A program made the translations under genes and the position numbers. Of a stretch of 64,000 nt of DNA, positions 1 through 64,000 are shown one piece after another. This DNA is from Betaproteobacteria bacterium (GTDB lineage Bacteria > Pseudomonadota > Gammaproteobacteria > Burkholderiales > Casimicrobiaceae), in contig JACPUX010000035.1 in NCBI GenBank assembly GCA_016192065.1, positions 1-64,000 on the forward strand. The letters are read 5' to 3'. How positions within the stretch are numbered: position 1 is the first letter of the stretch; the number at the start of each line of letters is the position of its first letter. Under the pieces are notes generated by a model. The model searched no databases. It was given only the letters and a program-made list of their open reading frames with translations, and was not told the DNA's origin.

Positions 1-230
1 GGGCGGGGCTCGCACAACCTTCCCCCCGGCCCCCTTCCTGGGGAAGGGGGTGAGTGCGGTTCGCGGGCTGCGCCCGCTCCGGAGATTGGCTGGCGCCCCC
101 TTCGGGCGGCCGGGCGGGGCTCGCACAACCTTCCCCCCGGCCCCCTTCCTGGGGAAGGGGGTGAGTGCGGTTCGCGGGCTGCGCCCGCTCCGGAGATTGG
201 CTGGCGCCCCCTTCGGGCGGCCGGGCGGGG
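1..230. repeat. 111-bp tandem repeat (two copies plus a partial third)
   Basis: Bases 1-111 recur at 112-222, and a third copy begins at 223 but breaks off after about eight bases, just before the ftsW stop codon. Each unit carries a perfect hairpin, CCCCTTCC-TGG-GGAAGGGG, plus a GC-rich stretch with further dyads. The array may continue past the left edge. It lies where murG would normally follow ftsW with little or no gap. It has no spacer diversity and encodes no convincing protein. Confidence 0.9.
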
Positions 231-234
231 GCGC

Positions 235-1416
235 TCATGCGGAATACCCCCTGAGCAGGAGCCGGTTTTCGTAGTCCGCGCGCAGCAGGATGGCGAGGCC
301 GATGCAGGTGCTGACCATGGCGCTGCCACCGAAGGACAAGAGCGGTAGGGTGAGGCCCTTGGTTGGCAGAACTCCCATGTTCACGCCCATGTTGATCAGC
401 GCCTGCACCGCCAGCCAGATCGCCATGCCCTGGGCAACCAGCGCGGTGAAGGGCCGATCGAGCCGCGCTGCCTGGCGCCCGATCATAAATCCGCGTGCGA
501 CCACCCAGGCGAACAGCGCCAACACCAGAATCACGCCGAACAGACCCAGTTCCTCGGCGATCACGGCCAAGAGGAAATCGGTGTGCGCTTCGGGCAGGTA
601 CATCAGTTTTTCGACGCTGGCGCCCAGGCCCACGCCAAACAACTCGCCGCGACCGAAGGCAATCAGCGCATGGCTTAACTGGTAGCCCTTGTCGAAGGGA
701 TCGGACCAGGGATCGAGAAAGCCCATGAAGCGCTGCAAACGATAAGGAGCGATCACGATCAGCGCCCCCATCGCCAAGGGCAACATGCCCGCCAGCATGA
801 TGAACAGCCGCAAGTCGAGCCCGCCCAGAAACAGCATGCCGAAGGCGATCACGAAGATGACCACCAAAGCGCCGAAATCAGGCTCCATCAACAGCAGCCC
901 ACCCACCGCCACCATCACCGCGAACAACGGCAGGAAACCCTTGACGATACTGTCGCGCATGGGTTGTTCGCCATGCAGCACCGCCGCCTTGCGCACGGCG
1001 TAGCTTGCGGTATAGAGCACGACCGCGAGCTTCATCAGCTCCGAGGGTTGCAGGTTGAAGAAGAAGAGCGAGAGCCAACGCCGGCTGCCATTGACGACAC
1101 GCCCAACCCCCGGCACCAGCACCAGCATCAGGAGCACCGCGCAGAACACGAACAGGTAGGGCGCGGCGGCCTGCCACCAGCGCAAAGGAATCTGAAATAC
1201 CAGCACCGCGGCCACCAGCCCGATGCCCACGAACGCGGCGTGGCGCAGCAGAAAATAGCCGGCGCGGTATCCCGTGCTGCGGCTCGCCTCGGCCATGGCG
1301 ATCGAGGCCGAATAGACCATCACCAGCCCCAGGGCAAGCAGGAGCAGGCTTGCCCAAAGGAGCGACTGGTCGAAGTTCATCATGCGCCGCGCGCTGGCGC
1401 CCGCGATATCAAGCAT
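235..1416 (-). CDS. ftsW: Peptidoglycan glycosyltransferase FtsW (SEDS family)
   Basis: FtsW polymerises lipid II into septal glycan strands together with FtsI. The 393-residue product has about ten hydrophobic segments. It contains the SEDS hallmarks NLQPSELMK near residue 145, a MEPDFG segment, and a C-terminal block with GVLPTKGLTLPLLSFGGS. I chose the ATG at 1416 because AGAGG lies five bases upstream and the gene then overlaps the murD stop by 8 bp. The paired ATGs at 1383/1380 (MMNFDQ) lack a visible ribosome-binding site. It is the last dcw gene in the window; a tandem repeat follows its stop instead of murG. RodA is the alternative SEDS paralogue, but the dcw position makes FtsW much more likely. 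Confidence 0.96.
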   Translation of the reverse strand: MLDIAGASARRMMNFDQSLLWASLLLLALGLVMVYSASIAMAEASRSTGYRAGYFLLRHAAFVGIGLVAAVLVFQIPLRWWQAAAPYLFVFCAVLLMLVLVPGVGRVVNGSRRWLSLFFFNLQPSELMKLAVVLYTASYAVRKAAVLHGEQPMRDSIVKGFLPLFAVMVAVGGLLLMEPDFGALVVIFVIAFGMLFLGGLDLRLFIMLAGMLPLAMGALIVIAPYRLQRFMGFLDPWSDPFDKGYQLSHALIAFGRGELFGVGLGASVEKLMYLPEAHTDFLLAVIAEELGLFGVILVLALFAWVVARGFMIGRQAARLDRPFTALVAQGMAIWLAVQALINMGVNMGVLPTKGLTLPLLSFGGSAMVSTCIGLAILLRADYENRLLLRGYSA

Positions 1417-2782
1417 GGGCGCCTCTGTCGGGCAGAGCTTGCACCGCCTGGACAAACACCTCGGCGCGGTGAGCGTAGTCGCGGAACATGTCGAAGCTCG
1501 CGCAGGCCGGGGACAGCAACACCGCGTCACCCTCCTGGGCTAGGCCCGCTGCACCATGCACCGCGGCTTCGAGGCTGGCGCAACGGCGTACCGGTATACC
1601 CGCGTTGGCCAGCGCGGTTTCCACCAGCGGCGCGTCACGCCCGATAGTGAGCACCGCGCGGCAATGCTTGGCCACCGCCGCGGCCAGCGGCGAGAAGTCC
1701 TGTCCCTTGCCCTCGCCACCGACGATCAGCACCGCCTTGCGACCCAAGCCGGACAGCGCCGCGAGCGTCGCACCGACGTTGGTGCCTTTGGAATCGTCGA
1801 TATAGACCACGCCGCGCTTTTCGGCGACGCGCTCGACGCGATGTGCCAGTCCGCGGAAGGCGGCAAGCGTCGGTGCGAGCGTGCTCTCCTCGACCCCGAG
1901 CGATTGCACCAGCGCGAGCGCCGCCAGCGCGTTGAGGGCGTTGTGCCGGCCGATGAGCGGCAGTTGCGCCAGCGGCAAGATGCGGCGGCGGCCATGTTGC
2001 AGCCACGCGTCGGTGCCCGGCGACAGGCCCCATTCGGTCTCGTCGGCGGGCTCGCTCGCGCCGAAGGTCCAGACGCAACGGCCGGGCCGCGCTAAAGTAA
2101 GGGTCGCGGGCTCATCGCGATTGAGTACCTGCACGCCCCGGCCGGAAAAGACGCGCGCTTTGGCGGCGGCGTATTCGGTCATGCCGGCATAACGATCGAG
2201 ATGATCCTCCGACAAGTTGAGTACGGTCGCCGCGGTGGCATCGATCGAGGAAGTGGTCTCCAACTGAAAGCTCGAGAGTTCCAGCACGAACACCTCCGGA
2301 AAACCCGCGCCGTCCTCCGCCGCGGCCAGCGCGTCGAGTACGGGCAGACCGATATTGCCCGCGACCACAGTGGATCGGCCAGCCGCCACGCAGAGTTCGC
2401 CAGCAAGGCTGGTAACCGTACTCTTGCCATTCGATCCGGTGATGGCCAGTATCCGCTGGCCAGGCGGCAAGTGGCGGGCGAACAGTTCGACGTCGCCCAG
2501 GAGGGGGACGCCACGCGCCACCGCTTCGCGTATGGTCGGTTGGTCCTTGGCGACCCCGGGGCTGATGACGATGAGTTCGCAGGTAGCGAACAAGTCCGCC
2601 GTGAACGCCCCGGCGCGCAGCGCGGCGTCCGGGCATTGCCGCGTCAGCGCGGCGGCGCCGGGCGGCTCGCGGCGAGTATCGGCGACCGTCACCCGGGCAC
2701 CGCGGCGCGTGAGCCAGCGCGCCACCGAGAGTCCGGTGGCACCCAGGCCCAGCACGAGGATAGCGCGGTCGCGAAACTCCAT
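1409..2782 (-). CDS. murD: UDP-N-acetylmuramoyl-L-alanine--D-glutamate ligase MurD
   Basis: MurD adds D-glutamate to UDP-MurNAc-L-Ala in the cytoplasm using ATP. The 457-residue protein starts with a Rossmann-like N-terminal domain (LVLGLGATGLSVARWL). It has the Mur ligase P-loop GSNGKST near residues 115-121, and a C-terminal domain containing VLLSPACASFDMF, typical of MurD. Length is normal for the family. Its ATG follows the mraY stop by one base, and its end overlaps the ftsW start, so translation is probably coupled along the operon. Confidence 0.97.
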   Translation of the reverse strand: MEFRDRAILVLGLGATGLSVARWLTRRGARVTVADTRREPPGAAALTRQCPDAALRAGAFTADLFATCELIVISPGVAKDQPTIREAVARGVPLLGDVELFARHLPPGQRILAITGSNGKSTVTSLAGELCVAAGRSTVVAGNIGLPVLDALAAAEDGAGFPEVFVLELSSFQLETTSSIDATAATVLNLSEDHLDRYAGMTEYAAAKARVFSGRGVQVLNRDEPATLTLARPGRCVWTFGASEPADETEWGLSPGTDAWLQHGRRRILPLAQLPLIGRHNALNALAALALVQSLGVEESTLAPTLAAFRGLAHRVERVAEKRGVVYIDDSKGTNVGATLAALSGLGRKAVLIVGGEGKGQDFSPLAAAVAKHCRAVLTIGRDAPLVETALANAGIPVRRCASLEAAVHGAAGLAQEGDAVLLSPACASFDMFRDYAHRAEVFVQAVQALPDRGAHA

Positions 2783-2783
2783 G

Positions 2784-3935
2784 TCAACGCAGCTTCAATG
2801 TGGAAAGACCGAAAAGCACCAGCAGCATGGTGATGATCCAAAACCGCACCACCACCTGGTTTTCCTTCCACCCCTTGAGTTCGAAGTGGTGATGGATGGG
2901 CGCCATGCGGAAGACGCGCTTGCCGCGCAGCTTGTAGTAGCCGACCTGGATCATCACCGAAAGGGTCTCGATGACGAACACGCCACCCATGATGAACAGC
3001 ACGATTTCCTGGCGCACGATCACCGCCACGGTGCCGAGGGCGGCTCCCAGGGCGAGGGCGCCAACGTCGCCCATGAACACTTCCGCGGGGTAGGCGTTGA
3101 ACCACAGAAAGCCCAACCCGGCTCCGGCCAGAGCGCCGCAGAACACCAGGAGTTCACCGGCCCCGCTGATTGCCGGAAAGCCGAGGTACTTGGCATAGAT
3201 CACGTTGCCAGCCACGTAAGCGAAGATGCCCAGGGCTCCCGCCACCATCACCGTCGGCAGGATCGCCAGGCCGTCGGCGCCGTCGGTCAAGTTCACGGCA
3301 TTGCTGGTGCCGACGATGACACAGAAAGTGAGGGCGATGAATCCGAACACGCCCAGCGGGTAGGCGACATTCTTGAAGAAGGGCACGATCAGATCGGCCT
3401 TGGGGGGGAGATCCATGTTGAGGCCGCTGCCGATCCAGGACACGAACAGGTTGAGCACCTGCGAGCTGTCCGGGGACGGCACGGCAAAGGCGAGGTACAC
3501 CGCGGCGATAAGACCGACCAGCGATTGCCAAAAGAACTTTTGCTTCGCCGAGAGTCCCTTGGGATTGCGATGCACGACTTTGCGATAGTCATCGACCCAA
3601 CCGATCAGCCCAAAGCCCAGAGTGACGGCCAACACCACCCAGATGAAGCGGTTGCGCAAGTCGGCCATGAGCAGGGTGGTGAGCACGATTGCGAGCAGAA
3701 TCAGGGCACCCCCCATGGTCGGCGTGCCGGCCTTGACGAGGTGGGTCTGAGGACCGTCGCTGCGCACCGCCTGGCCGATCTTCATGTGAGTCAGCCGAGC
3801 GATCACTCTCGGTCCCAGCAGAATCGAGATCAGCAACGCGAACATCGCCGCCAGCACCGCGCGAAAGGTGAGGTAGTTGAAGACATTAAACGCGCGAATG
3901 TCGCTCGCCAGCCATTGAGTCAGCCAGAGCAGCAT
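2784..3935 (-). CDS. mraY: Phospho-N-acetylmuramoyl-pentapeptide-transferase MraY
   Basis: MraY transfers phospho-MurNAc-pentapeptide to undecaprenyl phosphate, making lipid I at the inner membrane. The 383-residue product is multi-pass. It shows the family signatures GTPTMGG near residue 70, an aspartate pair in [18 protein letters not shown], and [10 protein letters not shown]. The C-terminal [11 protein letters not shown] motif is also present. It is slightly longer than the 360-residue E. coli protein, as often seen in betaproteobacteria. The start overlaps the murF stop by one base. Confidence 0.98.
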
Positions 3936-5302
3936 CAGTGCGCCTCCATGGTGGCGCTGCTCAAGGCGGCGACCACTCGTTCCATGCGCATGAATCGCGA
4001 CCCCTTCACCAGCACCGTGCTGTGTGCGTCACAAGCCCCACGCACCGCCCGCGCCAGCGCCTCGGCGTTGGGGAACGCCGCGCCGCTGTTGCCCACCGCG
4101 GCTAAAGCACGGCCCATGTGCTCGCCCAGCACAAAAACGCGATCGATACCTTGCTCCTTGGCGGCGCGCAGCACGGTTTCATGCAGCGCGGCGGTCTGCG
4201 CTCCCAGTTCGCCCATGTCGCCCAGCACCAGCAAGCGCTGGCCAGGGCGTTGCGCGAGCACGGCGATGGCCGCGCTCACCGAATCGGGGTTGGCGTTGTA
4301 GCAATCATTGATCAGCAAGGCTCCGTTGGGCCCGGGCAGTTCTTGGAGCCGGCCCGGAACACCGCGAAAAGCCTCGAGTCCTTCCACCACCGCGGCCAGC
4401 CCGATGCCCGCGGCCAGCGCCGCGGCCGTTGCGGCCAGGGCATTGCGCAGGTTGTGCTCCCCGGTCACCTGCAGACGCAGCGTGGTGCTCCCCGCCGGCG
4501 TATGCAGGGTGTGGCCCTTGCCCTGGGTCGCTGCGCTGAAGACACCACGAACCTCGGCGCCGGCGCCAAGGCCGAAGGTCAAGAACGGGCGCACGCCCAG
4601 ATTTGCTCGCCAAAGGCTGGCAAAGACATCATCGGCATTGATCACGCCCACACCTTCGGGGCCGAGACCCTCGAAGATCTCGCCCTTGGCGCGGGCGACC
4701 GCCTCGACCGAACCCAGGCCTTCGAGATGGGCACGCTGGGCGTTGGTCACCAGCGCGACGGTGGGCTGAGTGATGCGGGCGAGTTCGCGGATTTCTCCGG
4801 GATGGTTCATGCCGATTTCGATCACCGCAAACCGATGCGTTTCACGCAGACGCAGCAGACTCAGCGGCAGGCCGATGTGGTTGTTGAAGTTGCCTTCGGT
4901 CGCCAGCACCGCGTCTTCTGCACCGAAAGCGGCTCGACCGATCGTGGCGAGCATTTCCTTGACCGTGGTCTTGCCGTTGCTTCCGGTGATGGCGATCACC
5001 GGCAGTTTGAACTGCGCCCGCCAGGCCTCGGCGCATTGCGCCAAGGCCGGCAGAGTGTCGGCCACGACGACCCGCGGCAGCGGCAGGCCCTGGGCGCGTT
5101 CGGTGCTCACCATAGCCCCCGCCGCGCCTTGGGCGAAGGCGGCTGCGACGAAGTCGTGGCCGTCGAAGCGTTCACCGGGGATGGCGACAAACAGCGCCTG
5201 AGGGGGAAGCTTGCGGCTGTCGGTGGAGACCGCGCGCACTTCGCGGTTGGGGCCGACCAACACGCCGCCGCCGGCCCTTGCGAAGAAGGCGAGATCCATC
5301 AT
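3935..5302 (-). CDS. murF: UDP-N-acetylmuramoyl-tripeptide--D-alanyl-D-alanine ligase MurF
   Basis: MurF adds D-Ala-D-Ala to UDP-MurNAc-tripeptide, completing the cytoplasmic pentapeptide precursor. The 455-residue protein has an N-terminal substrate domain with STDSRKLPP. The ATP-binding motif [12 protein letters not shown] lies around residues 105-116. The central domain has [10 protein letters not shown] and the C-terminal part has [10 protein letters not shown], both characteristic of MurF. The ATG overlaps the murE stop (ATGA), and its own stop meets the mraY start. Confidence 0.97.
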
Positions 5303-6765
5303 GCGCGCCCCCTGGCGGAGAGTTCGGCCTGGGCGCGTTCGAGGTCGGAGAAGGGCTCGCGCCGACCCTGTATTTCCTGGTAAGGTTCGTGCCCCTTGCC
5401 GGCGATGAGCACCACATCGGCTGCCCGGGCCTCTCCCAGGGCGAGGTGGATGGCTTCGCCCCGATCGGCCTCGGTGCTCACCTCACCCCGATCGACCTGG
5501 GCAATGCCGGCCAGGATTTGCCCGATGATCGCCTCCGGGGGCTCGCTGCGCGGATTGTCACTGGTAACGATCACGCGGTCGGCCAGACGCGCGGCCAGAG
5601 CGCCCATCAGCGGGCGCTTGCCGGCATCGCGATCGCCACCGCAGCCGAACACACAGATCAACCGGCCGCCTTCCGCCACCACTGGGCGTAGGGCGAGGAG
5701 CGCGTTTTCCAAGGCGTCCGGGGTGTGAGCATAATCGATCACCACCAGCGCTTGCCCATCTCCACCCAGACTTTGCATGCGGCCCGGCACTGGCTGGCAG
5801 GCCGCCAGGGCCGCCACCGCCTGCGGCAGCGGATGTCCCAGAGCGAGCAGCACGCCCAGCACGCCCAGGAGATTGTAGGCGTTGAAGGCGCCGACCATGG
5901 GGCTGGCGACGTGGGCTTCGCCCCAGCGACCAGTCAGTTCAAAACTGATGCCGGCTGGGCTCTGGCGCAAATTCCGGCCACGCAGATCGCCTCCGCCGAA
6001 ACCATAGCTCAGCACCGCTTGCTGGCGGGCTTGCCGTTCGCCGATGAGGCGGGCGCCAAAAGCATCATCGGCGTTGATCACCGCCTGTTGCAAACCGGGC
6101 CAGGCAAAGAGCCGGGCCTTGGCGCCAGCATAGGCTTCCATGCTGCCGTGAAAATCGAGATGGTCACGGGTGAGATTGGTGAACAGGGCGACGCGGAAGG
6201 GCAGTGCGTTCACCCGGCCCTGTTCGAGACCGTGCGAGGAAACCTCCATGGCCACGGCGGAGGCTCCGGCAGCACGCAATTGCGCCAGCATCTCTTGCAG
6301 TTGGGCGGCGTCCGGCGTGGTGTTCAGCCCCGCTTCCAAGGCACCCGGAAAACCGTGCCCCAGCGTGCCCACCAGGGCCGCGGGGGTGCCCAAATGCGCC
6401 AGCGCCTGGGCGATCCAGTGGGTGGTGGAAGTCTTGCCGTTGGTGCCGGTGACGCCCACCAGGATCAGGTCTCGCGCCGGATGGCCGTGCACTTCCGCGG
6501 CCAATTCGCCCAGGCGTTGCTTGAGTTCGGCCACGGCAAGTTGCGGGCAGCCCCAGGCGGGACTCCAGGTGAAACCGCGTTGCTCCCAGAGCACCGCCGC
6601 AGCGCCACGCGCCAGGGCGTCGGGGATGAAGGCGCGGCCATCGCTGCGCTCCCCGGGGTAGGCGGCGAAGACATCGCCGGGCCGGATGCGGCGGCTGTCG
6701 CTCACCAACCGTGGCACCTTCACGCCCAAGGCCCGGATGACGGAGGCTGGCGGCGCGGCGTTCAC
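5299..6765 (-). CDS. murE: UDP-MurNAc-L-Ala-D-Glu--meso-diaminopimelate ligase MurE
   Basis: MurE adds the third stem-peptide residue. The 488-residue protein carries the P-loop GVTGTNGKTST near residues 107-117. A DNPR motif near residue 405 is the established signature for meso-diaminopimelate rather than lysine, which fits a Gram-negative wall. The start codon is GTG, overlapping the ftsI stop as GTGA. No ATG in the right place competes. The other end overlaps murF by four bases. Confidence 0.97.
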   Translation of the reverse strand: MNAAPPASVIRALGVKVPRLVSDSRRIRPGDVFAAYPGERSDGRAFIPDALARGAAAVLWEQRGFTWSPAWGCPQLAVAELKQRLGELAAEVHGHPARDLILVGVTGTNGKTSTTHWIAQALAHLGTPAALVGTLGHGFPGALEAGLNTTPDAAQLQEMLAQLRAAGASAVAMEVSSHGLEQGRVNALPFRVALFTNLTRDHLDFHGSMEAYAGAKARLFAWPGLQQAVINADDAFGARLIGERQARQQAVLSYGFGGGDLRGRNLRQSPAGISFELTGRWGEAHVASPMVGAFNAYNLLGVLGVLLALGHPLPQAVAALAACQPVPGRMQSLGGDGQALVVIDYAHTPDALENALLALRPVVAEGGRLICVFGCGGDRDAGKRPLMGALAARLADRVIVTSDNPRSEPPEAIIGQILAGIAQVDRGEVSTEADRGEAIHLALGEARAADVVLIAGKGHEPYQEIQGRREPFSDLERAQAELSARGRA

Positions 6766-8495
6766 GTTTCTTCCCTCACCTCAACCGCGTCGGTGCCCGG
6801 CAGAAGGAGGTTCTGGTGGGACCCGTCGCCCGGAATGGCCAGGGCGCGCAGTGCCGCTTCCATGATCTTGCTGAACACCGGCGCCGCCACCGCGCCGCCG
6901 TAGTGCTGCCCGGCCGAGGGCTCGTCGAGCATGACCGCGACAATGAGCCGTGGATTGCTTGCGGGAGCCAGACCCACGAATGAAGACACGTATTTGTTGG
7001 GGGCGTAGCCGTTGCCTTCGACTTTGTGCGCGGTGCCGGTCTTGCCGGCGACGCGATAGCCGGGTACCTGGGCCTTGGGCGCGGTGCCCGAAGCTTGCAC
7101 GGCCATTTCGAGCATCTTGCGCACCGCCAGCGCGGTGTCGCGCGAAAACATCGGCTGCCCGGCGCCCGGGCCGGCGGTCTTCAAGAGCGATACCGGCTTC
7201 AAGTCTCCATCGTTGGCGAACACTGTATAGGCGCGCGCCAGTTGCACCAGATTCACGGAAATGCCATGGCCGTAAGCGATGGTCGCCTGTTCAATCGGAC
7301 GCCAGTTCTTCGCTGGCCGCAGACGCCCGGCTACCTCACCGGGGAAACCGGTCTGCGGGGTATTACCGAAACCGGCTTGCGCCAGGGTGCGCCACAACGT
7401 TTCCGCCGGAAGCGAGAGCGCGACGCGGGCGGAACCGACATTGCTGGATTTCTGGATCACCTGTTCGACCGTGAGCGCCTCATAGACATGCGCATCGTGG
7501 ATCGTCGCCGGGCCGATCTGTAGCCGGCCGCCGGTGGTATTGATCAGCGTGTCCGGCCGAATCTTCTTCGCTTCGAGCGCGGCAGCGATGGTGAACGGCT
7601 TCAAGGTTGATCCGGGCTCGAAGGTGTCGGTGAGCGCGCGGTTGCGGGCCTTGTCGCGCACCAGCTTGGCGCGGTTGTTGGGGTTGTAGCTGGGAAGGTT
7701 GGCCAGCGCGAGGATTTCGCCGCTGATCGCGTCGAGCACCACCACACCGCCCGCTTTGGCCCGGTGCGCGGTGACCGCGGCTTGCAACTCGCGGTAGGCG
7801 AGGTATTGCAGTTTGAGATCGATGGACAGCGCCAGCTCGCGCCCTTCCTGCGGTCGGCGCACGCCTTCGAGATCCTCCACCGCGTCGCCGCGACGATTAA
7901 TGATTACCCTGCGGCTGCCGGACTTGCCCCCCAGCCAGGCCTGATGCCCGAGTTCGATACCCTCCTGGCCATTGTCGTCGATGTCGGTGATCCCGACCAG
8001 ATGGGCCGCCACTTCGCCTGCCGGGTAATAGCGCCGGTATTCGCGCTGTTCGTAGATGCCCTTGATGCGCAGGGACATGGCCCGCTCCGCCACTTCGGGG
8101 GGCAGAGCGCGCTTGAGGAACAGGAACTCGCCGCCCTCGACCACCCGCTGCCGCAATTTCCCGGGGTCGGATTCCAGCAAAGCGGCGAACTTCTCCCACT
8201 GCTCGGGCGTCGCCTCGATCTGCTCGGGGAATGCCCACAGCGACTTCACCGGCGTGCTGATGGCCAGCGGCTCGCCATGGCGATCGGTGATTCTGCCGCG
8301 GTGCGCGGGGATCTCCACCACCCGGCTGAAGCGACTGTTGCCCTGGCTTTGCAGGAAGCCGGTGTTGATCGCCTGCAAATACACGCTGCGCCCGATCAGC
8401 ACCAGAAACAACAGCCCCAGCAGCGCCACCACCATGCTGCCGCGCCAGCTTGGCAGCACGATCGGCGCCTGGGCCTTGAGGATCGCCGACTTCAT
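6762..8495 (-). CDS. ftsI: Septal peptidoglycan transpeptidase FtsI (PBP3)
   Basis: FtsI cross-links septal peptidoglycan. The 577-residue protein has a short cytoplasmic tail and one membrane anchor at about residues 18-40. The periplasmic pedestal domain begins with EIPAHRGRITDRHG. The transpeptidase domain shows all three penicillin-binding motifs: STLK near residue 294 (catalytic Ser), SSN near 350 and KTGT near 485. Four-base overlaps with ftsL upstream and murE downstream indicate coupled translation. Confidence 0.97.
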   Translation of the reverse strand: MKSAILKAQAPIVLPSWRGSMVVALLGLLFLVLIGRSVYLQAINTGFLQSQGNSRFSRVVEIPAHRGRITDRHGEPLAISTPVKSLWAFPEQIEATPEQWEKFAALLESDPGKLRQRVVEGGEFLFLKRALPPEVAERAMSLRIKGIYEQREYRRYYPAGEVAAHLVGITDIDDNGQEGIELGHQAWLGGKSGSRRVIINRRGDAVEDLEGVRRPQEGRELALSIDLKLQYLAYRELQAAVTAHRAKAGGVVVLDAISGEILALANLPSYNPNNRAKLVRDKARNRALTDTFEPGSTLKPFTIAAALEAKKIRPDTLINTTGGRLQIGPATIHDAHVYEALTVEQVIQKSSNVGSARVALSLPAETLWRTLAQAGFGNTPQTGFPGEVAGRLRPAKNWRPIEQATIAYGHGISVNLVQLARAYTVFANDGDLKPVSLLKTAGPGAGQPMFSRDTALAVRKMLEMAVQASGTAPKAQVPGYRVAGKTGTAHKVEGNGYAPNKYVSSFVGLAPASNPRLIVAVMLDEPSAGQHYGGAVAAPVFSKIMEAALRALAIPGDGSHQNLLLPGTDAVEVREET

Positions 8496-8767
8496 AGCCG
8501 GCCTCCGGCGCCCGCGATGACCTGGATGCGGTTCGCGGCGGGGGGTACGAGCTGCAATTTCTCACGCGCCACTTTCTCGATTCGCCCGGGCATGGCCCAG
8601 GTCGATTGTTCGAGCTGCAATTGGTCCCATTCGACTTTGTATTGCTGGGCGAGGTTCTGGCCGCGTTCGATTTCGATGAACAATTTCCTCGACTGGTGGC
8701 GCGACGTCACCAGAGCCAGCGCGCTGGCGACCAGCAGGGCGAGCAGAAAGAGATTCAGGCGCGTCAT
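8492..8767 (-). CDS. ftsL: Cell division protein FtsL
   Basis: A 91-residue bitopic protein with a hydrophobic segment at about residues 4-20. A periplasmic coiled-coil-like stretch ([19 protein letters not shown]) follows, then the conserved ARE(K/R)LQLV region. FtsL forms the FtsQLB complex that activates FtsWI. Sequence conservation in this family is weak, so the call rests on size, topology and its invariant place between rsmH and ftsI. It overlaps both neighbours by four bases. Confidence 0.93.
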
Positions 8768-9714
8768 GCCCGCTCCTGCGCCAGGCGTTCCGCGACCCGC
8801 AACATGGCGCTGCGCGCACGCGGGTTGGCGGCGACCTCTGCGGCGCTGGGCCGGAGCGGCTTGCCGAGCACTGCCAGTTGTGGACGAAACGCCGGCAGCG
8901 GCAGGCCGCGCAACCGCGGGTGCAGTGGCGCGCCGCGGACGTGACTGCTGATGAAGCGCTTGACCATGCGGTCTTCGAGCGAGTGAAAGCTGATCACCAC
9001 CAGCCGACCGCCGGGGTTCAGGACACTCATGGCAGCTTCGAGCACTAGCGACAGCTCCGCAAGTTCCTGATTGACGAAAATCCGTACAGCCTGGAAAGTG
9101 CGTGTCGCCGGATCCTGGCCGGGTTCCCGCGTGCGGACGGCTTGGGCAACGATCGCGGCAAGCTGCCCGGTAGTGGAAATCGGGGCTCGCGCGCGAGCCG
9201 CAACAAGCGCTCTTGCAATCTGTTTAGCAAACCGTTCTTCACCATAATCCGCGATCACCTCCCCGATTTCGCACTCCGGCGCCTCGGCCAGCCACTGCGC
9301 CGCCGATTGGCCGCTGTTTGGATCCATGCGCATGTCCAAAGGGCCGTCGGCGCGAAAGCTGAACCCTCTGCCCGCCTCCTCGATCTGCGGCGAGGAGACG
9401 CCCAGGTCCAGCAGTAGTCCGTCGATATGCGGTGCGGCGCATTGCGCCAGCACCGTCTTGAGTTCGCTGAATCGCCGCGCGCATAAGCTAAAGCGGCGAT
9501 CCTGGTTCAGGACCGGGTCGGCCCGTCCGGCGGCGATGGCGGCCGGATCGCGATCGAGGGCGACGAGCCGCCCCGCTGCTGACAGGCGCGCGAGGATCGC
9601 CCGGCTGTGCCCGCCACGGCCGAAGGTGGCATCGACATAGATGCCTTCGGGGCGCCAGATGAGCGCCTCAACTGCTTCTTCGAGTAGTACCGTGACATGG
9701 TCCACATCGGGCAT
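8764..9714 (-). CDS. rsmH: 16S rRNA (cytosine1402-N4)-methyltransferase RsmH (MraW)
   Basis: RsmH N4-methylates C1402 in the ribosomal P site. The 316-residue product begins [15 protein letters not shown]. It carries the SAM-binding motif [10 protein letters not shown] near residue 34. Other family blocks include [24 protein letters not shown] and [16 protein letters not shown] start it at 9714, where its ATG shares one base with the mraZ stop (TGATG). A longer frame to 9792 would run into mraZ and adds no family similarity. Confidence 0.96.
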
Positions 9715-10160
9715 CAGAGCGAGAAGCCATCGAGCTCCGCCGGCATGTCCTCGCCCGGAACCACCAGCGCCACTTCGGTAAAGGCCCGCCATTGGGTGTC
9801 GCCCCAGAGTTCGAAGCGGTTCCCCTGGCCGACCAGCACGACTTGCCGCTCGATCCCAGCGAAGACCCGCAGCGCCGGCGGGACGAGAATGCGCCCGGCA
9901 CTATCGAGTTCGACATCGTCGGCATGACCGACCAGCAGGCGCTGCAGTACCCGGATGCGATCGTTGAAGCTGGAAAGCGCCATCAGCTTCTGCTGGATCG
10001 GCTCCCAGGCGGGCAGGGGATAGAGCAGTAAGCACCGGCTGGGGTCGGCGGTGACCACCAGGCGACCCTCGCCGTGGGCGAGCAGGGCTTCGCGGTGCTT
10101 GCTCGGCACGGCCAAGCGCCCTTTGCTGTCCAGCGTGAGCTGTGTAACGCCTCGAAACAC
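9714..10160 (-). CDS. mraZ: Transcriptional regulator MraZ
   Basis: MraZ is a SpoVT/AbrB-fold DNA-binding protein that represses the dcw operon in Gram-negative bacteria where this was studied. The 148-residue product starts [23 protein letters not shown]. The second repeat contains [15 protein letters not shown], so both characteristic DSxGRxxxP motifs are present. I chose the GTG at 10160 because AGAGGAGGA lies four bases upstream and the protein then matches the family N-terminus. The next GTG upstream, at 10187, falls within the operator repeats. Confidence 0.95.
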
Positions 10161-10180
10161 CGATCCTCCTCTGTGTGGGT

Positions 10181-10220
10181 CTTCCACTATTTCCCACTAA
10201 TTCCCACTCTTTCCCACTAT
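10181..10220 (-). promoter_or_regulatory. MraZ box: four direct repeats at 10-bp spacing
   Basis: On the minus strand three TGGGA repeats and one TGGAA occur exactly 10 bp apart, each followed or preceded by a five-base A/T-rich spacer. This matches the established MraZ operator architecture (TGGGN repeats with 5-bp spacers). The first repeat touches the -10 element and the array covers the expected transcription start, so binding by the adjacent gene product should block the dcw promoter. Confidence 0.88.
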
Positions 10221-10244
10221 ATTCAAAAAAATGGCCGAGGTCAA
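10216..10244 (-). promoter_or_regulatory. Sigma70-like promoter of the dcw cluster
   Basis: Minus-strand TTGACC (10239-10244) and TATAGT (10216-10221) are separated by exactly 17 bp. The start of transcription would fall near 10209, inside the MraZ boxes, about 50 bases before the mraZ GTG. Confidence 0.8.
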
Positions 10245-10606
10245 CCACTTTTCTGTTACGCAACAACCACTTAGCGCACAATCTTAACAAAAGAATAATA
10301 TGCAAAATAAATAATGGGTTACGGTTGAATGTGAAAGTAAATTCGCGAACTGGCGTCTTGCCAGCGGCTCCGGCCTTGCATTGACAGGAATTGATGCTCA
10401 TCGATCGATCGTTCGATGAGGGAGTTGGGGAAGCCAGGCTAAATCGATGATTCTAATGCGATTGTCATAGTGGTTGCCGATGTGTATTAGAAAAATCAAA
10501 GTGTTGCAGACCATCTCAGCAAACAATTCTTACAACTTGTGGGCTATCAAACCCCTCGGATTTGATGTTGAATAAGAAAACCGCGCTCCCCGGAAAGAGG
10601 TTCACC
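10245..10606 (+). promoter_or_regulatory. AT-rich divergent intergenic region with a plus-strand promoter
   Basis: No gene is seen here; the stretch is clearly more AT-rich than its surroundings. A plus-strand TTGTCA at 10462-10467 and TATTAG at 10485-10490 are 17 bp apart, a plausible promoter for the operon starting at 10607 with a leader of about 110 bases. A dyad CTCATCGA (10397-10404) / TCGATGAG (10413-10420), with an eight-base centre containing CGATCG, lies upstream of it and could be an operator. Confidence 0.55.
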
Positions 10607-12751
10607 ATGAAAAAATGTGCCGCCGCTCCCCGAGCTTTCTTCCCCCGCCGCATCGTCTTGGCACTCTTGCTGGCGCAACCGCTGACGGCCAGTGCGGTCG
10701 AGCCGACCGCCACGGCGATCGAGTTCTACAACACCGACCTCAAACACTACTTCGTGACCGCGGGCGCCGGCGAGGCTGCCGGCATCGATGCCGGCGCCGC
10801 CGGTCCGGGCTGGCGGCGCACTGGAGCGAGCTTCCATGTCTGGGCCAACGGCCACGAAGTCCCCGGGTTGATCCCGGTCTGCCGCTTCTACGGTACCCCT
10901 GGCGTGGGCCCGAATTCACATTTCTATTCCGCCTCGAGCGCCGAATGCGAAACGCTCAGACAGGATCCTGGCTGGCTTGATGAGGGTATTGCCTTTTACG
11001 TCAATGCGCCCGCGCTGGCGGGTTGCCCAAGTGGCACCACGGCGGTGTATCGCAGCTACAACAACGGCTACCCGCGGAACGACTCCAACCACCGCTACAC
11101 CATCGACTACAGCCTTTGGGCAAAGATGGGCACCGAGGGCCACAGCCCGGAGGGCGTAGCGATGTGTTCACCGCTCTCCTCGGCGCAGGTCGAGGCTGAC
11201 GCCAAGCGTTTGCTGGAGCAAGCGACTTTCGGTCCCAGCGAGGCGCAAATCGCGCACGTGCGCGATATCGGCGTGAACGCCTTTCTCGAGGAGCAGTTCG
11301 CCGCCGCCGCGACGCAGTACCCGCCCTACCCTTGGGTACCCCGCAACAAACCCGACTCATGCGTGGACGACTCCACACCGCCGATTGGCCCCGAGAGCTA
11401 TTGCGCCCGCGACAATTACACGCTGTTCCAGCTCCAGCGCCAGTTCTACCGCAACGCTCTGAGCAACGCCGATCAGTTGCGCCAGCGCGTGGCCTGGGCG
11501 CTGTCGCAGATCCTGGTCACCTCGGGTGCAGAGGTGCAGATCAACTACGGCATGGCCCGTTACCAGCAGATCTTTTTGGACCATGCTTTTGGCAACTACC
11601 AGAACATCTTGCGGGCAGTGACGGTTTCGCCGGTGATGGGCGACTACCTCAACATGGTCAACAATGACAAGCCCAATACCACCAACGGCACCGGACCCAA
11701 TGAGAACTACGCTCGCGAACTGATGCAGTTGTTCTCGATCGGGGTGTGGCAACTCAATCCCGATGGCGGCCACAAGCTCGACAGCACCGGCACGCCCATG
11801 GCCACCTACGGCCAGGAGGAAATCAGCGGTCTGGCCCATGCGCTGACCGGCTGGACCTTCCCCACCGTGCAGGGCCAGGCGCCACGTTCGCACAACCCAC
11901 CCAATTACCTGGGCGACATGTTCGGCGTGGAGATCAACCACGATACCAACAGCAAGCTGCTCTTGAACGGCCAGACGCTCACCGCCGGCGGCAACACCGC
12001 CAGCGATCTCACGGCGGTAATCGCTAGCGTCTTCAACCACCCCAATGTCGGGCCCTTCATCGGCCGGCAGCTGATCCAGAAACTGGTGACCAGCAATCCC
12101 ACCCCCGCCTATGTGGCGCGTGTCGCGGCGGTCTTCGACAACAATGGCCTCGGCGTACGCGGCGACCTCAAGGCCGTAGTGCGCGCCATTCTCACCGACC
12201 CGGAAGCACGCGGTCCGCTGAAACTCGACCCGCAGTACGGCAAGTTGCGCGAACCGGTGCTCGCGCTCACCCATATCGGCCGCGCGCTGGGAGTCAGCAG
12301 CGACGGCGTCGCCTTCCGCAATGCATCGCGAGGACTGTCGCAGCATGTTTACTTCGCGCCGACGGTGTTCAATTACTATGCCGCCGACAACACCCTGCCG
12401 GGCAGCAACACCGCCGGGCCCGAGTTCGAGATCCTCAATTCCACCACCACGCTGGCGCGCAGCAACGTCATCTACTCGCTGCTCTACAGCAACCAAATCA
12501 ATCCCGATGCCAGCGTCTATGGTGCCACCGGTACCACCTTCAATCTCTCGGCCTACCAAGCCGTGGCGGGGGACGCCGATGCCCTGGCCGAACGCATGAA
12601 CCGCTATTTGCTGCACGGCACGATGTCGGCCGGGATGAAAACCAGCATCGTCAACGCGGTGAACGCTATCAGCACCAGCGACCCCTTGAACCGCACGCGC
12701 ATGGGGCTCTACCTGGTGCTGACCTCTCCCCATTTTCAAGTGGAGCGCTAG
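10607..12751 (+). CDS. Exported DUF1800 family protein with N-terminal DUF5648-like domain
   Basis: Of 714 residues, the first about 30 form a signal peptide (MKKCAAAPRAFFPRR, then a hydrophobic run, cleavage near ASA-VE). A domain with IEFYNTDLKHYFVT, VCRFYG, GPNSHFYS and a late VAMCSP follows to about residue 190; it resembles DUF5648. The remainder is DUF1800, with LLEQATFGPSEAQI, ENYARELMQLFSIG and the ALTGWTF block. The start at 10607 is supported by AGAGG six bases upstream. DUF1800 proteins typically pair with DUF1501 proteins, as here; their activity is unknown. It is the first gene of a seven-gene operon. Confidence 0.85.
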   Translation: MKKCAAAPRAFFPRRIVLALLLAQPLTASAVEPTATAIEFYNTDLKHYFVTAGAGEAAGIDAGAAGPGWRRTGASFHVWANGHEVPGLIPVCRFYGTPGVGPNSHFYSASSAECETLRQDPGWLDEGIAFYVNAPALAGCPSGTTAVYRSYNNGYPRNDSNHRYTIDYSLWAKMGTEGHSPEGVAMCSPLSSAQVEADAKRLLEQATFGPSEAQIAHVRDIGVNAFLEEQFAAAATQYPPYPWVPRNKPDSCVDDSTPPIGPESYCARDNYTLFQLQRQFYRNALSNADQLRQRVAWALSQILVTSGAEVQINYGMARYQQIFLDHAFGNYQNILRAVTVSPVMGDYLNMVNNDKPNTTNGTGPNENYARELMQLFSIGVWQLNPDGGHKLDSTGTPMATYGQEEISGLAHALTGWTFPTVQGQAPRSHNPPNYLGDMFGVEINHDTNSKLLLNGQTLTAGGNTASDLTAVIASVFNHPNVGPFIGRQLIQKLVTSNPTPAYVARVAAVFDNNGLGVRGDLKAVVRAILTDPEARGPLKLDPQYGKLREPVLALTHIGRALGVSSDGVAFRNASRGLSQHVYFAPTVFNYYAADNTLPGSNTAGPEFEILNSTTTLARSNVIYSLLYSNQINPDASVYGATGTTFNLSAYQAVAGDADALAERMNRYLLHGTMSAGMKTSIVNAVNAISTSDPLNRTRMGLYLVLTSPHFQVER

Positions 12752-12753
12752 CC

Positions 12754-14130
12754 ATGAATACCCGTCGCCGTGAATTCCTGCGCCGCGCCACAGCCCTCAC
12801 CGCGGGTGGCCTGGTCGCCAATCTCGATCTGTTCAGTCTTTCCGCCTGGGCGCAAACCGCCTTGAGCGACTACAAAGCCTTGGTCTGCGTGTTCCTCTAT
12901 GGCGGCTTCGATGGCAACAACACCGTGGTACCTCTCGACACCGCAGGCTACGCCCAGTACGCGGCGGTGCGCACCTCCGCCTCGGGAATCAACATCGCAC
13001 AGGCGAACCTGTTGCCGATTCAGCCGTCCAACCTGGCAACGCCCTATGGCCTGCACCCCACTATGGCTGGACTGCAAACCCTGTTTGACGAGCGCAAGCT
13101 TGCCTTGGTGGCCAATGTCGGAACGCTGGTGCAGCCCATCACCAAGGCGCAGTACTTGCCCGGACTGATTCCCACCAGCCTCTATTCCCATTCCGATCAG
13201 CAGGCGCAATGGCAGTCCTCGGTATCCAATTCCATCAGCCGCACCGGCTGGGGTGGACGTATCGCCGACGCGGTGGCGGCTGCCAATGCGGCGACCACGT
13301 TCCCAACGGTGACTTCCTTGTCCGGGACGGCGCTCTACCTCAACGGCAGCACGGGCACACCGCTCGCTTTGCCCACCAGCGGCAGCTTCGGCCTCTCCGG
13401 AATCGGCACCAGCGCGTCGCAGGTGGCGCGCTTCAACGCCGTCAACGCCATCCTCGGATTGGACCGCGCTAATGAGCTCGTGGCTAGTGCCGCTGATATC
13501 ACCAAACAGGCCATCGATTTGTCGGCCATGGTCAACGGCATCGTGAGCAACACCAATTCCTCGATCCGCGATCTGTTTACCGGATTCCCATCGAACAACA
13601 GCATCGCCCAGCAGCTCTATCAGATCGCCAAGCTGATTGAGGCACGCGGCACCACCGGAGCCAAGCGTCAGGTGTTCTTCGCTTCGCTGGGCGGCTTCGA
13701 CACCCATGGCAACCAGACCGCGACCCTGGACAATCTCTTCGGGCAACTCGCCCCCGCGCTCAAGGCGTTCTACGACGCCACGGCCAGGCTGGGCGTGGCG
13801 AACCAGGTGACCAGTTTCACTCTCTCCGATTTTGGCCGCACCCTGCAACCCGCATCGGGTGGCGGCACCGATCACGCCTGGGGTAACCATCAGTTCGTGA
13901 TCGGCGGCGCGGTAAATGGTGGCGCCATGTACGGCAGCTACCCGACCCTGGCGATGGGCGGACCCGATGATGCCGAGAAGCGTGGCCGCTGGATTCCCAC
14001 CCTGGCGGTGGATCAGCTCGGTGCCACTCTGGCGCGGTGGTTCGGCGTGGCCACCGGTGATCTGGCCACAGTGTTTCCCAATCTTCAGCGTTTTCCCAGC
14101 AGCGATCTGGGTTTTCTGAACCTGAGCTGA
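12754..14130 (+). CDS. Tat-exported DUF1501 family protein
   Basis: A 458-residue protein beginning MNTRRREFLRRATALTAGG, a clear twin-arginine signal with hydrophobic region and cleavage near AWAQ. This indicates folded export, often with a cofactor. Blocks such as VFLYGGFDGNN, the Ser/His-rich SLYSHSDQQAQWQ, SLGGFDTHGNQ and GGGTDHAWGNHQFV are typical of DUF1501, which is distantly related to the alkaline phosphatase/sulfatase fold. The ATG is two bases after the DUF1800 stop. No substrate can be assigned. Confidence 0.88.
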   Translation: MNTRRREFLRRATALTAGGLVANLDLFSLSAWAQTALSDYKALVCVFLYGGFDGNNTVVPLDTAGYAQYAAVRTSASGINIAQANLLPIQPSNLATPYGLHPTMAGLQTLFDERKLALVANVGTLVQPITKAQYLPGLIPTSLYSHSDQQAQWQSSVSNSISRTGWGGRIADAVAAANAATTFPTVTSLSGTALYLNGSTGTPLALPTSGSFGLSGIGTSASQVARFNAVNAILGLDRANELVASAADITKQAIDLSAMVNGIVSNTNSSIRDLFTGFPSNNSIAQQLYQIAKLIEARGTTGAKRQVFFASLGGFDTHGNQTATLDNLFGQLAPALKAFYDATARLGVANQVTSFTLSDFGRTLQPASGGGTDHAWGNHQFVIGGAVNGGAMYGSYPTLAMGGPDDAEKRGRWIPTLAVDQLGATLARWFGVATGDLATVFPNLQRFPSSDLGFLNLS

Positions 14131-14140
14131 GTCTTCGATC

Positions 14141-15295
14141 ATGTCTTTCACTTGCTCATGCTCGCTCGCGTTCACGGTTCGGCAAATCGCCCGAGCGCTC
14201 CTTGGGCTGTTCGCGGCCTTGCTCCTCGCGGCGCCGCCAGCGCGCGGCGCCGATGTGAGCAATGGCGAGCAGATCTACGCCACGATTTGCGCCACCTGCC
14301 ATGGCACCGACCCGCGCCTGAATGAGAACAACATCAGGCGCGCGGCCAACAATCCGAGTTTGATTGCCGCGGCGATCAATAGCCTGGTGCCGTCCATGGC
14401 GTTCTTACGTGGAGTGCTCTCCACGACGCAGATCGAGGATGTCGCCGCCTACATCGGCGGTGTCGTCAATCCTACTACTGGCACGCCGATCCTGAACGCC
14501 AGCACCACGACCATGAACTTTGGCAGCATCGCCGTGGGCAGCACCAGCCCCGGGCAGTCATTGACGCTCGCCAACACCGGCACGGGAGCGCTGGTGCTTT
14601 CCGGCATCACCATCACGCCACCGGATTTCGTGATTTTCAGCGGCTGCCCCGGCACCATCAACGCGGGCGGCATGTGTTTCATCAGCGTGCAATTCGCGCC
14701 ACGCGCGGCGGGGGAGATCAGTGGTTCGCTCACCATCAGCAGCAACGCGGCGACCAGCCCGCTGGTGGTGGCGCTTTCGGGCGTCGGCGCCGGCGGCACC
14801 AGTACCGCGCCGACCGTGGTGGAGTACTATGCGCCCGAGCTGAATCACTATTTCATCGCCGGTAGTCTGGCCGAGCAGGCCTTTGTGGATAGCGGCGGCG
14901 CGGGCCGCTGGCTGCGCACCGGCAACAGCTTCCCTTCCGGCGGCAGCGTTCAGGTGTGCCGTTTCTATGGCAACACCGCGATCAATCCGGCGACTGGCCA
15001 AATGTACGGACCGAACTCGCATTTCTACACCGCCGATGCGGGCGAATGCGCCTTCCTCAAGTCGCTGTTCGATCCCAACGCGGCGAGCTTGCAATTCGAA
15101 GGCAACGACTTCAACACTACCCCCGCCAGCAACGGCGCTTGCGCGAGCGGACTGACACCGGTCTATCGCGCCTACAACAACGGCTTCTCGCGCGGCATCC
15201 TCTCCAATCACCGCATCACCAGCAATCTAGCCGCCTATCAGCAGACCGTGGCCGAAGGCTGGATCGGCGAAGGGGTGGTAATGTGCGCACCCTGA
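14141..15295 (+). CDS. Secreted cytochrome c / HYDIN-type Ig / DUF5648-like fusion
   Basis: This 384-residue protein has four parts. A signal peptide ends near ARG-AD. A class I cytochrome c domain carries CATCH near residue 50 and a possible axial Met in SMAFL. An Ig-like choice-of-anchor-D (HYDIN/ASPM) domain covers roughly residues 118-218 (MNFGSIAVGSTSPG to VALSGVG). The C-terminal domain starts VEYYAPELNHYFIAG and ends EGVVMCAP, homologous to the N-terminal domain of the DUF1800 protein three genes upstream. It probably carries electrons for the operon in the periplasm or at the surface; the partner is unknown. Confidence 0.82.
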   Translation: MSFTCSCSLAFTVRQIARALLGLFAALLLAAPPARGADVSNGEQIYATICATCHGTDPRLNENNIRRAANNPSLIAAAINSLVPSMAFLRGVLSTTQIEDVAAYIGGVVNPTTGTPILNASTTTMNFGSIAVGSTSPGQSLTLANTGTGALVLSGITITPPDFVIFSGCPGTINAGGMCFISVQFAPRAAGEISGSLTISSNAATSPLVVALSGVGAGGTSTAPTVVEYYAPELNHYFIAGSLAEQAFVDSGGAGRWLRTGNSFPSGGSVQVCRFYGNTAINPATGQMYGPNSHFYTADAGECAFLKSLFDPNAASLQFEGNDFNTTPASNGACASGLTPVYRAYNNGFSRGILSNHRITSNLAAYQQTVAEGWIGEGVVMCAP

Positions 15296-15786
15296 GATCT
15301 CTGCTTGGGGCCAGCTTGCTCGCCCTGGCGCTGGGCCCCGGGGTGGTGAGCGCTACCATGCCAGGGGCCACGGCGCCGGCACTGGAGCTGCCCCAGGCCA
15401 ACGGCTCGCCGCTGCGTCTGGCGGAACTCATGGGCCAGGTGGTGTACGTCGATTTCTGGGCCTCGTGGTGCGGCCCCTGCCGCAAGAGTTTCCCCTGGAT
15501 GAACGCCATGCAACAGCGCTATGGCTCCCAAGGCCTGGTGATCCTCGCCGTGAACCTCGACGAGGCCCGCGCCGACGCGGAAGCATTCCTCGCCGCCACC
15601 CCCGCGGCCTTCACTCTGCTCTATGACCCCAGCGGGCAGAGTGCTCGATCCTGGCGGGTGAAAGGTATGCCCACCTCGTATCTGATCGGGGCGGATGGTA
15701 AAGTTCGTCTGGTGCATACCGGCTTCCGTGAGGAGCAGCGTGTTGAACTCGAAAGACAGATTCGCCTGGCGCTGGCGCTTGAATGA
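15283..15786 (+). CDS. TlpA/ResA-type periplasmic thioredoxin
   Basis: A 167-residue exported thioredoxin-fold protein. A short signal sequence (MRTLRSLLGASLLALALG) precedes APALELPQANG, the redox site WCGPC at about residues 64-68, and the cis-proline loop GMPTSYLIG. These are hallmarks of the AhpC/TSA-like TlpA family, which reduce periplasmic disulfides or apocytochromes. I start it at the GTG at 15283, which overlaps the previous gene by 13 bases and has AAGGGG upstream. The longer in-frame extension is antisense-free but encodes no similar sequence. Confidence 0.88.
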   Translation: MRTLRSLLGASLLALALGPGVVSATMPGATAPALELPQANGSPLRLAELMGQVVYVDFWASWCGPCRKSFPWMNAMQQRYGSQGLVILAVNLDEARADAEAFLAATPAAFTLLYDPSGQSARSWRVKGMPTSYLIGADGKVRLVHTGFREEQRVELERQIRLALALE

Positions 15787-15985
15787 AACACTCCTGGTGT
15801 TCCTCGCCCTGGGTCTGGCCGGCTGCGCCGCCGTGGAACCCTGGCAAAAGGCCAAGCTCGCGCAAGCCGGCATGGCACTAGACTTCGACACGCTCGGGTC
15901 GCGCCTCCACCAGCAAGTGTACCTAAGCAAGGAAGCGGCTCGCGGCGGCGATGCGGCGGGTGGTGGCGGTTGCGGCTGCAACTGA
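15740..15985 (+). CDS. DUF4266 small lipoprotein
   Basis: An 81-residue lipoprotein. A basic n-region (NSKDRFAWRWR) precedes a hydrophobic stretch and the lipobox LAGC. The mature part contains VEPWQKAKLAQ and HQQVYLSKEAARGG, and ends in a glycine/cysteine-rich tail GGGGCGCN. This matches DUF4266, which recurs with DUF3570, thioredoxin and ApbE genes. The GTG at 15740 has AGGAG four bases upstream and overlaps the TlpA gene; TTG at 15743 is an alternative. The C-terminal CGC could bind metal or form a disulfide with the neighbouring thioredoxin, which is inference. Confidence 0.82.
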   Translation: MLNSKDRFAWRWRLNETLLVFLALGLAGCAAVEPWQKAKLAQAGMALDFDTLGSRLHQQVYLSKEAARGGDAAGGGGCGCN

Positions 15986-16017
15986 GCGTCGCGCCGCCAG
16001 TGCCGCCGCTCTTCCCC

Positions 16018-17124
16018 ATGGCCGACTACAGTTCCCGAACCCTCCTTGCCGCCGCCCTGATGCTGCCCGGACTGGCGGCACCCGGCGCGCAGGCACAAAC
16101 GGCGCCGGAAGTGGCCAGCCTGGGCCTGCGCTACCTGGACTATCGCGATTGGCAACCCGGCGCGAAGCGGATCGCGTCGCGCAGCCCGGCGTTTCGCTTG
16201 CTCACTCCGGTGGGCGAGGGCGCCGCTTTCGAGGCTGTGCTCGCCCACGATGCGATCTCCGGAGCCTCGCCGCTCTATCACCACACCCTGAGCGGCGCCT
16301 CAGGCAAAGGCGTGAACGACCACCGCAGCACCGCAGAGGCCAAGTTCACGCGCTATTTTGGGGACGATGCGTTGGCCTTGAGTGCATCGGCCTCGAGTGA
16401 GCGCGATTACCTTTCGCGCGGCGGCGCGGTGGAATGGCGGCATTGGAGCACTGATCGCAATACTGCTTTCACGCTGGGCGCCGGCGGCGCAGACGACCGC
16501 ATCGACCCGGTGAACGGCGTGGCGCGCGGCTCGCGACGGCACAGCCGGGAACTGCTCGCCGGCCTCACCCAGGTACTGAGTTCGGTGTCCTTGCTGAACT
16601 TGAACCTCGGCCACGGCCGTGGCGAGGGCTATTTTTCCGATCCCTACAAGCCGCTGGATCGGCGCCCGGACGCGCGCGAACACCACACCCTGCAGGTACG
16701 CTATCACCATCATCTCGCGCCCGCCGGGGCGAGCCTGCGCTTCACCTACCGCTATTACCGCGACACCTGGGCGATTCGCGCTCATACCCTGGATTTAGCG
16801 TGGCACCAGGCCCTCGCAGGGAACTGGTGGGTGATGCCGGCCTTGCGCTATCACACACAGGCGGCGGCCTGGTTCTATCACGATCCACCCTTTCCCGCGG
16901 GCTGGAGCTTGGGCGCGATCTATTCCGCCGACACCCGCCTGGCCGCTTTCGGCGCCCTCGCCCCGGCGTTCAGCGTGGGCCGCGCGTTCCCCGGAGGCTG
17001 GCGGGCCGATCTGCGCCTCGAGGCCTATCGCCAACGAGCCGGCTGGCGACCGGGCGGCGGGAGCGCGGGGCTTGCCCCGTTCAGCGCACGCCTCGTTTCT
17101 TTCGGACTGAGCCGTGACTTCTGA
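16018..17124 (+). CDS. DUF3570 family protein, probably outer membrane beta-barrel
   Basis: From the ATG at 16018 the product has 368 residues. It has a signal-like start (MADYSSRTLLAAALMLPG, cleavage near AQA) and then many alternating amphipathic segments rich in Tyr, Arg and His. It ends in SFGLSRDF, with a terminal Phe typical of beta-barrels. The HHTLSGASGKGVNDHRS and DYLSRGGAVEWRHW blocks fit DUF3570. An upstream TTG at 15970, overlapping the DUF4266 gene, is equally possible because the ATG lacks a good ribosome-binding site. DUF4266 and DUF3570 commonly occur as a pair. Confidence 0.82.
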   Translation: MADYSSRTLLAAALMLPGLAAPGAQAQTAPEVASLGLRYLDYRDWQPGAKRIASRSPAFRLLTPVGEGAAFEAVLAHDAISGASPLYHHTLSGASGKGVNDHRSTAEAKFTRYFGDDALALSASASSERDYLSRGGAVEWRHWSTDRNTAFTLGAGGADDRIDPVNGVARGSRRHSRELLAGLTQVLSSVSLLNLNLGHGRGEGYFSDPYKPLDRRPDAREHHTLQVRYHHHLAPAGASLRFTYRYYRDTWAIRAHTLDLAWHQALAGNWWVMPALRYHTQAAAWFYHDPPFPAGWSLGAIYSADTRLAAFGALAPAFSVGRAFPGGWRADLRLEAYRQRAGWRPGGGSAGLAPFSARLVSFGLSRDF

Positions 17125-18055
17125 ACCTTCGCTGGGAATTTCCGGTACCGGGGCACTGGCCTCGTACCGCTTCCCCTTCTCGGCCATGGCGTGCTCCTGC
17201 GAAATTCTGCTCTTCGCCGCGTCGGCCGAGGAAGCCGAAGCGGCAGCCAAGAGTGCCATCGAGGAGGTGCAGCGCATCGAGCGCAAATATTCGCGCTATC
17301 GTGAAGACAGCATCCTTACGTCGATCAATCGCCGCGCCGGGCACGACACCATTGCCGTCGACGGCGAGACCGCGGCGCTGATCGAGTTCGCGCAGACCGC
17401 CTACACCCAGAGCGCGGGCGCTTTTGACATCACCTCGGGCGCCTTGCGCCGGGCCTGGGATTTTCACCACCCCACCCCCCGCCTACCCAGCGCACAATTG
17501 ATCCAGAGCCTGCTGCCCAGGGTCGGCTGGAACAAAGTTGATTGGCAGCGGCCACGCCTCAAGCTGCCCCACCCCGAATGCGAAATCGATCTTGGCGGGC
17601 TCGGCAAGGAATATGCTGGCGATCGTGCCGCGGTGCTGCTCATGCATCGTGGCATCCGTCATGGCTTGATCAACCTCGGTGGCGATGTGCGCGCCTTTGG
17701 CGGCCAACCCGATGGCGCGCCTTGGCGGGTGGCGATCGCTCATCCGCGCCGCCCCGACCATCTCCTAGCCAGTATCGCTCTGCGCGATGGCGCCCTCGCC
17801 ACCAGCGGGGACTATGAGCGCTATTTCGAGATCGGCGGTCGGCGCTATAACCACCTGCTCGACCCCAGCACCGGGTGGCCCGTGGAACACTTGCAGGCCG
17901 CCAGCGTGGTGGCGCCCATGGCCATCGTCGCCGGCAGCCTCGCCACCATCGCCATGCTGCGCGGCGAGGCCGCTCTGCCCTTGTTGAAGTCTTCGGCGGA
18001 AAGCTACTTGCTGGTGGACCGCGAAGGCAAGGTCAGCGGCAATTTGTTGCGCTGA
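17114..18055 (+). CDS. apbE: FAD:protein FMN transferase (ApbE family)
   Basis: ApbE attaches FMN covalently to Thr/Ser of target proteins using FAD and Mg. The 313-residue product shows EIDLGGLGKEYAGD, GLINLGGDVRAFG, and ATSGDYERYFE followed by HLLDPSTGWP, the core ApbE motifs. It begins at a GTG overlapping the DUF3570 end by 11 bases. Most ApbE proteins carry a signal peptide or lipobox; none is visible here (MTSEPSLGISGTGALASYRF), so it may act in the cytoplasm. No obvious flavinylation target such as NqrC, RnfG or an FMN-binding domain is encoded nearby. Confidence 0.9.
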   Translation: MTSEPSLGISGTGALASYRFPFSAMACSCEILLFAASAEEAEAAAKSAIEEVQRIERKYSRYREDSILTSINRRAGHDTIAVDGETAALIEFAQTAYTQSAGAFDITSGALRRAWDFHHPTPRLPSAQLIQSLLPRVGWNKVDWQRPRLKLPHPECEIDLGGLGKEYAGDRAAVLLMHRGIRHGLINLGGDVRAFGGQPDGAPWRVAIAHPRRPDHLLASIALRDGALATSGDYERYFEIGGRRYNHLLDPSTGWPVEHLQAASVVAPMAIVAGSLATIAMLRGEAALPLLKSSAESYLLVDREGKVSGNLLR

Positions 18056-18613
18056 GGGCGGCGCGCGCTCAATCCACCTCACAACGTCGGCGGCCTACCC
18101 GCAAGCGAGGACGGTCCCGTGATTCTATTTCCAAATCACGACGGCAAGCGAAGGCGAGCGAGCGGCGACGAGGCCGTACCTAGAGTACGGCGAGGATCCG
18201 CGCGGCGACGCCGAAAAAGTCAACGCTTGATTTGGAATTGGACAACTGGTGCATTCCGTAGGGCGGATTAGGCGGGTGCGCAGCGCCCGCGAATCCACCC
18301 TTCGTCCGCCGTCACCTCTTGGTGGATTCGGACCTGGCGGGCCTTAACCCTCCCTAAGCCGGACAAGCCGGAACCAAAGAGGGTCGCCGACTCGCGGCAA
18401 ACGGCGAACAAACCCCCGTACTAACAAGGGGAGAAACCCCTTGTATATCCCCCGCCAGGAACAAGGGGGCGAGCCCCCTTGTAAATCCCCCCAATTCATC
18501 TCTTCGACTCGATTCTTCTCCGGAAATGTGAAGACTTCAGGCCTTAGTGACTAAAGGTCTTCTGCCGAGAGCTGTTTGCTCGTCGACCGCGATCCAGGCG
18601 CTAGTTTCGAGCC
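18056..18613. repeat. Gene-free block with several dyad-symmetric repeat elements
   Basis: No coding region is supported. A long imperfect palindrome runs from TTCCAAATCA (18129-18138) to TGATTTGGAA (18228-18237), with CCGTAC/GTACGG at its centre. GAATCCACC (18291-18299) pairs with GGTGGATTC (18321-18329), next to a GCGGG/CCCGC hairpin. Two related hairpins follow: ACAAGGGG/CCCCTTGT (18424-18444) and ACAAGGGGG/CCCCCTTGT (18461-18482). They look like dispersed REP-like elements between convergent genes, and some may terminate transcription. Bases 18483-18613 show nothing further. Confidence 0.75.
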
Positions 18614-21460
18614 TCACCCACACGCCCCCACCGCGCCGCAACTGGTGCAGAACTCGCAACCGTCCTTGCGAATCACGGTGGCGTTGCCGCACTCCTTGCA
18701 CGCCTTGCCGGCGAGGACGATTTGTTCGGGTTTGCGCCGCTCGGGAGCGGCCAAGACACCCATGGCGCGCACCGGCTCGCCGAGGTCGTTGAGTACCCCC
18801 AGCATGGCGTAACGATGCAGGATGAGCTGGGCGATGTAGGCAATGGTGCTGGGGAAATTCTGCTGCTTGTCGGCGCCGGGCACACGGGCCATGAAGTCCC
18901 CCAGGGGCTCGGCGTAATTCAGGAGCTTCTTGAGCTTCATGCCGATCCAGGCGGGATCGATCACCCTCATGTCGAGCGAGAGCACTTTGCACAAACCGTC
19001 GAGCGCCCTCGGATAGTCGCCGGACATCCACATTGCATAGGGGCGGCGGCTGCCGTCGGGCATCAAGAGTTCCTTGAGGCCCAGCACGAAATCGTCGCCG
19101 GTGGCGGGGTTCACCACGTCGACGGTCCAGGACATGGTGCCGTCGGTACCGGTCTTGGGCTCGGTCTTGCAAAAGAGCGCATCCATTACCGGCGTGGGGC
19201 CGGTGTCATCGGCCAAGGCGCCGAGTTCGTCACAGCGCCAGCGCACCAGGCGCGCCAGGCCGGCCACCAGGCTGGGCACGCGTACCGCCTCGCCGGTGGG
19301 CGGCATGGGCATCTCGAAAGCGTCGTCACCGCGCACCTTGGCCAGGGCATCGAGCTTGTATTTCAGCCAAGCGGTGTCGCGGGTGCGCATGTCCATGGAC
19401 AGCGTCTTGGCGATGGCGCCCAAACCGCGCGGTTGTTCGTTACCGTTGACCCAGACTTCGAAGGGGTGTGCCTTGCCATTTTGCACCTGGCTCACGAAGA
19501 CCGCGAACGAGCCCAGGGGGTGTTCGACCATCTCCGACACCCAGCCGATACTCCCCTTGGGCAGGGGCGGCCGGCTGGGCCACCGGAGGCTGCCCAGCAC
19601 CGGTTGCGGCGCGTTCTCGATGACGATGCGCTTGTCGGGGGCGGGCCATTGCAAATCGTTGGGTTGTTCGAGTTCCTTCTTCTTGCCCTTTTCCTCGGCC
19701 ACCAGCACCGCGCCGGTGACGTCATTGGGACGGTAGGTGGTGATGCCTTTCAGGCCGCGATGCCAGGCGTTGAAATAGAGATCCTTGAACTCTTCGAAGG
19801 GATAGTCTTCAGGCACGTTTACCGTTTTGGAAATAGCGGTGTCGATGAAGGGCGCGACCGCGGCGACCATTTCCAGGTGGTCGTTGGCGCTCATGTCCAG
19901 GGCGGTGACGAAATAGGGCGGGAGCGCGTCGACATCTCCGCCCTGCGCGCGGTAGAGCCGATAGGCGTGATCTTCGACACGGTATTCGCGGATGGTGCCG
20001 TCGGCCTCACGCTTCCGGCGGGTGTAGTACCACGAGAATGGCGGCTCGATGCCGTTCGAGGCGTTGTCGGCGAAAGCGAGCGAAATCGTGCCGGTGGGTG
20101 CGATCGACAGGAGGTGGCTGTTGCGCATGCCGTGCTGGCGAATAGCGGCCTTGATGTGCTCAGGCAGGCGGCTGGCGAAGTTCTCGCCGCTCAGATACCG
20201 CTCGGCATCGAACATCGGAAAGGGGCCTTTTTCCTTGGCCAGTTCCACACTTTCGAGATAGGCGGCGTCACGCATCGATTGGGCGATCTTGGCCGCCATC
20301 ACCCGGCCCTCGGGCGAATCGTAAGCCAGGCGCAACATCGGCAGCGCGTCCCCCAAACCGGTGAAACCGAGGCCGACGCGGCGCTTGGCCATGGCTTCGC
20401 GGCGCTGTTCGTCAAGCGGCCAGACGGTGACATCGAGCACATTGTCGAGCATACGAACGGCGTTGGCCACGATCGGCTCGAAGCGTTCAAAGGCGAAGCG
20501 CGCGTTCTCGCTGAACGGATATTCGACGAATCCCGCGAGGTTGATCGAACCGAGATCGCAGCAGCCGTAATCGGGCAGGGGTTGCTCGCCGCAAGGGTTG
20601 GTCGCTTCGATGGTTTCGCAGTAGTAGAGGTTGTTGTCGCAGTTGATGCGGTCGAGGAACAGCACTCCGGGTTCGGCGTGGTTGTATGTCGAAGCCATGA
20701 TCTGCGCCCAGATTTCGGCCGCCTTGACCCGGCGGTAGACCCAGGCGCCGTCGGCACGCTGGTAGGCGTCGGGGAAGGCGGGGCCGGGCGGCACCACATG
20801 CATCAGCTCCCAGTCGCCGTCGCTTTCCACGGCGCGCATGAAGGCATCGGTCACACCCACCGACATGTTGAAGTTCTTGAGCGACCCGTCGCGCTTGGCG
20901 TGGATAAATTCGATCACGTCCGGATGGGTCACCGAAAGCACGCCCATCTGCGCGCCCCGTCGCGCCCCAGCGGACTCCACGGTGCTGCAGCTCTGGTCGA
21001 AGACCCGCATGTAGGACACCGGGCCCGAGGCCGAGGAATCGGTGCCTTTGACATGCGCGCCGTGCGGCCGAATCTGGGAGAAGTCGTAGCCTACGCCGCC
21101 GCCGCGGCGCATGGTCTCCGCCGCTTGCTGCAGGGCAACGTAAATGCCCGGCTTGGTCTCGGCGAAACCGCTCACCGAATCGGCCACCGGCTGGACGAAA
21201 CAGTTGATAAGCGTAGCCTGCAAATCGGTACCGGCGGCCGAGTTGATGCGCCCACCGGGAATGAACCCCGCCTTCAGGGTGGCGAAGAAGACCTCGGTCC
21301 AGCGGGACCGATCGGCCTCGATTTCAGCCAAGGCGCGGGCGATGCGCGCGCGGATGTCGTCGGCGGTCCGCTCGGTGCCTTTGGCGTATTTCTCGAGCAG
21401 CACATCCTGGGTGACCTCCTGCGGCGGGAGCGTGGTCATGGGAGCGTCGTTCAACTTCAT
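18614..21460 (-). CDS. nrdJ: Adenosylcobalamin-dependent ribonucleoside-diphosphate reductase (class II)
   Basis: This enzyme makes deoxyribonucleotides with a cobalamin-generated thiyl radical, independent of oxygen. The 948-residue protein contains the N-terminal NCFVQP cysteine near residue 88, [11 protein letters not shown], the NPCGEQPL catalytic Asn-Cys-Glu motif near 290 and [10 protein letters not shown]. Two TSCPD-like domains follow, from about residues 655 and 800. The tail contains [18 protein letters not shown] and CGAVGACG, a zinc-like/redox-active cysteine region. The ATG has a GAGGAGGG element eight bases upstream. It is monocistronic here. Vitamin B12 supply genes are not in the window. 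Confidence 0.95.
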
Positions 21461-21602
21461 GGGGCTTGCCCTCCTCGTCGTCTTTTTGTGGGTCCCGTAT
21501 CCGGGATGCTTGCTTGGCGCCTTCTCGCCCTCCCGGGCCGGGGCACCGGTCTCCAGTCCCGATTGCGGCTGCGCTGGAAGCGTCTGGGCATTCGGAGGCG
21601 CT
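21461..21602 (-). promoter_or_regulatory. Structured 5' leader of nrdJ (possible nrdJ RNA motif)
   Basis: From the predicted start near 21596 to the nrdJ ATG is about 135 untranslated bases with strong dyads, including TCCCG/CGGGA around a four-base loop, GGCGCC, and GC-rich pairings upstream. A conserved structured RNA called the nrdJ motif has been described upstream of nrdJ genes in proteobacteria. I cannot match it base by base from memory. No convincing cobalamin riboswitch core is visible. Confidence 0.4.
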
Positions 21603-21632
21603 AGTGTAGACCCACAATATCTGGGGTGTAAA
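21603..21632 (-). promoter_or_regulatory. nrdJ promoter containing a candidate NrdR box
   Basis: On the minus strand TTTACA (21627-21632) and TACACT (21603-21608) are 18 bp apart. Between them, 21612-21627 reads CCACAATATCTGGGGT on the plus strand, close to the NrdR operator consensus ACACwATATnTnGTGT (central CACAATATCT intact). NrdR is the widespread ribonucleotide reductase repressor and typically binds within such promoters. A second box at the usual 31-32 bp distance was not found. Confidence 0.5.
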
Positions 21633-21822
21633 CCCCTTTGCGACCACGACTTATTGAGGAATGCTCATCACAGGTCGCGTGCCAGCCATGCCGTTCGCAT
21701 AAGGTCTTCAAACACTTGAACAATCACCGCCGCGGGTGCGGGTGACCGGCAATACTCCCCTGGCGAGCACGGCAACGGCAACCCTGAAGCCGGCCCGCCG
21801 GTGGTGTCATAGAGGGTGTAGG
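21633..21822. other. Gap between nrdJ promoter and a truncated secreted-protein gene
   Basis: No independent gene is seen. On the minus strand this stretch would extend the reading frame of the gene ending at 21823 by about 50 codons if a +1 frameshift occurs at an eight-base C/G run (21829-21836). That frame would end near 21668. Otherwise the region is featureless. Confidence 0.5.
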
Positions 21823-22257
21823 TCACCGCCCCCCCCAGGTGGTATGGACCCCTTGATTCGGCGTGTTCGGCGCTGGTACGTCGAGCAGCAGCGTCGCCGA
21901 GCTGATCGAAGCGAGGGCGCCCACCGGCAGACTAAACGCGGACCAGTTGCGCACGATTATATCGCCACCACTACAACTGTCGCTCGCTCCACACCGGCCG
22001 ACCAAGTAGTTGTTGGCCGCGCCGGCGCCATTGTTGGTACCACCCGGCGTTACCCAGCCCCGATTGGTCGCGGTGAGCGTGACCGGGCCAGTATTGGTTG
22101 CCAGTGAGAGCTGGGTGTCGCAACTAACTCCCGAGCAATTGGCCGCGGTTTGTGAATAGACGAACACCGCGGAGCTGGGTAGCGCTACCGCGCTGGAAGC
22201 GGCCCCCAGGGCAAGAACCAGGAAAAGACCCGTCCGTGCGTTCGATCGGAAAAGCAT
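21823..22257 (-). CDS. Small secreted protein of unknown function, possibly frameshifted
   Basis: The 144-residue product starts at an ATG with GGGAGG four bases upstream. A signal peptide (MLFRSNARTGLFLVLALG, cleavage near VALP-SS) is followed by a Ser/Thr/Gly/Asn-rich mature part. That part has two CxxxxC-like pairs: NCSGVSC and CGASDSC. I do not recognise the family. The C-terminus (VHTTWGGR) sits on an eight-G run; one extra base would continue into AVTYTLYDTTGGP, which looks like natural sequence. The gene may be a truncated remnant, a phase-variable locus, or carry a sequencing error. Confidence 0.6.
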   Translation of the reverse strand: MLFRSNARTGLFLVLALGAASSAVALPSSAVFVYSQTAANCSGVSCDTQLSLATNTGPVTLTATNRGWVTPGGTNNGAGAANNYLVGRCGASDSCSGGDIIVRNWSAFSLPVGALASISSATLLLDVPAPNTPNQGVHTTWGGR

Positions 22258-22366
22258 GTTGCCTCCCTTGGTCGTAGTTGAACTTTCCCCCGCACACCAC
22301 CGCCCTCGGATCGAGGTCAAGCAAGGATCCCCGCTTGACGAATGCCAGGCGAGGACCTACGTCATT

Positions 22367-22395
22367 TTCGACGCAATTGCGCAAGCTGCTACAAT
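22367..22395 (+). promoter_or_regulatory. Candidate promoter of the plus-strand glycan genes
   Basis: TTCGAC (22367-22372) and TACAAT (22390-22395) are 17 bp apart. The -10 is good and the -35 weak. It lies about 60 bases before the first glycosyltransferase ATG, in an otherwise gene-free divergent gap. Confidence 0.4.
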
Positions 22396-22454
22396 GACAC
22401 CCGCATTTTCGTGTCCCTTCCTTCGCCCGCGCTCCAGTTCGGTATGCAATCCCA

Positions 22455-23570
22455 ATGAAGATCGCCATCGTCCATGAATGGCTGGACACCTGGGCAGGGT
22501 CCGAGCAGGTCCTCGCGCAGATGTTGCAAGTGTTTCCGGACGCCGAATTGTTCGCGGTGGTGGACTTCCTTGCCGGGGCGCAGCGGGCGCGGCTCGGTGG
22601 GCGCACGGCGACGACTACCTTCCTTCAGCAGCTTCCCTGGACACGGCGGCATTTCCGCAAATACCTGCCGCTGATGCCCTTGGCGATCGAACAGCTCGAC
22701 CTGCGGGGCTATGATCTGGTGATTTCGAACTCGCACGCTGTCGCCAAGGGCGTGATCACCGGCCCGGACCAGTTGCACCTATGCTATTGCTATTCCCCTC
22801 CGCGCTACGCCTGGGACATGCAGGACCTCTATCTCGGTCGCGGCGGCTGGATCAGGAAGTATCTCTTGCACCGCTTTCGCCTGTGGGACGTAGCAGCCGG
22901 GCAGCGCCCGGATCTTTTTTTCGCCATCTCCCACTTCATCGCCGGACGTATCGAGAAGTGTTACCGGCGCGCCGCCGAGGTCTTGTATCCGCCGCTCGAC
23001 ACCGCGTGGTTCACTCCGGGAGGCGAGCGGGCCAGTCATTACTTCACGCATTCGCGGCTGGTGCCCTATAAGCGCATCGACATCCTGGTCGAGGCCTTTC
23101 GCGCGCTCCCCGAACAAGAGCTCAGGATCGCTGGCGAAGGCCCGGAACGCGCTCGTCTCGAAAGAGGTGCGCCGGGCAACGTGCGCTTCCTGGGCCATCT
23201 CGCCGACGAAGCCCTGCGCGAGGAACTGCGCACGGCGCGGGCCTTTCTGTTCGCCGCCGAAGAGGACTTCGGCCTCGCCCCGCTTGAGGCCCAGGCCTGC
23301 GGCACACCAGTGATCGCCTACGGACGGGGCGGGGTATGGGAGACCCTGGGTCAGGCGCCGGGTTGCTCCTTCTTCACGGCCCAAGAGCCGGCCAGCATCG
23401 CGGTCGCAGTCAGGGCCTTTGAGCAGGCCCCTTCGCTCCCCGAGGCTCAGGTCTGTCGAGACAACGTTCTGCGCTTCAGCGAAGAGCAGTTCCGCAGTGC
23501 CTTTCGGCGCGAGGTCGAAGCCGCTTGGCAGGCGTGGCGCTCCAGGGCGCAAGGGAACCGGCAGCCATGA
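22455..23570 (+). CDS. Glycosyltransferase family 4 (WbaZ/mannosyltransferase-like)
   Basis: A 371-residue GT-B enzyme expected to add a sugar from a nucleotide donor to a lipid-linked glycan at the inner face of the membrane. The N-terminus MKIAIVHEWLDTWAGSEQV is typical of this subgroup. The C-terminal donor-binding half has SRLVPYKRIDILVEAF, AGEGPERARLE, and the family EX7E-type motif in EEDFGLAPLEAQACGTPVIAY. It opens the glycan island, and its stop overlaps the next gene (ATGA). The sugar cannot be deduced. Confidence 0.9.
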   Translation: MKIAIVHEWLDTWAGSEQVLAQMLQVFPDAELFAVVDFLAGAQRARLGGRTATTTFLQQLPWTRRHFRKYLPLMPLAIEQLDLRGYDLVISNSHAVAKGVITGPDQLHLCYCYSPPRYAWDMQDLYLGRGGWIRKYLLHRFRLWDVAAGQRPDLFFAISHFIAGRIEKCYRRAAEVLYPPLDTAWFTPGGERASHYFTHSRLVPYKRIDILVEAFRALPEQELRIAGEGPERARLERGAPGNVRFLGHLADEALREELRTARAFLFAAEEDFGLAPLEAQACGTPVIAYGRGGVWETLGQAPGCSFFTAQEPASIAVAVRAFEQAPSLPEAQVCRDNVLRFSEEQFRSAFRREVEAAWQAWRSRAQGNRQP

Positions 23571-24961
23571 ACCGTTCGCTGCTCAAGCCCCACGCGAGCC
23601 TGCTCGAAGGCTTGATGCATTTCGTCGATCCGCTCTGCGTGCTTGCCGCCGGACTCCTTGCACATTACCTGCACTTCCTCGACTTCGATTTGCCGGCGCG
23701 TTACGTCTGGGCGGTGCTCGCCCTGACCATGTTGTGCGCACTGCTCTTTCCGCGTTTCGAACTCTACCGCCCGCGCCGGGGCGAGAGTTTCGCCATGGAA
23801 ATCCGTGATCTGGCCCGCGCCTGGATCAGCGCCGGACTGGTCCTCGCCGCGCTGCTCTTCGCCACCCAGCTCGCCATCCAGTTCTCGCGCCTGTGGGTCG
23901 CCTACCTCATGCTCTTCGGCTTTTGCCTTCAGGTGGGGACCCGGGGCCTGCTGCGCCTCGGTCTGCGTTTGGCGCGGCAGCAGGGCTACAACCTTCGCCA
24001 TGTGTTCATCGCCGGGGCCGGTAGATTGGGCGCGGAACTGGCAACCCAGGTGACGCGACAGCCCAGCACCGGCTTCCATGTCAGTGCCTTCTATGACGAT
24101 GACCCTGCACTGGCCGAAAAGGAAGTCGCGGGAGTGCCGGTCCTGGGCAACCTCGACCAATTGATCGCCGACCTCGATCAGCGCGCTCCTGATCAAGTCT
24201 GGATCGCGCTGCCGCTGCGCGCCGAGCAGCGCATACGCTGGCTGCTCGACGCCCTGCGCGAACACTCGGTACAGGTTTCCTTTGTGCCCGACATTCACGG
24301 CTTCCACCTGCTGCACCATTCGGTCACCGAAGTGGCCGGCGTTCCCTTCCTCAACCTCACCCAATCTCCCATCCAAGGATGGCACCGCGGCGTCAAGCGC
24401 GCCGAGGATCTGCTGCTCACGGTGCCGGCCTTGATCATGCTGGCGCCGATCATGCTGGTGATTGCCCTGGCAGTAAAACTGAGCTCTCCTGGACCGATTT
24501 TCTATCGGCAGGAACGCGTGACCTGGAACGGCGGCCGATTCACCATGCTCAAGTTCCGCACCATGCCGCTTGATGCCGAAGCCAGCTCCGGCCCGGTTTG
24601 GGCGAGGCCCGGGGAGCAACGCGCCACGCCCTTGGGAACATGCCTGAGGCGCTTGAGCCTGGATGAACTGCCGCAGCTCCTCAACGTGCTCGCCGGGGAA
24701 ATGTCGCTGGTCGGCCCACGGCCAGAGCGCCCGGAGTTCGTCGCCAGCTTTCGCCGCGAAATTCCCGGCTATATGCAAAAGCACCTGGTGAAAGCCGGAA
24801 TCACCGGCTGGGCGCAAGTGAACGACCTACGCGGCAGCTCCGACCTGCGAAAGCGGATACAATACGATCTCTATTACATCGACAATTGGTCGGTGTGGTT
24901 TGATCTGCGCATTCTGGCGCTCACCTTGCTCAGTGTCTGGCGCAGTCGCAATGCCTGCTGA
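23567..24961 (+). CDS. Undecaprenyl-phosphate sugar phosphotransferase (WcaJ-like, initiating)
   Basis: This polyprenyl-phosphate glycosyl-1-phosphate transferase would start repeat-unit synthesis by moving a sugar-1-phosphate to undecaprenyl phosphate. The 464-residue protein has four or so N-terminal membrane helices and a CoA-binding-like/Rossmann domain with FIAGAGRLGAEL near residue 145. One more helix precedes the C-terminal catalytic domain with KRAEDLLL, SPGPIFYRQERV, MLKFRTM, LDELPQLLNVL and GPRPERPEF. These fit the WcaJ/WbaP class; glucose-1-phosphate is the usual substrate of WcaJ. The upstream extension from 23525 overlaps the GT4 gene and is not needed. Confidence 0.92.
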   Translation: MNRSLLKPHASLLEGLMHFVDPLCVLAAGLLAHYLHFLDFDLPARYVWAVLALTMLCALLFPRFELYRPRRGESFAMEIRDLARAWISAGLVLAALLFATQLAIQFSRLWVAYLMLFGFCLQVGTRGLLRLGLRLARQQGYNLRHVFIAGAGRLGAELATQVTRQPSTGFHVSAFYDDDPALAEKEVAGVPVLGNLDQLIADLDQRAPDQVWIALPLRAEQRIRWLLDALREHSVQVSFVPDIHGFHLLHHSVTEVAGVPFLNLTQSPIQGWHRGVKRAEDLLLTVPALIMLAPIMLVIALAVKLSSPGPIFYRQERVTWNGGRFTMLKFRTMPLDAEASSGPVWARPGEQRATPLGTCLRRLSLDELPQLLNVLAGEMSLVGPRPERPEFVASFRREIPGYMQKHLVKAGITGWAQVNDLRGSSDLRKRIQYDLYYIDNWSVWFDLRILALTLLSVWRSRNAC

Positions 24962-25061
24962 GGGGTTGGGACAGTTTGGGCAGGCGCATCGCGCCCTGGG
25001 TTCGTGTTCGCTGGGCGCACCGACGATACGCGCCATCCTTCACCAACTCGCTGCTTAGCCG

Positions 25062-26276
25062 ATGGTCCAATACTCGCGCTTTGACGCCCTCGCCGCGTTT
25101 CTGAACCGACCTGTGGGTTCGGAAGGGCCGCAATCGTGGAAGCTCGCGCTCGCCTGTTTCGGCATCGCCTTGTTGCTGTGCGGACTGGGTTTCTTGGCGC
25201 TCACCCTGCCTTTTCCCTGGACCAGCGATCAAGCCGTGCGCCACTGGGGAGCGGCGGAGATGACCCTCAGTCGCGGGGTCGGCGGGCGCACCGAAAGCGG
25301 CTTGATCGTGCGCGATACCGACGCCACCGGTATCGCCATCATTTCGTTGGCGCCGCCTCCCTTTCGCGCCCAGGGGTATCGCCAAGTCACCTGGACGGTC
25401 GAAGGCAGCGGGCCCGACGTTTCCGCCGCCCTGCTCTGGCGCAACGACTACAAGCCGGCGGCCATGCACACCACGCAAATGCAGCCGCTCGGTCAAGACC
25501 GCTTTCGGGCCTGGGTGGCCGATGATCGCGACTGGATCGGCAAAGTCGCCGGTTTGGCCCTGGTGATCAAAGGCAAGCCGGCGCGCCCCTTGCGCATCAC
25601 GGCGATAGAGGTCTCGCCCCGCACCGCCGGGGAAGCGATTCGCGAACACGTTCATGCCTGGTTCAAGTTTGAGCCCTGGCACGGCTCGAGCATCAACAGT
25701 ATCGACGCCCGCGCGCCAGCGCTGCCGCTTCCTCCGTTCGCCGGGGCGGTGGTCCTGTGCGGTGTGCTGTGCTACGCCGTGCTCGCCTGGTTCATGCGGT
25801 GGCGACGGCAGTTCACGGTGTACTTCGGAATTTTTGGCCTCGCCTGGCTCATGGTGGACGGGCGCTGGCAGGTGTCGCTGATCGAGCAAACCCGTCTCTC
25901 GGCGGCCAGTTTCGCAAACAAGTCACTCGACGAAAAGCACCTCGCCGCTGAAGATGCCCCAGTCTACGCCTTCGCCGCCCGAGCGCGGGAGGTACTCCCC
26001 AAGGAGCCGGCGCGGCTCATCGTCACCGCCGAAGACGGTGCCCTGCGGGGCCGTCTGGCCTATTACCTGTTGCCGCATCGGGCGTTCTACGAAACCCGTG
26101 GCGGCGCCATGCCGCACCCCTCTGCGCTCAAGTCCGGCGATTTTGTGGTCGCCTTGTTCCGGCGCAATTTCCAGTTCAACCCGAGCGAGAACCTTCTCAA
26201 GTGGGATGACTACGCACCTATAGCCGCCGAGCTTTTGCTTCTGGACCAAGGTAATGCCGTGTTCAGGATCAAGTAG
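25062..26276 (+). CDS. Membrane protein of unknown function in the glycan island
   Basis: A 404-residue protein that I do not recognise. One hydrophobic segment lies at about residues 28-48. A predicted extracytoplasmic beta-rich domain follows to about 220, then two more hydrophobic segments near 226-245 and 252-268. The C-terminal part (to 404) looks soluble, with PARLIVTAEDGALRGRLAYYLLPHR. It is followed three bases later by the GT-C-like gene, so the two probably work together, for example in modifying or polymerising the glycan. It follows a 100-base gap without features. Confidence 0.6.
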   Translation: MVQYSRFDALAAFLNRPVGSEGPQSWKLALACFGIALLLCGLGFLALTLPFPWTSDQAVRHWGAAEMTLSRGVGGRTESGLIVRDTDATGIAIISLAPPPFRAQGYRQVTWTVEGSGPDVSAALLWRNDYKPAAMHTTQMQPLGQDRFRAWVADDRDWIGKVAGLALVIKGKPARPLRITAIEVSPRTAGEAIREHVHAWFKFEPWHGSSINSIDARAPALPLPPFAGAVVLCGVLCYAVLAWFMRWRRQFTVYFGIFGLAWLMVDGRWQVSLIEQTRLSAASFANKSLDEKHLAAEDAPVYAFAARAREVLPKEPARLIVTAEDGALRGRLAYYLLPHRAFYETRGGAMPHPSALKSGDFVVALFRRNFQFNPSENLLKWDDYAPIAAELLLLDQGNAVFRIK

Positions 26277-26279
26277 ACC

Positions 26280-27701
26280 ATGAGCGCCCTCCTGTTCGCC
26301 GTCCTCGGCGTGGCCCTGCCCTGGGCCTGTGGCGGGCTCATGCTCGCGGCCGCCTGGCCATCGGCACAAGGGCGGCCTTCCTGGCAACTGTCCGCCGCCT
26401 ATGGGTTCCCTTTGGGGATGATTACGCTGGTCTTGTGGATGAGTCTGCTGGCCGCCGCCGGCGTGCCCTTTTCGGTTTGGGCGGTCGGTTCAGCTCCGAG
26501 CACCTTGGGCCTGCTCGCGGTTTATGTTCTGCGAACCCGGCGCACCCAGGAGGCGAATGCGGATTTGGCTCCAGAGCGACTTGGCTGGCAGGCGCTGCCG
26601 CGCTGGGGGCAGGTACTCTGGTGGGCGCTCCTGGCGCTACTGCTGCTGCGCGGCGCTCAATTCCTCATGGAACTGCTCTGGCGGCCGAGTTTCGGCTGGG
26701 ACGCCTGGGCCCATTGGGCGACCAAGGCCAAAGTCTGGTATTCCCTGGGGACGATCGTGCCCTTCGGCAGCGCCGCCGAAGTGCTCGCCGATACCGCCGC
26801 CTATACCGACTCCAATCCGGGTTATCCCCGGGCAATACCCTTATTGCAGGTCTGGATGGCGCTTTGTGCCGGGCAATGGGATGACACCCTGATCAACCTG
26901 CCCTGGCTCGCTTTCGCCCTCGCCTTGGGCCTGGGCTTCTACGAGCAGGTTCGTGCCGCGGGCGCCGGACCTTTGTTTGCCATGGCGGCAAGCTACGCCT
27001 TACTCAGCCTGCCCTTCCTGGGCGTGCATGTGGCGTTGCCCGGGTACGCCGACTTGCCGCTGGCGGTCTTCATCGGCCTGGCGAGTTTCGCCTTCTGGCG
27101 CTGGTCGATGGAAAGGCGCTCCGGCCAGCTCATCCTCGCCCTTTTCTTGGCCGCAAGCAGCCCCATGATCAAGACACCGGGTTGGATTTGGCTGGGCCTG
27201 CTGCTCCCCGCGCTCCTTCCGGTCGTGTTGGGCGTACGCGGCTGGAAGGCGCTGCTGGGCCTTGGCGCAGCTGGCGCCACGGCATTGTTCCTGATGGCGC
27301 ACTACCACCCGCGGCTTCTCGGCTACGAACTGCACACCAATTTCCATCCGGTTGGGCAAGCGCTCTTGGAGACCACACTGGTGTTCAGCAATTGGCATCT
27401 GCTGTGGCTGGGCGCACCCCTGCTCGTTCTCGTCTCCTGGCGCGATCTCCTGAAACCGCCTGTGGCAGCGCTCACGGCCTACCTTGGTGGCGGTCTCGCC
27501 TTTCTTCTGGTGGTGTTCTTCTTCAGCAATGCCGCGCTTTGGGTCGCGGACTTTTCCACAGTCAATCGTGCCTTGCTGCACCTCGCGCCCACCCTGGTCT
27601 TCTATTGCGCCCTGCTCGCGTTGGGGCTGCGGGAACGGCTGCGCGCGGCACCCGCGACTGTCGCACCAACAACCGCTGAAGCTCCCCCTGCTCCCCAATG
27701 A
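26280..27701 (+). CDS. Polytopic GT-C-like membrane protein
   Basis: The 473-residue protein has about eleven hydrophobic segments. A loop after the third or fourth helix contains FGWDAWAHWATKAKVW, with an aspartate in the position of the DxD/ExD acid seen in GT-C glycosyltransferases. NPGYPRAIPLLQVWMAL and PLFLGVHVALPGYADLP-like regions resemble dolichyl- or polyprenyl-phosphate-dependent transferases. A polymerase or ligase role is also possible. The last 20 residues are Ala/Pro/Thr-rich. Its stop overlaps the next gene's start (ATGA). Confidence 0.65.
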   Translation: MSALLFAVLGVALPWACGGLMLAAAWPSAQGRPSWQLSAAYGFPLGMITLVLWMSLLAAAGVPFSVWAVGSAPSTLGLLAVYVLRTRRTQEANADLAPERLGWQALPRWGQVLWWALLALLLLRGAQFLMELLWRPSFGWDAWAHWATKAKVWYSLGTIVPFGSAAEVLADTAAYTDSNPGYPRAIPLLQVWMALCAGQWDDTLINLPWLAFALALGLGFYEQVRAAGAGPLFAMAASYALLSLPFLGVHVALPGYADLPLAVFIGLASFAFWRWSMERRSGQLILALFLAASSPMIKTPGWIWLGLLLPALLPVVLGVRGWKALLGLGAAGATALFLMAHYHPRLLGYELHTNFHPVGQALLETTLVFSNWHLLWLGAPLLVLVSWRDLLKPPVAALTAYLGGGLAFLLVVFFFSNAALWVADFSTVNRALLHLAPTLVFYCALLALGLRERLRAAPATVAPTTAEAPPAPQ

Positions 27702-29980
27702 TCGATCTTCGCGACCTGACCCTTATTTGCGCCGACACCCGCAATCACGATCTCGCTTTGCGTGCGCTGCGCCTCAGCGGACAGGCCTGCCGCTTCGGGC
27801 GGGCGCTATTCTTCACCGACCGGGAATACACCGAACCGGGGGTGGAGATCGTGCGCGTCGCGCCGCTGCGCTCCGCCGCCGACTACTCCCGTCTGCTGAT
27901 GAAGGATCTGCTCGAACACATCCACACCCCTTATGCGCTGGTGGTGCAGTGGGATGGTTATGTCCTCCATCCCGAAGCTTGGTCCGAGGATTTCCGTAAC
28001 TACGACTACCTCGGTGCGCGCTGGCCATGGATGCCCCAGGGAAGCGAAATCGGCAACGGCGGCTTCTCGCTGCGCTCGCGCAAGTTGCTGGAGGCTCTGG
28101 CCGACCCGGAGATCAGCGAATTCGCGATCGAGGATGTGGCGATCGGCCAAACCTATCGTCCCTTGCTGGAGTCCCGTCACGGCATTCGCTACGCACCCGC
28201 GGCGGTGGCGGATCGCTTCTCCTTTGAGACCACCGCTCCGTCGCGGCCGACCTTCGGTTTTCACGCCCTGTACAATTTCTGGTTGACGCTGCCCGATGCG
28301 CAATTGCCGGAGATCCTCGCCGGGCTCGCCGACGCCAACACCGAGACGCCGCAGCTCAGGGTGCTCGGGGTCAACTACCTGTGCGCCGGACGCCACGAGC
28401 CGGCGGCACTGACTTTTCAGCGCATCTTGCAGGTTCGCCCCGGGGACGCCGAAGTGGCGCGGCTCCTGCGTTTTGCCGAAAACGCGCTGAACGCCCCGCT
28501 GGCTGGTCGCAACGACCCCTGCCCCTGTGGCAGCGGCCGGCGCTTCAAGGGCTGCCACGGGGCCTTGACCCCGGCGTCGGCGCAAACCGCGGTCGCCGCG
28601 CCAACGCCGGCGCCAGCGCCTGTGCCCAAGCAGCCGCGCCTACCCGATTTTCGCGAAGCCCTGCGTCTACATGAGATCGGCGACGTCGATGCGGCCGAGA
28701 GCATTTACCGCGAACTGCTCCGACTCAAGCCGGACAATCCGATTCCCATGCACTTCCTGGGTGTCGCGGCCATGCAGAAGAAGGACCTGGACACCGCAAT
28801 CCCGCTGTTGGCCCGTGCCGCCGCCCTGGTCCCCGGAGAGGCCAATTTCCACAACAATCTGGGTTTGGCCTTGGTCGAGGCGCAGCGGATCGAGGAGGCC
28901 TTGCCTTGTTACGAGCGCGCGCTGGCCATTGACCCGGGAAGCACGGCCGCTTGGAGCAATCTGGGGCTGGCGCGCCAAGCGCTCCTCGACATCGACGGCG
29001 CGATCGTGGCGTTCGAGACCGCCATTCGACTCCAGCCCGAGTTCGACCGCGCCCATTGGAATCTCGCCTATGCCTACCTCCTGGCGGGCCGCTACGCTGA
29101 GGGCTGGCGCGAATATGAATGGCGCCTACAGATCAAAGACCTCGCCGGTGGCCTCCCCCCGGTCCCTGGGCCGGCATGGCAGGGGGAAATCCGGCCGGGC
29201 ATGCGCCTCTTGCTCCATGCTGAACAGGGGCTGGGCGACACCATTCAGTTCGCACGATTTGTTCCCCGCCTGGTCGCGGCCGGAGCATCGGTCATTCTGG
29301 AATGCCCACCGGTTCTGCACGGAGTCCTGAGCACACTCGGCCCAGGTGTTCACCTGCACGCCGCGGGCACGGCCCGGCCCGAGTACGAGTGCCATCTCGC
29401 TTTGCCCAGCTTGCCCGGCATGCTTGGAATTGAGGCCGCCGCGGTGCCAGCCCGCCAAGGCTTCCTTTCCGCTGCGCCCGAACTGATCGAATCCTGGCGC
29501 GATCGTTTTTCGGCGATGGGCGGCAGTCTTCGCGTCGGCATCACCTGGGGCGGCAACCCCGCCAATCCCTACGATCAGCGGCGCAGTTGTGCCCTGCGTG
29601 ATCTCGAACTGATCGCGAGCATGCCCGGCGTACGTCTGGTTTCCCTGCAAACCGGCCCGCGCCGCGCCGAGCTGGAGCATCTGCCGCCCCAGATCCGACC
29701 GATCGATTGCGCCGAGGATCTCACCACCACGGCGGCGCAAATCATGGCGCTCGATCTAATCATTTCCGTCGACACCGCCATCGCCCACCTCGCGGGAGCC
29801 TTGGGCAAGGAAACCTGGATCCTGCTTCCTTTCTCGCCGGATTGGCGCTGGCTTACCGAACGCGAAGACAGTCCCTGGTACGCCAGTGCCCGACTTTTCC
29901 GCCAAGCCCACCGAGGCCGGTGGGTGGAGCCGGTGCAGGCCATGGCCGACGCCCTCGCCTTGCGCCTGCGGCAAGACTGA
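27698..29980 (+). CDS. DUF5672 - SEC-C - TPR - heptosyltransferase-like fusion
   Basis: This 760-residue cytosolic protein joins four modules. Residues 1-225 resemble DUF5672 (LTLICADTRN, VQWDGYVLHPEAW, YLGARWPW, NGGFSLRSRKLLE), a glycosyltransferase-like domain. Residues about 270-287 are a SEC-C zinc motif, DPCPCGSGRRFKGCHG. Three to five TPRs follow (about 315-475). The C-terminal part, from about 494, has HAEQGLGDTIQFARF and ISVDTAIAHLAGALGK, as in TPR-linked GT9/heptosyltransferase-like enzymes. An Ala/Pro linker separates SEC-C and TPR. It ends three bases before the next SEC-C gene. The acceptor is unknown, and SEC-C suggests protein binding. Confidence 0.82.
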   Translation: MIDLRDLTLICADTRNHDLALRALRLSGQACRFGRALFFTDREYTEPGVEIVRVAPLRSAADYSRLLMKDLLEHIHTPYALVVQWDGYVLHPEAWSEDFRNYDYLGARWPWMPQGSEIGNGGFSLRSRKLLEALADPEISEFAIEDVAIGQTYRPLLESRHGIRYAPAAVADRFSFETTAPSRPTFGFHALYNFWLTLPDAQLPEILAGLADANTETPQLRVLGVNYLCAGRHEPAALTFQRILQVRPGDAEVARLLRFAENALNAPLAGRNDPCPCGSGRRFKGCHGALTPASAQTAVAAPTPAPAPVPKQPRLPDFREALRLHEIGDVDAAESIYRELLRLKPDNPIPMHFLGVAAMQKKDLDTAIPLLARAAALVPGEANFHNNLGLALVEAQRIEEALPCYERALAIDPGSTAAWSNLGLARQALLDIDGAIVAFETAIRLQPEFDRAHWNLAYAYLLAGRYAEGWREYEWRLQIKDLAGGLPPVPGPAWQGEIRPGMRLLLHAEQGLGDTIQFARFVPRLVAAGASVILECPPVLHGVLSTLGPGVHLHAAGTARPEYECHLALPSLPGMLGIEAAAVPARQGFLSAAPELIESWRDRFSAMGGSLRVGITWGGNPANPYDQRRSCALRDLELIASMPGVRLVSLQTGPRRAELEHLPPQIRPIDCAEDLTTTAAQIMALDLIISVDTAIAHLAGALGKETWILLPFSPDWRWLTEREDSPWYASARLFRQAHRGRWVEPVQAMADALALRLRQD

Positions 29981-29983
29981 GCC

Positions 29984-32395
29984 GTGGTGATCGCGGCGCC
30001 GGCTTCGCGCAATGCGCTTTGCCCTTGCGGCAGCGGCAAGCGTTACAAACATTGCCATGGCGTTTCGGCCAATGCCGAACCGCTTGCCACAGCGGGCCCG
30101 GCACCAGAACCAGTGGACATCGCGAGCCTGTTGCATGAGGGGCTAGCGCGGAGCGAGGTGGGCGACCATTTGGGCGCGGCCAGGATCTACCGTGAGGTCC
30201 TGGAGCGCGACCCCCGGCACCCGGACGCCTGGCATCTGCTCGGCTTGCTCGACCTGGCCGCAGACCAGCCCGCCGCAGCGCTGCAGAAGTTCGAGCAGGC
30301 CATTGCGGCCTACGCCGATCATCCCGGTTTTCATTTGAGCCGAGCGCGCGCCGAGCTCGCCCTCGAGCAGATGACCGCGGCCCTCGCACACGCGCGCGAG
30401 ATGGTCAGAAACTGGCCGGAATTGGCGGCGGGTTGGACCTTGCTCGGAACTTGCCTGGGAGCATCCTCCCCGGAGGAGGCGACCGCCGCCCTCAGGACTG
30501 CGCTGCGTCTTGACCCCCAAGACGCGGCAGCGGCATTCGAACTGGCTCGCCTACTTCATGACGCCCAGCACCATGAGACAGCGGCGGAGGTCCTGCGCGA
30601 CGGCTTGCGCCATCACCCCAACGATGCCCTGCTGCTCAACAATCTCGGCCTCAACCTCGAAAAGCTGGGCCAAGAGGGCGAGGCGATGGAGGTATTTCGC
30701 GCCGCCTTGCTGGCCAAGCCCGGGTTTGCCCCCGCTCGGGCGAACCTTGGGCGACGCCTCCTGGTCGCCGGCAAAGCCGGCGAGGCGCTCGCCTACCTTG
30801 AGCCGCCCGCGCAAGAGCTGCGCGACTCGCTCGAATATTGGATCACCCTGGCGCTGGCCCGGCAGAGCGTCGGGCGGGTGGAGGACGCGCTGCCGGCATT
30901 TCGGGAAGCACACCGCTTGAAGCCTTTCGATGCCAGGGTCAACTTCAACCTCGGCTCGGCCTATTTCGAAATCCCGCTGGTCGAAGAAGCACAGCGCTAC
31001 ATCGAGGAAGCGCTGCGCTTGCAACCCGAATTCGCCGCCGCTGAAATCGTTCTTCTTGAAATCGCCCGCCGTCGTTGCGACTGGCCGCTGTACCGGCGCC
31101 TCATTGAGCGTCTGCCGGCATGGATCAACGCCTGCGAGGAACTCATGCCGCCACCGCATGCCATGGTTTCCCTGCCAACCAGCGCCGCGGACCAGAAGCG
31201 TGTCGCCATCGCCTACACCCGCTGCCTGGGCGTAGCCGCGGCGCATCCGCATCTGCCTTCGCCGGCAAGTCCGAGTGGCAGGCTGCGCCTGGGCTACCTC
31301 ACCACGGCGATCCGCGAACATCCGACCACCGCCTTGGTCACCGAAGTTCTCGAAAGGCACGACCGGCAGCGCTTTGAGGTATCGGTCTATTCCTGCGGCC
31401 CTAAAGATGCCTCCGCTTATCGCACCCGCATCTTTGCTGCCGTCGAGCGCTTCGTGGATCTGCAAATGGCTTCCGACGCCGAGATCGCCGACCGAATTCG
31501 CGGCGATGGAATCGACATCCTGATCGATCTCGATGGCTATACCCAGCACGCCCGCAGCGGCGTTCCGCCGCGGCGGCCGGCTCCCATGCAGGTCAACTAC
31601 CTGGGCTTTCCCGGCACGCTCGGGTCGTCGTGGCATGATTTTGTCGTTACCGACCGCGTGGTTACTCCGCCAGAGGCGGCTGAACATTTTACCGAACGGT
31701 TCCTTTACCTGCCGCATTGCTATCTGCCCAGCGACACTCGACGCAAGGCGGGGGTCCTGGCGAGTACGCGCGCGGACTGGAATCTACCGGAAAGCGGTTT
31801 GGTGTTTTGCAGCTTCAACCATCTGTACAAACTGCTGCCCGAGATGTTCGAAGTCTGGATGCACATCCTGCGCGAGACACCCGGCTCGGTCTTGTGGGTG
31901 CTCGCCCACGAAGCGGTCGCCCAAGGCGCTCTGCGAGGACGAGCGGCGGCCCTGGGGGTAGCCCCAGAGCGTCTCAAGTTCGCCGGGCCCGCGCCCATGG
32001 AAAAACACCTGGCGCGCTATCCCCTGGCCGATCTCTTCCTCGACAACCTTCCCTGCAACGCGCACACCACCTGCAACGACGCCCTCCTCATGGGCCTGCC
32101 CGTGCTCACCTGCCGGGGAGAAACTTTTGCCGGACGTGTCGCCGCGAGTCACCTCACGGCGGCCGGCTTGCCCGAACTGATCACCAATACACTGGGAGAC
32201 TATGCGGCCCTGGCGATCAAGCTGGCACGCGAGCCTGCGCTGCTGCGGAGCTATCGCCAGCGGCTGGCTGCCTTGGGTACGCGCAGCCCGCTGTTCGACA
32301 TGGCAGCGTATACCCGGGCGCTGGAAGATGGTCTCGAACGCGCCTGGGAAGAGCTTCAGGCTGACCGGGCACGGTCGGCCGCTACCGCCGACTGA
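29984..32395 (+). CDS. SEC-C - TPR - O-GlcNAc-transferase-type (GT41) glycosyltransferase
   Basis: The 803-residue product starts (GTG) with a SEC-C zinc motif (LCPCGSGKRYKHCHG, residues 12-26), then about nine TPRs (45-365). The GT41 catalytic region begins near 425. It follows animal OGT closely: the REHPTTAL segment holds the catalytic-base-position His near 444. FNHLYKLLPEMF supplies the UDP-contacting Lys near 615. CNAHTTCNDALLMGLPVLT with AGRVAASHL matches the donor-site block. SPLFDMAAYTRALE closes the domain. The expected reaction is transfer of GlcNAc or a related sugar from UDP to Ser/Thr of a protein. It is the most canonical of the four GT41 proteins here. Confidence 0.88.
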   Translation: MVIAAPASRNALCPCGSGKRYKHCHGVSANAEPLATAGPAPEPVDIASLLHEGLARSEVGDHLGAARIYREVLERDPRHPDAWHLLGLLDLAADQPAAALQKFEQAIAAYADHPGFHLSRARAELALEQMTAALAHAREMVRNWPELAAGWTLLGTCLGASSPEEATAALRTALRLDPQDAAAAFELARLLHDAQHHETAAEVLRDGLRHHPNDALLLNNLGLNLEKLGQEGEAMEVFRAALLAKPGFAPARANLGRRLLVAGKAGEALAYLEPPAQELRDSLEYWITLALARQSVGRVEDALPAFREAHRLKPFDARVNFNLGSAYFEIPLVEEAQRYIEEALRLQPEFAAAEIVLLEIARRRCDWPLYRRLIERLPAWINACEELMPPPHAMVSLPTSAADQKRVAIAYTRCLGVAAAHPHLPSPASPSGRLRLGYLTTAIREHPTTALVTEVLERHDRQRFEVSVYSCGPKDASAYRTRIFAAVERFVDLQMASDAEIADRIRGDGIDILIDLDGYTQHARSGVPPRRPAPMQVNYLGFPGTLGSSWHDFVVTDRVVTPPEAAEHFTERFLYLPHCYLPSDTRRKAGVLASTRADWNLPESGLVFCSFNHLYKLLPEMFEVWMHILRETPGSVLWVLAHEAVAQGALRGRAAALGVAPERLKFAGPAPMEKHLARYPLADLFLDNLPCNAHTTCNDALLMGLPVLTCRGETFAGRVAASHLTAAGLPELITNTLGDYAALAIKLAREPALLRSYRQRLAALGTRSPLFDMAAYTRALEDGLERAWEELQADRARSAATAD

Positions 32396-34590
32396 AGGAA
32401 TTCGGCGAGGGCACGCAAGGGGGCGGCATCATCGAAAAGGCGGCCCGCCCCGCCCGCCAGGCGGCCGCGCACCGCTTGCTGGAAGTCTCGATCTTCGAGC
32501 AGCCTCAGGGCGAGCGACACATACGCCTCTGCGCTCTCGACGATCAGCTCCGGGACTCCGGCAATCTCCAGCATGGCGGCGCTCTGCCGTCCGCGCATGA
32601 ACCGCCCGGGCAAGGTCACCACCGGCAGGGCGCAGGCCAGGGCATCCAGGCTGGTGTTGCCTCCCGACCAGTGCTGGGTATCAAGCATGAGATCGCAAGC
32701 AAGATTGATCTGCAAATAGCGTTCGCGCGGAACATAGGGCAAGAACACGAGGCGCTCCGCCCCGCCGGCATCGTGCTCGGCCAGAGCCCGTTCGAGCCGC
32801 TGGCGATAGGCAAGGGTGATGCTCTCGTGGCGGCCGGTGAACAACACCAACTTGGCGCTGGGGCGGCCGGCCAGGATGGCCGCGACCAGTCGGTCGTTGT
32901 CAGGATGAATCTTGAATAGGGACTGAGGCAACAGCAGGAGCTCGCCGGTCCTGGGCAAGCCCAGTGCCTCCCGGCTGAGGAGCGTGGGCACGGGTGGTCT
33001 CGGGTAGCTCGTGCCGATGCCGGGAAGGCGGATCAAGGTTTCACAGTAACTCGCCTCCGCCCCGGGTGGCTCCATCGCGGCGCTGGACAAGAAGAAGTCG
33101 ATGTTGAGGTGGCCGCTGGTGACTGGGTGTCCCCAAGCCGCGCACTGCACTGGAGCGAGGCGCATCGCGGCGAGCAGAAAGCAGGTGCTGTCCATGCCCA
33201 GCTCAGGGTAGAGCAGCACCTCGAGGTCGTCGCCGCGTATTGTGTTGATGATCTCGCCGATGCGCTTGCCGGCAAGCGCTCGGAACACCAGGGCGCGCGC
33301 CGCGATCTCCTGCGCGATCTGGTCGGCGCCAGGACGCAAATGGTAGATGTAGACCTCAAAACGCGTCGGATCGAGCTCGGTGATCCAGCGCGCGAAGTAG
33401 TGGCCCACCGTGCTGTCGGAGAAAAAGCTCGAGGCAAAACCAATGCGAATCTTGTCCCCACGATCCGACTTGGGCTCGGGGGCCAGCAGCCACTCCGGCG
33501 CGACGCGCGCGAGCATCTTCCTGAGGAATTCGTCATAGGCAACCTGCAACAGCCGATCATCGAGTCCCTGGTAGGCAAGGTAGAAGTTGTTCCAGGCAAG
33601 TGCCGAGAGGACATCGTCCCGATTTTCGGCCTTGAACTCACCGGCATCTCGTTGCAGTCGCGTCAAGCCGGCGGCGTAGGCTCCGCGCGCCGATTCGATT
33701 TCCTCACCGCTCTGATAAATCGGCGGCAGGGTCAATGCTTCTCCGAGCGCCGCCCGCAGATTGCCCGGCGCGCGCAGGGCGGCGCGATGATAGGTTTCCC
33801 GCGCCTGCGTGACATCCCCGCGTTCAGCCAAACAAAAGGCCAGCGCAAGGTGCAACCTCGCTTCGCGCGGGCGCTCCAGGGGCAGTGCCTGACGCAGCAC
33901 GCGCAGTGCGGTATCGAGATCGCCTTCGGTGCGCAGAAGATTGCCTAGGGCAAGCGCCGTCTCCGCGCGCTGCGGCGGCAGCGCCTGAGCGCGCTGCAGG
34001 CTGGCGATCGCCGCGGCTTTGTTTCCGGCGTCGCGAAGCAGCAGGCCCAGGTTGTGGTGCGCCAGAGCGTAATCGGGTTGCCGACGCGCGGCCTCCCGAA
34101 AAGCGCGCTCCGCCTCCGCGATCCGGCCCAGGTCGCGCAGCAGGCTGCCGTAATTATTCCAGGCGCGGGCATAGTCCGGTTTGTAGCGCAAGGCCGCCTG
34201 AAATGACGCCAAAGCCGCCTCGTCCTCGCCGCGATCGGCGAGCAGCATCCCGAGGTAATGGTGGGCCTCCGGGTAGGCGGCTTGGAGGCTCAAGGCGGCG
34301 CGCAGCGAATCGATCGCCGCCGGTATCTGCCCCAGGTCCTCCTGCACTTGCGCCAGCAAATAGCGGCAGACCGCCTGCGTAGGCAGCAGCGCAACCGAGC
34401 GTTCGGCGTGCGGCAGCGCACGGGCCGCTTGACCGGAGTCGCGCCAGGCAGCGGCCATGAGATAGTGGACCCGGCCATCCTGGGGTGTGGCCGCCAAGGC
34501 CGGCGCCAGGCACTGCCGGGCCGACTCGGGTTGGCCCTGCTGCAATAGGCGCTGGGCTTCGCCCAGCCATCGTTCAGGCGCTGCGCTCAT
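32356..34590 (-). CDS. TPR - GT41 (SPINDLY/OGT-like) glycosyltransferase
   Basis: A 744-residue protein with seven or more TPRs in residues 5-290 and a helical linker. The GT41-like domain starts near 385. FASSFFSDSTVGHYF replaces the usual DxxxHPVG, so the catalytic-position His is Ser/Thr. The donor-site Lys is kept in LFKIHPDND near 560. CDLMLDTQHWSGGNTSLDALACALPVVT and RGRQSAAML match the family nucleotide-binding block. Its 3' end overlaps the convergent gene by 40 bp, and its ATG overlaps the stop of the 1135-residue neighbour. Activity on protein or glycan is undetermined. Confidence 0.83.
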   Translation of the reverse strand: MSAAPERWLGEAQRLLQQGQPESARQCLAPALAATPQDGRVHYLMAAAWRDSGQAARALPHAERSVALLPTQAVCRYLLAQVQEDLGQIPAAIDSLRAALSLQAAYPEAHHYLGMLLADRGEDEAALASFQAALRYKPDYARAWNNYGSLLRDLGRIAEAERAFREAARRQPDYALAHHNLGLLLRDAGNKAAAIASLQRAQALPPQRAETALALGNLLRTEGDLDTALRVLRQALPLERPREARLHLALAFCLAERGDVTQARETYHRAALRAPGNLRAALGEALTLPPIYQSGEEIESARGAYAAGLTRLQRDAGEFKAENRDDVLSALAWNNFYLAYQGLDDRLLQVAYDEFLRKMLARVAPEWLLAPEPKSDRGDKIRIGFASSFFSDSTVGHYFARWITELDPTRFEVYIYHLRPGADQIAQEIAARALVFRALAGKRIGEIINTIRGDDLEVLLYPELGMDSTCFLLAAMRLAPVQCAAWGHPVTSGHLNIDFFLSSAAMEPPGAEASYCETLIRLPGIGTSYPRPPVPTLLSREALGLPRTGELLLLPQSLFKIHPDNDRLVAAILAGRPSAKLVLFTGRHESITLAYRQRLERALAEHDAGGAERLVFLPYVPRERYLQINLACDLMLDTQHWSGGNTSLDALACALPVVTLPGRFMRGRQSAAMLEIAGVPELIVESAEAYVSLALRLLEDRDFQQAVRGRLAGGAGRLFDDAAPLRALAEFLQSAVAADRARSA

Positions 34591-37500
34591 GCGCGATCAC
34601 CGAGTTCACCATAGATTTCGGGACGTGCGGAGCGCAACGCGGCCAAATAGGCCGCTTCCAGGTTGCGAATGTGTGCCTCGCCGTCGACAAATGTAGAGCG
34701 GCGCATGCCGTCCTGAATCTGCTGCAAAACCTCGGCGCGAAACCCCGAATCGTGCGCCAGCCGAACCGCCAGTTCGATGTACTCCGGGCCGCTCTGGGCA
34801 ACACCCAGGGTGGCGCCAAGATGGCTCAGAATGCTCGTTCCGACGCGCTCGCCGTGCCGCCGGCCGCAGAGGGTGACCACCGGCACCCCCATGGCCAGGG
34901 CTTCAATCGTGCCGTTGGCGCCACCGAAGGGCATGGGGTCGAGCACGAAATCAACCAAGGCGTAACGCGCCTGGTTCTCCGACTCGTCCCGGCCCTGGGG
35001 GACGAAAACCAACCGCTCCGCATCGATTCCTCCAGCGCGAAAAACCCGCACATAGGCCTCGCGTTGTCCTGGGTGCGTAGGCGACAGGGCGACCACCGCC
35101 TCGGGCAGCCGGTCGAGAATCTCGCGCCACAGCTTGAGGCAGCGGCGAGTGAGCTTGAGTAAGTTGACAAAAGCGCCGATCACCACGGCCTGCGCCCCGA
35201 TGCCAAGTTGATCGCGCCGGAAGACAGGTGCTTGCGGCATCGCGATGGCGCGATGGGGATAGACACAGGCGGCCATGGCGAGCAAAGGCTCGACCTGATG
35301 TTCCTGCATCTCCGGCAAGTCGGCGATCCGGTCGGTCAGCTTGAAGTCTATGCTGGACATACCCAGGCATCCCGCGCTGCCGACGCTGGTGATTTGCACC
35401 CGAGCCGGCTTGGCGGCAAGAATGGCCTGCCTCGCGCCGCGGGTGTGGGTGGAACAGTCGATCAGCAGGTCGATATCGTCGGCTTCGATGCGGGCGATCG
35501 CCGCCTCATCGGACAAGCTGACCAGGGATGCGAAATGGTCGCTCGCATCGGTCATGCGCTTGGCCCAGGCGTCTTCGCCCAGGCGGGTCGCGTACAGGTA
35601 AACCTCGAACCGCTGGCGATCGTGACGATCCAGCCATTGGTAGATCATCTTGCCCATGACGTGATCGCGAACGTCGCCGGAAAGGTAGCCGATGCGCAGA
35701 CGGCCGGGCCGGCGCAGCTCGGGCCGAGGCCGTGCAGAGCCATAGACTTTGCTTGCCGCTTCGCTGTAAGTTCGGTAGAAGCGACCCAGTTGGGCAACGT
35801 CGAGATCAAAGAAAAGCAACAGGTAGAGCAACTCTTCCAGCCCATCGACGAGATCCGTGGGATTGGCGGGTTGGAAGCGCTGCTGCTCCAATCCATTGAG
35901 GTAATACTCCAGCCGCGCCCAGTTGCCGGCGAACTGGCAGGCCTCCAGCGCGTAAATCGCCAGGGACAGCGCACCCGGGCAGGCCCGCTCGAAGCGTTCA
36001 AAATTGGCGAGCCACGCGGCGTAATTGCCGCTGGCGAACAAGACTTCGCCCTGGTACTTGTAGGCCTGCGCCTCTCTTGGCCGCAGCCTGATCACTTGCT
36101 CGTAGCAGGCAGCGGCTTGTTCGTTTTCCTGGCGCTGCTGATGCAGGGCGCCAAGGTTGAAAAAACTCTCGGGCGCCTGCGGATCCAATACCGCCGCCTT
36201 CTGCCACGCCGCCTGCGCCTCGTCCTCGTGGCCCAAGGCATTGGCCGCCAAGCCCAGCTGCAGCCAGGTGCCGGCCTCGCCCGGCGTCAGAGCAGCGGCG
36301 CGTACGAGGGTCGCTTTGGCCTCCTCCGGCAGATCCAACTTCCTCTGCGCTTGGGCGAGGATGCGCAGCAAGCGGGGCTCGGCGATGGAAGGGCCGCCAA
36401 ATCCGTTGCAGGTTTCCGCGGCCTCGGCAAAGGCACCCAGGTCGAACTGAATCTGCGCCAGCGCATACCGCGCGTCGAGGTACTCGGGTTGTGCCGCAAG
36501 CGCGGCGGCAAGATCGACCGCGGCGGCCCGAAGGGCGCCCACATCGCGGCGCAGGCAAGCGCGCATGTACAACACCGCCGCCGCGTCGGGCTGATCGGCG
36601 AGCAACGCGCTGTACTGTCGGTCGGCATCTTCGGCCCGCCCATCACGGTGCAATTGCAGCGCGCTTTGCCGATAGGCGCGCAAGGACTCGGCGGCCAGAT
36701 TCCCCTGGCCGCGCCGCGTCCGCTCGTCCCGGTTGGCGATCGCCGCGTCGCGCCAGCTCTCGTGGCTGAATACCGAAGTCTTGAGGGTCTCCGCGGTGTC
36801 TCCGCGTGGCTGTACCAGCGCATCGATCAACAAGGGGGACGACCGCGCCTGGTCCAGGCGCCAGCCGACCAACCAGGGCGCCGGCCGGTGGGCGAGGACT
36901 TCCAGCAGCGGCGGTCCCGGAGGATCGCCTCCCACGACGAGGACGTCACAGTCATCTTCGGCGATGAAGCGCACCGCCTGAGCAAGCGGGAAGCGACCCA
37001 GCGTCGCGACCGGCAGCTCCCGCCATTCCGCCTTCTGCGCATCGCCCGACTCGTCGATCAAGTACACCCTCAAGCTCGTCTCTAGGCCAGCGGTCGCAGT
37101 CCTTAGGTCGTCAATCAGTTCTGGCGCCGAAGGGGTCCAAGCCTCGAACAGAATCCCCACGCGCAGCGCTGTTCCGGCGGTTCGGCGCGGCCATCCGAGC
37201 CCGCCGCTGCAGGCGAGCCGCTGGTCGACCAGGGCGCGGCAGCTCCGAGCAAGCCCCAGTGCTCCATCGGTGCCGCCCAGGCCGAACCTGCCGGCAAGAG
37301 ACAAGACCTCGATCAACTCGGCTTCGGTCCATTGCTGCCAGGCAGCCGCCTCGGCCAGGGCGCTTTCGCGGGCGGCAGCATCATTGCTGGCAGTACTCAG
37401 GGCGGCGATGAGTCCGGGAGCGGACCGCGGCAGTTCATGCGCGTAGCGCTGGTAAAGCCGATCGGCCGGCCCGGACTCGCCGATTGCGCGCAGCGCGCGG

Positions 37501-37994
37501 TCGAGCCGAGGCCAAACGGAAGCTGGAAGCTGCGCGAGCGCCGCCGCGTGCAACAAATGATCCCGGGCCTTGCTTGCATTACCGCGCGCGACGCACACCT
37601 CGGCCTGGAGCAGAACGGCTTCGGCATCGTCCGGCAGTTGCTGCAGCGTGGCTTCTCCGTGCTTGGCAGCAAGGACGAGGTCGCCGCTGCGCAGAGCAAC
37701 GCGCGCGAGTCCGAGTTGAGCTTGAGGAAGCTGGTGCCAACGCAAAGTCTCCTGCCAAGCGGCGAGCGCCTCGGGCCAGCGGGCCAGTTCCTCCCAGATG
37801 CCGGCGAGGTCGATTCGAGCCTGTACCCCGTGACGGTTCAAGCGCACCGCTTTGAGCAGGAGCAGAAGAGCGTCGGCAAATCGGCCCGCCGTGCGATGCT
37901 CGGCAGCATCGCGCAAGAGATCCTGGTATCGGTTCAATTTGGCAATTGGGGTGGAGGCGTGCGCCGGTATCGCGAGTGCGAGCCGAGGACCCAC
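34587..37994 (-). CDS. Giant two-module TPR - GT41-like glycosyltransferase
   Basis: The 1135-residue protein has TPR-like repeats in residues 15-190. A segment at about 280-400 (LRVGILFEAWTPSAPELIDD to DCDVLVVGGD) resembles the first half of a GT41 domain without the second half. A second TPR array follows (450-690), then a full GT41-type domain from about 770. That domain has GYLSGDVRDHVMGKM (His retained), NLLKLTRRCLKLW (donor Lys) and DFVLDPMPFGGANGTIEALAMGVPVVT. The start is uncertain: GTG at 37994 with a G-rich stretch upstream, no nearby ATG. The 3' end overlaps the next GT41 gene by four bases, so the two are co-translated. Confidence 0.8.
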   Translation of the reverse strand: MGPRLALAIPAHASTPIAKLNRYQDLLRDAAEHRTAGRFADALLLLLKAVRLNRHGVQARIDLAGIWEELARWPEALAAWQETLRWHQLPQAQLGLARVALRSGDLVLAAKHGEATLQQLPDDAEAVLLQAEVCVARGNASKARDHLLHAAALAQLPASVWPRLDRALRAIGESGPADRLYQRYAHELPRSAPGLIAALSTASNDAAARESALAEAAAWQQWTEAELIEVLSLAGRFGLGGTDGALGLARSCRALVDQRLACSGGLGWPRRTAGTALRVGILFEAWTPSAPELIDDLRTATAGLETSLRVYLIDESGDAQKAEWRELPVATLGRFPLAQAVRFIAEDDCDVLVVGGDPPGPPLLEVLAHRPAPWLVGWRLDQARSSPLLIDALVQPRGDTAETLKTSVFSHESWRDAAIANRDERTRRGQGNLAAESLRAYRQSALQLHRDGRAEDADRQYSALLADQPDAAAVLYMRACLRRDVGALRAAAVDLAAALAAQPEYLDARYALAQIQFDLGAFAEAAETCNGFGGPSIAEPRLLRILAQAQRKLDLPEEAKATLVRAAALTPGEAGTWLQLGLAANALGHEDEAQAAWQKAAVLDPQAPESFFNLGALHQQRQENEQAAACYEQVIRLRPREAQAYKYQGEVLFASGNYAAWLANFERFERACPGALSLAIYALEACQFAGNWARLEYYLNGLEQQRFQPANPTDLVDGLEELLYLLLFFDLDVAQLGRFYRTYSEAASKVYGSARPRPELRRPGRLRIGYLSGDVRDHVMGKMIYQWLDRHDRQRFEVYLYATRLGEDAWAKRMTDASDHFASLVSLSDEAAIARIEADDIDLLIDCSTHTRGARQAILAAKPARVQITSVGSAGCLGMSSIDFKLTDRIADLPEMQEHQVEPLLAMAACVYPHRAIAMPQAPVFRRDQLGIGAQAVVIGAFVNLLKLTRRCLKLWREILDRLPEAVVALSPTHPGQREAYVRVFRAGGIDAERLVFVPQGRDESENQARYALVDFVLDPMPFGGANGTIEALAMGVPVVTLCGRRHGERVGTSILSHLGATLGVAQSGPEYIELAVRLAHDSGFRAEVLQQIQDGMRRSTFVDGEAHIRNLEAAYLAALRSARPEIYGELGDRA

Positions 37995-38034
37995 CCCCCC
38001 CGTTCGGCCGTGATCCTATCCTGGCGTACTCGCC

Positions 38035-40305
38035 TCATGTCAGGAGCCGACGTTTCAGGCTGCGTTGGATGGCCTGAGGCACGATCCGGTACAGGATCCT
38101 TCCGGGGCCGGTATAGCGCAGTTTCAGGCCCAGATGCGCCAGGCGCAACAAACCCCGCTCGAGCAGCGTCGCCGGACCCACGGACGGTGCAACGGACCGA
38201 TCATGGGCATTGCGCAGCGCTTCCACTACTCGGGCTCTGGCCAGAGAAGCACGCGCGCCAAGGTCCGCGGGAGCGAGGTGGGCGCGATAGACCTTCGCGG
38301 TTCGGGTGGTCATGTCCCGGCCTTGGACACTCGCCGCGCGGCGAGCGCGCGCCCCCGCCTCCCAGAGCCGCGAAGCCTGGTCCGGCCGCAGCAACTCCAT
38401 GATCTGGTCGAGCATGCGGTCTTCGTCCGTCCAGTCTTCGAAAATCCAGCCGCCCTGAAATTGCTTCATGCGCTCGCCCAAGGCGCCGATCGGCGGCACC
38501 AATGCGGGACGACCCGCCGCCCACACCTCGCTCAGCGTGAAGCTGAAGGTCTCCGGACCGGCCGACGGAAAAACGACCAGATCAATGCCGTAGTGATCGA
38601 ACAACACCGGTACATCCTCGGGGCGATAAGAGCCATGCACGGTGAACACCGCGTCATGGTCCTGGTAGGCCTGATACTGGCGGTCGAGGTAGCCGACGAC
38701 CACCCAGCGCAGCGCCAACTTGCGCTCGCGCGTTCGCGCCACCAGACGCTCCAGGGACCGAGCGCCCTTGACCGGCCCGATCGCCCCCAGCACCCCCACC
38801 ACGGCACGGCTATCCTTGGGCAGCAGCAGCACCGTGCGGGGGCCGCTGGCACTGTCCGCGTAGGAATTCGGCAAGTCATGCGGAATGACCGAAACGTCGT
38901 GCATGGGAAAGTAGCGGCGCAGGGTGTCCGCGGTGAACTGGCTGGGCGAAAGCACAAAAGACGCGCCGTTCAAAAAGCCTGCATGCTGCTCCCGCCACGT
39001 GTTCACGGAAGCCCCTCGAAAATAAGGTTGTTCGCCCAAACACTCCTGGCAGCGCACTGAATCGGTTTCGGCCCCGCAGTACACGTCGCGGGCGTCGAGC
39101 AGCGTGATCGTCGGGCACGCCAGGTAGAAGTCATGCACCGTAAACCCGTAGGGGACCCCCGCTCCGGCCAGGGCCGCCAAGAGGCCATCACGGCAGCCGG
39201 ACAGATGATGCACGTGTACGAGGTTGATCGCGAAGGTCGCGCACAGGCCGCCAAGCAATTCACCCCAAATTTCGTCCTGGCGATGTCTGAAGTGGTAATG
39301 GCGAATTCCGTCCCCGCTATGATCCTCCAGTTCCCAGGCTTCCCCCACGGTGGTCAGCAGGTAGTGGCGGAATTCCGCGCCAGTCGCATCGATCAGGGTG
39401 CGGATATGATTCTCGGTTCCACCGCCCTTGCCGTGTTGAATGTGCAGCAGACCGGGCCTACGCGTGCCAGCCGCGGCGATCAGGTACTGCGACTTGGCGG
39501 CATCGCGCAGCGGCCGCAAGGGATCGGCACGGATGAAGTCCATCACTCTCTGGTTGTAGTCCGGGTGGCGCTCAAGGAGTGTCTGCATGTTGCGCTGAGA
39601 TAGGGCCTTCTTCTTGGAATCGAACGAACGGTTACCAAGATGCAGCACCAGTGTGTCTTCACACAGCACATTGCGATAGCCTTCTCGCGCGGCGCGCAGG
39701 CAGAAGTCGTTTTCCTCGCCATAGCCGAGACCAAAAACCGGATCGAAATAGCCGATCCGGCGAATCAACTCCCGCTTGATGTAAAAGCAGAAACCGACAC
39801 CGGTCGGAAGGTCCGGATAGATCGGCACAGCGGCGCGCTCCAGCGCAAGACTGAGGAGTTCCGGATCGTCGCGCTCGGACCAGAGGTTGTTTTCGCAGAA
39901 CCGGGGAAAGGAACAGATCTCGGCATTGTTGGAAAATGGCGTGATGGTTCCGATGCGCGGATCGGATTCGGCGCAACGGCGCATCTTCTCCAGCCACCGC
40001 CGAGTGACGACGGTGTCCGAATTGAGCAAGACGACATCGTTGTCCGACAGCGCCATGCCGCGGTTGGTGGTGCCCACGAAACCCAGATTGGTCTCATTGC
40101 GCAGCAGCAGCCAATGCGGGGGCAGAGTGGCGCTGAGTTCGTTGAAGTACGCGGCGACCGACGGGTCGGGCGAGGCATCGTCGATCAAGATCAAGCGGTA
40201 CGGACTAGTGGTGCATGCGCGCACACTCGCCACGCAGCGGCGCAAATCTGCGGCGGCGTTGTAAACCGGCACGACAATGTCGATCAGTGCGTGCTCGGAC
40301 TTCAT
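38035..40305 (-). CDS. Bifunctional GT2 - GT4 glycosyltransferase
   Basis: A 756-residue fusion. Residues 1-265 form a GT2 (GT-A) domain with DIVVPVYNAAADLRRCV, LIDDASPD, NLGFVGTTNRGM, LLNSDTVV near residue 95 (DxD-like) and FDPVFGLGYGEENDFC. Residues about 285-650 form a GT4 (GT-B) domain starting RPGLLHIQHGKGGGTENH, with VHVHHLSG, GAIGPVKGARSLERLV and SAGPETFSFTLSEVWAAGRPALVP. The tail (650-756) is basic. Such fusions build O-antigen or capsule backbones with two alternating linkages. It overlaps the upstream methyltransferase gene by four bases. Confidence 0.9.
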   Translation of the reverse strand: MKSEHALIDIVVPVYNAAADLRRCVASVRACTTSPYRLILIDDASPDPSVAAYFNELSATLPPHWLLLRNETNLGFVGTTNRGMALSDNDVVLLNSDTVVTRRWLEKMRRCAESDPRIGTITPFSNNAEICSFPRFCENNLWSERDDPELLSLALERAAVPIYPDLPTGVGFCFYIKRELIRRIGYFDPVFGLGYGEENDFCLRAAREGYRNVLCEDTLVLHLGNRSFDSKKKALSQRNMQTLLERHPDYNQRVMDFIRADPLRPLRDAAKSQYLIAAAGTRRPGLLHIQHGKGGGTENHIRTLIDATGAEFRHYLLTTVGEAWELEDHSGDGIRHYHFRHRQDEIWGELLGGLCATFAINLVHVHHLSGCRDGLLAALAGAGVPYGFTVHDFYLACPTITLLDARDVYCGAETDSVRCQECLGEQPYFRGASVNTWREQHAGFLNGASFVLSPSQFTADTLRRYFPMHDVSVIPHDLPNSYADSASGPRTVLLLPKDSRAVVGVLGAIGPVKGARSLERLVARTRERKLALRWVVVGYLDRQYQAYQDHDAVFTVHGSYRPEDVPVLFDHYGIDLVVFPSAGPETFSFTLSEVWAAGRPALVPPIGALGERMKQFQGGWIFEDWTDEDRMLDQIMELLRPDQASRLWEAGARARRAASVQGRDMTTRTAKVYRAHLAPADLGARASLARARVVEALRNAHDRSVAPSVGPATLLERGLLRLAHLGLKLRYTGPGRILYRIVPQAIQRSLKRRLLT

Positions 40306-41648
40306 GGCTTACGCAAGGCCATCTTGAGGCGCGCCAACGGCAACCTGAGCCACCAACGAAAGCTCTGGCGATAAAGCACGACCGCGTTTTTCTGAACCAG
40401 CATTTCCCGAAGCTCCCCTGCTTCCTTTTCGCGCTCCGCCAAGCGGCGGACCTGTTCTTCTACTTCCCGCACCAGGATCGTCCGCTCCGCTTCCAGGCCA
40501 TGGAGCGTGCGGTTCAGATCGGCCGTCACCCGCAAGCTTTCACGCAGTTCCAGCACCATCCGCGCGTGGGCCTGCTGCTCCTGCCGCAGCAGTTCGGTGA
40601 GGGTCGCGATCTGCGCCTCGCACTCTTTCACCTGAGCATCGCGCTCGTTCACCAGAGCATCGCGCCGCGCCACCAAATCCTCGAGGTGAAGGACGTGGGC
40701 ATTGGCCCCGGCGAGTTGGGCGTCACGTTCGGCCACCACGGTTTCGCATTGAGTCTTAAGCAGCTCGAGGTGGCCAATATGTTGATCACGCCGGAGCAGG
40801 GCCAAATCCCGCTCGTGGACAAGTTCTTCGAGGGCACGCCTTTGCTCGGCGCCCGAAGCCGCGACCGCCACGAGCTCGCCTTGGGCGCTCTCATAGCGTG
40901 CCAGAAGGGTCTCCCCCCGATCCACAAACAAAGACAGCACGGGCAGGCTTGGCGGCAAGTGTTCCGGAGCGCGGGCCAGGAGGACCAGGAAATAGGTCGC
41001 TTCAGGCCCGGGATAGGGCCCCGCCGTGGTCCCTTCGAGTTCCAGGGACTCCAAGGTGCCCTCCACCTGGGCTTCTGCCCATATGGCGGAGAGGCACTGA
41101 ATCTTTTGGTGATACCAGCGCTGCACGGCAAAGTGCTGGTCGAGCAAATCCGCGAGTTCGCCGCGATAGAGCTCGTGAACGTGGAACTCGTTGTGATAGT
41201 TGTGGGCGTCCCCGTACACCGCCTTGTTCGGGGACGAAAGCAGAACCAGCCCACCCGGCGCCAGAACGCGGGCGAATTCCCGCAGCATCTGGTCCTGCGT
41301 CCCCGCATCGACATGCTCCAGCGTCTCGAACGAGACGATCAAGTCGAAAGCGCCCGCGGCCGCCGGGATCTGCGCGCAGGAACCGGCGACGAAACGGCAG
41401 CCGGCCACCCCCGAATAGGCATCGCGAGCGTGCGCGACAACTTCGGGGGCGAGGTCTATCCCAAGTACCTCGGCGCCGGCCTGGGCGAGCAGTGCCGAAC
41501 CATAGCCCTCGCCGCAAGCAAGGTCGAGCACACGCCGCCCGCTGGCCAATCGCTGGGCGAAGGCATAGCGATGCCAGTGTTCGTAAACGATTTCCCCGGC
41601 ACATTCCGGAAGGAACCGCTCGCCGGTAAATTGCAGGCTGGTTGACAT
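40302..41648 (-). CDS. SAM-dependent methyltransferase with long C-terminal coiled coil
   Basis: The 448-residue protein has a class I methyltransferase domain in residues 1-235 (GERFLPE, VLDLACGEGYGSALL, LGIDLAPEVV, FETLEHV, SSPNKAVYGD). A heptad-rich coiled coil spans about 255-415 (for example RRALEELVHERDLALLRRD). A basic, tryptophan-containing tail (FRWWLRLPLARLKMALRK) could touch the membrane. The arrangement recalls E. coli WbdD, whose methylation caps O-antigen chains and whose coiled coil measures chain length, but the WbdD kinase domain is absent. Wzt with a glycan-binding tail is encoded four genes upstream in transcription order, which supports a capping role. Confidence 0.83.
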   Translation of the reverse strand: MSTSLQFTGERFLPECAGEIVYEHWHRYAFAQRLASGRRVLDLACGEGYGSALLAQAGAEVLGIDLAPEVVAHARDAYSGVAGCRFVAGSCAQIPAAAGAFDLIVSFETLEHVDAGTQDQMLREFARVLAPGGLVLLSSPNKAVYGDAHNYHNEFHVHELYRGELADLLDQHFAVQRWYHQKIQCLSAIWAEAQVEGTLESLELEGTTAGPYPGPEATYFLVLLARAPEHLPPSLPVLSLFVDRGETLLARYESAQGELVAVAASGAEQRRALEELVHERDLALLRRDQHIGHLELLKTQCETVVAERDAQLAGANAHVLHLEDLVARRDALVNERDAQVKECEAQIATLTELLRQEQQAHARMVLELRESLRVTADLNRTLHGLEAERTILVREVEEQVRRLAEREKEAGELREMLVQKNAVVLYRQSFRWWLRLPLARLKMALRKP

Positions 41649-41759
41649 GCGCCGTTGGGCTGAGTTTCGCGCGCGGCCGGTTATTCTCGGACCGGTCCGG
41701 CGCTCGGCGCCGGCGCAGTCCCCGGGTAACCCGGCCGACGACCAGAAAAGGTGCGTATT

Positions 41760-42638
41760 TTAGCGCTTTTGCGCCGCCCCTGCTGGGAAGAACAGGGGCG
41801 CGTCGGGCCAGCGATGCCAGGCCGGCGAGTCGTTTTCAAGAGCACGGGTGAAAGCGAGGGCGGCGGCTTCCGCCCAGGCCTGGGGACCGGATCCGGGCAG
41901 GGGTTCGTGAATTTGCAACTGGCGGCGGCCGCTGACTGGGTCAAGACCGAACAGGAAGGGCACGATCGGAAGCTGGCTCTCCTGTGCCAGATCGAATAAG
42001 CCCCGCGGAAAGGCTGAATCACGGCCGAGGATCCGTACCGGCAAGACCTGTGGCGTTTGGCTGGCCGGAACATCGAGCAGGCCGACCAACACGCCGCCCT
42101 GCGTCAAATGGGCCCTGATGCGGTTTTTTGCTCCGCCCAGGTAGATCACCGGCTCACCACTCGCCCGCGCGACCTCGCGATTGCGCAAACGCGCGTAGCG
42201 TGCGCGCAGATCGAACGCGGCCGGCGCCGGCACGACCGGGGTGGACAGCATCGCCGGACGGAATCCGGAGCGACGAAGATGGCGCAGCGACCAGAAACCG
42301 GTCCCCCAGTGAAAAGTAACCGCCAGGAACGGTCCCCGGCTGGGCCAGGCCCCGCTGACTTCAAGATTGCGATCGAGCCAGGTGTCGCGTCGCGTGAGGG
42401 ATAAGTACAGATCCGCATGGTCAACCAGGCGAACCAGACGGTGTCGCCAGCGCCATTCCGGCCCAGTCCCGGCCGCCCCATGGGATCGTGCGCACTGCTC
42501 CGCGGCCTCGGTTTGCTCGGCATAGGGCCGCGCGTGGCGCGCGAGCAGGCGCAACCAGCGAAACGCCCAGGGCCATGGCAAAAGAGCCGCAGAGGCGGGC
42601 TCGAGATACAGTTCCAGAGCGTCACGTAAGGTCGGCAT
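41760..42638 (-). CDS. LpxL/HtrB-like acyltransferase superfamily protein (copy 2)
   Basis: A 292-residue protein starting at ATG 42638, which overlaps the preceding paralogue by 17 bases. It shares with that paralogue RHRLVRLVDHADLYLSL, a PFLA-x-HWG block, LRHL, and a late YLGGAKNRI/GGVLVGLLDVP region. The fold resembles lipid A late acyltransferases. In HWGTGFW the catalytic-type His is present, but the acidic residue of the HX4(D/E) motif is not. It may acylate a glycan or lipid, or be an altered member. A gap of 111 bases with GC-rich dyads follows. Confidence 0.7.
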   Translation of the reverse strand: MPTLRDALELYLEPASAALLPWPWAFRWLRLLARHARPYAEQTEAAEQCARSHGAAGTGPEWRWRHRLVRLVDHADLYLSLTRRDTWLDRNLEVSGAWPSRGPFLAVTFHWGTGFWSLRHLRRSGFRPAMLSTPVVPAPAAFDLRARYARLRNREVARASGEPVIYLGGAKNRIRAHLTQGGVLVGLLDVPASQTPQVLPVRILGRDSAFPRGLFDLAQESQLPIVPFLFGLDPVSGRRQLQIHEPLPGSGPQAWAEAAALAFTRALENDSPAWHRWPDAPLFFPAGAAQKR

Positions 42639-43539
42639 GAACAGCCTCGACGGGCGTGGCGGCAGCAACCGAATGGGGATCAAAGAAGTCCTGCACGTGA
42701 GGCCACATTTGCCACGCTGCGGAATCTTCGGCGATCAGCGCCTCGAGGGCCTCGGCAAACGCCTGGGCGAGAGCCTGCTCGTCGTCGCCCGGATGGGGTC
42801 TCGAAATGCGCAGGAGGCGCCTCCCGGTTGCGGCGTCGAGGCTCATGCTGAAGACGACAATTGGAACCGCGTGGCGCAGAGCGATGCGGATCACCCCCTT
42901 GGGAAGACTCGCGGGCCGGCCGAACAACACGCACGGAAGCTTGCCGCGGGTCTGCGCGAGCGGAACGTCCAGCGCCGCCGTGACGTTGCGTCCGGCGCGA
43001 TAGAGACGGCGCATCTCCGCGGGGGCGTTTCCGGTATAGATCAGCGGGCAGGCGGCGGCCCGCCCGGTCGTTGCCGCGCGCAGCCGGGCATACCAATACC
43101 TGATGGGTGCGGCACGAAAGGTTTCGCGATCGAAGTAAATCGAAAGAAAGGCGGCACTATGACCGCTGTGGGCGAGATGGCGCAGGCCCCAAAGGCCGGC
43201 CCCCCAGTGATAGAACGCGGCGAGAAAGGGCGCCTGGAGCGGCCACTCACCCACAACCTGAACGTGCCGAGCCAGCCACCGGTCTGAGCGCAGCAGCGAG
43301 AGATAAAGGTCCGCGTGGTCCACCAGGCGAACGAGGCGGTGGCGGGTGCACCAGGCCGCCTCGTCGGCCGGAGGTGCGACTTGGCGGGCGCCGGCAAGGG
43401 CCGCCGCGGTCTCGCTGGGAAAGATCCAGTCCGCCCGGGCCGCCCGACGCAGCAGCCGGAACCCCAGGGACCAGGGAAGGCAGGCGGCCAATAGCGGCAG
43501 CGCAACCAATTGCACGATGTCGCGCAGTCGTTCCCGCAC
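42622..43539 (-). CDS. LpxL/HtrB-like acyltransferase superfamily protein (copy 1)
   Basis: A 305-residue protein with an N-terminal hydrophobic stretch (VALPLLAACLPWSLGF) and the same core as copy 2: RHRLVRLVDHADLYLSL, then PFLAAFYHWGAGLWGLRHL, and a C-terminal GRNVTAALDVPLAQTRGKLP and VFSMSLDAATGRRLLRI. The expected HX4(D/E) acid is again missing after the His of HWGAGL. Tandem duplication with divergence is evident. It starts nine bases after the Wzt stop. Membership in the lysophospholipid acyltransferase superfamily is moderately certain; substrate unknown. Confidence 0.7.
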   Translation of the reverse strand: MRERLRDIVQLVALPLLAACLPWSLGFRLLRRAARADWIFPSETAAALAGARQVAPPADEAAWCTRHRLVRLVDHADLYLSLLRSDRWLARHVQVVGEWPLQAPFLAAFYHWGAGLWGLRHLAHSGHSAAFLSIYFDRETFRAAPIRYWYARLRAATTGRAAACPLIYTGNAPAEMRRLYRAGRNVTAALDVPLAQTRGKLPCVLFGRPASLPKGVIRIALRHAVPIVVFSMSLDAATGRRLLRISRPHPGDDEQALAQAFAEALEALIAEDSAAWQMWPHVQDFFDPHSVAAATPVEAVHADLT

Positions 43540-43548
43540 GGTTACCGA

Positions 43549-44745
43549 TCAGGATTCGAGCCAGGAATGCGGCAAGTGACAAAGCCCCACTTCCCGGGAA
43601 TCGCCAACCACCGCGAGTTCGATCTCCCAGGTGTCAAACAGGCGTAGCGCCTCTGGGTCCATGGCGTGGGCGCGCACGGCGTATTTTCCGGGCAGCGTCA
43701 ATAGATCGTGAAACCGGATCGCGAAACGGAAATGCTGCGCATCGATGCGAATCGGGCGATACCCATCCATTTCGCTCAGTACGCCATAGACCGGGGTGCC
43801 GTCGGCCCGCACCAGGCCAACCACCACCACCGGCTCGCGTCCGTCATCGGAATAGGCGGTGCCGGTGGCGCGGAAGCTACCCCGGTACGTAGCACTGTCC
43901 AGTGGCGTTCCGCCGTCGTCCTCGACGCGAAATTCGACGATCGAGTAGGCACCCTGCGGCGCGCGTGCCTGGGCGGGCCGCGTCGCCGCCTCGGCCTTGG
44001 CGGCAAGCTCCTTCTTTTCGTGATAGGCCAGATACTCCTGGGTCACCTCGGCCGAACTTCCGAGCATGTGTTGCCGCCCATGGTGCAGCCAAAGCGCCTG
44101 CTGGCACAACTTCTGAATGTGGTACATGGAGTGCGAACACAAAAGTAGGGTGCCACCGTCGGCGAGAAACGCCTCGATCCAGCGGATGCATTTCTTCTGG
44201 AAGGACTCGTCTCCGACGGCCAGAACTTCATCGGTGATGAGGATTTCCGGCTCTACCGCGGTGGCGACGGCGAAGCCCAGGCGCACCACCATGCCTGAGG
44301 AGTAGTGTTTGATCGGCTGGTTGATATGCTCGCCGATGTCGGCGAAGGCCACGATCTCTTCGCGTTTATCGCGTAGATCGTCGGCGGAGAGGCCGAGCAG
44401 GGCGGCGGCCAGGTCGATGTTTTCCAATCCGGTGTATTCGGGATGAAAGCCGCTGCCGAGCTCCAACAGCGCGGACACCCGACCCCGCACGACATTGCTG
44501 CCGCGACTGGGTTTGATCACCCCGGCAATGATCTTGAGCAGCGTTGATTTTCCGGCGCCGTTCTCGCCAATGATCCCGAGCGATTCGCCCCGCCGCAGGT
44601 TCACGGTAACGTCGTCGAGGGCACGGTAGAAATCCGCCACCCCTTGCCCGCGCAAGAGCGCCAGGAAATTGCGAAGCTGGCTGCCGGCATTCTTGAGCCG
44701 GGGATAATCCTTGCCGATATGATCGAGGGAAAGTAAGGGTTCCAC
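43549..44745 (-). CDS. wzt: O-polysaccharide ABC transporter ATPase Wzt with C-terminal glycan-binding domain
   Basis: The ATPase powers export of completed undecaprenyl-linked polysaccharide. The 398-residue protein has Walker A GENGAGKST near residues 58-66, LGSGFHPEYTGLENI, the signature YSSGM near 147 and Walker B ILITDEVLAVGDE near 168. After about residue 255 comes an Ig-like C-terminal extension (IVEFRVEDDGGTPLD to FDTWEIELAV), as in Wzt proteins that recognise a terminal modification of their own O-antigen. Wzm is encoded 18 bases upstream. Confidence 0.95.
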   Translation of the reverse strand: MEPLLSLDHIGKDYPRLKNAGSQLRNFLALLRGQGVADFYRALDDVTVNLRRGESLGIIGENGAGKSTLLKIIAGVIKPSRGSNVVRGRVSALLELGSGFHPEYTGLENIDLAAALLGLSADDLRDKREEIVAFADIGEHINQPIKHYSSGMVVRLGFAVATAVEPEILITDEVLAVGDESFQKKCIRWIEAFLADGGTLLLCSHSMYHIQKLCQQALWLHHGRQHMLGSSAEVTQEYLAYHEKKELAAKAEAATRPAQARAPQGAYSIVEFRVEDDGGTPLDSATYRGSFRATGTAYSDDGREPVVVVGLVRADGTPVYGVLSEMDGYRPIRIDAQHFRFAIRFHDLLTLPGKYAVRAHAMDPEALRLFDTWEIELAVVGDSREVGLCHLPHSWLES

Positions 44746-44763
44746 GCGGTCCGCTCCGACTTT

Positions 44764-45549
44764 CTAGACGAAATCTTCGAAGTAGGGCGACATGCGCAGG
44801 AAGAAGGCCCGACCGGCGAGCAGGACCACCACCGTTCCCAAGAGCGCCCAGGCGTCAGCGGAAACAGGGAGTGCCTGCCCACCCTCCAGCGCCTCGCGCA
44901 GGCGGCCGACGAGGTAGCTGAAAGGATTGGCGGCCACCCAAACCCGCAAGTCCGGAGGCACCAGCGTCAAAGGATAGAGGATCGGGGCAAGGTAGAGGAG
45001 AATTTGCATCACTGGGCTCAGGATATGCTCGGTGTCCTTGAGAAAGACCTGAATGGTCGAGAAGAACAGCGCCAGTCCGCTGGACGCGAGGAAGAGCAGC
45101 GCCCACACGCCCAGCGCAAGCGGCAGTCCGGTTGCGGTCAGCGGCTGCCCCACTGCCCACAGCACCGCCAGAACCAACAAGTAGCCGGCCAGATGCAGCG
45201 TGAAGGTGGCCGCCACCGTGCTGTAGATCACCAGTTCGTGCGGAAAGGCGACCTTTTTGATCAAGCCCGCATAACCCTGAATGGCGACGGTGCCACGCAG
45301 CAGTGATTCCTGAAAGGCCAGCCACGGCCACAGACCGATCGCCACGAAGAGCAAATAGTGCTTGCCGGTGAGTTCCGGTGGACGGAACACCAAGGTGAAG
45401 ATGAAGGTGTAGACGCCCAGCAGCAGCAGAGGGTGGAGCAAGGCCCAGAACATACCGCTGGCGGAGCCAACGTAACGGTTGCGAATTTCGCGGCGATAGA
45501 GATTGGCGAAGAGGTGACGGTGGCGCCAGAGCATGCGCGATTTTGCCAT
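44764..45549 (-). CDS. wzm: O-polysaccharide ABC transporter permease Wzm
   Basis: A 261-residue ABC-2 type permease. The N-terminal amphipathic part (LYRREIRNRYVGSASGMFWALLHPLLLL) and six hydrophobic segments are typical, including NPFSYLVGRLREAL before the last helix. It pairs with Wzt to move lipid-linked polysaccharide across the inner membrane. It is the first gene of the minus-strand glycan operon; no good promoter was identified in the upstream gap. Confidence 0.94.
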   Translation of the reverse strand: MAKSRMLWRHRHLFANLYRREIRNRYVGSASGMFWALLHPLLLLGVYTFIFTLVFRPPELTGKHYLLFVAIGLWPWLAFQESLLRGTVAIQGYAGLIKKVAFPHELVIYSTVAATFTLHLAGYLLVLAVLWAVGQPLTATGLPLALGVWALLFLASSGLALFFSTIQVFLKDTEHILSPVMQILLYLAPILYPLTLVPPDLRVWVAANPFSYLVGRLREALEGGQALPVSADAWALLGTVVVLLAGRAFFLRMSPYFEDFV

Positions 45550-45680
45550 GAAACCTAGGTTTACACTGGCTTCCGGGGCTCGCCGGGGGCGCGTGGACTT
45601 GGCCCGGTGGTGGGCGCACCAAGCCGCGCACCTCCTTACGCGGGGGCCGGCGAGAAGCGGGTCAATTCAGGGTTCGGCAC

Positions 45681-45747
45681 TCCGGCGGAAGCCGGAATCT
45701 AGAAATTTGGCGCGCTGTGACACCGGCCTTTGCCGGTGTCACAGCGC
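45681..45747. repeat. Two adjacent hairpins between wzm and the parvulin gene
   Basis: TCCGGC/GCCGGA around GGAA (45681-45696) and a perfect 16-bp stem GCGCTGTGACACCGGC (45712-45727) / GCCGGTGTCACAGCGC (45732-45747) with a four-base loop. The second lies 14 bases past the parvulin stop (minus strand) and could terminate its transcript, although no U-run follows. The remaining bases 45550-45680 show nothing. Confidence 0.7.
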
Positions 45748-45760
45748 TATTCAGGCTTCC

Positions 45761-46783
45761 CTAGCGCTTGGGTTTGCCGCCGCCGTGCAGCATTTCTTCG
45801 GTCGCCTTGCGGTAGGTTTCCGGGTCGAGTTTGACCTTGAGCGACTCGACCGCCTCGTAGTCCACTTTGGCGACCCCATCGGCGTGATATTTGGCGACAT
45901 GCGCGCCGCGCGTATCCTGCTGGAAGCGCGTGCGCATTTCCGCGAGAATGCGGGCCTTCACTTCTTCGAACTGCAATTGGGTCGGTGGCTTGCGGCCGAG
46001 GAACTGGATGATGTGGTAGCCAAACTGCGACTTCACCACCGGGCTGATTTCGCCCTCCTTGTTCATGGCGAAGGCCGCGTCGGCAAATGGCTTGACCATG
46101 GTCTGCTGGTCGAAGTAACCGACATCGCCACCCTTCGCCCTCGATCCGGTATCCCCCGAGTAGCGTTCGGCCAGGTCCTTGAACGGCTTCCCGGCGAGGG
46201 CCTCGGCGCGGATCTTCTCGGCCTGCTCCTTGGCCTCGGCGTCCGAGCGCTTGCCAGCTTGAATCAGAATGTGCGCGGCGCGAACCTGTTCCGGCTGGCG
46301 GTAGCGTTCGGGGTTGACGGTGTAGATCTCTTTGGCCTTCTTCGTGTTCGCTTCGATCGCCTGATCGAATTCCCGGCCCGCCTGTTTGTCCAGGGCGTCC
46401 ATGCGGAGCTGCGCGAGCACTCGGTCGACCGTAACCTGGACCGCGCGCGCGTTCAGCGGATCCTTGTCCAGGCCGAGTTCCCGGGCCTCTGCCGCGAGCG
46501 ACTTGGAGGTCAACAGGCTATTGAGGCTCGCGGCCACTCTGCGACCGTCGATGGCGAAGCTGCCGCGCATTTCTTCAGGAAGGCGCAGCAGGTCCGATTT
46601 GAAATCACCGGTGGTGACGGTCGCCTTGGTGCCGGTAACGATCGGCCGGTCGAGGTCGACCACGGTTTGCATGACCGGCGCTGGCACGGCTGCGGCCGCT
46701 TGCTTCTGCTCGGCGGGCGCGGCGAGTGCCTGGGCGGAAATGAGGAGGATGGTGAAGCTGGTCAGGAAGGTCTGTGGGTGCAT
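45761..46783 (-). CDS. Exported peptidyl-prolyl cis-trans isomerase (parvulin type)
   Basis: A 340-residue periplasmic foldase. A signal peptide (MHPQTFLTSFTILLISAQALA, cleavage near ALA-AP) is followed by a helical SurA/PrsA-like N-domain. A parvulin domain spans about 175-275 (VRAAHILIQAGKRSDAEAKEQ, FKDLAERYSGDTGSRAKGGDVGYF, VVKSQFGYHIIQFL). A basic C-terminus ends GGGKPKR. I start at ATG 46783; the upstream extension to 46840 contains no signal features. It stands alone between two hairpin clusters and next to secreted-protein genes, so it may fold exported proteins, including those leaving through the neighbouring secretion system. Confidence 0.9.
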   Translation of the reverse strand: MHPQTFLTSFTILLISAQALAAPAEQKQAAAAVPAPVMQTVVDLDRPIVTGTKATVTTGDFKSDLLRLPEEMRGSFAIDGRRVAASLNSLLTSKSLAAEARELGLDKDPLNARAVQVTVDRVLAQLRMDALDKQAGREFDQAIEANTKKAKEIYTVNPERYRQPEQVRAAHILIQAGKRSDAEAKEQAEKIRAEALAGKPFKDLAERYSGDTGSRAKGGDVGYFDQQTMVKPFADAAFAMNKEGEISPVVKSQFGYHIIQFLGRKPPTQLQFEEVKARILAEMRTRFQQDTRGAHVAKYHADGVAKVDYEAVESLKVKLDPETYRKATEEMLHGGGKPKR

Positions 46784-46813
46784 GGTCTTCGCGGGCTTAC
46801 TGTTCAAACAAAC

Positions 46814-46868
46814 GAGGCCCCGGCAAAACCGGGGCCTCAATGGAAGTTGTGCCGGCCTGCGCCGGCAC
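46814..46868 (-). terminator. Two hairpins after the Ig-like secreted-protein gene
   Basis: For minus-strand transcription, GTGCCGGC/GCCGGCAC (46849-46868) comes first, then GAGGCCCCGG/CCGGGGCCTC (46814-46838) with a five-base loop and a following GTTTGTTTG. The second is a good intrinsic terminator candidate for the gene ending at 46878. Confidence 0.7.
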
Positions 46869-46877
46869 TCGGGTGAC

Positions 46878-48035
46878 TTAGAGCTTCAACTCGATGATCG
46901 CGGAGCAGTCCTTGGTGCCGCAGCTATCGGCGTAGGTTCTGGTCGTCCGGTTGGTGATGGTGACGTAGTACACCGTGTTGGGCTGCAGCGTCTTGAATCC
47001 GGTGACGGGGGTGCCCACCGTGAAATTCACGGTCGCGGTGCTCCCTATAGCACCTTCGACGTAGTTCGACAAGGTGGCGCAGGGCTCTTCGTCCAGGAGC
47101 ATCAGTCGGGTGGTTGGGCTGGAGCCGATCTCCGCCACGGCGATACTGCCGACCCTGCCGGAAACCTCATTGGGGGTGCGGAAGGCGATCACCGCGGCGT
47201 GCTTGCCGGTGAAATTGCCCTGCTCGGCGGTCCACCACTTGACGTTGCCGGGGATCAGGTCATACACCTGGGCCTGGCCGGGGAAGACATAGGTGCTGGT
47301 AATGCCCGAGATATTGGTGCAACTGATGGCACCGGTTTGCGGCGCGTTCACTGTGATGGTCTGGTTCACGGTGTTCGAACAGGCGGAACCGTTGCATACC
47401 GTTGCCTGCATGGCGTAACTGCCGGGGTTGGCATAAGTGACGGTATGGCTGCTGTTGGAGCCGTTGGAGATATTGCCGCCGGTCGACTGCCAAGTGTAAG
47501 TGGCGCCGCTCAGGATTCCGCTGCAATTTACCGAGAAAGTCTGGCCCACTCCGGCGGTTGCGCTGGTCGGGCTGATGCTGTTGCATACCGGAGCGGCGAC
47601 CGTGACGGCGGTGAAGGTCATGGCGCGGGAATACCAGTCGCCCCAGGTGCTGCCCGCGTCTTTGGAAGCGCGAACGTAGAAGGTGTACGAACCGGCGGCA
47701 CGACCGGCGATGGAGCCAGAGATGTTGGTTCCGCTGGTGCCGATGAAGGCGGTGGTGGCGTCAGGTCCCGCGAATTCCCAACGGTCGATGGCCCCGCCAT
47801 TGGCCAAGCAGGTCGCCGTTAAGGAGAAGGCGGTGTCAGGAAGGGTGGTACTCGGGGTGAGGTTTGAACAGGTTGGCGGCCCGTTTTGTGTGGTCGCGAC
47901 GCAGGTAAGGGTACTGGTGTCTGGGTTCCAGGCCCAGGTTCCATCACAAGCCAGGGTGGCATTTGCGGCGTAGGCGCTGGCCGGAAAGCAGGCGGCGAGG
48001 GCAAGCAGGGCGAGGCCTCGGATTGAATTCATCAT
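46878..48035 (-). CDS. Secreted protein with Ig/PKD-like domains
   Basis: The 385-residue protein has a signal peptide (MMNSIRGLALLALAACFPASAYA, cleavage before ANA). The mature part is Ser/Thr/Asn-rich, with two or three Ig/PKD-like beta domains, for example SATCLANGG...WEFAGPDA near residue 75 and a PKD-like block, SGATYTWQSTGGNISNGS with YANPGSYAMQATV, near 180. A C-terminal domain ends in paired cysteines (DSCGTKDCSAIIELKL). AGGAG lies seven bases before the ATG. It lacks a lipobox or sorting signal and is probably released or surface-associated. The family was not identified. Confidence 0.75.
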   Translation of the reverse strand: MMNSIRGLALLALAACFPASAYAANATLACDGTWAWNPDTSTLTCVATTQNGPPTCSNLTPSTTLPDTAFSLTATCLANGGAIDRWEFAGPDATTAFIGTSGTNISGSIAGRAAGSYTFYVRASKDAGSTWGDWYSRAMTFTAVTVAAPVCNSISPTSATAGVGQTFSVNCSGILSGATYTWQSTGGNISNGSNSSHTVTYANPGSYAMQATVCNGSACSNTVNQTITVNAPQTGAISCTNISGITSTYVFPGQAQVYDLIPGNVKWWTAEQGNFTGKHAAVIAFRTPNEVSGRVGSIAVAEIGSSPTTRLMLLDEEPCATLSNYVEGAIGSTATVNFTVGTPVTGFKTLQPNTVYYVTITNRTTRTYADSCGTKDCSAIIELKL

Positions 48036-48402
48036 CTTGGTACTCCTGTCGAACTACTGTGGGGGTGTCCGCTGTTGTTGGAGTGCGGCACGCCTCACAT
48101 ATGTACCCCAAGGGCGAAAGGCCACCATCCCCATGGTGCCAACTGACTTTGATAGTACGTTACGGGATGAGAAGACGCAAGCTCTTTTGACCTTTTTGGG
48201 GTTTCAGGCAGTGCCCGAACAGGCGTGAATTTCTCCCGCTAATCAGGCGCTTGTCTGGGGAACTTCGGGAGCTTTCGCAATCGCGGATGGGCGGTTGCGT
48301 GCAGGCGACGGGCGGCGGCAAGATGCCGCCAGGGCGCGCCCGGAAAAGGGTGTGCGTCCGCGTCTCGCGCAGTGGCAGGTGCGCTCCGCCGCAGGAAAAA
48401 AA
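48036..48402. other. Gene-free stretch upstream of the Ig-like protein gene
   Basis: No coding region or recognisable RNA. A short CCATGG-centred dyad (near 48122-48140) lies about 90 bases before the ATG on the minus strand. I looked for a c-di-GMP riboswitch and found no match. The last part, up to the terminator at 48403, is A-rich. Confidence 0.5.
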
Positions 48403-48425
48403 ACGGGCGGGATAAACCCGCCCGT
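48403..48425 (-). terminator. Strong intrinsic terminator of the major secreted-protein gene
   Basis: On the minus strand ACGGGCGGG and CCCGCCCGT enclose TTTAT and run into eight or more T residues. This is a textbook rho-independent terminator, 21 bases past the stop at 48447. Confidence 0.92.
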
Positions 48426-48446
48426 TGTTCAGCGTGGATGAGACGC

Positions 48447-49994
48447 TTAGTTGATACGGCGCGAACCCTTGTGAATGAAGTTGCCGCCGTAGTTCGACAG
48501 CACCGTTCCGGTGGCCGTCGGCAGATTGTTGTAGCCATACCGGTTGACCGAGAACCCGATGGTGGGCAGACCGTAGTAGGTCGACGCCGCCGCGGTCGTA
48601 ACAACACCGGCCGGGCTGGTGCGGGTGGTGGCACCGCCATACAGCACGTGGTAGGCCAAGCCAGCCAGGTGCGTGTACGTATAGCCAGCCGACGGGAAAC
48701 CGATGCGCAGCCAGCCATTGGGCGTGCCGCTGGGCACCGGAGCCGGCACATTCGACAAGTTCGTCGAACCAAGCACGTTGCTGTTGTTGAAGGTGATGAC
48801 GTTCGCTTCCCAGCAAATCTGCGGGGTGCTGGTGCGCTGCGGCGAGAACTGCAGCGAGGCGGTCGTGCTGCGTTCTTCGCGATCGAAGATCCGCAGATCG
48901 ACGTTGTCGCACGCGCCGTCGTAGTAGTTCCGCTGGAACAGACCCTGCACCTGACCAATAATGGAGCCGTCGGAGAACAAATACCACGGGCCATAATAGA
49001 AGGTCTTGGTCGGGAAGGTAACCACCCAGTCGGTACCCGCCGAGCTGTTGGCCGGATCGATCACGTACTCGTTCATGATGTAATCATGCATGAGCACGGC
49101 CGAAACCGGGTCAGCAGGCAGCGTGGTCAGCGCCGGCCAGGTCGTTTGCACCAGTTCCGAGGTCAGCGAGGAGCCATAGCTGGCGAACACGGTGCTGAGA
49201 CGCGGCGAGGACTGGGTCAGGTTCGGGAAGATCGAACCGGACACATACCACAGCGTGACGTCACTGAATGCATCCAGAGCGACCGGATCAGCGGTGTAAT
49301 CGGTGCCGTCAAAGACGTTGACGAGCGTTTCGCCGCCGAACAAACCGCCGGTGGGCGGAGCAACGTAAGCACCGAGCGTGCCGGCGCCGTCGAGGGCACC
49401 CAGAGCGGTACAGTTGAAGGCAACAGCGGTGGACAGGGGCACCGAGGCCGGGATGTTGGCACGCGCCCAGGAGGCGGCATGCGTCGCGTAGGCTGCGTAG
49501 GTCGCCTGGGTGATGTTGCCCATTTCGATGATTTCGAAATAGCCTTCACGGGTACGATCCAGCGAAGGATCGGAACCGTCAGCCGACCCGCCGGTGTAGG
49601 CGTAGTTCACGAACTCCTGACCACCAGCGGGGATCGGGGGCACCGTGCACGAAGTGTCTTCGGTCTTGATCATCGCGCCACCGGCGGTTTGAATGAGACC
49701 GGCGGTCCAAACGTCGTAGGGCGACAGGTACAAGTTAAAGTCCAAAACTTCGCGGGAGTTCTTGCCTTCCAGGAAGCGGACCTTGACGGCCTTGACGGAA
49801 CCGGTGCTGTTCACCACCGACAGCAGCGTGTTGTAGCTGTTGCCACCAACACTGCGAACCGTGTAGTAGGGGTAAAGCAGAACCTGGCCCAAGCCGTCCG
49901 GGTTGACGTTGACCGCTTGCGCGGCGCCCGTCACGCCCAGCGCGCTCAAACCTGCCAGAGCGGCGTACAGCGATTTTCTTTTGAACGTATTCAT
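48447..49994 (-). CDS. Secreted surface protein of unknown function, probably abundant
   Basis: A 515-residue exported protein. A signal peptide (MNTFKRKSLYAALAGLSALG, cleavage near AQA-VN) is followed by VNVNPDGLGQVLLYPYYTV, TLLSVVNSTGSVKAVKVRF and GKNSREVLDFNLYLSPYDVW. These blocks recur in an uncharacterised family of proteobacterial secreted proteins that I recognise only as such. Ser/Thr/Tyr/Gly-rich composition, a possible own promoter and a strong terminator suggest an independent, well-expressed unit. The ATG at 49994 is preferred over one at 50036 because it begins the signal peptide. A GAGGAG lies 12 bases upstream. No anchor is seen; it may be a substrate of the adjacent type II system. 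Confidence 0.78.
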   Translation of the reverse strand: MNTFKRKSLYAALAGLSALGVTGAAQAVNVNPDGLGQVLLYPYYTVRSVGGNSYNTLLSVVNSTGSVKAVKVRFLEGKNSREVLDFNLYLSPYDVWTAGLIQTAGGAMIKTEDTSCTVPPIPAGGQEFVNYAYTGGSADGSDPSLDRTREGYFEIIEMGNITQATYAAYATHAASWARANIPASVPLSTAVAFNCTALGALDGAGTLGAYVAPPTGGLFGGETLVNVFDGTDYTADPVALDAFSDVTLWYVSGSIFPNLTQSSPRLSTVFASYGSSLTSELVQTTWPALTTLPADPVSAVLMHDYIMNEYVIDPANSSAGTDWVVTFPTKTFYYGPWYLFSDGSIIGQVQGLFQRNYYDGACDNVDLRIFDREERSTTASLQFSPQRTSTPQICWEANVITFNNSNVLGSTNLSNVPAPVPSGTPNGWLRIGFPSAGYTYTHLAGLAYHVLYGGATTRTSPAGVVTTAAASTYYGLPTIGFSVNRYGYNNLPTATGTVLSNYGGNFIHKGSRRIN

Positions 49995-50024
49995 GGTTGT
50001 TAATGACTCCTCTATTTCAAGATT

Positions 50025-50085
50025 TAAAGTGATCACTTTAGAATCAACAGCAGGTTAATCTTATAACAGCTCATTGGGTTTTACA
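50025..50085 (-). promoter_or_regulatory. Promoter region with a 16-bp perfect palindrome
   Basis: TAAAGTGATCACTTTA at 50025-50040 is a perfect palindrome in the leader of the secreted-protein gene, 30 bases before its ATG. Upstream on the minus strand, TTTGTA (around 50080) and TATAAG (around 50060) are about 16 bp apart, a plausible promoter. The palindrome could be an operator for a dimeric repressor. Confidence 0.5.
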
Positions 50086-50131
50086 AATGGTTTCTGCTGC
50101 ACATACGGGCCCTCCTTCTTCAATACCTTGT

Positions 50132-50638
50132 TCATCCTTCAAACACATACCAGGCGTTTCCGTTCTCGATCAGCCACGACTCAAAAAGGTCAGTCTGCAC
50201 ATTCTTCATGACCTTATGGTCGTAGGTGATGGTCATCGTAACTTTACAAGCCGTCAGCTCGCATTTCACTGCCTTGACTTCGGCTTTCCGCCACATGCCG
50301 GGCCGAATCCGGGACTTATATGCCGCCAGCGAAAGGGTCGCTTGGGACCCCGGACTGAGGAATCCATAGGCCTTATCCAAATCCCTTTCAATCAATGCTT
50401 CCCAGCGAGCCTTGGCGCGTTTTGCCACCCACTCGCCGGGATCTCCGCCAACGGGCATGCCGGAGCAGCCCGCGAGCACGCCAATCAGCAAGAAACCCGC
50501 GGCACGGAATAAGAACTCGCCTTTGCCGGGGAACCCCGATCCGCCCGACACCGAGCCGATCGCGGCTACCGTGGTCAAACCCGCCGCAGATGCACTGCCT
50601 CGGCGGCGACTCGCCATTACCTCAAATGCCTTATGCAT
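50132..50638 (-). CDS. Putative lipoprotein of unknown function
   Basis: The 168-residue frame contains a hydrophobic segment and lipobox (FLLIGVLAGCSGM) only after about 45 residues, so the true start is probably internal. A GTG giving MSGGSGFPGKGEF fits a short basic n-region but lacks a clear ribosome-binding site. The mature part contains ARWEALIERDLDKAYGFLSPGS and a compact beta-rich C-terminus with one Cys pair (KCELTACK), resembling small NTF2-like/DUF domains. It lies between gspD and the secreted-protein gene, transcribed in the same direction. Confidence 0.62.
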   Translation of the reverse strand: MHKAFEVMASRRRGSASAAGLTTVAAIGSVSGGSGFPGKGEFLFRAAGFLLIGVLAGCSGMPVGGDPGEWVAKRAKARWEALIERDLDKAYGFLSPGSQATLSLAAYKSRIRPGMWRKAEVKAVKCELTACKVTMTITYDHKVMKNVQTDLFESWLIENGNAWYVFEG

Positions 50639-50744
50639 GGTCGATTTCGCTTTGAGTTAGCCTATAGAAATCAGTTTGGATCGTCAAATCGTGCCCCGGC
50701 CTTTTCTGGGAACGAAAACCGCCTGTTGCAACAATACAACACCG

Positions 50745-52970
50745 TCATTTCACCTCACCTTGCGCCCCAATCGAGACCAGATCGGGGGCATCGGCGGTGA
50801 TTTTTGGGATTAGGTCGCCCAGATGCTCGAGCTTGCGCCGCAGCTCTTCGGTCACTTCGCGCAATTGCTGGTCGCTACTGATCAGCCGCGGCGTGATGAA
50901 CATGACCAGCTCGGTCCGTTTGCTGGTTCGCGTCTGACTGCCAAAGAGCGCGCCCAGCAAGGGGATCTCGGAGATCAGCGGCAAGCCGCTGCTGCCGTTG
51001 GATTTGTCTTCCCGAATGAGGCCGCCCATGATCATCGTCTCCCCCGACTGAACCGTCACCGTGGTGTTGGCGGAGCGCTTGGTGATCGTGGGCGAATCGA
51101 TATTCGAGGTATCGGTCTTGTTGGCCGAGCTCACCTCGGTGTTGAGCTCCAGCGCGATCAGGCCGCCAGCGTTGATGTGCGGCGTTACTTCAAGCAGGAT
51201 GCCGGTGTCGAGGTATTGCACCGAATTGATGATTCCCGTGGTTGTGCCGCTCACGGTCTGAGTTTGCGAGGTGGTTGGCACACGATCGCCAACCTGGATC
51301 TTTGCCTTCTGGTTGTCGGTGGCCATGATGTTCGGCCGCGAAATGATGTTCACGCGCGAATCCTTGGCCAACATGTTGAAAGTGCCGACGATACCGCCCG
51401 GCGCCAGCGCCCCCAGCGCTCCACCCGGCTTCCAGAGGTAGGAAAACCCCGGCACTGCGGTACCGAGGGTGGTCGAGGTGCCGGTCAGCAGGCTTCCCTG
51501 AAACGATTCGCCGTTCTTGAAGTAACCTTGCAGGCCAAGGCTCAGGTCATCCGTCAGAATGATTTCGGCGATGGTCACGTCGATCATTACCTGGCGCGGC
51601 GCGACATCGAGCTTTTTCAAGGCCGCCTCGATCAGCGAGTACTCGCCGGGGGTGGCCATGACCAAGAGGGCATTGTTGTCCTTATCGGCGATGATGGTGA
51701 CGTTCTTGGCCACGGCCAGCCCCTGCGCGGCGACTGGCGCTGGTGCCGGAGCCGTAGCCGCGCGCGCGGGTGCCGGCAAGGGACTGGAGCCCGCCGACTG
51801 ACTGGCGAGGGTCGCCGGGGTCTGACCCGGCGCCAAGGTCGGGGCACTTGGCCCGGGCGCCGGCGCCCGGCCGGTAAAAGCCTGGGTCAGCAGCGGTGCC
51901 AGTTTGTCGGCCCGGCCGTTCTGTACGTTGTACACGAACAACCTTGTTCCGCCGCTGTCCCCCCCTTTGTCCAGGCGGCCAATCCAGAGCTTGATCTGCT
52001 CGAGGTAATGGGGCTGGGGAGTCACTACCAGGAGTGCGTTAAGGCGCTCGATGGGGATGATGCGCAAAATGCCGGCCAGCGGGCCGAGGTTTTTGTCACC
52101 CATGATCTTTTCGAGCTCGGCGTTGACCGTCTTCACGTCGGCGCTCAAAAGCGTGAACAATCCAACCGACATTCCCGACATCCAATCGACGTCGAACATC
52201 TCGATCGTGGTGACCAGGTGTTGAAGTTCCCGCTCGGTGCCGAACAGAATGATCATGTTGCGCAGGTCGTCGGCGCGCAGGCTGGTGGCATCTTTGACGA
52301 AGGGATCGAGAATGCGCGCCATTTCACGCACGCCGACAAAGCGCAGGGGTACCAGCCGAACGCTGTAGCCTTGAGGTATGGGCCGGCCGGGGCCTCCGAG
52401 CTGAGGGGTGAGCGAGCCGCGGAAAGCGTTGGCGATCGGCACCACTTTGAAGACACCCGCCTCCTTTACCAGTGCCGCGCCGTTCATGCGTAGAACGGTC
52501 TCGAGCGTCGCCAGCAGCGCACTACGCGGTATCGGCTTGGTGCTGCGCAGGGTGACCGTTCCATTCACCGCGGGATCGAACAGATATCCCTCGTTGAGAA
52601 TGTCGGTGAGGATGTTCTTGACCACTTCGCGGACATCCGCCGCCTCAAAGTTGAGTGAAACATCGTCCCCGCCACCGGTCGAGGCCGGCGCCGCCGAGGT
52701 GTCTCGCGGTGGCGCCACCACGGTGGCGCCAGTACCTTTGTAGATTCTTGCTCGATCTTCCTCTCGCGGAATGCTGGACGCAGCGGCCAGACCTCGATGC
52801 GTCTCGGCGGATGGCGGCGGAAGGCGCATCGAACCAACTTGGCCGACCACCAAATTTGCATCCGGCGTTCCCTCCGAAAGCGGACCTCGCCCAGTTCCGC
52901 AGGCGGCGAGCAGCACCAATATGCCCAGCCCGAAGAAGGAGCGCTTTGCTCGAAGAATGTCTTGCATCAT
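50745..52970 (-). CDS. gspD: Type II secretion outer-membrane secretin GspD
   Basis: GspD forms the outer-membrane channel. From ATG 52970 (GAGG eight bases upstream) the 741-residue precursor has a lipobox (LVLLAAC), so it is a lipoprotein secretin that may need no separate pilotin. N-domains begin near residue 105 (VSLNFEAADVREVVKNIL). An Ala/Pro-rich insert separates the N3 halves (about 380-420). The secretin core includes VTIAEIILTDDLSLGLQGYF, VPTTSQTQTVSGT, TVQSGETMIMGGLIRE and IPLLGALFGS, ending in FITPRLI. The gene is last in the operon, 102 bases after gspC/N. Confidence 0.96.
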   Translation of the reverse strand: MMQDILRAKRSFFGLGILVLLAACGTGRGPLSEGTPDANLVVGQVGSMRLPPPSAETHRGLAAASSIPREEDRARIYKGTGATVVAPPRDTSAAPASTGGGDDVSLNFEAADVREVVKNILTDILNEGYLFDPAVNGTVTLRSTKPIPRSALLATLETVLRMNGAALVKEAGVFKVVPIANAFRGSLTPQLGGPGRPIPQGYSVRLVPLRFVGVREMARILDPFVKDATSLRADDLRNMIILFGTERELQHLVTTIEMFDVDWMSGMSVGLFTLLSADVKTVNAELEKIMGDKNLGPLAGILRIIPIERLNALLVVTPQPHYLEQIKLWIGRLDKGGDSGGTRLFVYNVQNGRADKLAPLLTQAFTGRAPAPGPSAPTLAPGQTPATLASQSAGSSPLPAPARAATAPAPAPVAAQGLAVAKNVTIIADKDNNALLVMATPGEYSLIEAALKKLDVAPRQVMIDVTIAEIILTDDLSLGLQGYFKNGESFQGSLLTGTSTTLGTAVPGFSYLWKPGGALGALAPGGIVGTFNMLAKDSRVNIISRPNIMATDNQKAKIQVGDRVPTTSQTQTVSGTTTGIINSVQYLDTGILLEVTPHINAGGLIALELNTEVSSANKTDTSNIDSPTITKRSANTTVTVQSGETMIMGGLIREDKSNGSSGLPLISEIPLLGALFGSQTRTSKRTELVMFITPRLISSDQQLREVTEELRRKLEHLGDLIPKITADAPDLVSIGAQGEVK

Positions 52971-53072
52971 GATCTGTACCTCATTTTCGCTTTGCACTGC
53001 CTGGTTCCGCCGCGTTTAGAGCATTTCCCTTGAATCTGAATTCCAACGTCGCTCGGATGCAAACAGGCAACC

Positions 53073-53855
53073 TTACCTTCCTTGACGCATGCGTTCGAAG
53101 GTGGCGTCCCACCCCGATCCTGTTCTGGTCGAAGGGCCATCGGCTCGCCCCGCGCTCGCCGGAACGTCGGACCCGGCCGGAGCGCCACTTTTTTCAGTAA
53201 CCTCTTTGCCGTCGGCACGAACCACTCGACGAGACCCTGGCTTTGGCGCCGGCTGTTCGCCTGCCCCAGACGCCGGTCGCGCGGGCGCCGCGACTTGCGG
53301 CACCGCTGGTGGCATGGACGACCTCGGCGCGGTTTGAGGCGCGTTGGAACCCTGTCGCCGTGGTGACACCGCGGTCTTAAGCGCAAGAATTTCGGTTTCG
53401 TCGTCCAGCCGCAAGATGACTTGGCCGGCCTCGATCTTGTCCACGACCGAGCCGTTGAGAATGTCCCCCTGGGCAACCCGCCTCTGCTTGGTGCCATTCG
53501 CATCGCGCAGAAGCGCGAAGCTTTTGGACCCTGCGATGGTGGTACCCATCAACACGAATTCGCCGCGCGCCATGCGTCGCTTAACCTCGGGGGCTGCCGC
53601 CGCTGGGGATGGTCGCCTTGTGGGGGTCAGCAGCGGGCGCTCAACCGTCTCCGAAAAAGCCGAGGTCGGAACGGCCTGGATATCCTTGAGCAACGCCAGC
53701 GGAACTGCTTCCGGTGCGGGAAGGGTATGAACCATCGCCGGCCGCTGCAGGTTTCGGCCCCAATCGAGCTCCCAGCCGATGATGAGCAGCAGGAGCATGG
53801 CGGCACCCGCGTAAACAAGCAGCAAATTCTTTAGCCGCGGGTCGGCAGCAGTCAA
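53073..53855 (-). CDS. Type II secretion inner-membrane protein GspC/XpsN-like
   Basis: The 260-residue bitopic protein has a membrane segment at residues 11-27. A conserved periplasmic HR-like domain follows, roughly 85-165: RGEFVLMGTTIAGSKSFALL and RVAQGDILNGSVVDKIEAGQVIL. The C-terminal tail is long and Ala/Pro/Ser-rich. In Xanthomonas-type systems the equivalent gene lies between gspM and gspD and is called xpsN. It links the inner-membrane platform to the secretin. It overlaps gspM by four bases. Confidence 0.85.
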   Translation of the reverse strand: MTAADPRLKNLLLVYAGAAMLLLLIIGWELDWGRNLQRPAMVHTLPAPEAVPLALLKDIQAVPTSAFSETVERPLLTPTRRPSPAAAAPEVKRRMARGEFVLMGTTIAGSKSFALLRDANGTKQRRVAQGDILNGSVVDKIEAGQVILRLDDETEILALKTAVSPRRQGSNAPQTAPRSSMPPAVPQVAAPARPASGAGEQPAPKPGSRRVVRADGKEVTEKSGAPAGSDVPASAGRADGPSTRTGSGWDATFERMRQGR

Positions 53856-54433
53856 TTCGCGCTCCCTGCCAGATAGGCACTTACATCAAGCTGCACGTTG
53901 ATCTCGGGCTCCACCCCCGGAGTCGGCCGAAACCCCCTGAACACGCCGGTCCGCAACGTCATGTTGTCAACAAACACGAAAGGCGTTTGCGCTTCGAGAG
54001 CGTTAAGGATGCGCTGCAGGGATTGCACGTTGGCAACCATTTGGACCGAAACTGGGATCAAGCGGTGGGTGCCATCCTCGCGCGCCTGACCGATTTGAAT
54101 GCTCCCGAGGCGTCCTCCGTTTCCTTCCACCGCCGCCCGTACCATTTCCTGGACTTCGGCGCCGGCCAGGTTCACCGCTGACGCCTTCAGGTAGAAGCGC
54201 CTTCCGTTCTTGGCCTTGATCGCTTCCAGCGCGCGTGCGTATTCGGGGTGCTGCGCCGCCATTTTCTGAAAGCGCTGCAATCGAATTTGATAGTCCGACA
54301 ACACGGCGTCGTAGCGCCGGTGCAAGAGGTACGGGGGAACGGCGAGCAGAGCAATCGCCAACAGCATCGCCCCGACAAGTACGCCGAGGGCAAGCGCGCG
54401 ACCCTGCCGCGGATTCAGGACCAGCCGCTTCAT
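53852..54433 (-). CDS. gspM: Type II secretion inner-membrane protein GspM
   Basis: The 193-residue protein has a short cytoplasmic start, one membrane segment (about 13-35), a coiled-coil-like stretch (LSDYQIRLQRFQKMAAQHPEY) and a periplasmic ferredoxin-like domain (LIPVSVQMVANVQSLQRILNAL). This is the GspM subtype found with GspL/PilN-like partners. It overlaps gspL and gspC/N by four bases each. GspM and GspL form the assembly platform that couples GspE to the pseudopilus. Confidence 0.88.
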   Translation of the reverse strand: MKRLVLNPRQGRALALGVLVGAMLLAIALLAVPPYLLHRRYDAVLSDYQIRLQRFQKMAAQHPEYARALEAIKAKNGRRFYLKASAVNLAGAEVQEMVRAAVEGNGGRLGSIQIGQAREDGTHRLIPVSVQMVANVQSLQRILNALEAQTPFVFVDNMTLRTGVFRGFRPTPGVEPEINVQLDVSAYLAGSAN

Positions 54434-55869
54434 GGGTTCGGCCTGGGGGGTGGTGGAACGGCATGACCTGAATTTTCAGGTGCCGGATTGGCACTCCCCC
54501 CGCCCGGCACGCTGCTGGCCTGATGTCGCGGGTTGGCTTTCGGGTTCGCTCCCGAAGTCGGCGAACGCTCGACTTTTGGCGCTTCCTGAGTTGACGCGGA
54601 ATCTCGTTCCTGTCCGCCTGGCGCGACCACAGGTCCGGGCGCAACGGGTGCGGGCCCGGGGCTCGGGGCAGGCCCGCCCTCCGCCCTCAGGGGGGGCGGA
54701 ATTGAAGTCGATGCTGCCGCGGCCGCCGGCTCCGGTACAGGGCGTTGTTTGACTTCCGCACCGACGTGATACACGTCACCGGCTCCGGGTTGGCCCTTTG
54801 TCACCGGCGACTTGTAGGTCGCCTGGGTAAACAATCGCGACTCCTCGAACACGGAAATCAGTTTGCCGGAAACCCCCGTTTCTCCGCGCACTTGAAGTTC
54901 GCGATTCTTCGTCGGGTTCTTGCTGTCTGATCGGAGCTCGACCAGATGCGCCCAAGTGTCGTCGGGGAGAATGCGCGAGACCTCGTCCAGAACTTCCAGG
55001 GCAGTGGGGTGCGTGTGCTTCTTCTCGAGCAGAAAATTGTACTCACTTTGCTGCGCGATGAGCTGCCGGTGCAAGGCTTCGGCAGCTTCCGCGCGCGCGC
55101 GGAAATCGTTGACCTCGGGCTCCAGCGCGCGCACCTCCACGCTCTTGATCCAGATTGGCAGAAGCAGCGCACCAAGAGCAAGGCTTACCACCACCGCGGG
55201 TGCCAGCAAGAAAATTCCCGACCGAGCCTCGGTGGACCCAACGCGCCGGTCCTCTGGCAAGAGGTCGAGCACCGGGACCCCGCCCTCGGGCAAATCCGAA
55301 AGCATGCCCGCCACGGAGAATCCGAGCTTGCCGAGATGTTCAGCGATTCGATCGACTGGAGCGCGCGGCGCGGCCCCCAACTCGATGGCCAGCAGCTGGC
55401 GCGCCTCGTCATGCCCCAGAACGCGAACGTCAAAATATGCTTGATCTGGCCTGAAAGGCGTATATCGGTCCAGTTCGAAGCCAATTGCACCGCGCAGATT
55501 CTCGGAAATTGCCTGCGGTACCTGGATACGCCGGCGCAGAACGTCGCGCTCCGGAAGAACGACCAGGACGTTTCTACCCCTCGCCGCAATAGCGTCGCGA
55601 ACCGCTTGCGGCAGCTGCACTTCGTTGCTGAGGTCAGCTTCCCAGCGAGCAAGCTCCACCCACCGGCCCTCGGCAGCACCGTACAACACCTGCTCGCCGC
55701 CGTCGCTCTTCAATGCCAGTTGGGCCCGTGCCGGACTCAACATGGCGCGCAGGCGCAGTGGCATCATCGCCCCCAGCTCACCGCTCCACCAGCGCCAGAA
55801 AGGGGCAACGCCGCTTCCTTCCAGAAACGCACGCGCCCGCCTGGCCGTGTTGTCGCTCACCCAAGCCAA
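54430..55869 (-). CDS. gspL: Type II secretion assembly-platform protein GspL
   Basis: The 479-residue protein has an N-terminal actin-like cytoplasmic domain (residues about 40-230, with VVLPERDVLRRRIQVPQAI and GFELDRYTPFRPDQAYFD). A membrane segment follows near 235-255 (APAVVVSLALGALLLPIW), then a periplasmic domain with EVLDEVSRILPDDTW and QATYKSPVTKG. A low-complexity Ala/Pro tail of about 100 residues is longer than usual. The actin-like and periplasmic parts resemble fused PilM/PilN-type modules. It couples the cytoplasmic ATPase to the pseudopilus. Confidence 0.9.
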   Translation of the reverse strand: MAWVSDNTARRARAFLEGSGVAPFWRWWSGELGAMMPLRLRAMLSPARAQLALKSDGGEQVLYGAAEGRWVELARWEADLSNEVQLPQAVRDAIAARGRNVLVVLPERDVLRRRIQVPQAISENLRGAIGFELDRYTPFRPDQAYFDVRVLGHDEARQLLAIELGAAPRAPVDRIAEHLGKLGFSVAGMLSDLPEGGVPVLDLLPEDRRVGSTEARSGIFLLAPAVVVSLALGALLLPIWIKSVEVRALEPEVNDFRARAEAAEALHRQLIAQQSEYNFLLEKKHTHPTALEVLDEVSRILPDDTWAHLVELRSDSKNPTKNRELQVRGETGVSGKLISVFEESRLFTQATYKSPVTKGQPGAGDVYHVGAEVKQRPVPEPAAAAASTSIPPPLRAEGGPAPSPGPAPVAPGPVVAPGGQERDSASTQEAPKVERSPTSGANPKANPRHQASSVPGGGSANPAPENSGHAVPPPPRPNP

Positions 55870-55872
55870 ATT

Positions 55873-56829
55873 TCAGTTCCCAGACTTTGTCGCCATGGCG
55901 GAGCCTTCCCGCCAGATCATGAAAATCGGTGGCTGACGCAAATTGCCCGTCAGCCGCACCACCGCCTCGCGCACAAACAACACGCCGTCACCCGTACGCG
56001 CTTCGGCGCGCACCTGAAAAGCTGCACTTTCCCCGGCCGCAAAAGCCGCCGCCGCGGGAAAGGGTGGCACCGGCGCGCCGCTGGCCAAAGCCTCCTGGCG
56101 CTGCGCCACATAGATCGCCACCTGTTCGGGAGTTGCTCCAGGCAGTGCCAGCAGCAACTCCGGTGCCGCATAGAGCGCGTGAATTCCGCTCTGGCGCGAC
56201 TGGACCGTGAGGTACGGCGCCAGACGCGCATAGAGCGCCGGCGTCACACCCAGCACGCGCTGCAAATCCGCAATGCTCTCGAAAGGGGCGTTCGCCGGCT
56301 TGTAGGTTCGCCCGGCCGCCCGGTAGTCCGACTCCTCCGCACCATTGGGCCGCCGCAAATCGTCCGCATCGCGCCAATCGACGATGGCATCCAGCAAGCG
56401 GGCCGCCTCGTCGGCACCGAGCCCGCCCAGCCTTTGGAGTACGCTGAGCATCAGGGGTTCGGCCGCCGTATTGAGGTCGATTTTACCAGACTCATCGGTA
56501 ATCCTCACCCGCAGTGTGCTTCCCGCACTCTGCCAGACATACTCCTGGCCATTACGTTTCCAGGCTTCCGCAGTGTTCTGCGGCCGGCTGGCCTCATAGA
56601 TGGCCCGGAACACCGCTCCGTCCGCGGCCGCCCGGGCTTGCGCCATGGCTACCGCATTGCGTGCCACCAAGGCCTCGGTGCGCATGCTGTACGCAAGACT
56701 CCCGGCGATCAACGTGAGCAGCGCCATCACCCACAGCACCAGGATCAGGGCGATGCCTTGCTCATATCGGGGCGGGCGCGACCTCGCCATCCCCGGGACT
56801 CCGGATTGTCCGCGCTTGTCGTTCATCAT
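55873..56829 (-). CDS. gspK: Minor pseudopilin GspK
   Basis: The 318-residue protein has a prepilin leader ending ...PPRYEQG, then IALILVLWVMALLTLIAGS; absence of Glu at position 5 is normal for GspK. The large globular domain contains the helix-rich LNTAAEPLMLSVLQRLG, LLDAIVDWRDADDLRRPNGAEESDY calcium-binding-type region and FESIADLQRVLGV. GspK caps the pseudopilus tip. I start at the ATG at 56829, which with the following ATG overlaps the gspJ stop (ATGATGA). Confidence 0.92.
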   Translation of the reverse strand: MMNDKRGQSGVPGMARSRPPRYEQGIALILVLWVMALLTLIAGSLAYSMRTEALVARNAVAMAQARAAADGAVFRAIYEASRPQNTAEAWKRNGQEYVWQSAGSTLRVRITDESGKIDLNTAAEPLMLSVLQRLGGLGADEAARLLDAIVDWRDADDLRRPNGAEESDYRAAGRTYKPANAPFESIADLQRVLGVTPALYARLAPYLTVQSRQSGIHALYAAPELLLALPGATPEQVAIYVAQRQEALASGAPVPPFPAAAAFAAGESAAFQVRAEARTGDGVLFVREAVVRLTGNLRQPPIFMIWREGSAMATKSGN

Positions 56830-57488
56830 CGGCAGCGCTGGTGGAAACTGTCCCAGCGGCAACCCGCCTCACCACCGACCATGGGCGCGGTCAGCAGTTC
56901 TGGCCAGGGCTCGCCGTTCGCGGGCTTGACCTTGAGCTCGATCAACATGGGCAATCGATCCGGGTCTTCCCAGGTGTCCCGCCAGGTCGGTTCCTGGCCG
57001 GTGGCCAGCTTACCCTCGCGGCCGAAGTATCGAAACTTCAGCTCCGCGATGTTTTCGGCGAGCACGGTCTTTTCAGCTTCGCCAAAGTCCGGGAAGGCCA
57101 GCAAGGAGCTGTCCGGAACGAGGCGCCGCAACACCAGGCGCGGGTGCTCGGTGCCGGCTTCCAGGCCGAGCTGAAACCATGAGACGCCACCCTGCCCCGC
57201 GCGCGCCACCAAGGGTGCGACAAAACGCACTCGCTCATTTTCGCCAACAAAGGCCAGGGGCGAACCCTGCGCCTTCTTCCAGCGCCAGGGATGGAGTTGG
57301 CTGAACTGGCTGCGCAGCAAGGTCTCGGTGATGCGCATTTGTCCGACTCGGTCAATGCGGGCCTCGCCGGCGTCCCAGCTCTTGGTGGCGAGCCCCAGCG
57401 AGCCAGCCACCAGGGCCATCAGCAGGCCCAGCAGGGCGAAGGCCAACATCAGTTCGAGCAGCGTAAACCCCCTGGCGCGCGGTGCCAT
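56826..57488 (-). CDS. gspJ: Minor pseudopilin GspJ
   Basis: The 220-residue protein has a leader MAPRARG followed by FTLLELMLAFALLGLL, with Glu5 intact. The globular domain (FSQLHPWRWKKAQG, WFQLGLEAGTEHPRLVLRRL, ELKFRYFGRE) is typical of GspJ. It ends with a Cys pair (GCRWDSFHQRC). With GspI and GspK it forms the pseudopilus tip complex. Confidence 0.93.
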   Translation of the reverse strand: MAPRARGFTLLELMLAFALLGLLMALVAGSLGLATKSWDAGEARIDRVGQMRITETLLRSQFSQLHPWRWKKAQGSPLAFVGENERVRFVAPLVARAGQGGVSWFQLGLEAGTEHPRLVLRRLVPDSSLLAFPDFGEAEKTVLAENIAELKFRYFGREGKLATGQEPTWRDTWEDPDRLPMLIELKVKPANGEPWPELLTAPMVGGEAGCRWDSFHQRCR

Positions 57489-57491
57489 GAG

Positions 57492-57926
57492 CTACTCCCC
57501 CGGGGCCAAGCGCAGGGTGGTGAGGGTGAGCTGCTGGCTGGTGCCGCGGGGGCCGGGCCAGATCACGGTGACTTGCGCCTCGATCAACTTGGCACCCAGA
57601 TTGGGGGCGGGCGCTGAGGAAGCGCTTGGCGGCGGGGCAATTTCGGAAGGCGGGGCAATATAGGGACGGATCTCGATGGTCCAGCGAAACTTGTCGCCTT
57701 CGACCTCGCCGCTCTCGGTCCCGGCGCTCAGAACCTTGCCCATGCCCAAGCCTGCCAGGCGGCTTTCGCCGATCAGCACGGCGCGGCTATGCTCCTCCGC
57801 CGCGGCGGCGTTTTGCAGGGCGCCGGAGAACACCCGGTAGAGGGCGGTGCCCACCAGTGCAAGAAAGGCGAAGGCAACCAGCACCTCGAGCAGGGAAAAT
57901 CCGCGGGCGCGCGACAGGTTAGTCAC
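57492..57926 (-). CDS. gspI: Minor pseudopilin GspI
   Basis: A 144-residue prepilin. The leader MTNLSRARG precedes FSLLEVLVAFAFLALVGTALYRVFS, with Glu5 present. A Pro/Ser/Ala-rich insert (SEIAPPPSASSAPAPN) sits in the globular domain, which ends WPGPRGTSQQLTLTTLRL. It overlaps gspH by eight bases and is three bases from gspJ. GspI is the assembly partner of GspJ and GspK. Confidence 0.92.
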   Translation of the reverse strand: MTNLSRARGFSLLEVLVAFAFLALVGTALYRVFSGALQNAAAAEEHSRAVLIGESRLAGLGMGKVLSAGTESGEVEGDKFRWTIEIRPYIAPPSEIAPPPSASSAPAPNLGAKLIEAQVTVIWPGPRGTSQQLTLTTLRLAPGE

Positions 57927-58380
57927 CGATGCTGACCCGCCCGGTCATCCAGTCCACATCAACCTCGAACTTACGCTCGCCGGCGGCGAGGGTAACGCGT
58001 CCGCCGGTGGCCCCGCCATCGGGGTAGAAGCGAATGCCCCCGAGCTTTTCACTGGTGACTTCCTGTTGCCCGGTGAAGAGTTTCAGGTCTATGCCTGGCG
58101 GCAGATTGTGCTCCTTCTGGTCGCCAGTAACGGTGAATTTCTTGTGCTCCAGATCGAGTTGAAAGACCGTCTCGACCCGCTGGCCGATGGCGATCGCCCG
58201 CGCGTGGCGCAGCCCGGCGGCGACGCTACGCGAGGCGGCCCGCAGTTCGGCGCCACTGGTGGCGCCCAGGCGTGCGGGCACCAGGGCAAGCAGTAGCCCC
58301 ATGAGGGCGACCACCACTATCAGCTCCAGGAGCGTATAGCCTGCCTGGTGCTGGTGCGCGCTATTGCAGCCTAGTCCCAA
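57919..58380 (-). CDS. gspH: Minor pseudopilin GspH
   Basis: The 153-residue protein has a leader MGLGCNSAHQHQAG, then YTLLELIVVVALMGLLLALV. The globular part includes LRAASRSVAAGLRHARAIAI and VETVFQLDLEHKKFTV, then IRFYPDGGATGGRVTL and FEVDVDWMTGRV, all characteristic of GspH/FimT. It overlaps gspG by 10 bases and gspI by eight. Confidence 0.92.
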   Translation of the reverse strand: MGLGCNSAHQHQAGYTLLELIVVVALMGLLLALVPARLGATSGAELRAASRSVAAGLRHARAIAIGQRVETVFQLDLEHKKFTVTGDQKEHNLPPGIDLKLFTGQQEVTSEKLGGIRFYPDGGATGGRVTLAAGERKFEVDVDWMTGRVSIGD

Positions 58381-58805
58381 CTGTGAATGTCCTTATTCTC
58401 GCCCTCGCCGCCTTCTCTTCCATCAGCGCCGTAGGAGACGATATCGTAGGCGCCGTGCTGCCCGGGCGAGGTGTATTTGTAGTCGTTGTTCCAGGGATCC
58501 TTGGGCAGCACGTCCTTCCTGAGGTAGGGGCCGGTCCAGTTGCTCACCCCGGAGGGCGCCTGAACCAGGGCAGCCAGGCCTTCGGAAGTCGTGGGGTAGC
58601 GTCCGACGCTGATCTTGAACAGGTCGAGGGTCTGCCCAAACCCCTCGATCTGAATCTTTGCCGACTTCGATTTCGCCTCGCCGAAGTAATTCATCACCTT
58701 CGGCCCGGCGATACTGGCGATCAGCCCCAGGATCACCAGCACCACCAGGAGTTCAATCAAGGTCATGCCCACTTGGCGGTTGATCCGCCGGTCAAGTCTT
58801 GCCAT
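58371..58805 (-). CDS. gspG: Major pseudopilin GspG
   Basis: The 144-residue major pseudopilin polymerises into the secretion piston. The leader MARLDRRINRQVG precedes MTLIELLVVLVILGLIAS (Glu5 present). The domain has IEGFGQTLDLFKISVGRYPTTSEGL, then LPKDPWNNDYKYTSPGQHG and a calcium-site-like YDIVSYGADGREGGEGENKDI, highly typical of GspG. A strong AAAGGAGGAG lies seven bases upstream of ATG 58805. This site sits within the 3' end of the GT41 gene, whose stop overlaps the gspG start by 14 bases. Confidence 0.97.
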   Translation of the reverse strand: MARLDRRINRQVGMTLIELLVVLVILGLIASIAGPKVMNYFGEAKSKSAKIQIEGFGQTLDLFKISVGRYPTTSEGLAALVQAPSGVSNWTGPYLRKDVLPKDPWNNDYKYTSPGQHGAYDIVSYGADGREGGEGENKDIHSWD

Positions 58806-60516
58806 CGGTGTACTCCTCCTTTGAATCTGCTTCGGCACAGCGCTGTTGCCAGATCTGGCGCAGCGCCGCCGCGAAATCTCGGGCAAAACGCGCGGTGTCG
58901 CACAACGCGGAACGCGCCATGTTGGCCCGCAAATCTGCGCGCATTCTCGCCAGCCTTGCGCGGTCTCCGGCCAGGGCCACGGCGATCTCAAGGTATTGCT
59001 CCGGCGTATCGGCGACCAACTCGGACAAGCCCACACAGTCCAGCATGGCCGCGCTTTGCCGGGCGATCATGCGCTCAGCGCGCAGGGCGATCACCGGAAC
59101 GCCCATCCAAAGCGCGTCGCAGGTGGTGGCACCACCGTTGTATGGCGTGGTGTCGAGGGCGATGTCGAGCGCCCCATACTCGCCGAGCAACTCGGCGTGG
59201 CTCGACGCACCTCGCCATTCGACGCGCTCCGAAGAGACCCCCAGAGCGGCGAATCGTTCCGTGAAGTGACGCCGCACTTCCGTCATGGCGAAGGCCTCGC
59301 CCTTCAGCAGCAGGCGCGCGTCGGGCACACGCTCGAGAATTCGCGCCCAAAGACCGAGCAATTCCGGGTTGAGCTTGTCGGCACGGTTGAAGCTGCCGAA
59401 GGTGATGTAGCCCCGGTTGGTGGAGGGCGCCGGCGCCACCTCCGGGGCGAAATCCGGCGGGGTCCAGCACAGGCGCGTCTCGGGTAGGCGCAGTAGCTGT
59501 TCCGAAAAACGCTGCGGGGAGTCGATCGGCGTGGTCCGGGCATCGGTGATCAAATAGTCGATGATCGCCAGCCCGGTGGTGTCGAAATAGTCGAGCCAGC
59601 TCACTTGTATCGGGGCGGGCTGGCGCGCGAACAGGAGCAGCCGATTGCCCGGCGCATGCCCGGCGAGGTCGATCAGGATGTCGACCCCGTCGGCGGCCAC
59701 CAGTTGGGCGGCGGCGGCATCTTCGAGCCCGGTGATATCGTGCCAGCGATCGACGCTGGCGCGAATGGCGGCGGTGATGTCGTCGGTTTCGCGGGTCGCC
59801 GAATAGGCGATGAGGCGCAGGCCTTGAAGGTGCAACTGCGGCAGCAAGCCGCGCAGAAACTGGCCCACGATCTTGCCATTGAAGCTCGGAGAGACCAGTC
59901 CAATGGTGAGCGCACGCCGCGGATCCGGATTAGTGGGCACCGGCGGCCGCGGCGGATAATGGCGCGCGGCATGCCGCTCAGCCCAGCGTTGATGGAGGGA
60001 GAAAATCTGTTCGTGGCTGAACCCGGCACTGTAATGTACACAGATCAGGTGGTGGCTCTGGCGTATGGGATCGTCCGGCCCGAGGGCGATGGCCCGTTCG
60101 TAACACTGGGTAGCTTGGTCGATTTCGCCAAAGGCCTTGAGGATGTTGCCGAGATTGTTCCAGGCGGGTCCGAGCCGTGGGTCCAGCGTCAGCGCCTGCC
60201 GCAGCAACTGCGCCGCTTCGCCGAACCGGTTGGCCAGCACCAGCGCCATGGCGGCGTTGTACTGTGCCAGCGCGTTCGCGGGATTGGCCCGCGCCGCGGG
60301 CAGCAGCAGGGACAGCGCGGCGGCGGCGTTGCCGGCCTGGAGCGCCACCACGCCCAAGAGGTAACGCGCCTCAGGATCGCCGGGCCGCTCGCGCAAGACC
60401 ACCTGCAGGGTGCGTTCGGCTTCGGCCAGCCGGCCTTCGCCCAGGAGCACCACCGCTTGCGCGCGCAGCGCCAACGCGGTCGCTGGCGCCAGGGATGGCA
60501 GGGACGCCGCCGGCAT
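58792..60516 (-). CDS. TPR - GT41 (SPINDLY/OGT-like) glycosyltransferase inside the type II operon
   Basis: A 574-residue protein with about four TPRs (16-152) and a GT41-type domain from about 205. Segments are GLVSPSFNGKIVGQF (Lys near 214 where the catalytic-base His is expected), WLDYFDTTGLAIIDYLITD, FGSFNRADKLNPELLGLWARIL (donor Lys near 382), and DIALDTTPYNGGATTCDALWMGVPVI with RQSAAML. It starts one base after gspF and overlaps gspG, so it is co-transcribed and translationally coupled with the secretion genes. Candidate substrates are secretion components or exported proteins; this is inference. No close copy of this arrangement is familiar to me. Confidence 0.86.
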   Translation of the reverse strand: MPAASLPSLAPATALALRAQAVVLLGEGRLAEAERTLQVVLRERPGDPEARYLLGVVALQAGNAAAALSLLLPAARANPANALAQYNAAMALVLANRFGEAAQLLRQALTLDPRLGPAWNNLGNILKAFGEIDQATQCYERAIALGPDDPIRQSHHLICVHYSAGFSHEQIFSLHQRWAERHAARHYPPRPPVPTNPDPRRALTIGLVSPSFNGKIVGQFLRGLLPQLHLQGLRLIAYSATRETDDITAAIRASVDRWHDITGLEDAAAAQLVAADGVDILIDLAGHAPGNRLLLFARQPAPIQVSWLDYFDTTGLAIIDYLITDARTTPIDSPQRFSEQLLRLPETRLCWTPPDFAPEVAPAPSTNRGYITFGSFNRADKLNPELLGLWARILERVPDARLLLKGEAFAMTEVRRHFTERFAALGVSSERVEWRGASSHAELLGEYGALDIALDTTPYNGGATTCDALWMGVPVIALRAERMIARQSAAMLDCVGLSELVADTPEQYLEIAVALAGDRARLARMRADLRANMARSALCDTARFARDFAAALRQIWQQRCAEADSKEEYTDGKT

Positions 60517-60517
60517 C

Positions 60518-61750
60518 TCAGATGGCCAGGTCGTTGACCGACAGCAGCGCCACCAGGATGGACATGATGATCAGTCCGACCATGGCCGCGAGCCCCAGGA
60601 TCAAAGCGGGTTCCAAGAGCGCCAGCAAGCGCTTCACGGCAATTTGCACTTCGCGGTCGTAGACCTCGGCCACCCGCAGCAGCATCTCTTCGAGCCGCCC
60701 GGTCTCCTCGCCGACCAGAATCATGTGAATGGCCAGCGGCGGATAGAGCCCGCTTTCAAGCAGCGGCTGCCCCAAACCCCGGCCCTCGCGCAGCTTGACG
60801 ATGACGCCGTCGAGCGCCTGGGCAAGCACGGTGTTGCTCAGGGTCTCCCTGACGATCAGCATCCCATTGAGCAGCGAAACGCCATTGCCCAGCAGGGTGC
60901 CCAGGGTCCGCGCAAACCGGGTGGTCTCGACCTTGGCGACCAGATCTCCAACCAGGGGCAGGCGCAGGAACCGCCCATCCCACTTGGCCCGTGTCGCCGG
61001 CTTGGACATTTGCTCCCGCCACCACAAACGCAGCACGAACGCCGCCAGAAGGAGGGTCCACCAGTAGCTGCGCAGATAGTCGCCCGCGGCAATAACGATT
61101 TGCGTGGCCAGCGGCAAGGCCTTGCCCGCCTCTTGAAACATCTGCTGGAATTGCGGCACCACGAAGATCAAGAGGGCGATCAGCGCGGCGACGGAAACCA
61201 CCACCAGGATCACCGGGTAGATCAGAGCCGACTTGACCGTATCGCCCAGTTCGCGCGCACGCTCCAGGAATTCGGCCAGGCGCCCGAGGACCAGCGGCAA
61301 AGCGCCGCCGGCCTCACCGGCGCGCACGATGTTGATGTAGAAGCGCGAAAAATATCCCTTCTGCGCTTCCAGCGCTTGGGACAGCGAGGAGCCGCCGCGC
61401 AGATCGTCGCGGATTTGTTGTTGCAAGTCGCGCAAGGGTCCTTCCGGCGCAAGGTTGATCAGCACTTGCAGAGCGCGGTCCAACGGCAGCCCGGCCTTGA
61501 GCAGCGTCGCCAATTCGCGGGTGAAGCCCAGGAGGTCGTCGGAGGAAATGCTCCGCCGAGCAAACAGCGACCGTTTAGAGGTGCCTATGCCCGAAGCAGC
61601 GCCACTGCCCGGCTGCGCCTGTTCGACCCGAATGGGCATCAGGCCGAGGTCTCGCAGGCGGTCGACCACGGCGGACTCCTGTGGTGCCTCGAAGTCGCCG
61701 ACAGTGACTGCGCCAGCGGAATCAACGGCCTTGTAGCGATAGAGCGGCAT
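60518..61750 (-). CDS. gspF: Type II secretion inner-membrane platform protein GspF
   Basis: A 410-residue platform protein with the two homologous PilC/GspF domains: LLGFTRELATLLKAGLPLDRAL near residue 75 and KVETTRFARTLGTLLGNGV near 275. Three hydrophobic segments lie at about 175, 225 and 385. The N-terminus YRYKAVDSAGAVTVGD is typical. I use ATG 61750; a TTG nine bases earlier is possible. The frame is closely followed by the GT41 gene. GspF anchors the pseudopilus machinery and contacts the ATPase. Confidence 0.94.
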   Translation of the reverse strand: MPLYRYKAVDSAGAVTVGDFEAPQESAVVDRLRDLGLMPIRVEQAQPGSGAASGIGTSKRSLFARRSISSDDLLGFTRELATLLKAGLPLDRALQVLINLAPEGPLRDLQQQIRDDLRGGSSLSQALEAQKGYFSRFYINIVRAGEAGGALPLVLGRLAEFLERARELGDTVKSALIYPVILVVVSVAALIALLIFVVPQFQQMFQEAGKALPLATQIVIAAGDYLRSYWWTLLLAAFVLRLWWREQMSKPATRAKWDGRFLRLPLVGDLVAKVETTRFARTLGTLLGNGVSLLNGMLIVRETLSNTVLAQALDGVIVKLREGRGLGQPLLESGLYPPLAIHMILVGEETGRLEEMLLRVAEVYDREVQIAVKRLLALLEPALILGLAAMVGLIIMSILVALLSVNDLAI

Positions 61751-61755
61751 CAGGC

Positions 61756-63504
61756 TCAACCCTCCCGGGTGACGCGCAATACTTCCTCGAAGGTGGTGAC
61801 CCCACGCACCGCTTTGCGCAGGCCGTTTTCATACATGGTCAGCATGCCTTCCTTGACCGCCTCGGCGCGCAGTTCGCTCGCGGTGGCGTGACGCATCACC
61901 AGGCTGCGGATCGGATCGGTCATGCAGAGCATTTCCATGATTGAGACCCGGCCGATGTATCCGGTTCCGGCGCATTGCTCGCACCCGCCGGGGTGGTAGA
62001 GCACGATTTCCTTGGTCGAACTGAATCGATGCAGGCCCATCTGCTCGACCAGTTCGGGCACCGCCACATACGGCTTGCGGCAGGCGGTGCAAAGCGTGCG
62101 CACCAGGCGCTGTGCCAAGATGCCGTTGACCGTGGAGGTGAGCAGGTAGTCTTCGACCCCCATGTCCAGAAGGCGGTTCACGGTGCTGGGGGCGTCATTG
62201 GTATGCACCGTGGACAGCACCATGTGGCCGGTGAGCGCTGACTGCACGGCGATCTGGGCGGTTTCGAGATCGCGGATTTCGCCGATCATGATCACATCCG
62301 GATCCTGGCGCACGATCGACCGCAAGGCATTGGCGAAGGACAGGTTGATCTGGGGCTTGACCTGAATCTGGTTGATGCCGGCCATCTGGTACTCGACCGG
62401 GTCTTCGACGGTGAGAATTTTGAGTTCAGGTTTGTTGAGACGGTCCAGCGCCGTGTAGAGCGTAGTGGTCTTGCCCGAGCCGGTCGGACCGGTGACCAGC
62501 AGAATGCCGTGGGGCTGGTCCAGTACGCCAAGGAAAATCTCGAGCACGTCGTCGTCGAAACCCAGGCGCTCGAAGTCCAAGGCAACACCACCCTTGTCGA
62601 GAATCCGCATGACCACCGACTCGCCGTGCATGGTAGGCACGGTGGACACGCGCAGATCGATCTCCTTGCCCTGGGTGCGCAGACGGATCCGGCCATCCTG
62701 GGGCAAGCGGCGTTCGGCAATATCGAGGTTGGCCATGATTTTCACCCGCGAGATCACGGCGGCGGAAAGGCGTCGTGGCGGCGATTCGGCCTCATGCAGA
62801 ACGCCATCGACGCGGTAGCGAACGATCAGCCGATTCTCGAAAGGCTCGATGTGAACGTCAGAAGCGCGCGTTTCCAGAGCGTGGGTGATGATCAGGCTGA
62901 CCAGCCGGATCACCGGGGCCTCCGAGGCGAGATCTTTCAACTGCTGAATGTCGGCATCGAGTCCACCCTCATCGACGCGCGTTTCCACCGCATCGCCGAG
63001 AATCTGGCCCATGGCCGACTTGCCGCTGCCGTAAAGCCGCTCCAGGGCGGCCTCGATCTCATTGGGCAGGCCGATGACCGGCCGGACCTCGCGCTGGGTG
63101 ACCAGGCGGAACGCATCGATGGCATAACGGTCCAGCGGGTCGGCCATGGCCAGCACAACCTCGTCTTCGTCCTCGCGCACCGGAAGCACCCGGGCGTCTT
63201 TCAAGAAGCGGTGTGAAACGCGCTCCTCCAGAACGGGCAACTCCGGAAAGGCCTTGGCGTCCAGCAAAGGCAAGTCGAGTTGCTGGGCCAGCGCCTCCAT
63301 GACATCGCGCTCGGAGACCAGCCCCAGGGTGATCAGCAATTGACCCAGACGCTGGCGCTCCGACCCCTCTTGCAGGCGCAGGGCGCGTTCGAGTCCGGCA
63401 GCGTCGAGCTTGCCCCGCTCTTGCAGAATCTCTCCGAGAAGCTTCGCCAAGGCCTGGTTCCGTCCAAAAAAGAGCGGCGATTCTAACACAGCCGCATATT
63501 GCAA
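61756..63504 (-). CDS. gspE: Type II secretion ATPase GspE
   Basis: GspE is the hexameric ATPase that drives pseudopilus growth. The 582-residue frame has an N1E/MshEN-like N-domain (LLGEILQERGKLDAAGLERAL). It carries GPTGSGKTTTL (Walker A, near 340), the Asp box IGEIRDLETAQI, the His box and a zinc-binding tetracysteine (CTACRKP ... CEQCAG). The start is uncertain: the longest frame opens with TTG at 63504, but a TTG at 63450 gives MAKLLGEILQERG, closer to other GspE N-termini. A TAGAAT on the minus strand (63480-63485) might be a promoter -10 and would favour the shorter form. It is the first gene of the operon. Confidence 0.95.
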   Translation of the reverse strand: MQYAAVLESPLFFGRNQALAKLLGEILQERGKLDAAGLERALRLQEGSERQRLGQLLITLGLVSERDVMEALAQQLDLPLLDAKAFPELPVLEERVSHRFLKDARVLPVREDEDEVVLAMADPLDRYAIDAFRLVTQREVRPVIGLPNEIEAALERLYGSGKSAMGQILGDAVETRVDEGGLDADIQQLKDLASEAPVIRLVSLIITHALETRASDVHIEPFENRLIVRYRVDGVLHEAESPPRRLSAAVISRVKIMANLDIAERRLPQDGRIRLRTQGKEIDLRVSTVPTMHGESVVMRILDKGGVALDFERLGFDDDVLEIFLGVLDQPHGILLVTGPTGSGKTTTLYTALDRLNKPELKILTVEDPVEYQMAGINQIQVKPQINLSFANALRSIVRQDPDVIMIGEIRDLETAQIAVQSALTGHMVLSTVHTNDAPSTVNRLLDMGVEDYLLTSTVNGILAQRLVRTLCTACRKPYVAVPELVEQMGLHRFSSTKEIVLYHPGGCEQCAGTGYIGRVSIMEMLCMTDPIRSLVMRHATASELRAEAVKEGMLTMYENGLRKAVRGVTTFEEVLRVTREG

Positions 63505-63510
63505 CCGGTT

Positions 63511-64000
63511 TCAGACCGCGTCGCGCAAAGCCTCGCGGGCGCGGCGCAGGGTTTCCGAAACATCGTCGGCGGTATGGGCCGCGGAAACAAATCCCGCCTC
63601 GTAGGCGGAAGGTGCGAAGTACACGCCGCGTTCCAGCATGGCGTGGAAGAAACGATTGAAGCGTTCGCGATCGCAGGCCATCACCGCGGCATAGCTGCGC
63701 GGCAGCGCCGCGGCAAAATAGAAACCAAACATTCCACCCACTGCCTGCGCCTTGATCGACACTCCGCATTCCTCGCCAAGCTGCGCCAAGCCCCGGCAGA
63801 GCTGTTGCGTCCGCTCGCCCAGGGTCTCGTAGAAACCCGGCCTGGAGAGCGCCCGCAAGGTGGCCAGCCCGGCGGCGACGGCGACCGGGTTTCCAGACAA
63901 CGTTCCCGCCTGATACACCGGTCCCAGCGGGGCCACGCAGGACATGATGTCGCGCCGCCCGCCAAAAGCCGCCACCGGCATGCCACCGCCGATCACCTTG
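63511..64000 (-). CDS. hemL: Glutamate-1-semialdehyde 2,1-aminomutase HemL (C-terminal part)
   Basis: The gene continues past the right edge; about 163 C-terminal residues are visible. HemL converts glutamate-1-semialdehyde to 5-aminolevulinate in tetrapyrrole synthesis using PLP. The last bases of the window encode [14 protein letters not shown], with the PLP-binding lysine. The visible rest includes [28 protein letters not shown], and [15 protein letters not shown] with HTADDV. It ends six bases before the longest gspE start, so gspE may lie downstream of hemL in the same transcript. Confidence 0.96.

What the first reader, a model, noticed from the sequence alone, without database searches (positions are those of the whole stretch)
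58792..60516. OGT/SPINDLY-type glycosyltransferase built into a type II secretion operon
A TPR-GT41 gene sits between gspF and gspG. It starts one base after gspF and overlaps gspG by 14 bases, covering the gspG ribosome-binding site. This tight coupling makes a chance insertion unlikely. GT41 enzymes usually glycosylate Ser/Thr of cytosolic proteins. Pseudopilins, GspE, GspL or secreted cargo before export are plausible substrates. A secretion system with its own glycosyltransferase would be notable.
Basis: partly seen in the sequence, partly recalled or inferred. Interest (0 to 1): 0.8.

Follow-up and report, generated by a model that had tools for sequence, protein, structure and literature searches.

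The report
Glycosyltransferase gene inside a secretion operon
An unnamed bacterium carries a sugar-attaching enzyme gene inside the operon for its type II protein-secretion machine, and some relatives keep enzymes of the same unusual kind next to that machine and its probable surface cargo, which suggests that secretion and sugar decoration are linked there, though no substrate is known.

Summary
Window 58792-60516(-) is an intact TPR-GT41 gene, one base after gspF and overlapping gspG by 14 nt. The one other genome of the genus has it in the same slot (71% identity, dN/dS about 0.17). The gspG overlap is not kept there (163-nt gap), and 55 of 55 other T2SS loci fetched from the family have no gene between gspF and gspG, so the slot is genus-specific.

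The wider result is new. The protein belongs to a GT41 clade (18 rows, SH-aLRT 95). None of the 18 has the His of SPINDLY H495 / human OGT H558, which 63 of 69 other GT41 rows have; the donor lysine is kept throughout. In 8 of the 16 clade members outside this genus the gene lies within 12 kb of gspD or of SurfA, an unannotated secreted protein next to gspD; 4 of these 8 also have a Wzm/Wzt-type exporter there. The window holds that module too, but its clade GT41 sits in the operon.

Best reading: a T2SS-dedicated GT41 variant acting on T2SS cargo, probably SurfA, before export. Substrate, donor and activity are inferred. The altered active site weakens the OGT-like Ser/Thr reading. Pseudopilin modification remains a rival.

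The parts
58792..60516 (-). TPR-GT41 glycosyltransferase gene (574 aa), between gspF and gspG
   Evidence: same slot in G001
59872..59874 (-). codon of K215, aligned with SPINDLY H495 / human OGT H558 (the His absent from this clade)
   Evidence: alignment, residue equivalence, column counts
59374..59376 (-). codon of K381, aligned with SPINDLY K665 / human OGT K842 (kept in 84 of 84 rows)
59140..59142 (-). codon of Y459, aligned with SPINDLY Y744
60518..61759 (-). gspF
   Evidence: T2SSF; TIGR02120 412.6 bits, just under its cut-off of 424
61756..63504 (-). gspE
   Evidence: TIGR02533 673.9 bits
58371..58805 (-). gspG, major pseudopilin
   Evidence: TIGR01710
57919..58380 (-). gspH
   Evidence: below NCBIfam cut-offs; Pfam GspH 28.2 bits
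57492..57926 (-). gspI
   Evidence: below NCBIfam cut-offs
56826..57488 (-). gspJ
   Evidence: below cut-offs
55873..56862 (-). gspK
   Evidence: Pfam T2SSK_1st
54430..55869 (-). gspL-like
   Evidence: weak PilM match; position
53852..54433 (-). gspM (T2SSM_b)
53073..53855 (-). gspN-like, by position only
   Evidence: no Pfam match; homologue in the same place in most loci
50745..52997 (-). gspD secretin
   Evidence: TIGR02517 464.8 bits
50132..50638 (-). short protein with a lipobox by eye ('Lipo'), conserved after gspD
   Evidence: (no Pfam match)
48447..50036 (-). SurfA: 529-aa protein with an N-terminal signal-like stretch (by eye), candidate cargo
   Evidence: no Pfam or NCBIfam match; conserved after gspD
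46878..48035 (-). second secreted-looking protein, PKD domain, 25% Ser+Thr
45761..46840 (-). PpiC-type peptidylprolyl isomerase
44764..45549 (-). Wzm-type ABC-2 permease
43549..44745 (-). Wzt-type ATPase
41760..43539 (-). two related unannotated genes (42622-43539 and 41760-42683)
   Evidence: no Pfam match; for the first (one sub-cut-off acyltransferase hit)
38035..41648 (-). methyltransferase (40302-41648) and GT2/GT4 glycosyltransferase (38035-40305)
32356..37994 (-). two further TPR-GT41 genes (34587-37994, 32356-34590), low-scoring against the clade profile
   Evidence: clade-profile score of 34632-35756 225 bits

Best explanation
The gene encodes a cytoplasmic TPR-GT41 glycosyltransferase of a distinct clade that is dedicated to this type II secretion locus. 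In related genera it lies in an accessory cluster just downstream of gspD (lipoprotein, SurfA, and in some genomes a PPIase and a Wzm/Wzt exporter); in this genus it has moved into the operon between gspF and gspG, where it is read with the secretion genes. I think it modifies the T2SS cargo, most likely SurfA, in the cytoplasm before Sec export, much as the GT41 enzyme HMW1C does for its adhesin (recalled), so that a decorated surface protein is delivered by the T2SS. Shown here: gene, slot, conservation in both genomes of the genus, purifying selection, clade, linkage, changed active-site residues. Inferred: co-transcription, activity, donor sugar, cargo as acceptor, order of events.
For: Same slot in both genomes of the genus, dN/dS about 0.17. 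Clade of 18 GT41 rows (SH-aLRT 95; 15 rows 97; 94 with the active-site columns removed). 8 of the 16 clade members outside the genus lie within 12 kb of the SurfA-type gspD or SurfA: G074, G057, G018, G023, G212, G307, G418 (gspD on the same contig) and G027 (SurfA on the same contig); they span two families and four genera. Selected by SurfA and not by GT41, 20 genomes (of 22 found in 399) gave a clade GT41 in 10, and 9 of these 10 are linked (7 of 8 outside the genus). Three of the nine (G212, G307, G418) were found this way and then proved to have the clade's residues and place in the tree, while the best GT41s of G365, G008 and G442, not at the T2SS locus, did not. K381 and Y459 of the donor side are kept.
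Against: No substrate, donor or activity was tested. 8 of 16 clade members outside the genus are not shown to be linked (G003, G005, G009 and G080 on contigs of 38 kb or more; G013, G016, G021, G028 on contigs under 16 kb). Most SurfA-type T2SS loci of the family have no clade GT41 nearby that I saw, so cargo secretion does not need it. GT41s of other clades are also common near the T2SS in this family (for example G000, G001, G002, G003, G009, G074), so the linkage is not exclusive to this clade. The lost His is essential in SPINDLY, so the enzyme could be inactive. SurfA as T2SS cargo rests on position and a signal-like N-terminus only.
Confidence: 0.38

Rival explanations
1. It glycosylates a type IV filament subunit: the major pseudopilin GspG (or another pseudopilin) before assembly.
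For: Position directly before gspG in both genomes. Passages of PMC9260433 state that a Synechococcus TPR protein with an O-GlcNAc-transferase domain glycosylates PilA. GT41 genes of other clades lie within 5 kb of a prepilin motif in 9 of 59 loci held around the better-scoring GT41s, against 0 of 20 around more distant GT41s (counted by eye from its list).
Against: None of the nine pilin-linked loci belongs to the window's clade, and those shown have the His that this clade lacks. The clade's usual place is downstream of gspD, not beside gspG. GspG has only 11% Ser+Thr, and 55 other family T2SS loci work without a GT41 in this slot.
Confidence: 0.17
2. It takes part in building the glycan exported by the nearby Wzm/Wzt transporter, which could tether SurfA, and the protein acceptor idea is wrong.
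For: Wzt lies in the same cluster in G074, G057, G212, G307, in G016's short contig, and in the window and G001. The acceptor-side His of protein-modifying GT41s is gone. In Aeromonas salmonicida a T2SS plus S-layer gene lies between wzm and wzt (PMC4483657, passages).
Against: In 4 of the 8 linked genomes outside the genus (G018, G023, G027, G418) the best Wzt match is on another contig or far away, and in G003 Wzt and SurfA are together while the clade GT41 is elsewhere. The GT41s with known activity that I know of act on proteins (recalled).
Confidence: 0.2
3. Neutral hitchhiker: a GT41 of this GT41-rich region landed in the operon without harming it and has no role in secretion.
For: Only one genus has it; the genome has seven GT41 matches and several GT41s lie near the T2SS in relatives. 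G001 also has a GT2 gene between gspE and gspF, so the operon tolerates insertions.
Against: Kept intact in both genomes with dN/dS about 0.17; the clade is linked to T2SS/SurfA in other genera.
Confidence: 0.15
4. Catalytically dead relative that serves as a TPR scaffold or chaperone for secretion.
For: The SPINDLY H495A and H495F mutants are dead (passage of PMC9715652) and the aligned position is never His in the clade; SPINDLY T748 is also replaced.
Against: Donor lysine kept in 84 of 84 rows, Y/F kept at 459 in the clade, and purifying selection.
Confidence: 0.1

Closest known systems
SPINDLY / O-GlcNAc transferase (CAZy GT41)
   Same: TPRs plus GT41 domain; best solved-structure match SPINDLY 7y4i, E 9.8e-109 over residues 87-561; human OGT 1.3e-75; Thermobaculum OGT 2.6e-93. 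Donor lysine K665/K842 and Y744 kept.
   Different: No intervening domain; H495/H558 replaced by Lys, D491 by Ser, T748/T921 by Ala; encoded in a secretion operon.
HMW1C / N-glycosyltransferase with its two-partner secretion system
   Same: Works-like comparison: a cytoplasmic GT41 enzyme encoded with a secretion system and its cargo (recalled).
   Different: Not a member: NCBIfam NF049992 33.7 bits against a cut-off of 1000; a T2SS, not a two-partner system.
Aeromonas salmonicida A-layer locus (sps T2SS genes + vapA between wzm and wzt)
   Same: A T2SS, a surface-protein gene and a Wzm/Wzt exporter with glycosyltransferases in one locus (PMC4483657, passages).
   Different: The passages name no GT41; SurfA showed no Pfam or NCBIfam match and was not compared with VapA; whether SurfA forms a layer is unknown.
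Synechococcus elongatus Synpcc7942_0051, a TPR protein with an O-GlcNAc-transferase domain reported to glycosylate PilA
   Same: TPR-GT41-type enzyme acting on a type IV filament subunit (statement in PMC9260433; the primary paper is not held).
   Different: Not compared by sequence here; concerns type IV pili, not T2SS.

Membership tests
GT41 (PF13844) | Matches the family model over its cut-off | tested here: met
   168.9 bits against 25
GT41 (PF13844) | Donor-phosphate lysine (SPINDLY K665, hOGT K842) | tested here: met
   K381; 84 of 84 rows
OGT/SPINDLY-type Ser/Thr O-glycosyltransferase | Acceptor-side His (SPINDLY H495, hOGT H558) | tested here: not met
   K215; His in 0 of 18 clade rows, in 63 of 69 other rows and 15 of 15 class-level hits
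OGT/SPINDLY-type Ser/Thr O-glycosyltransferase | Thr at SPINDLY T748 / hOGT T921 | tested here: not met
   A463; Thr in 0 of 18 clade rows, 50 of 69 other rows; only 8 of 15 class-level hits have it, so this one is not diagnostic
OGT/SPINDLY-type Ser/Thr O-glycosyltransferase | Transfers a sugar to Ser/Thr of proteins | not testable with these tools
   needs biochemistry
NGT/HMW1C | NCBIfam NF049992 over cut-off | tested here: not met
   33.7 of 1000 bits
T2SS operon gene | Kept inside the operon across the lineage | tested here: inconclusive
   both genomes of the genus; absent from 55 of 55 other T2SS loci fetched from the family
T2SS-linked surface-protein locus (Aeromonas A-layer type) | T2SS genes, surface-protein gene and Wzm/Wzt in one locus | tested here: met
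   window 43549-63504, taking SurfA as the surface protein
T2SS-linked surface-protein locus (Aeromonas A-layer type) | The surface protein is exported by this T2SS and forms a layer | not testable with these tools

The most novel reading that the evidence does not exclude
A previously undescribed GT41 subfamily, with the OGT/SPINDLY acceptor His lost and the donor site kept, is dedicated to a type II secretion system and puts a sugar on its cargo or pseudopilins by a different acceptor chemistry; in one genus the enzyme has been built into the T2SS operon itself. It would be a glycosylating T2SS.
Probability: 0.3. Interest if true: 0.78.

Novelty: new variant of a known kind. Interest (0 to 1): 0.58.

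Why it matters
T2SSs are studied as sorting and export machines; a dedicated cytoplasmic glycosyltransferase would add a modification step encoded with the machine. The clade is also a natural experiment on GT41 catalysis: the donor site is kept while the His that is essential in SPINDLY is gone, which makes the question of acceptor chemistry directly testable. And it points to an unannotated protein family (SurfA) conserved beside gspD as a probable main cargo.

Tried and rejected
Rejected: artefactual frame or pseudogene (intact in both genomes). Rejected as too strong: conserved translational coupling to gspG (163-nt gap in G001). Rejected: score alone as test of clade membership; with the clade profile A4, a non-clade GT41 of G045 scores 469.8 bits, above clade members G018, G212 and G307, so membership was taken from tree and residues. 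Rejected as diagnostic: loss of T748, because 7 of 15 class-level hits with the His also lack it.

Led nowhere: the search for related loci in genome contigs chose patterns in the TPR region and returned four TPR relatives, so the named-genome distribution stays unknown; paper searches for a T2SS-GT41 link showed none in their listings, except that led to a paper (PMC1569441) whose passages concern PEP-CTERM sorting. Absence from print is claimed only for those searches of the held open-access library.

Rows chosen or dropped: the 84-row tree took the 75 best of 109 GT41 rows and every fourth of the rest; rows covering under about 230 query residues were left out. Two prepilin-motif hits (L173, L176) were discounted by eye. 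Of 22 SurfA genomes, 20 were carried on (G230 and G262 were not). The family T2SS count uses 55 loci from the 62 family genomes outside the genus; one genome (G014) gives two loci.

Full report
Observation. The ORF at 58792-60516(-) is intact, carries TPRs and a GT41 domain (168.9 bits, cut-off 25) and is closest among solved structures to SPINDLY (7y4i, E 9.8e-109), then Thermobaculum OGT and human OGT. It starts one base after the gspF stop and overlaps gspG by 14 nt, with the gspG ribosome-binding site inside its frame. The neighbours are a T2SS operon, E-F-GT41-G-H-I-J-K-L-M-N, followed by gspD. No promoter-like site was seen between F and G; co-transcription is inferred.

Conservation of the slot. 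The one other genome held for the genus, G001, has gspF-GT41-gspG with 71% identical GT41. F and GT41 are 2 nt apart there, but GT41 and gspG are 163 nt apart, so the gspG overlap is not constrained. G001 has a second inserted glycosyltransferase gene, a GT2 (PF13712, 27.0 bits, exactly at its cut-off), between gspE and gspF. Between the two genomes GT41 shows dN 0.22 and dS 1.33 (ratio about 0.17; dS is high and rough), like gspJ and gspK and less conserved than gspE-G. In the family 61 of 64 genomes have a gspG-like match. I fetched 55 T2SS loci from the 62 family genomes outside the genus: in 55 of 55 the distance between the gspF and gspG matches is at most 325 nt, median 108 over all 56 loci including G001. 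The next-best GT41s in the family are 43-47% identical and not at gspF-gspG. Searches of 399 genomes of the order and 369 of the class, in which only three candidates per genome were scored, found nothing above 43% at E <= 1e-105 outside the genus.

A GT41 clade with an altered active site. In a tree of 84 GT41 rows the window protein and G001 group with G005, G016 and G021 (98) inside a 15-row clade (97). Passages of the SPINDLY structure paper (PMC9715652) say that K665 is essential, that H495A and H495F are dead, and that H495 and D491 correspond to human OGT H558 and D554. By the alignment the window has K381 at K665 and Y459 at Y744, but K215 at H495, S211 at D491 and A463 at T748. Across the alignment His is present in 0 of 15 clade rows and 63 of 69 others; Asp in 1 of 15 and 63 of 69; Thr in 0 of 15 and 50 of 69; Lys in 84 of 84. 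With these columns removed the clade still stands on one side of a branch (94). In 15 class-level hits from outside the order that score high with the clade profile, 15 of 15 keep Asp and His, though only 8 of 15 keep the Thr. So the lost His marks the clade, and the lost Thr does not.

Linkage to the T2SS locus. In G074 the clade GT41 follows gspD - lipoprotein - SurfA - PpiC - Wzm - Wzt. G057, of another family, has the same order, with an additional secreted-looking gene before PpiC. The window has the same module downstream of gspD (43549-50638) without a clade GT41 in it. SurfA has no Pfam or NCBIfam match; 18 of the 56 family T2SS loci held show it just after gspD, many of the others ending before that point. 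I then searched 399 genomes of the order for SurfA (22 found) and took 20 of the 22 through searches for clade GT41, gspD and Wzt. Ten of the 20 have a clade GT41 (by tree and residues), and in nine of these it is at the T2SS/SurfA locus: in the operon in G000 and G001, 6.6 to 10.9 kb from gspD in G018, G023, G057, G212, G307 and G418, and 11.7 kb from SurfA in G027, where a contig break hides gspD. G003 is the exception. G212, G307 and G418 were not in the first tree; they carry the clade residues and fall in the clade (18 rows, 95), whereas the best GT41s of G365, G008 and G442, which are not at the locus, have Asp, His and Thr (or the like) and fall outside it where shown. Over all 18 clade rows, 10 are linked, 8 of 16 outside the genus; the unlinked are G003, G005, G009 and G080 on contigs of 38 kb or more, and G013, G016, G021 and G028 on contigs under 16 kb (G016's holds PpiC-Wzm-Wzt-GT41). 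A clade GT41 placed at random would fall this near one locus in well under 1% of 4-Mb genomes (estimate), but shared descent means that these are not independent cases.

Results against a simple story. Wzt is part of the cluster in only 4 of the 8 linked genomes outside the genus, so the link is to T2SS/SurfA more than to the exporter. Of the five linked genomes outside the genus whose DNA between gspD/SurfA and the GT41 was held, four show a PpiC-like match (G074, G057, G018, G027) and one (G023) does not. GT41s of other clades also crowd the T2SS region in this family, and a different, distant GT41 lies some 5 kb upstream of gspE in several genomes, so part of the linkage may reflect a GT41-rich region. 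Most family T2SS loci do without a GT41 in the operon.

Mechanism. I favour modification of T2SS cargo, SurfA first, in the cytoplasm before Sec export. It fits the linkage to SurfA and gspD, and the precedent of GT41 enzymes encoded with a secretion system (HMW1C, recalled). The Aeromonas salmonicida locus, with T2SS genes and the S-layer gene vapA between wzm and wzt (PMC4483657, passages), shows that such loci can export a surface protein that is tethered by an exported glycan. Pseudopilin modification has a precedent in kind: a cyanobacterial TPR/OGT-domain protein is reported to glycosylate PilA (PMC9260433, passage), and GT41s of other clades sit within 5 kb of pilin motifs in 9 of 59 loci against 0 of 20 around more distant GT41s. 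None of those nine is in this clade. Because the essential His is gone, a changed acceptor, a glycan acceptor, or loss of activity are all open.

Verdict. The arrangement is real and maintained but genus-specific; the GT41 clade behind it, with its lost His and its tie to a T2SS locus, is the more interesting and more testable result. In the listings of my paper searches I saw no report of a GT41 tied to a T2SS.

Noticed in passing
L031:14397-15074 (G001): A GT2 gene (PF13712) between gspE and gspF of the sister genome; 47-56% homologues exist in six other family genomes (G060, G079, G004, G068, G002, G003), in G004 beside a GT41.
   Followed up: partly
L196:6540-9590 (G000:C75) and L185:6778-9729 (G001:C45): Single ORFs holding GT41 and, at the C-terminal side, a GT2 domain related to the G001 inter-gspE/F GT2; a natural fusion of the two enzyme types (PF13712 confirmed in L196).
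   Followed up: partly
L036, L042, L046, L168, L169, L179, L183, L187, L188: GT41 genes of other clades within 5 kb of type IV prepilin motifs, in L036 inside a pilB-pilC-pilin locus; candidate cytoplasmic pilin glycosylation.
   Followed up: partly
window 48447-50036; 22 of 399 genomes of the order: SurfA, an unannotated family of secreted-looking proteins, mostly beside the gspD of one of two T2SSs, with paralogues elsewhere (for example G000:C27:45556-47103).
   Followed up: partly
G000:C14:37533-39320: The genome has a second GspD, which scores higher on TIGR02517 (637.9 bits) than the window's (465.6 bits).
   Followed up: no
window 27698-37994: A run of four TPR proteins, three with GT41 domains and two with a SEC-C zinc motif, beside a WcaJ-type sugar transferase (23525-24961).
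   Followed up: no
L033:3312-5279 (G016): The sister-clade GT41 of G016 has an N-terminal SEC-C-like Cys motif (by eye) and lies convergent to PpiC-Wzm-Wzt.
   Followed up: no
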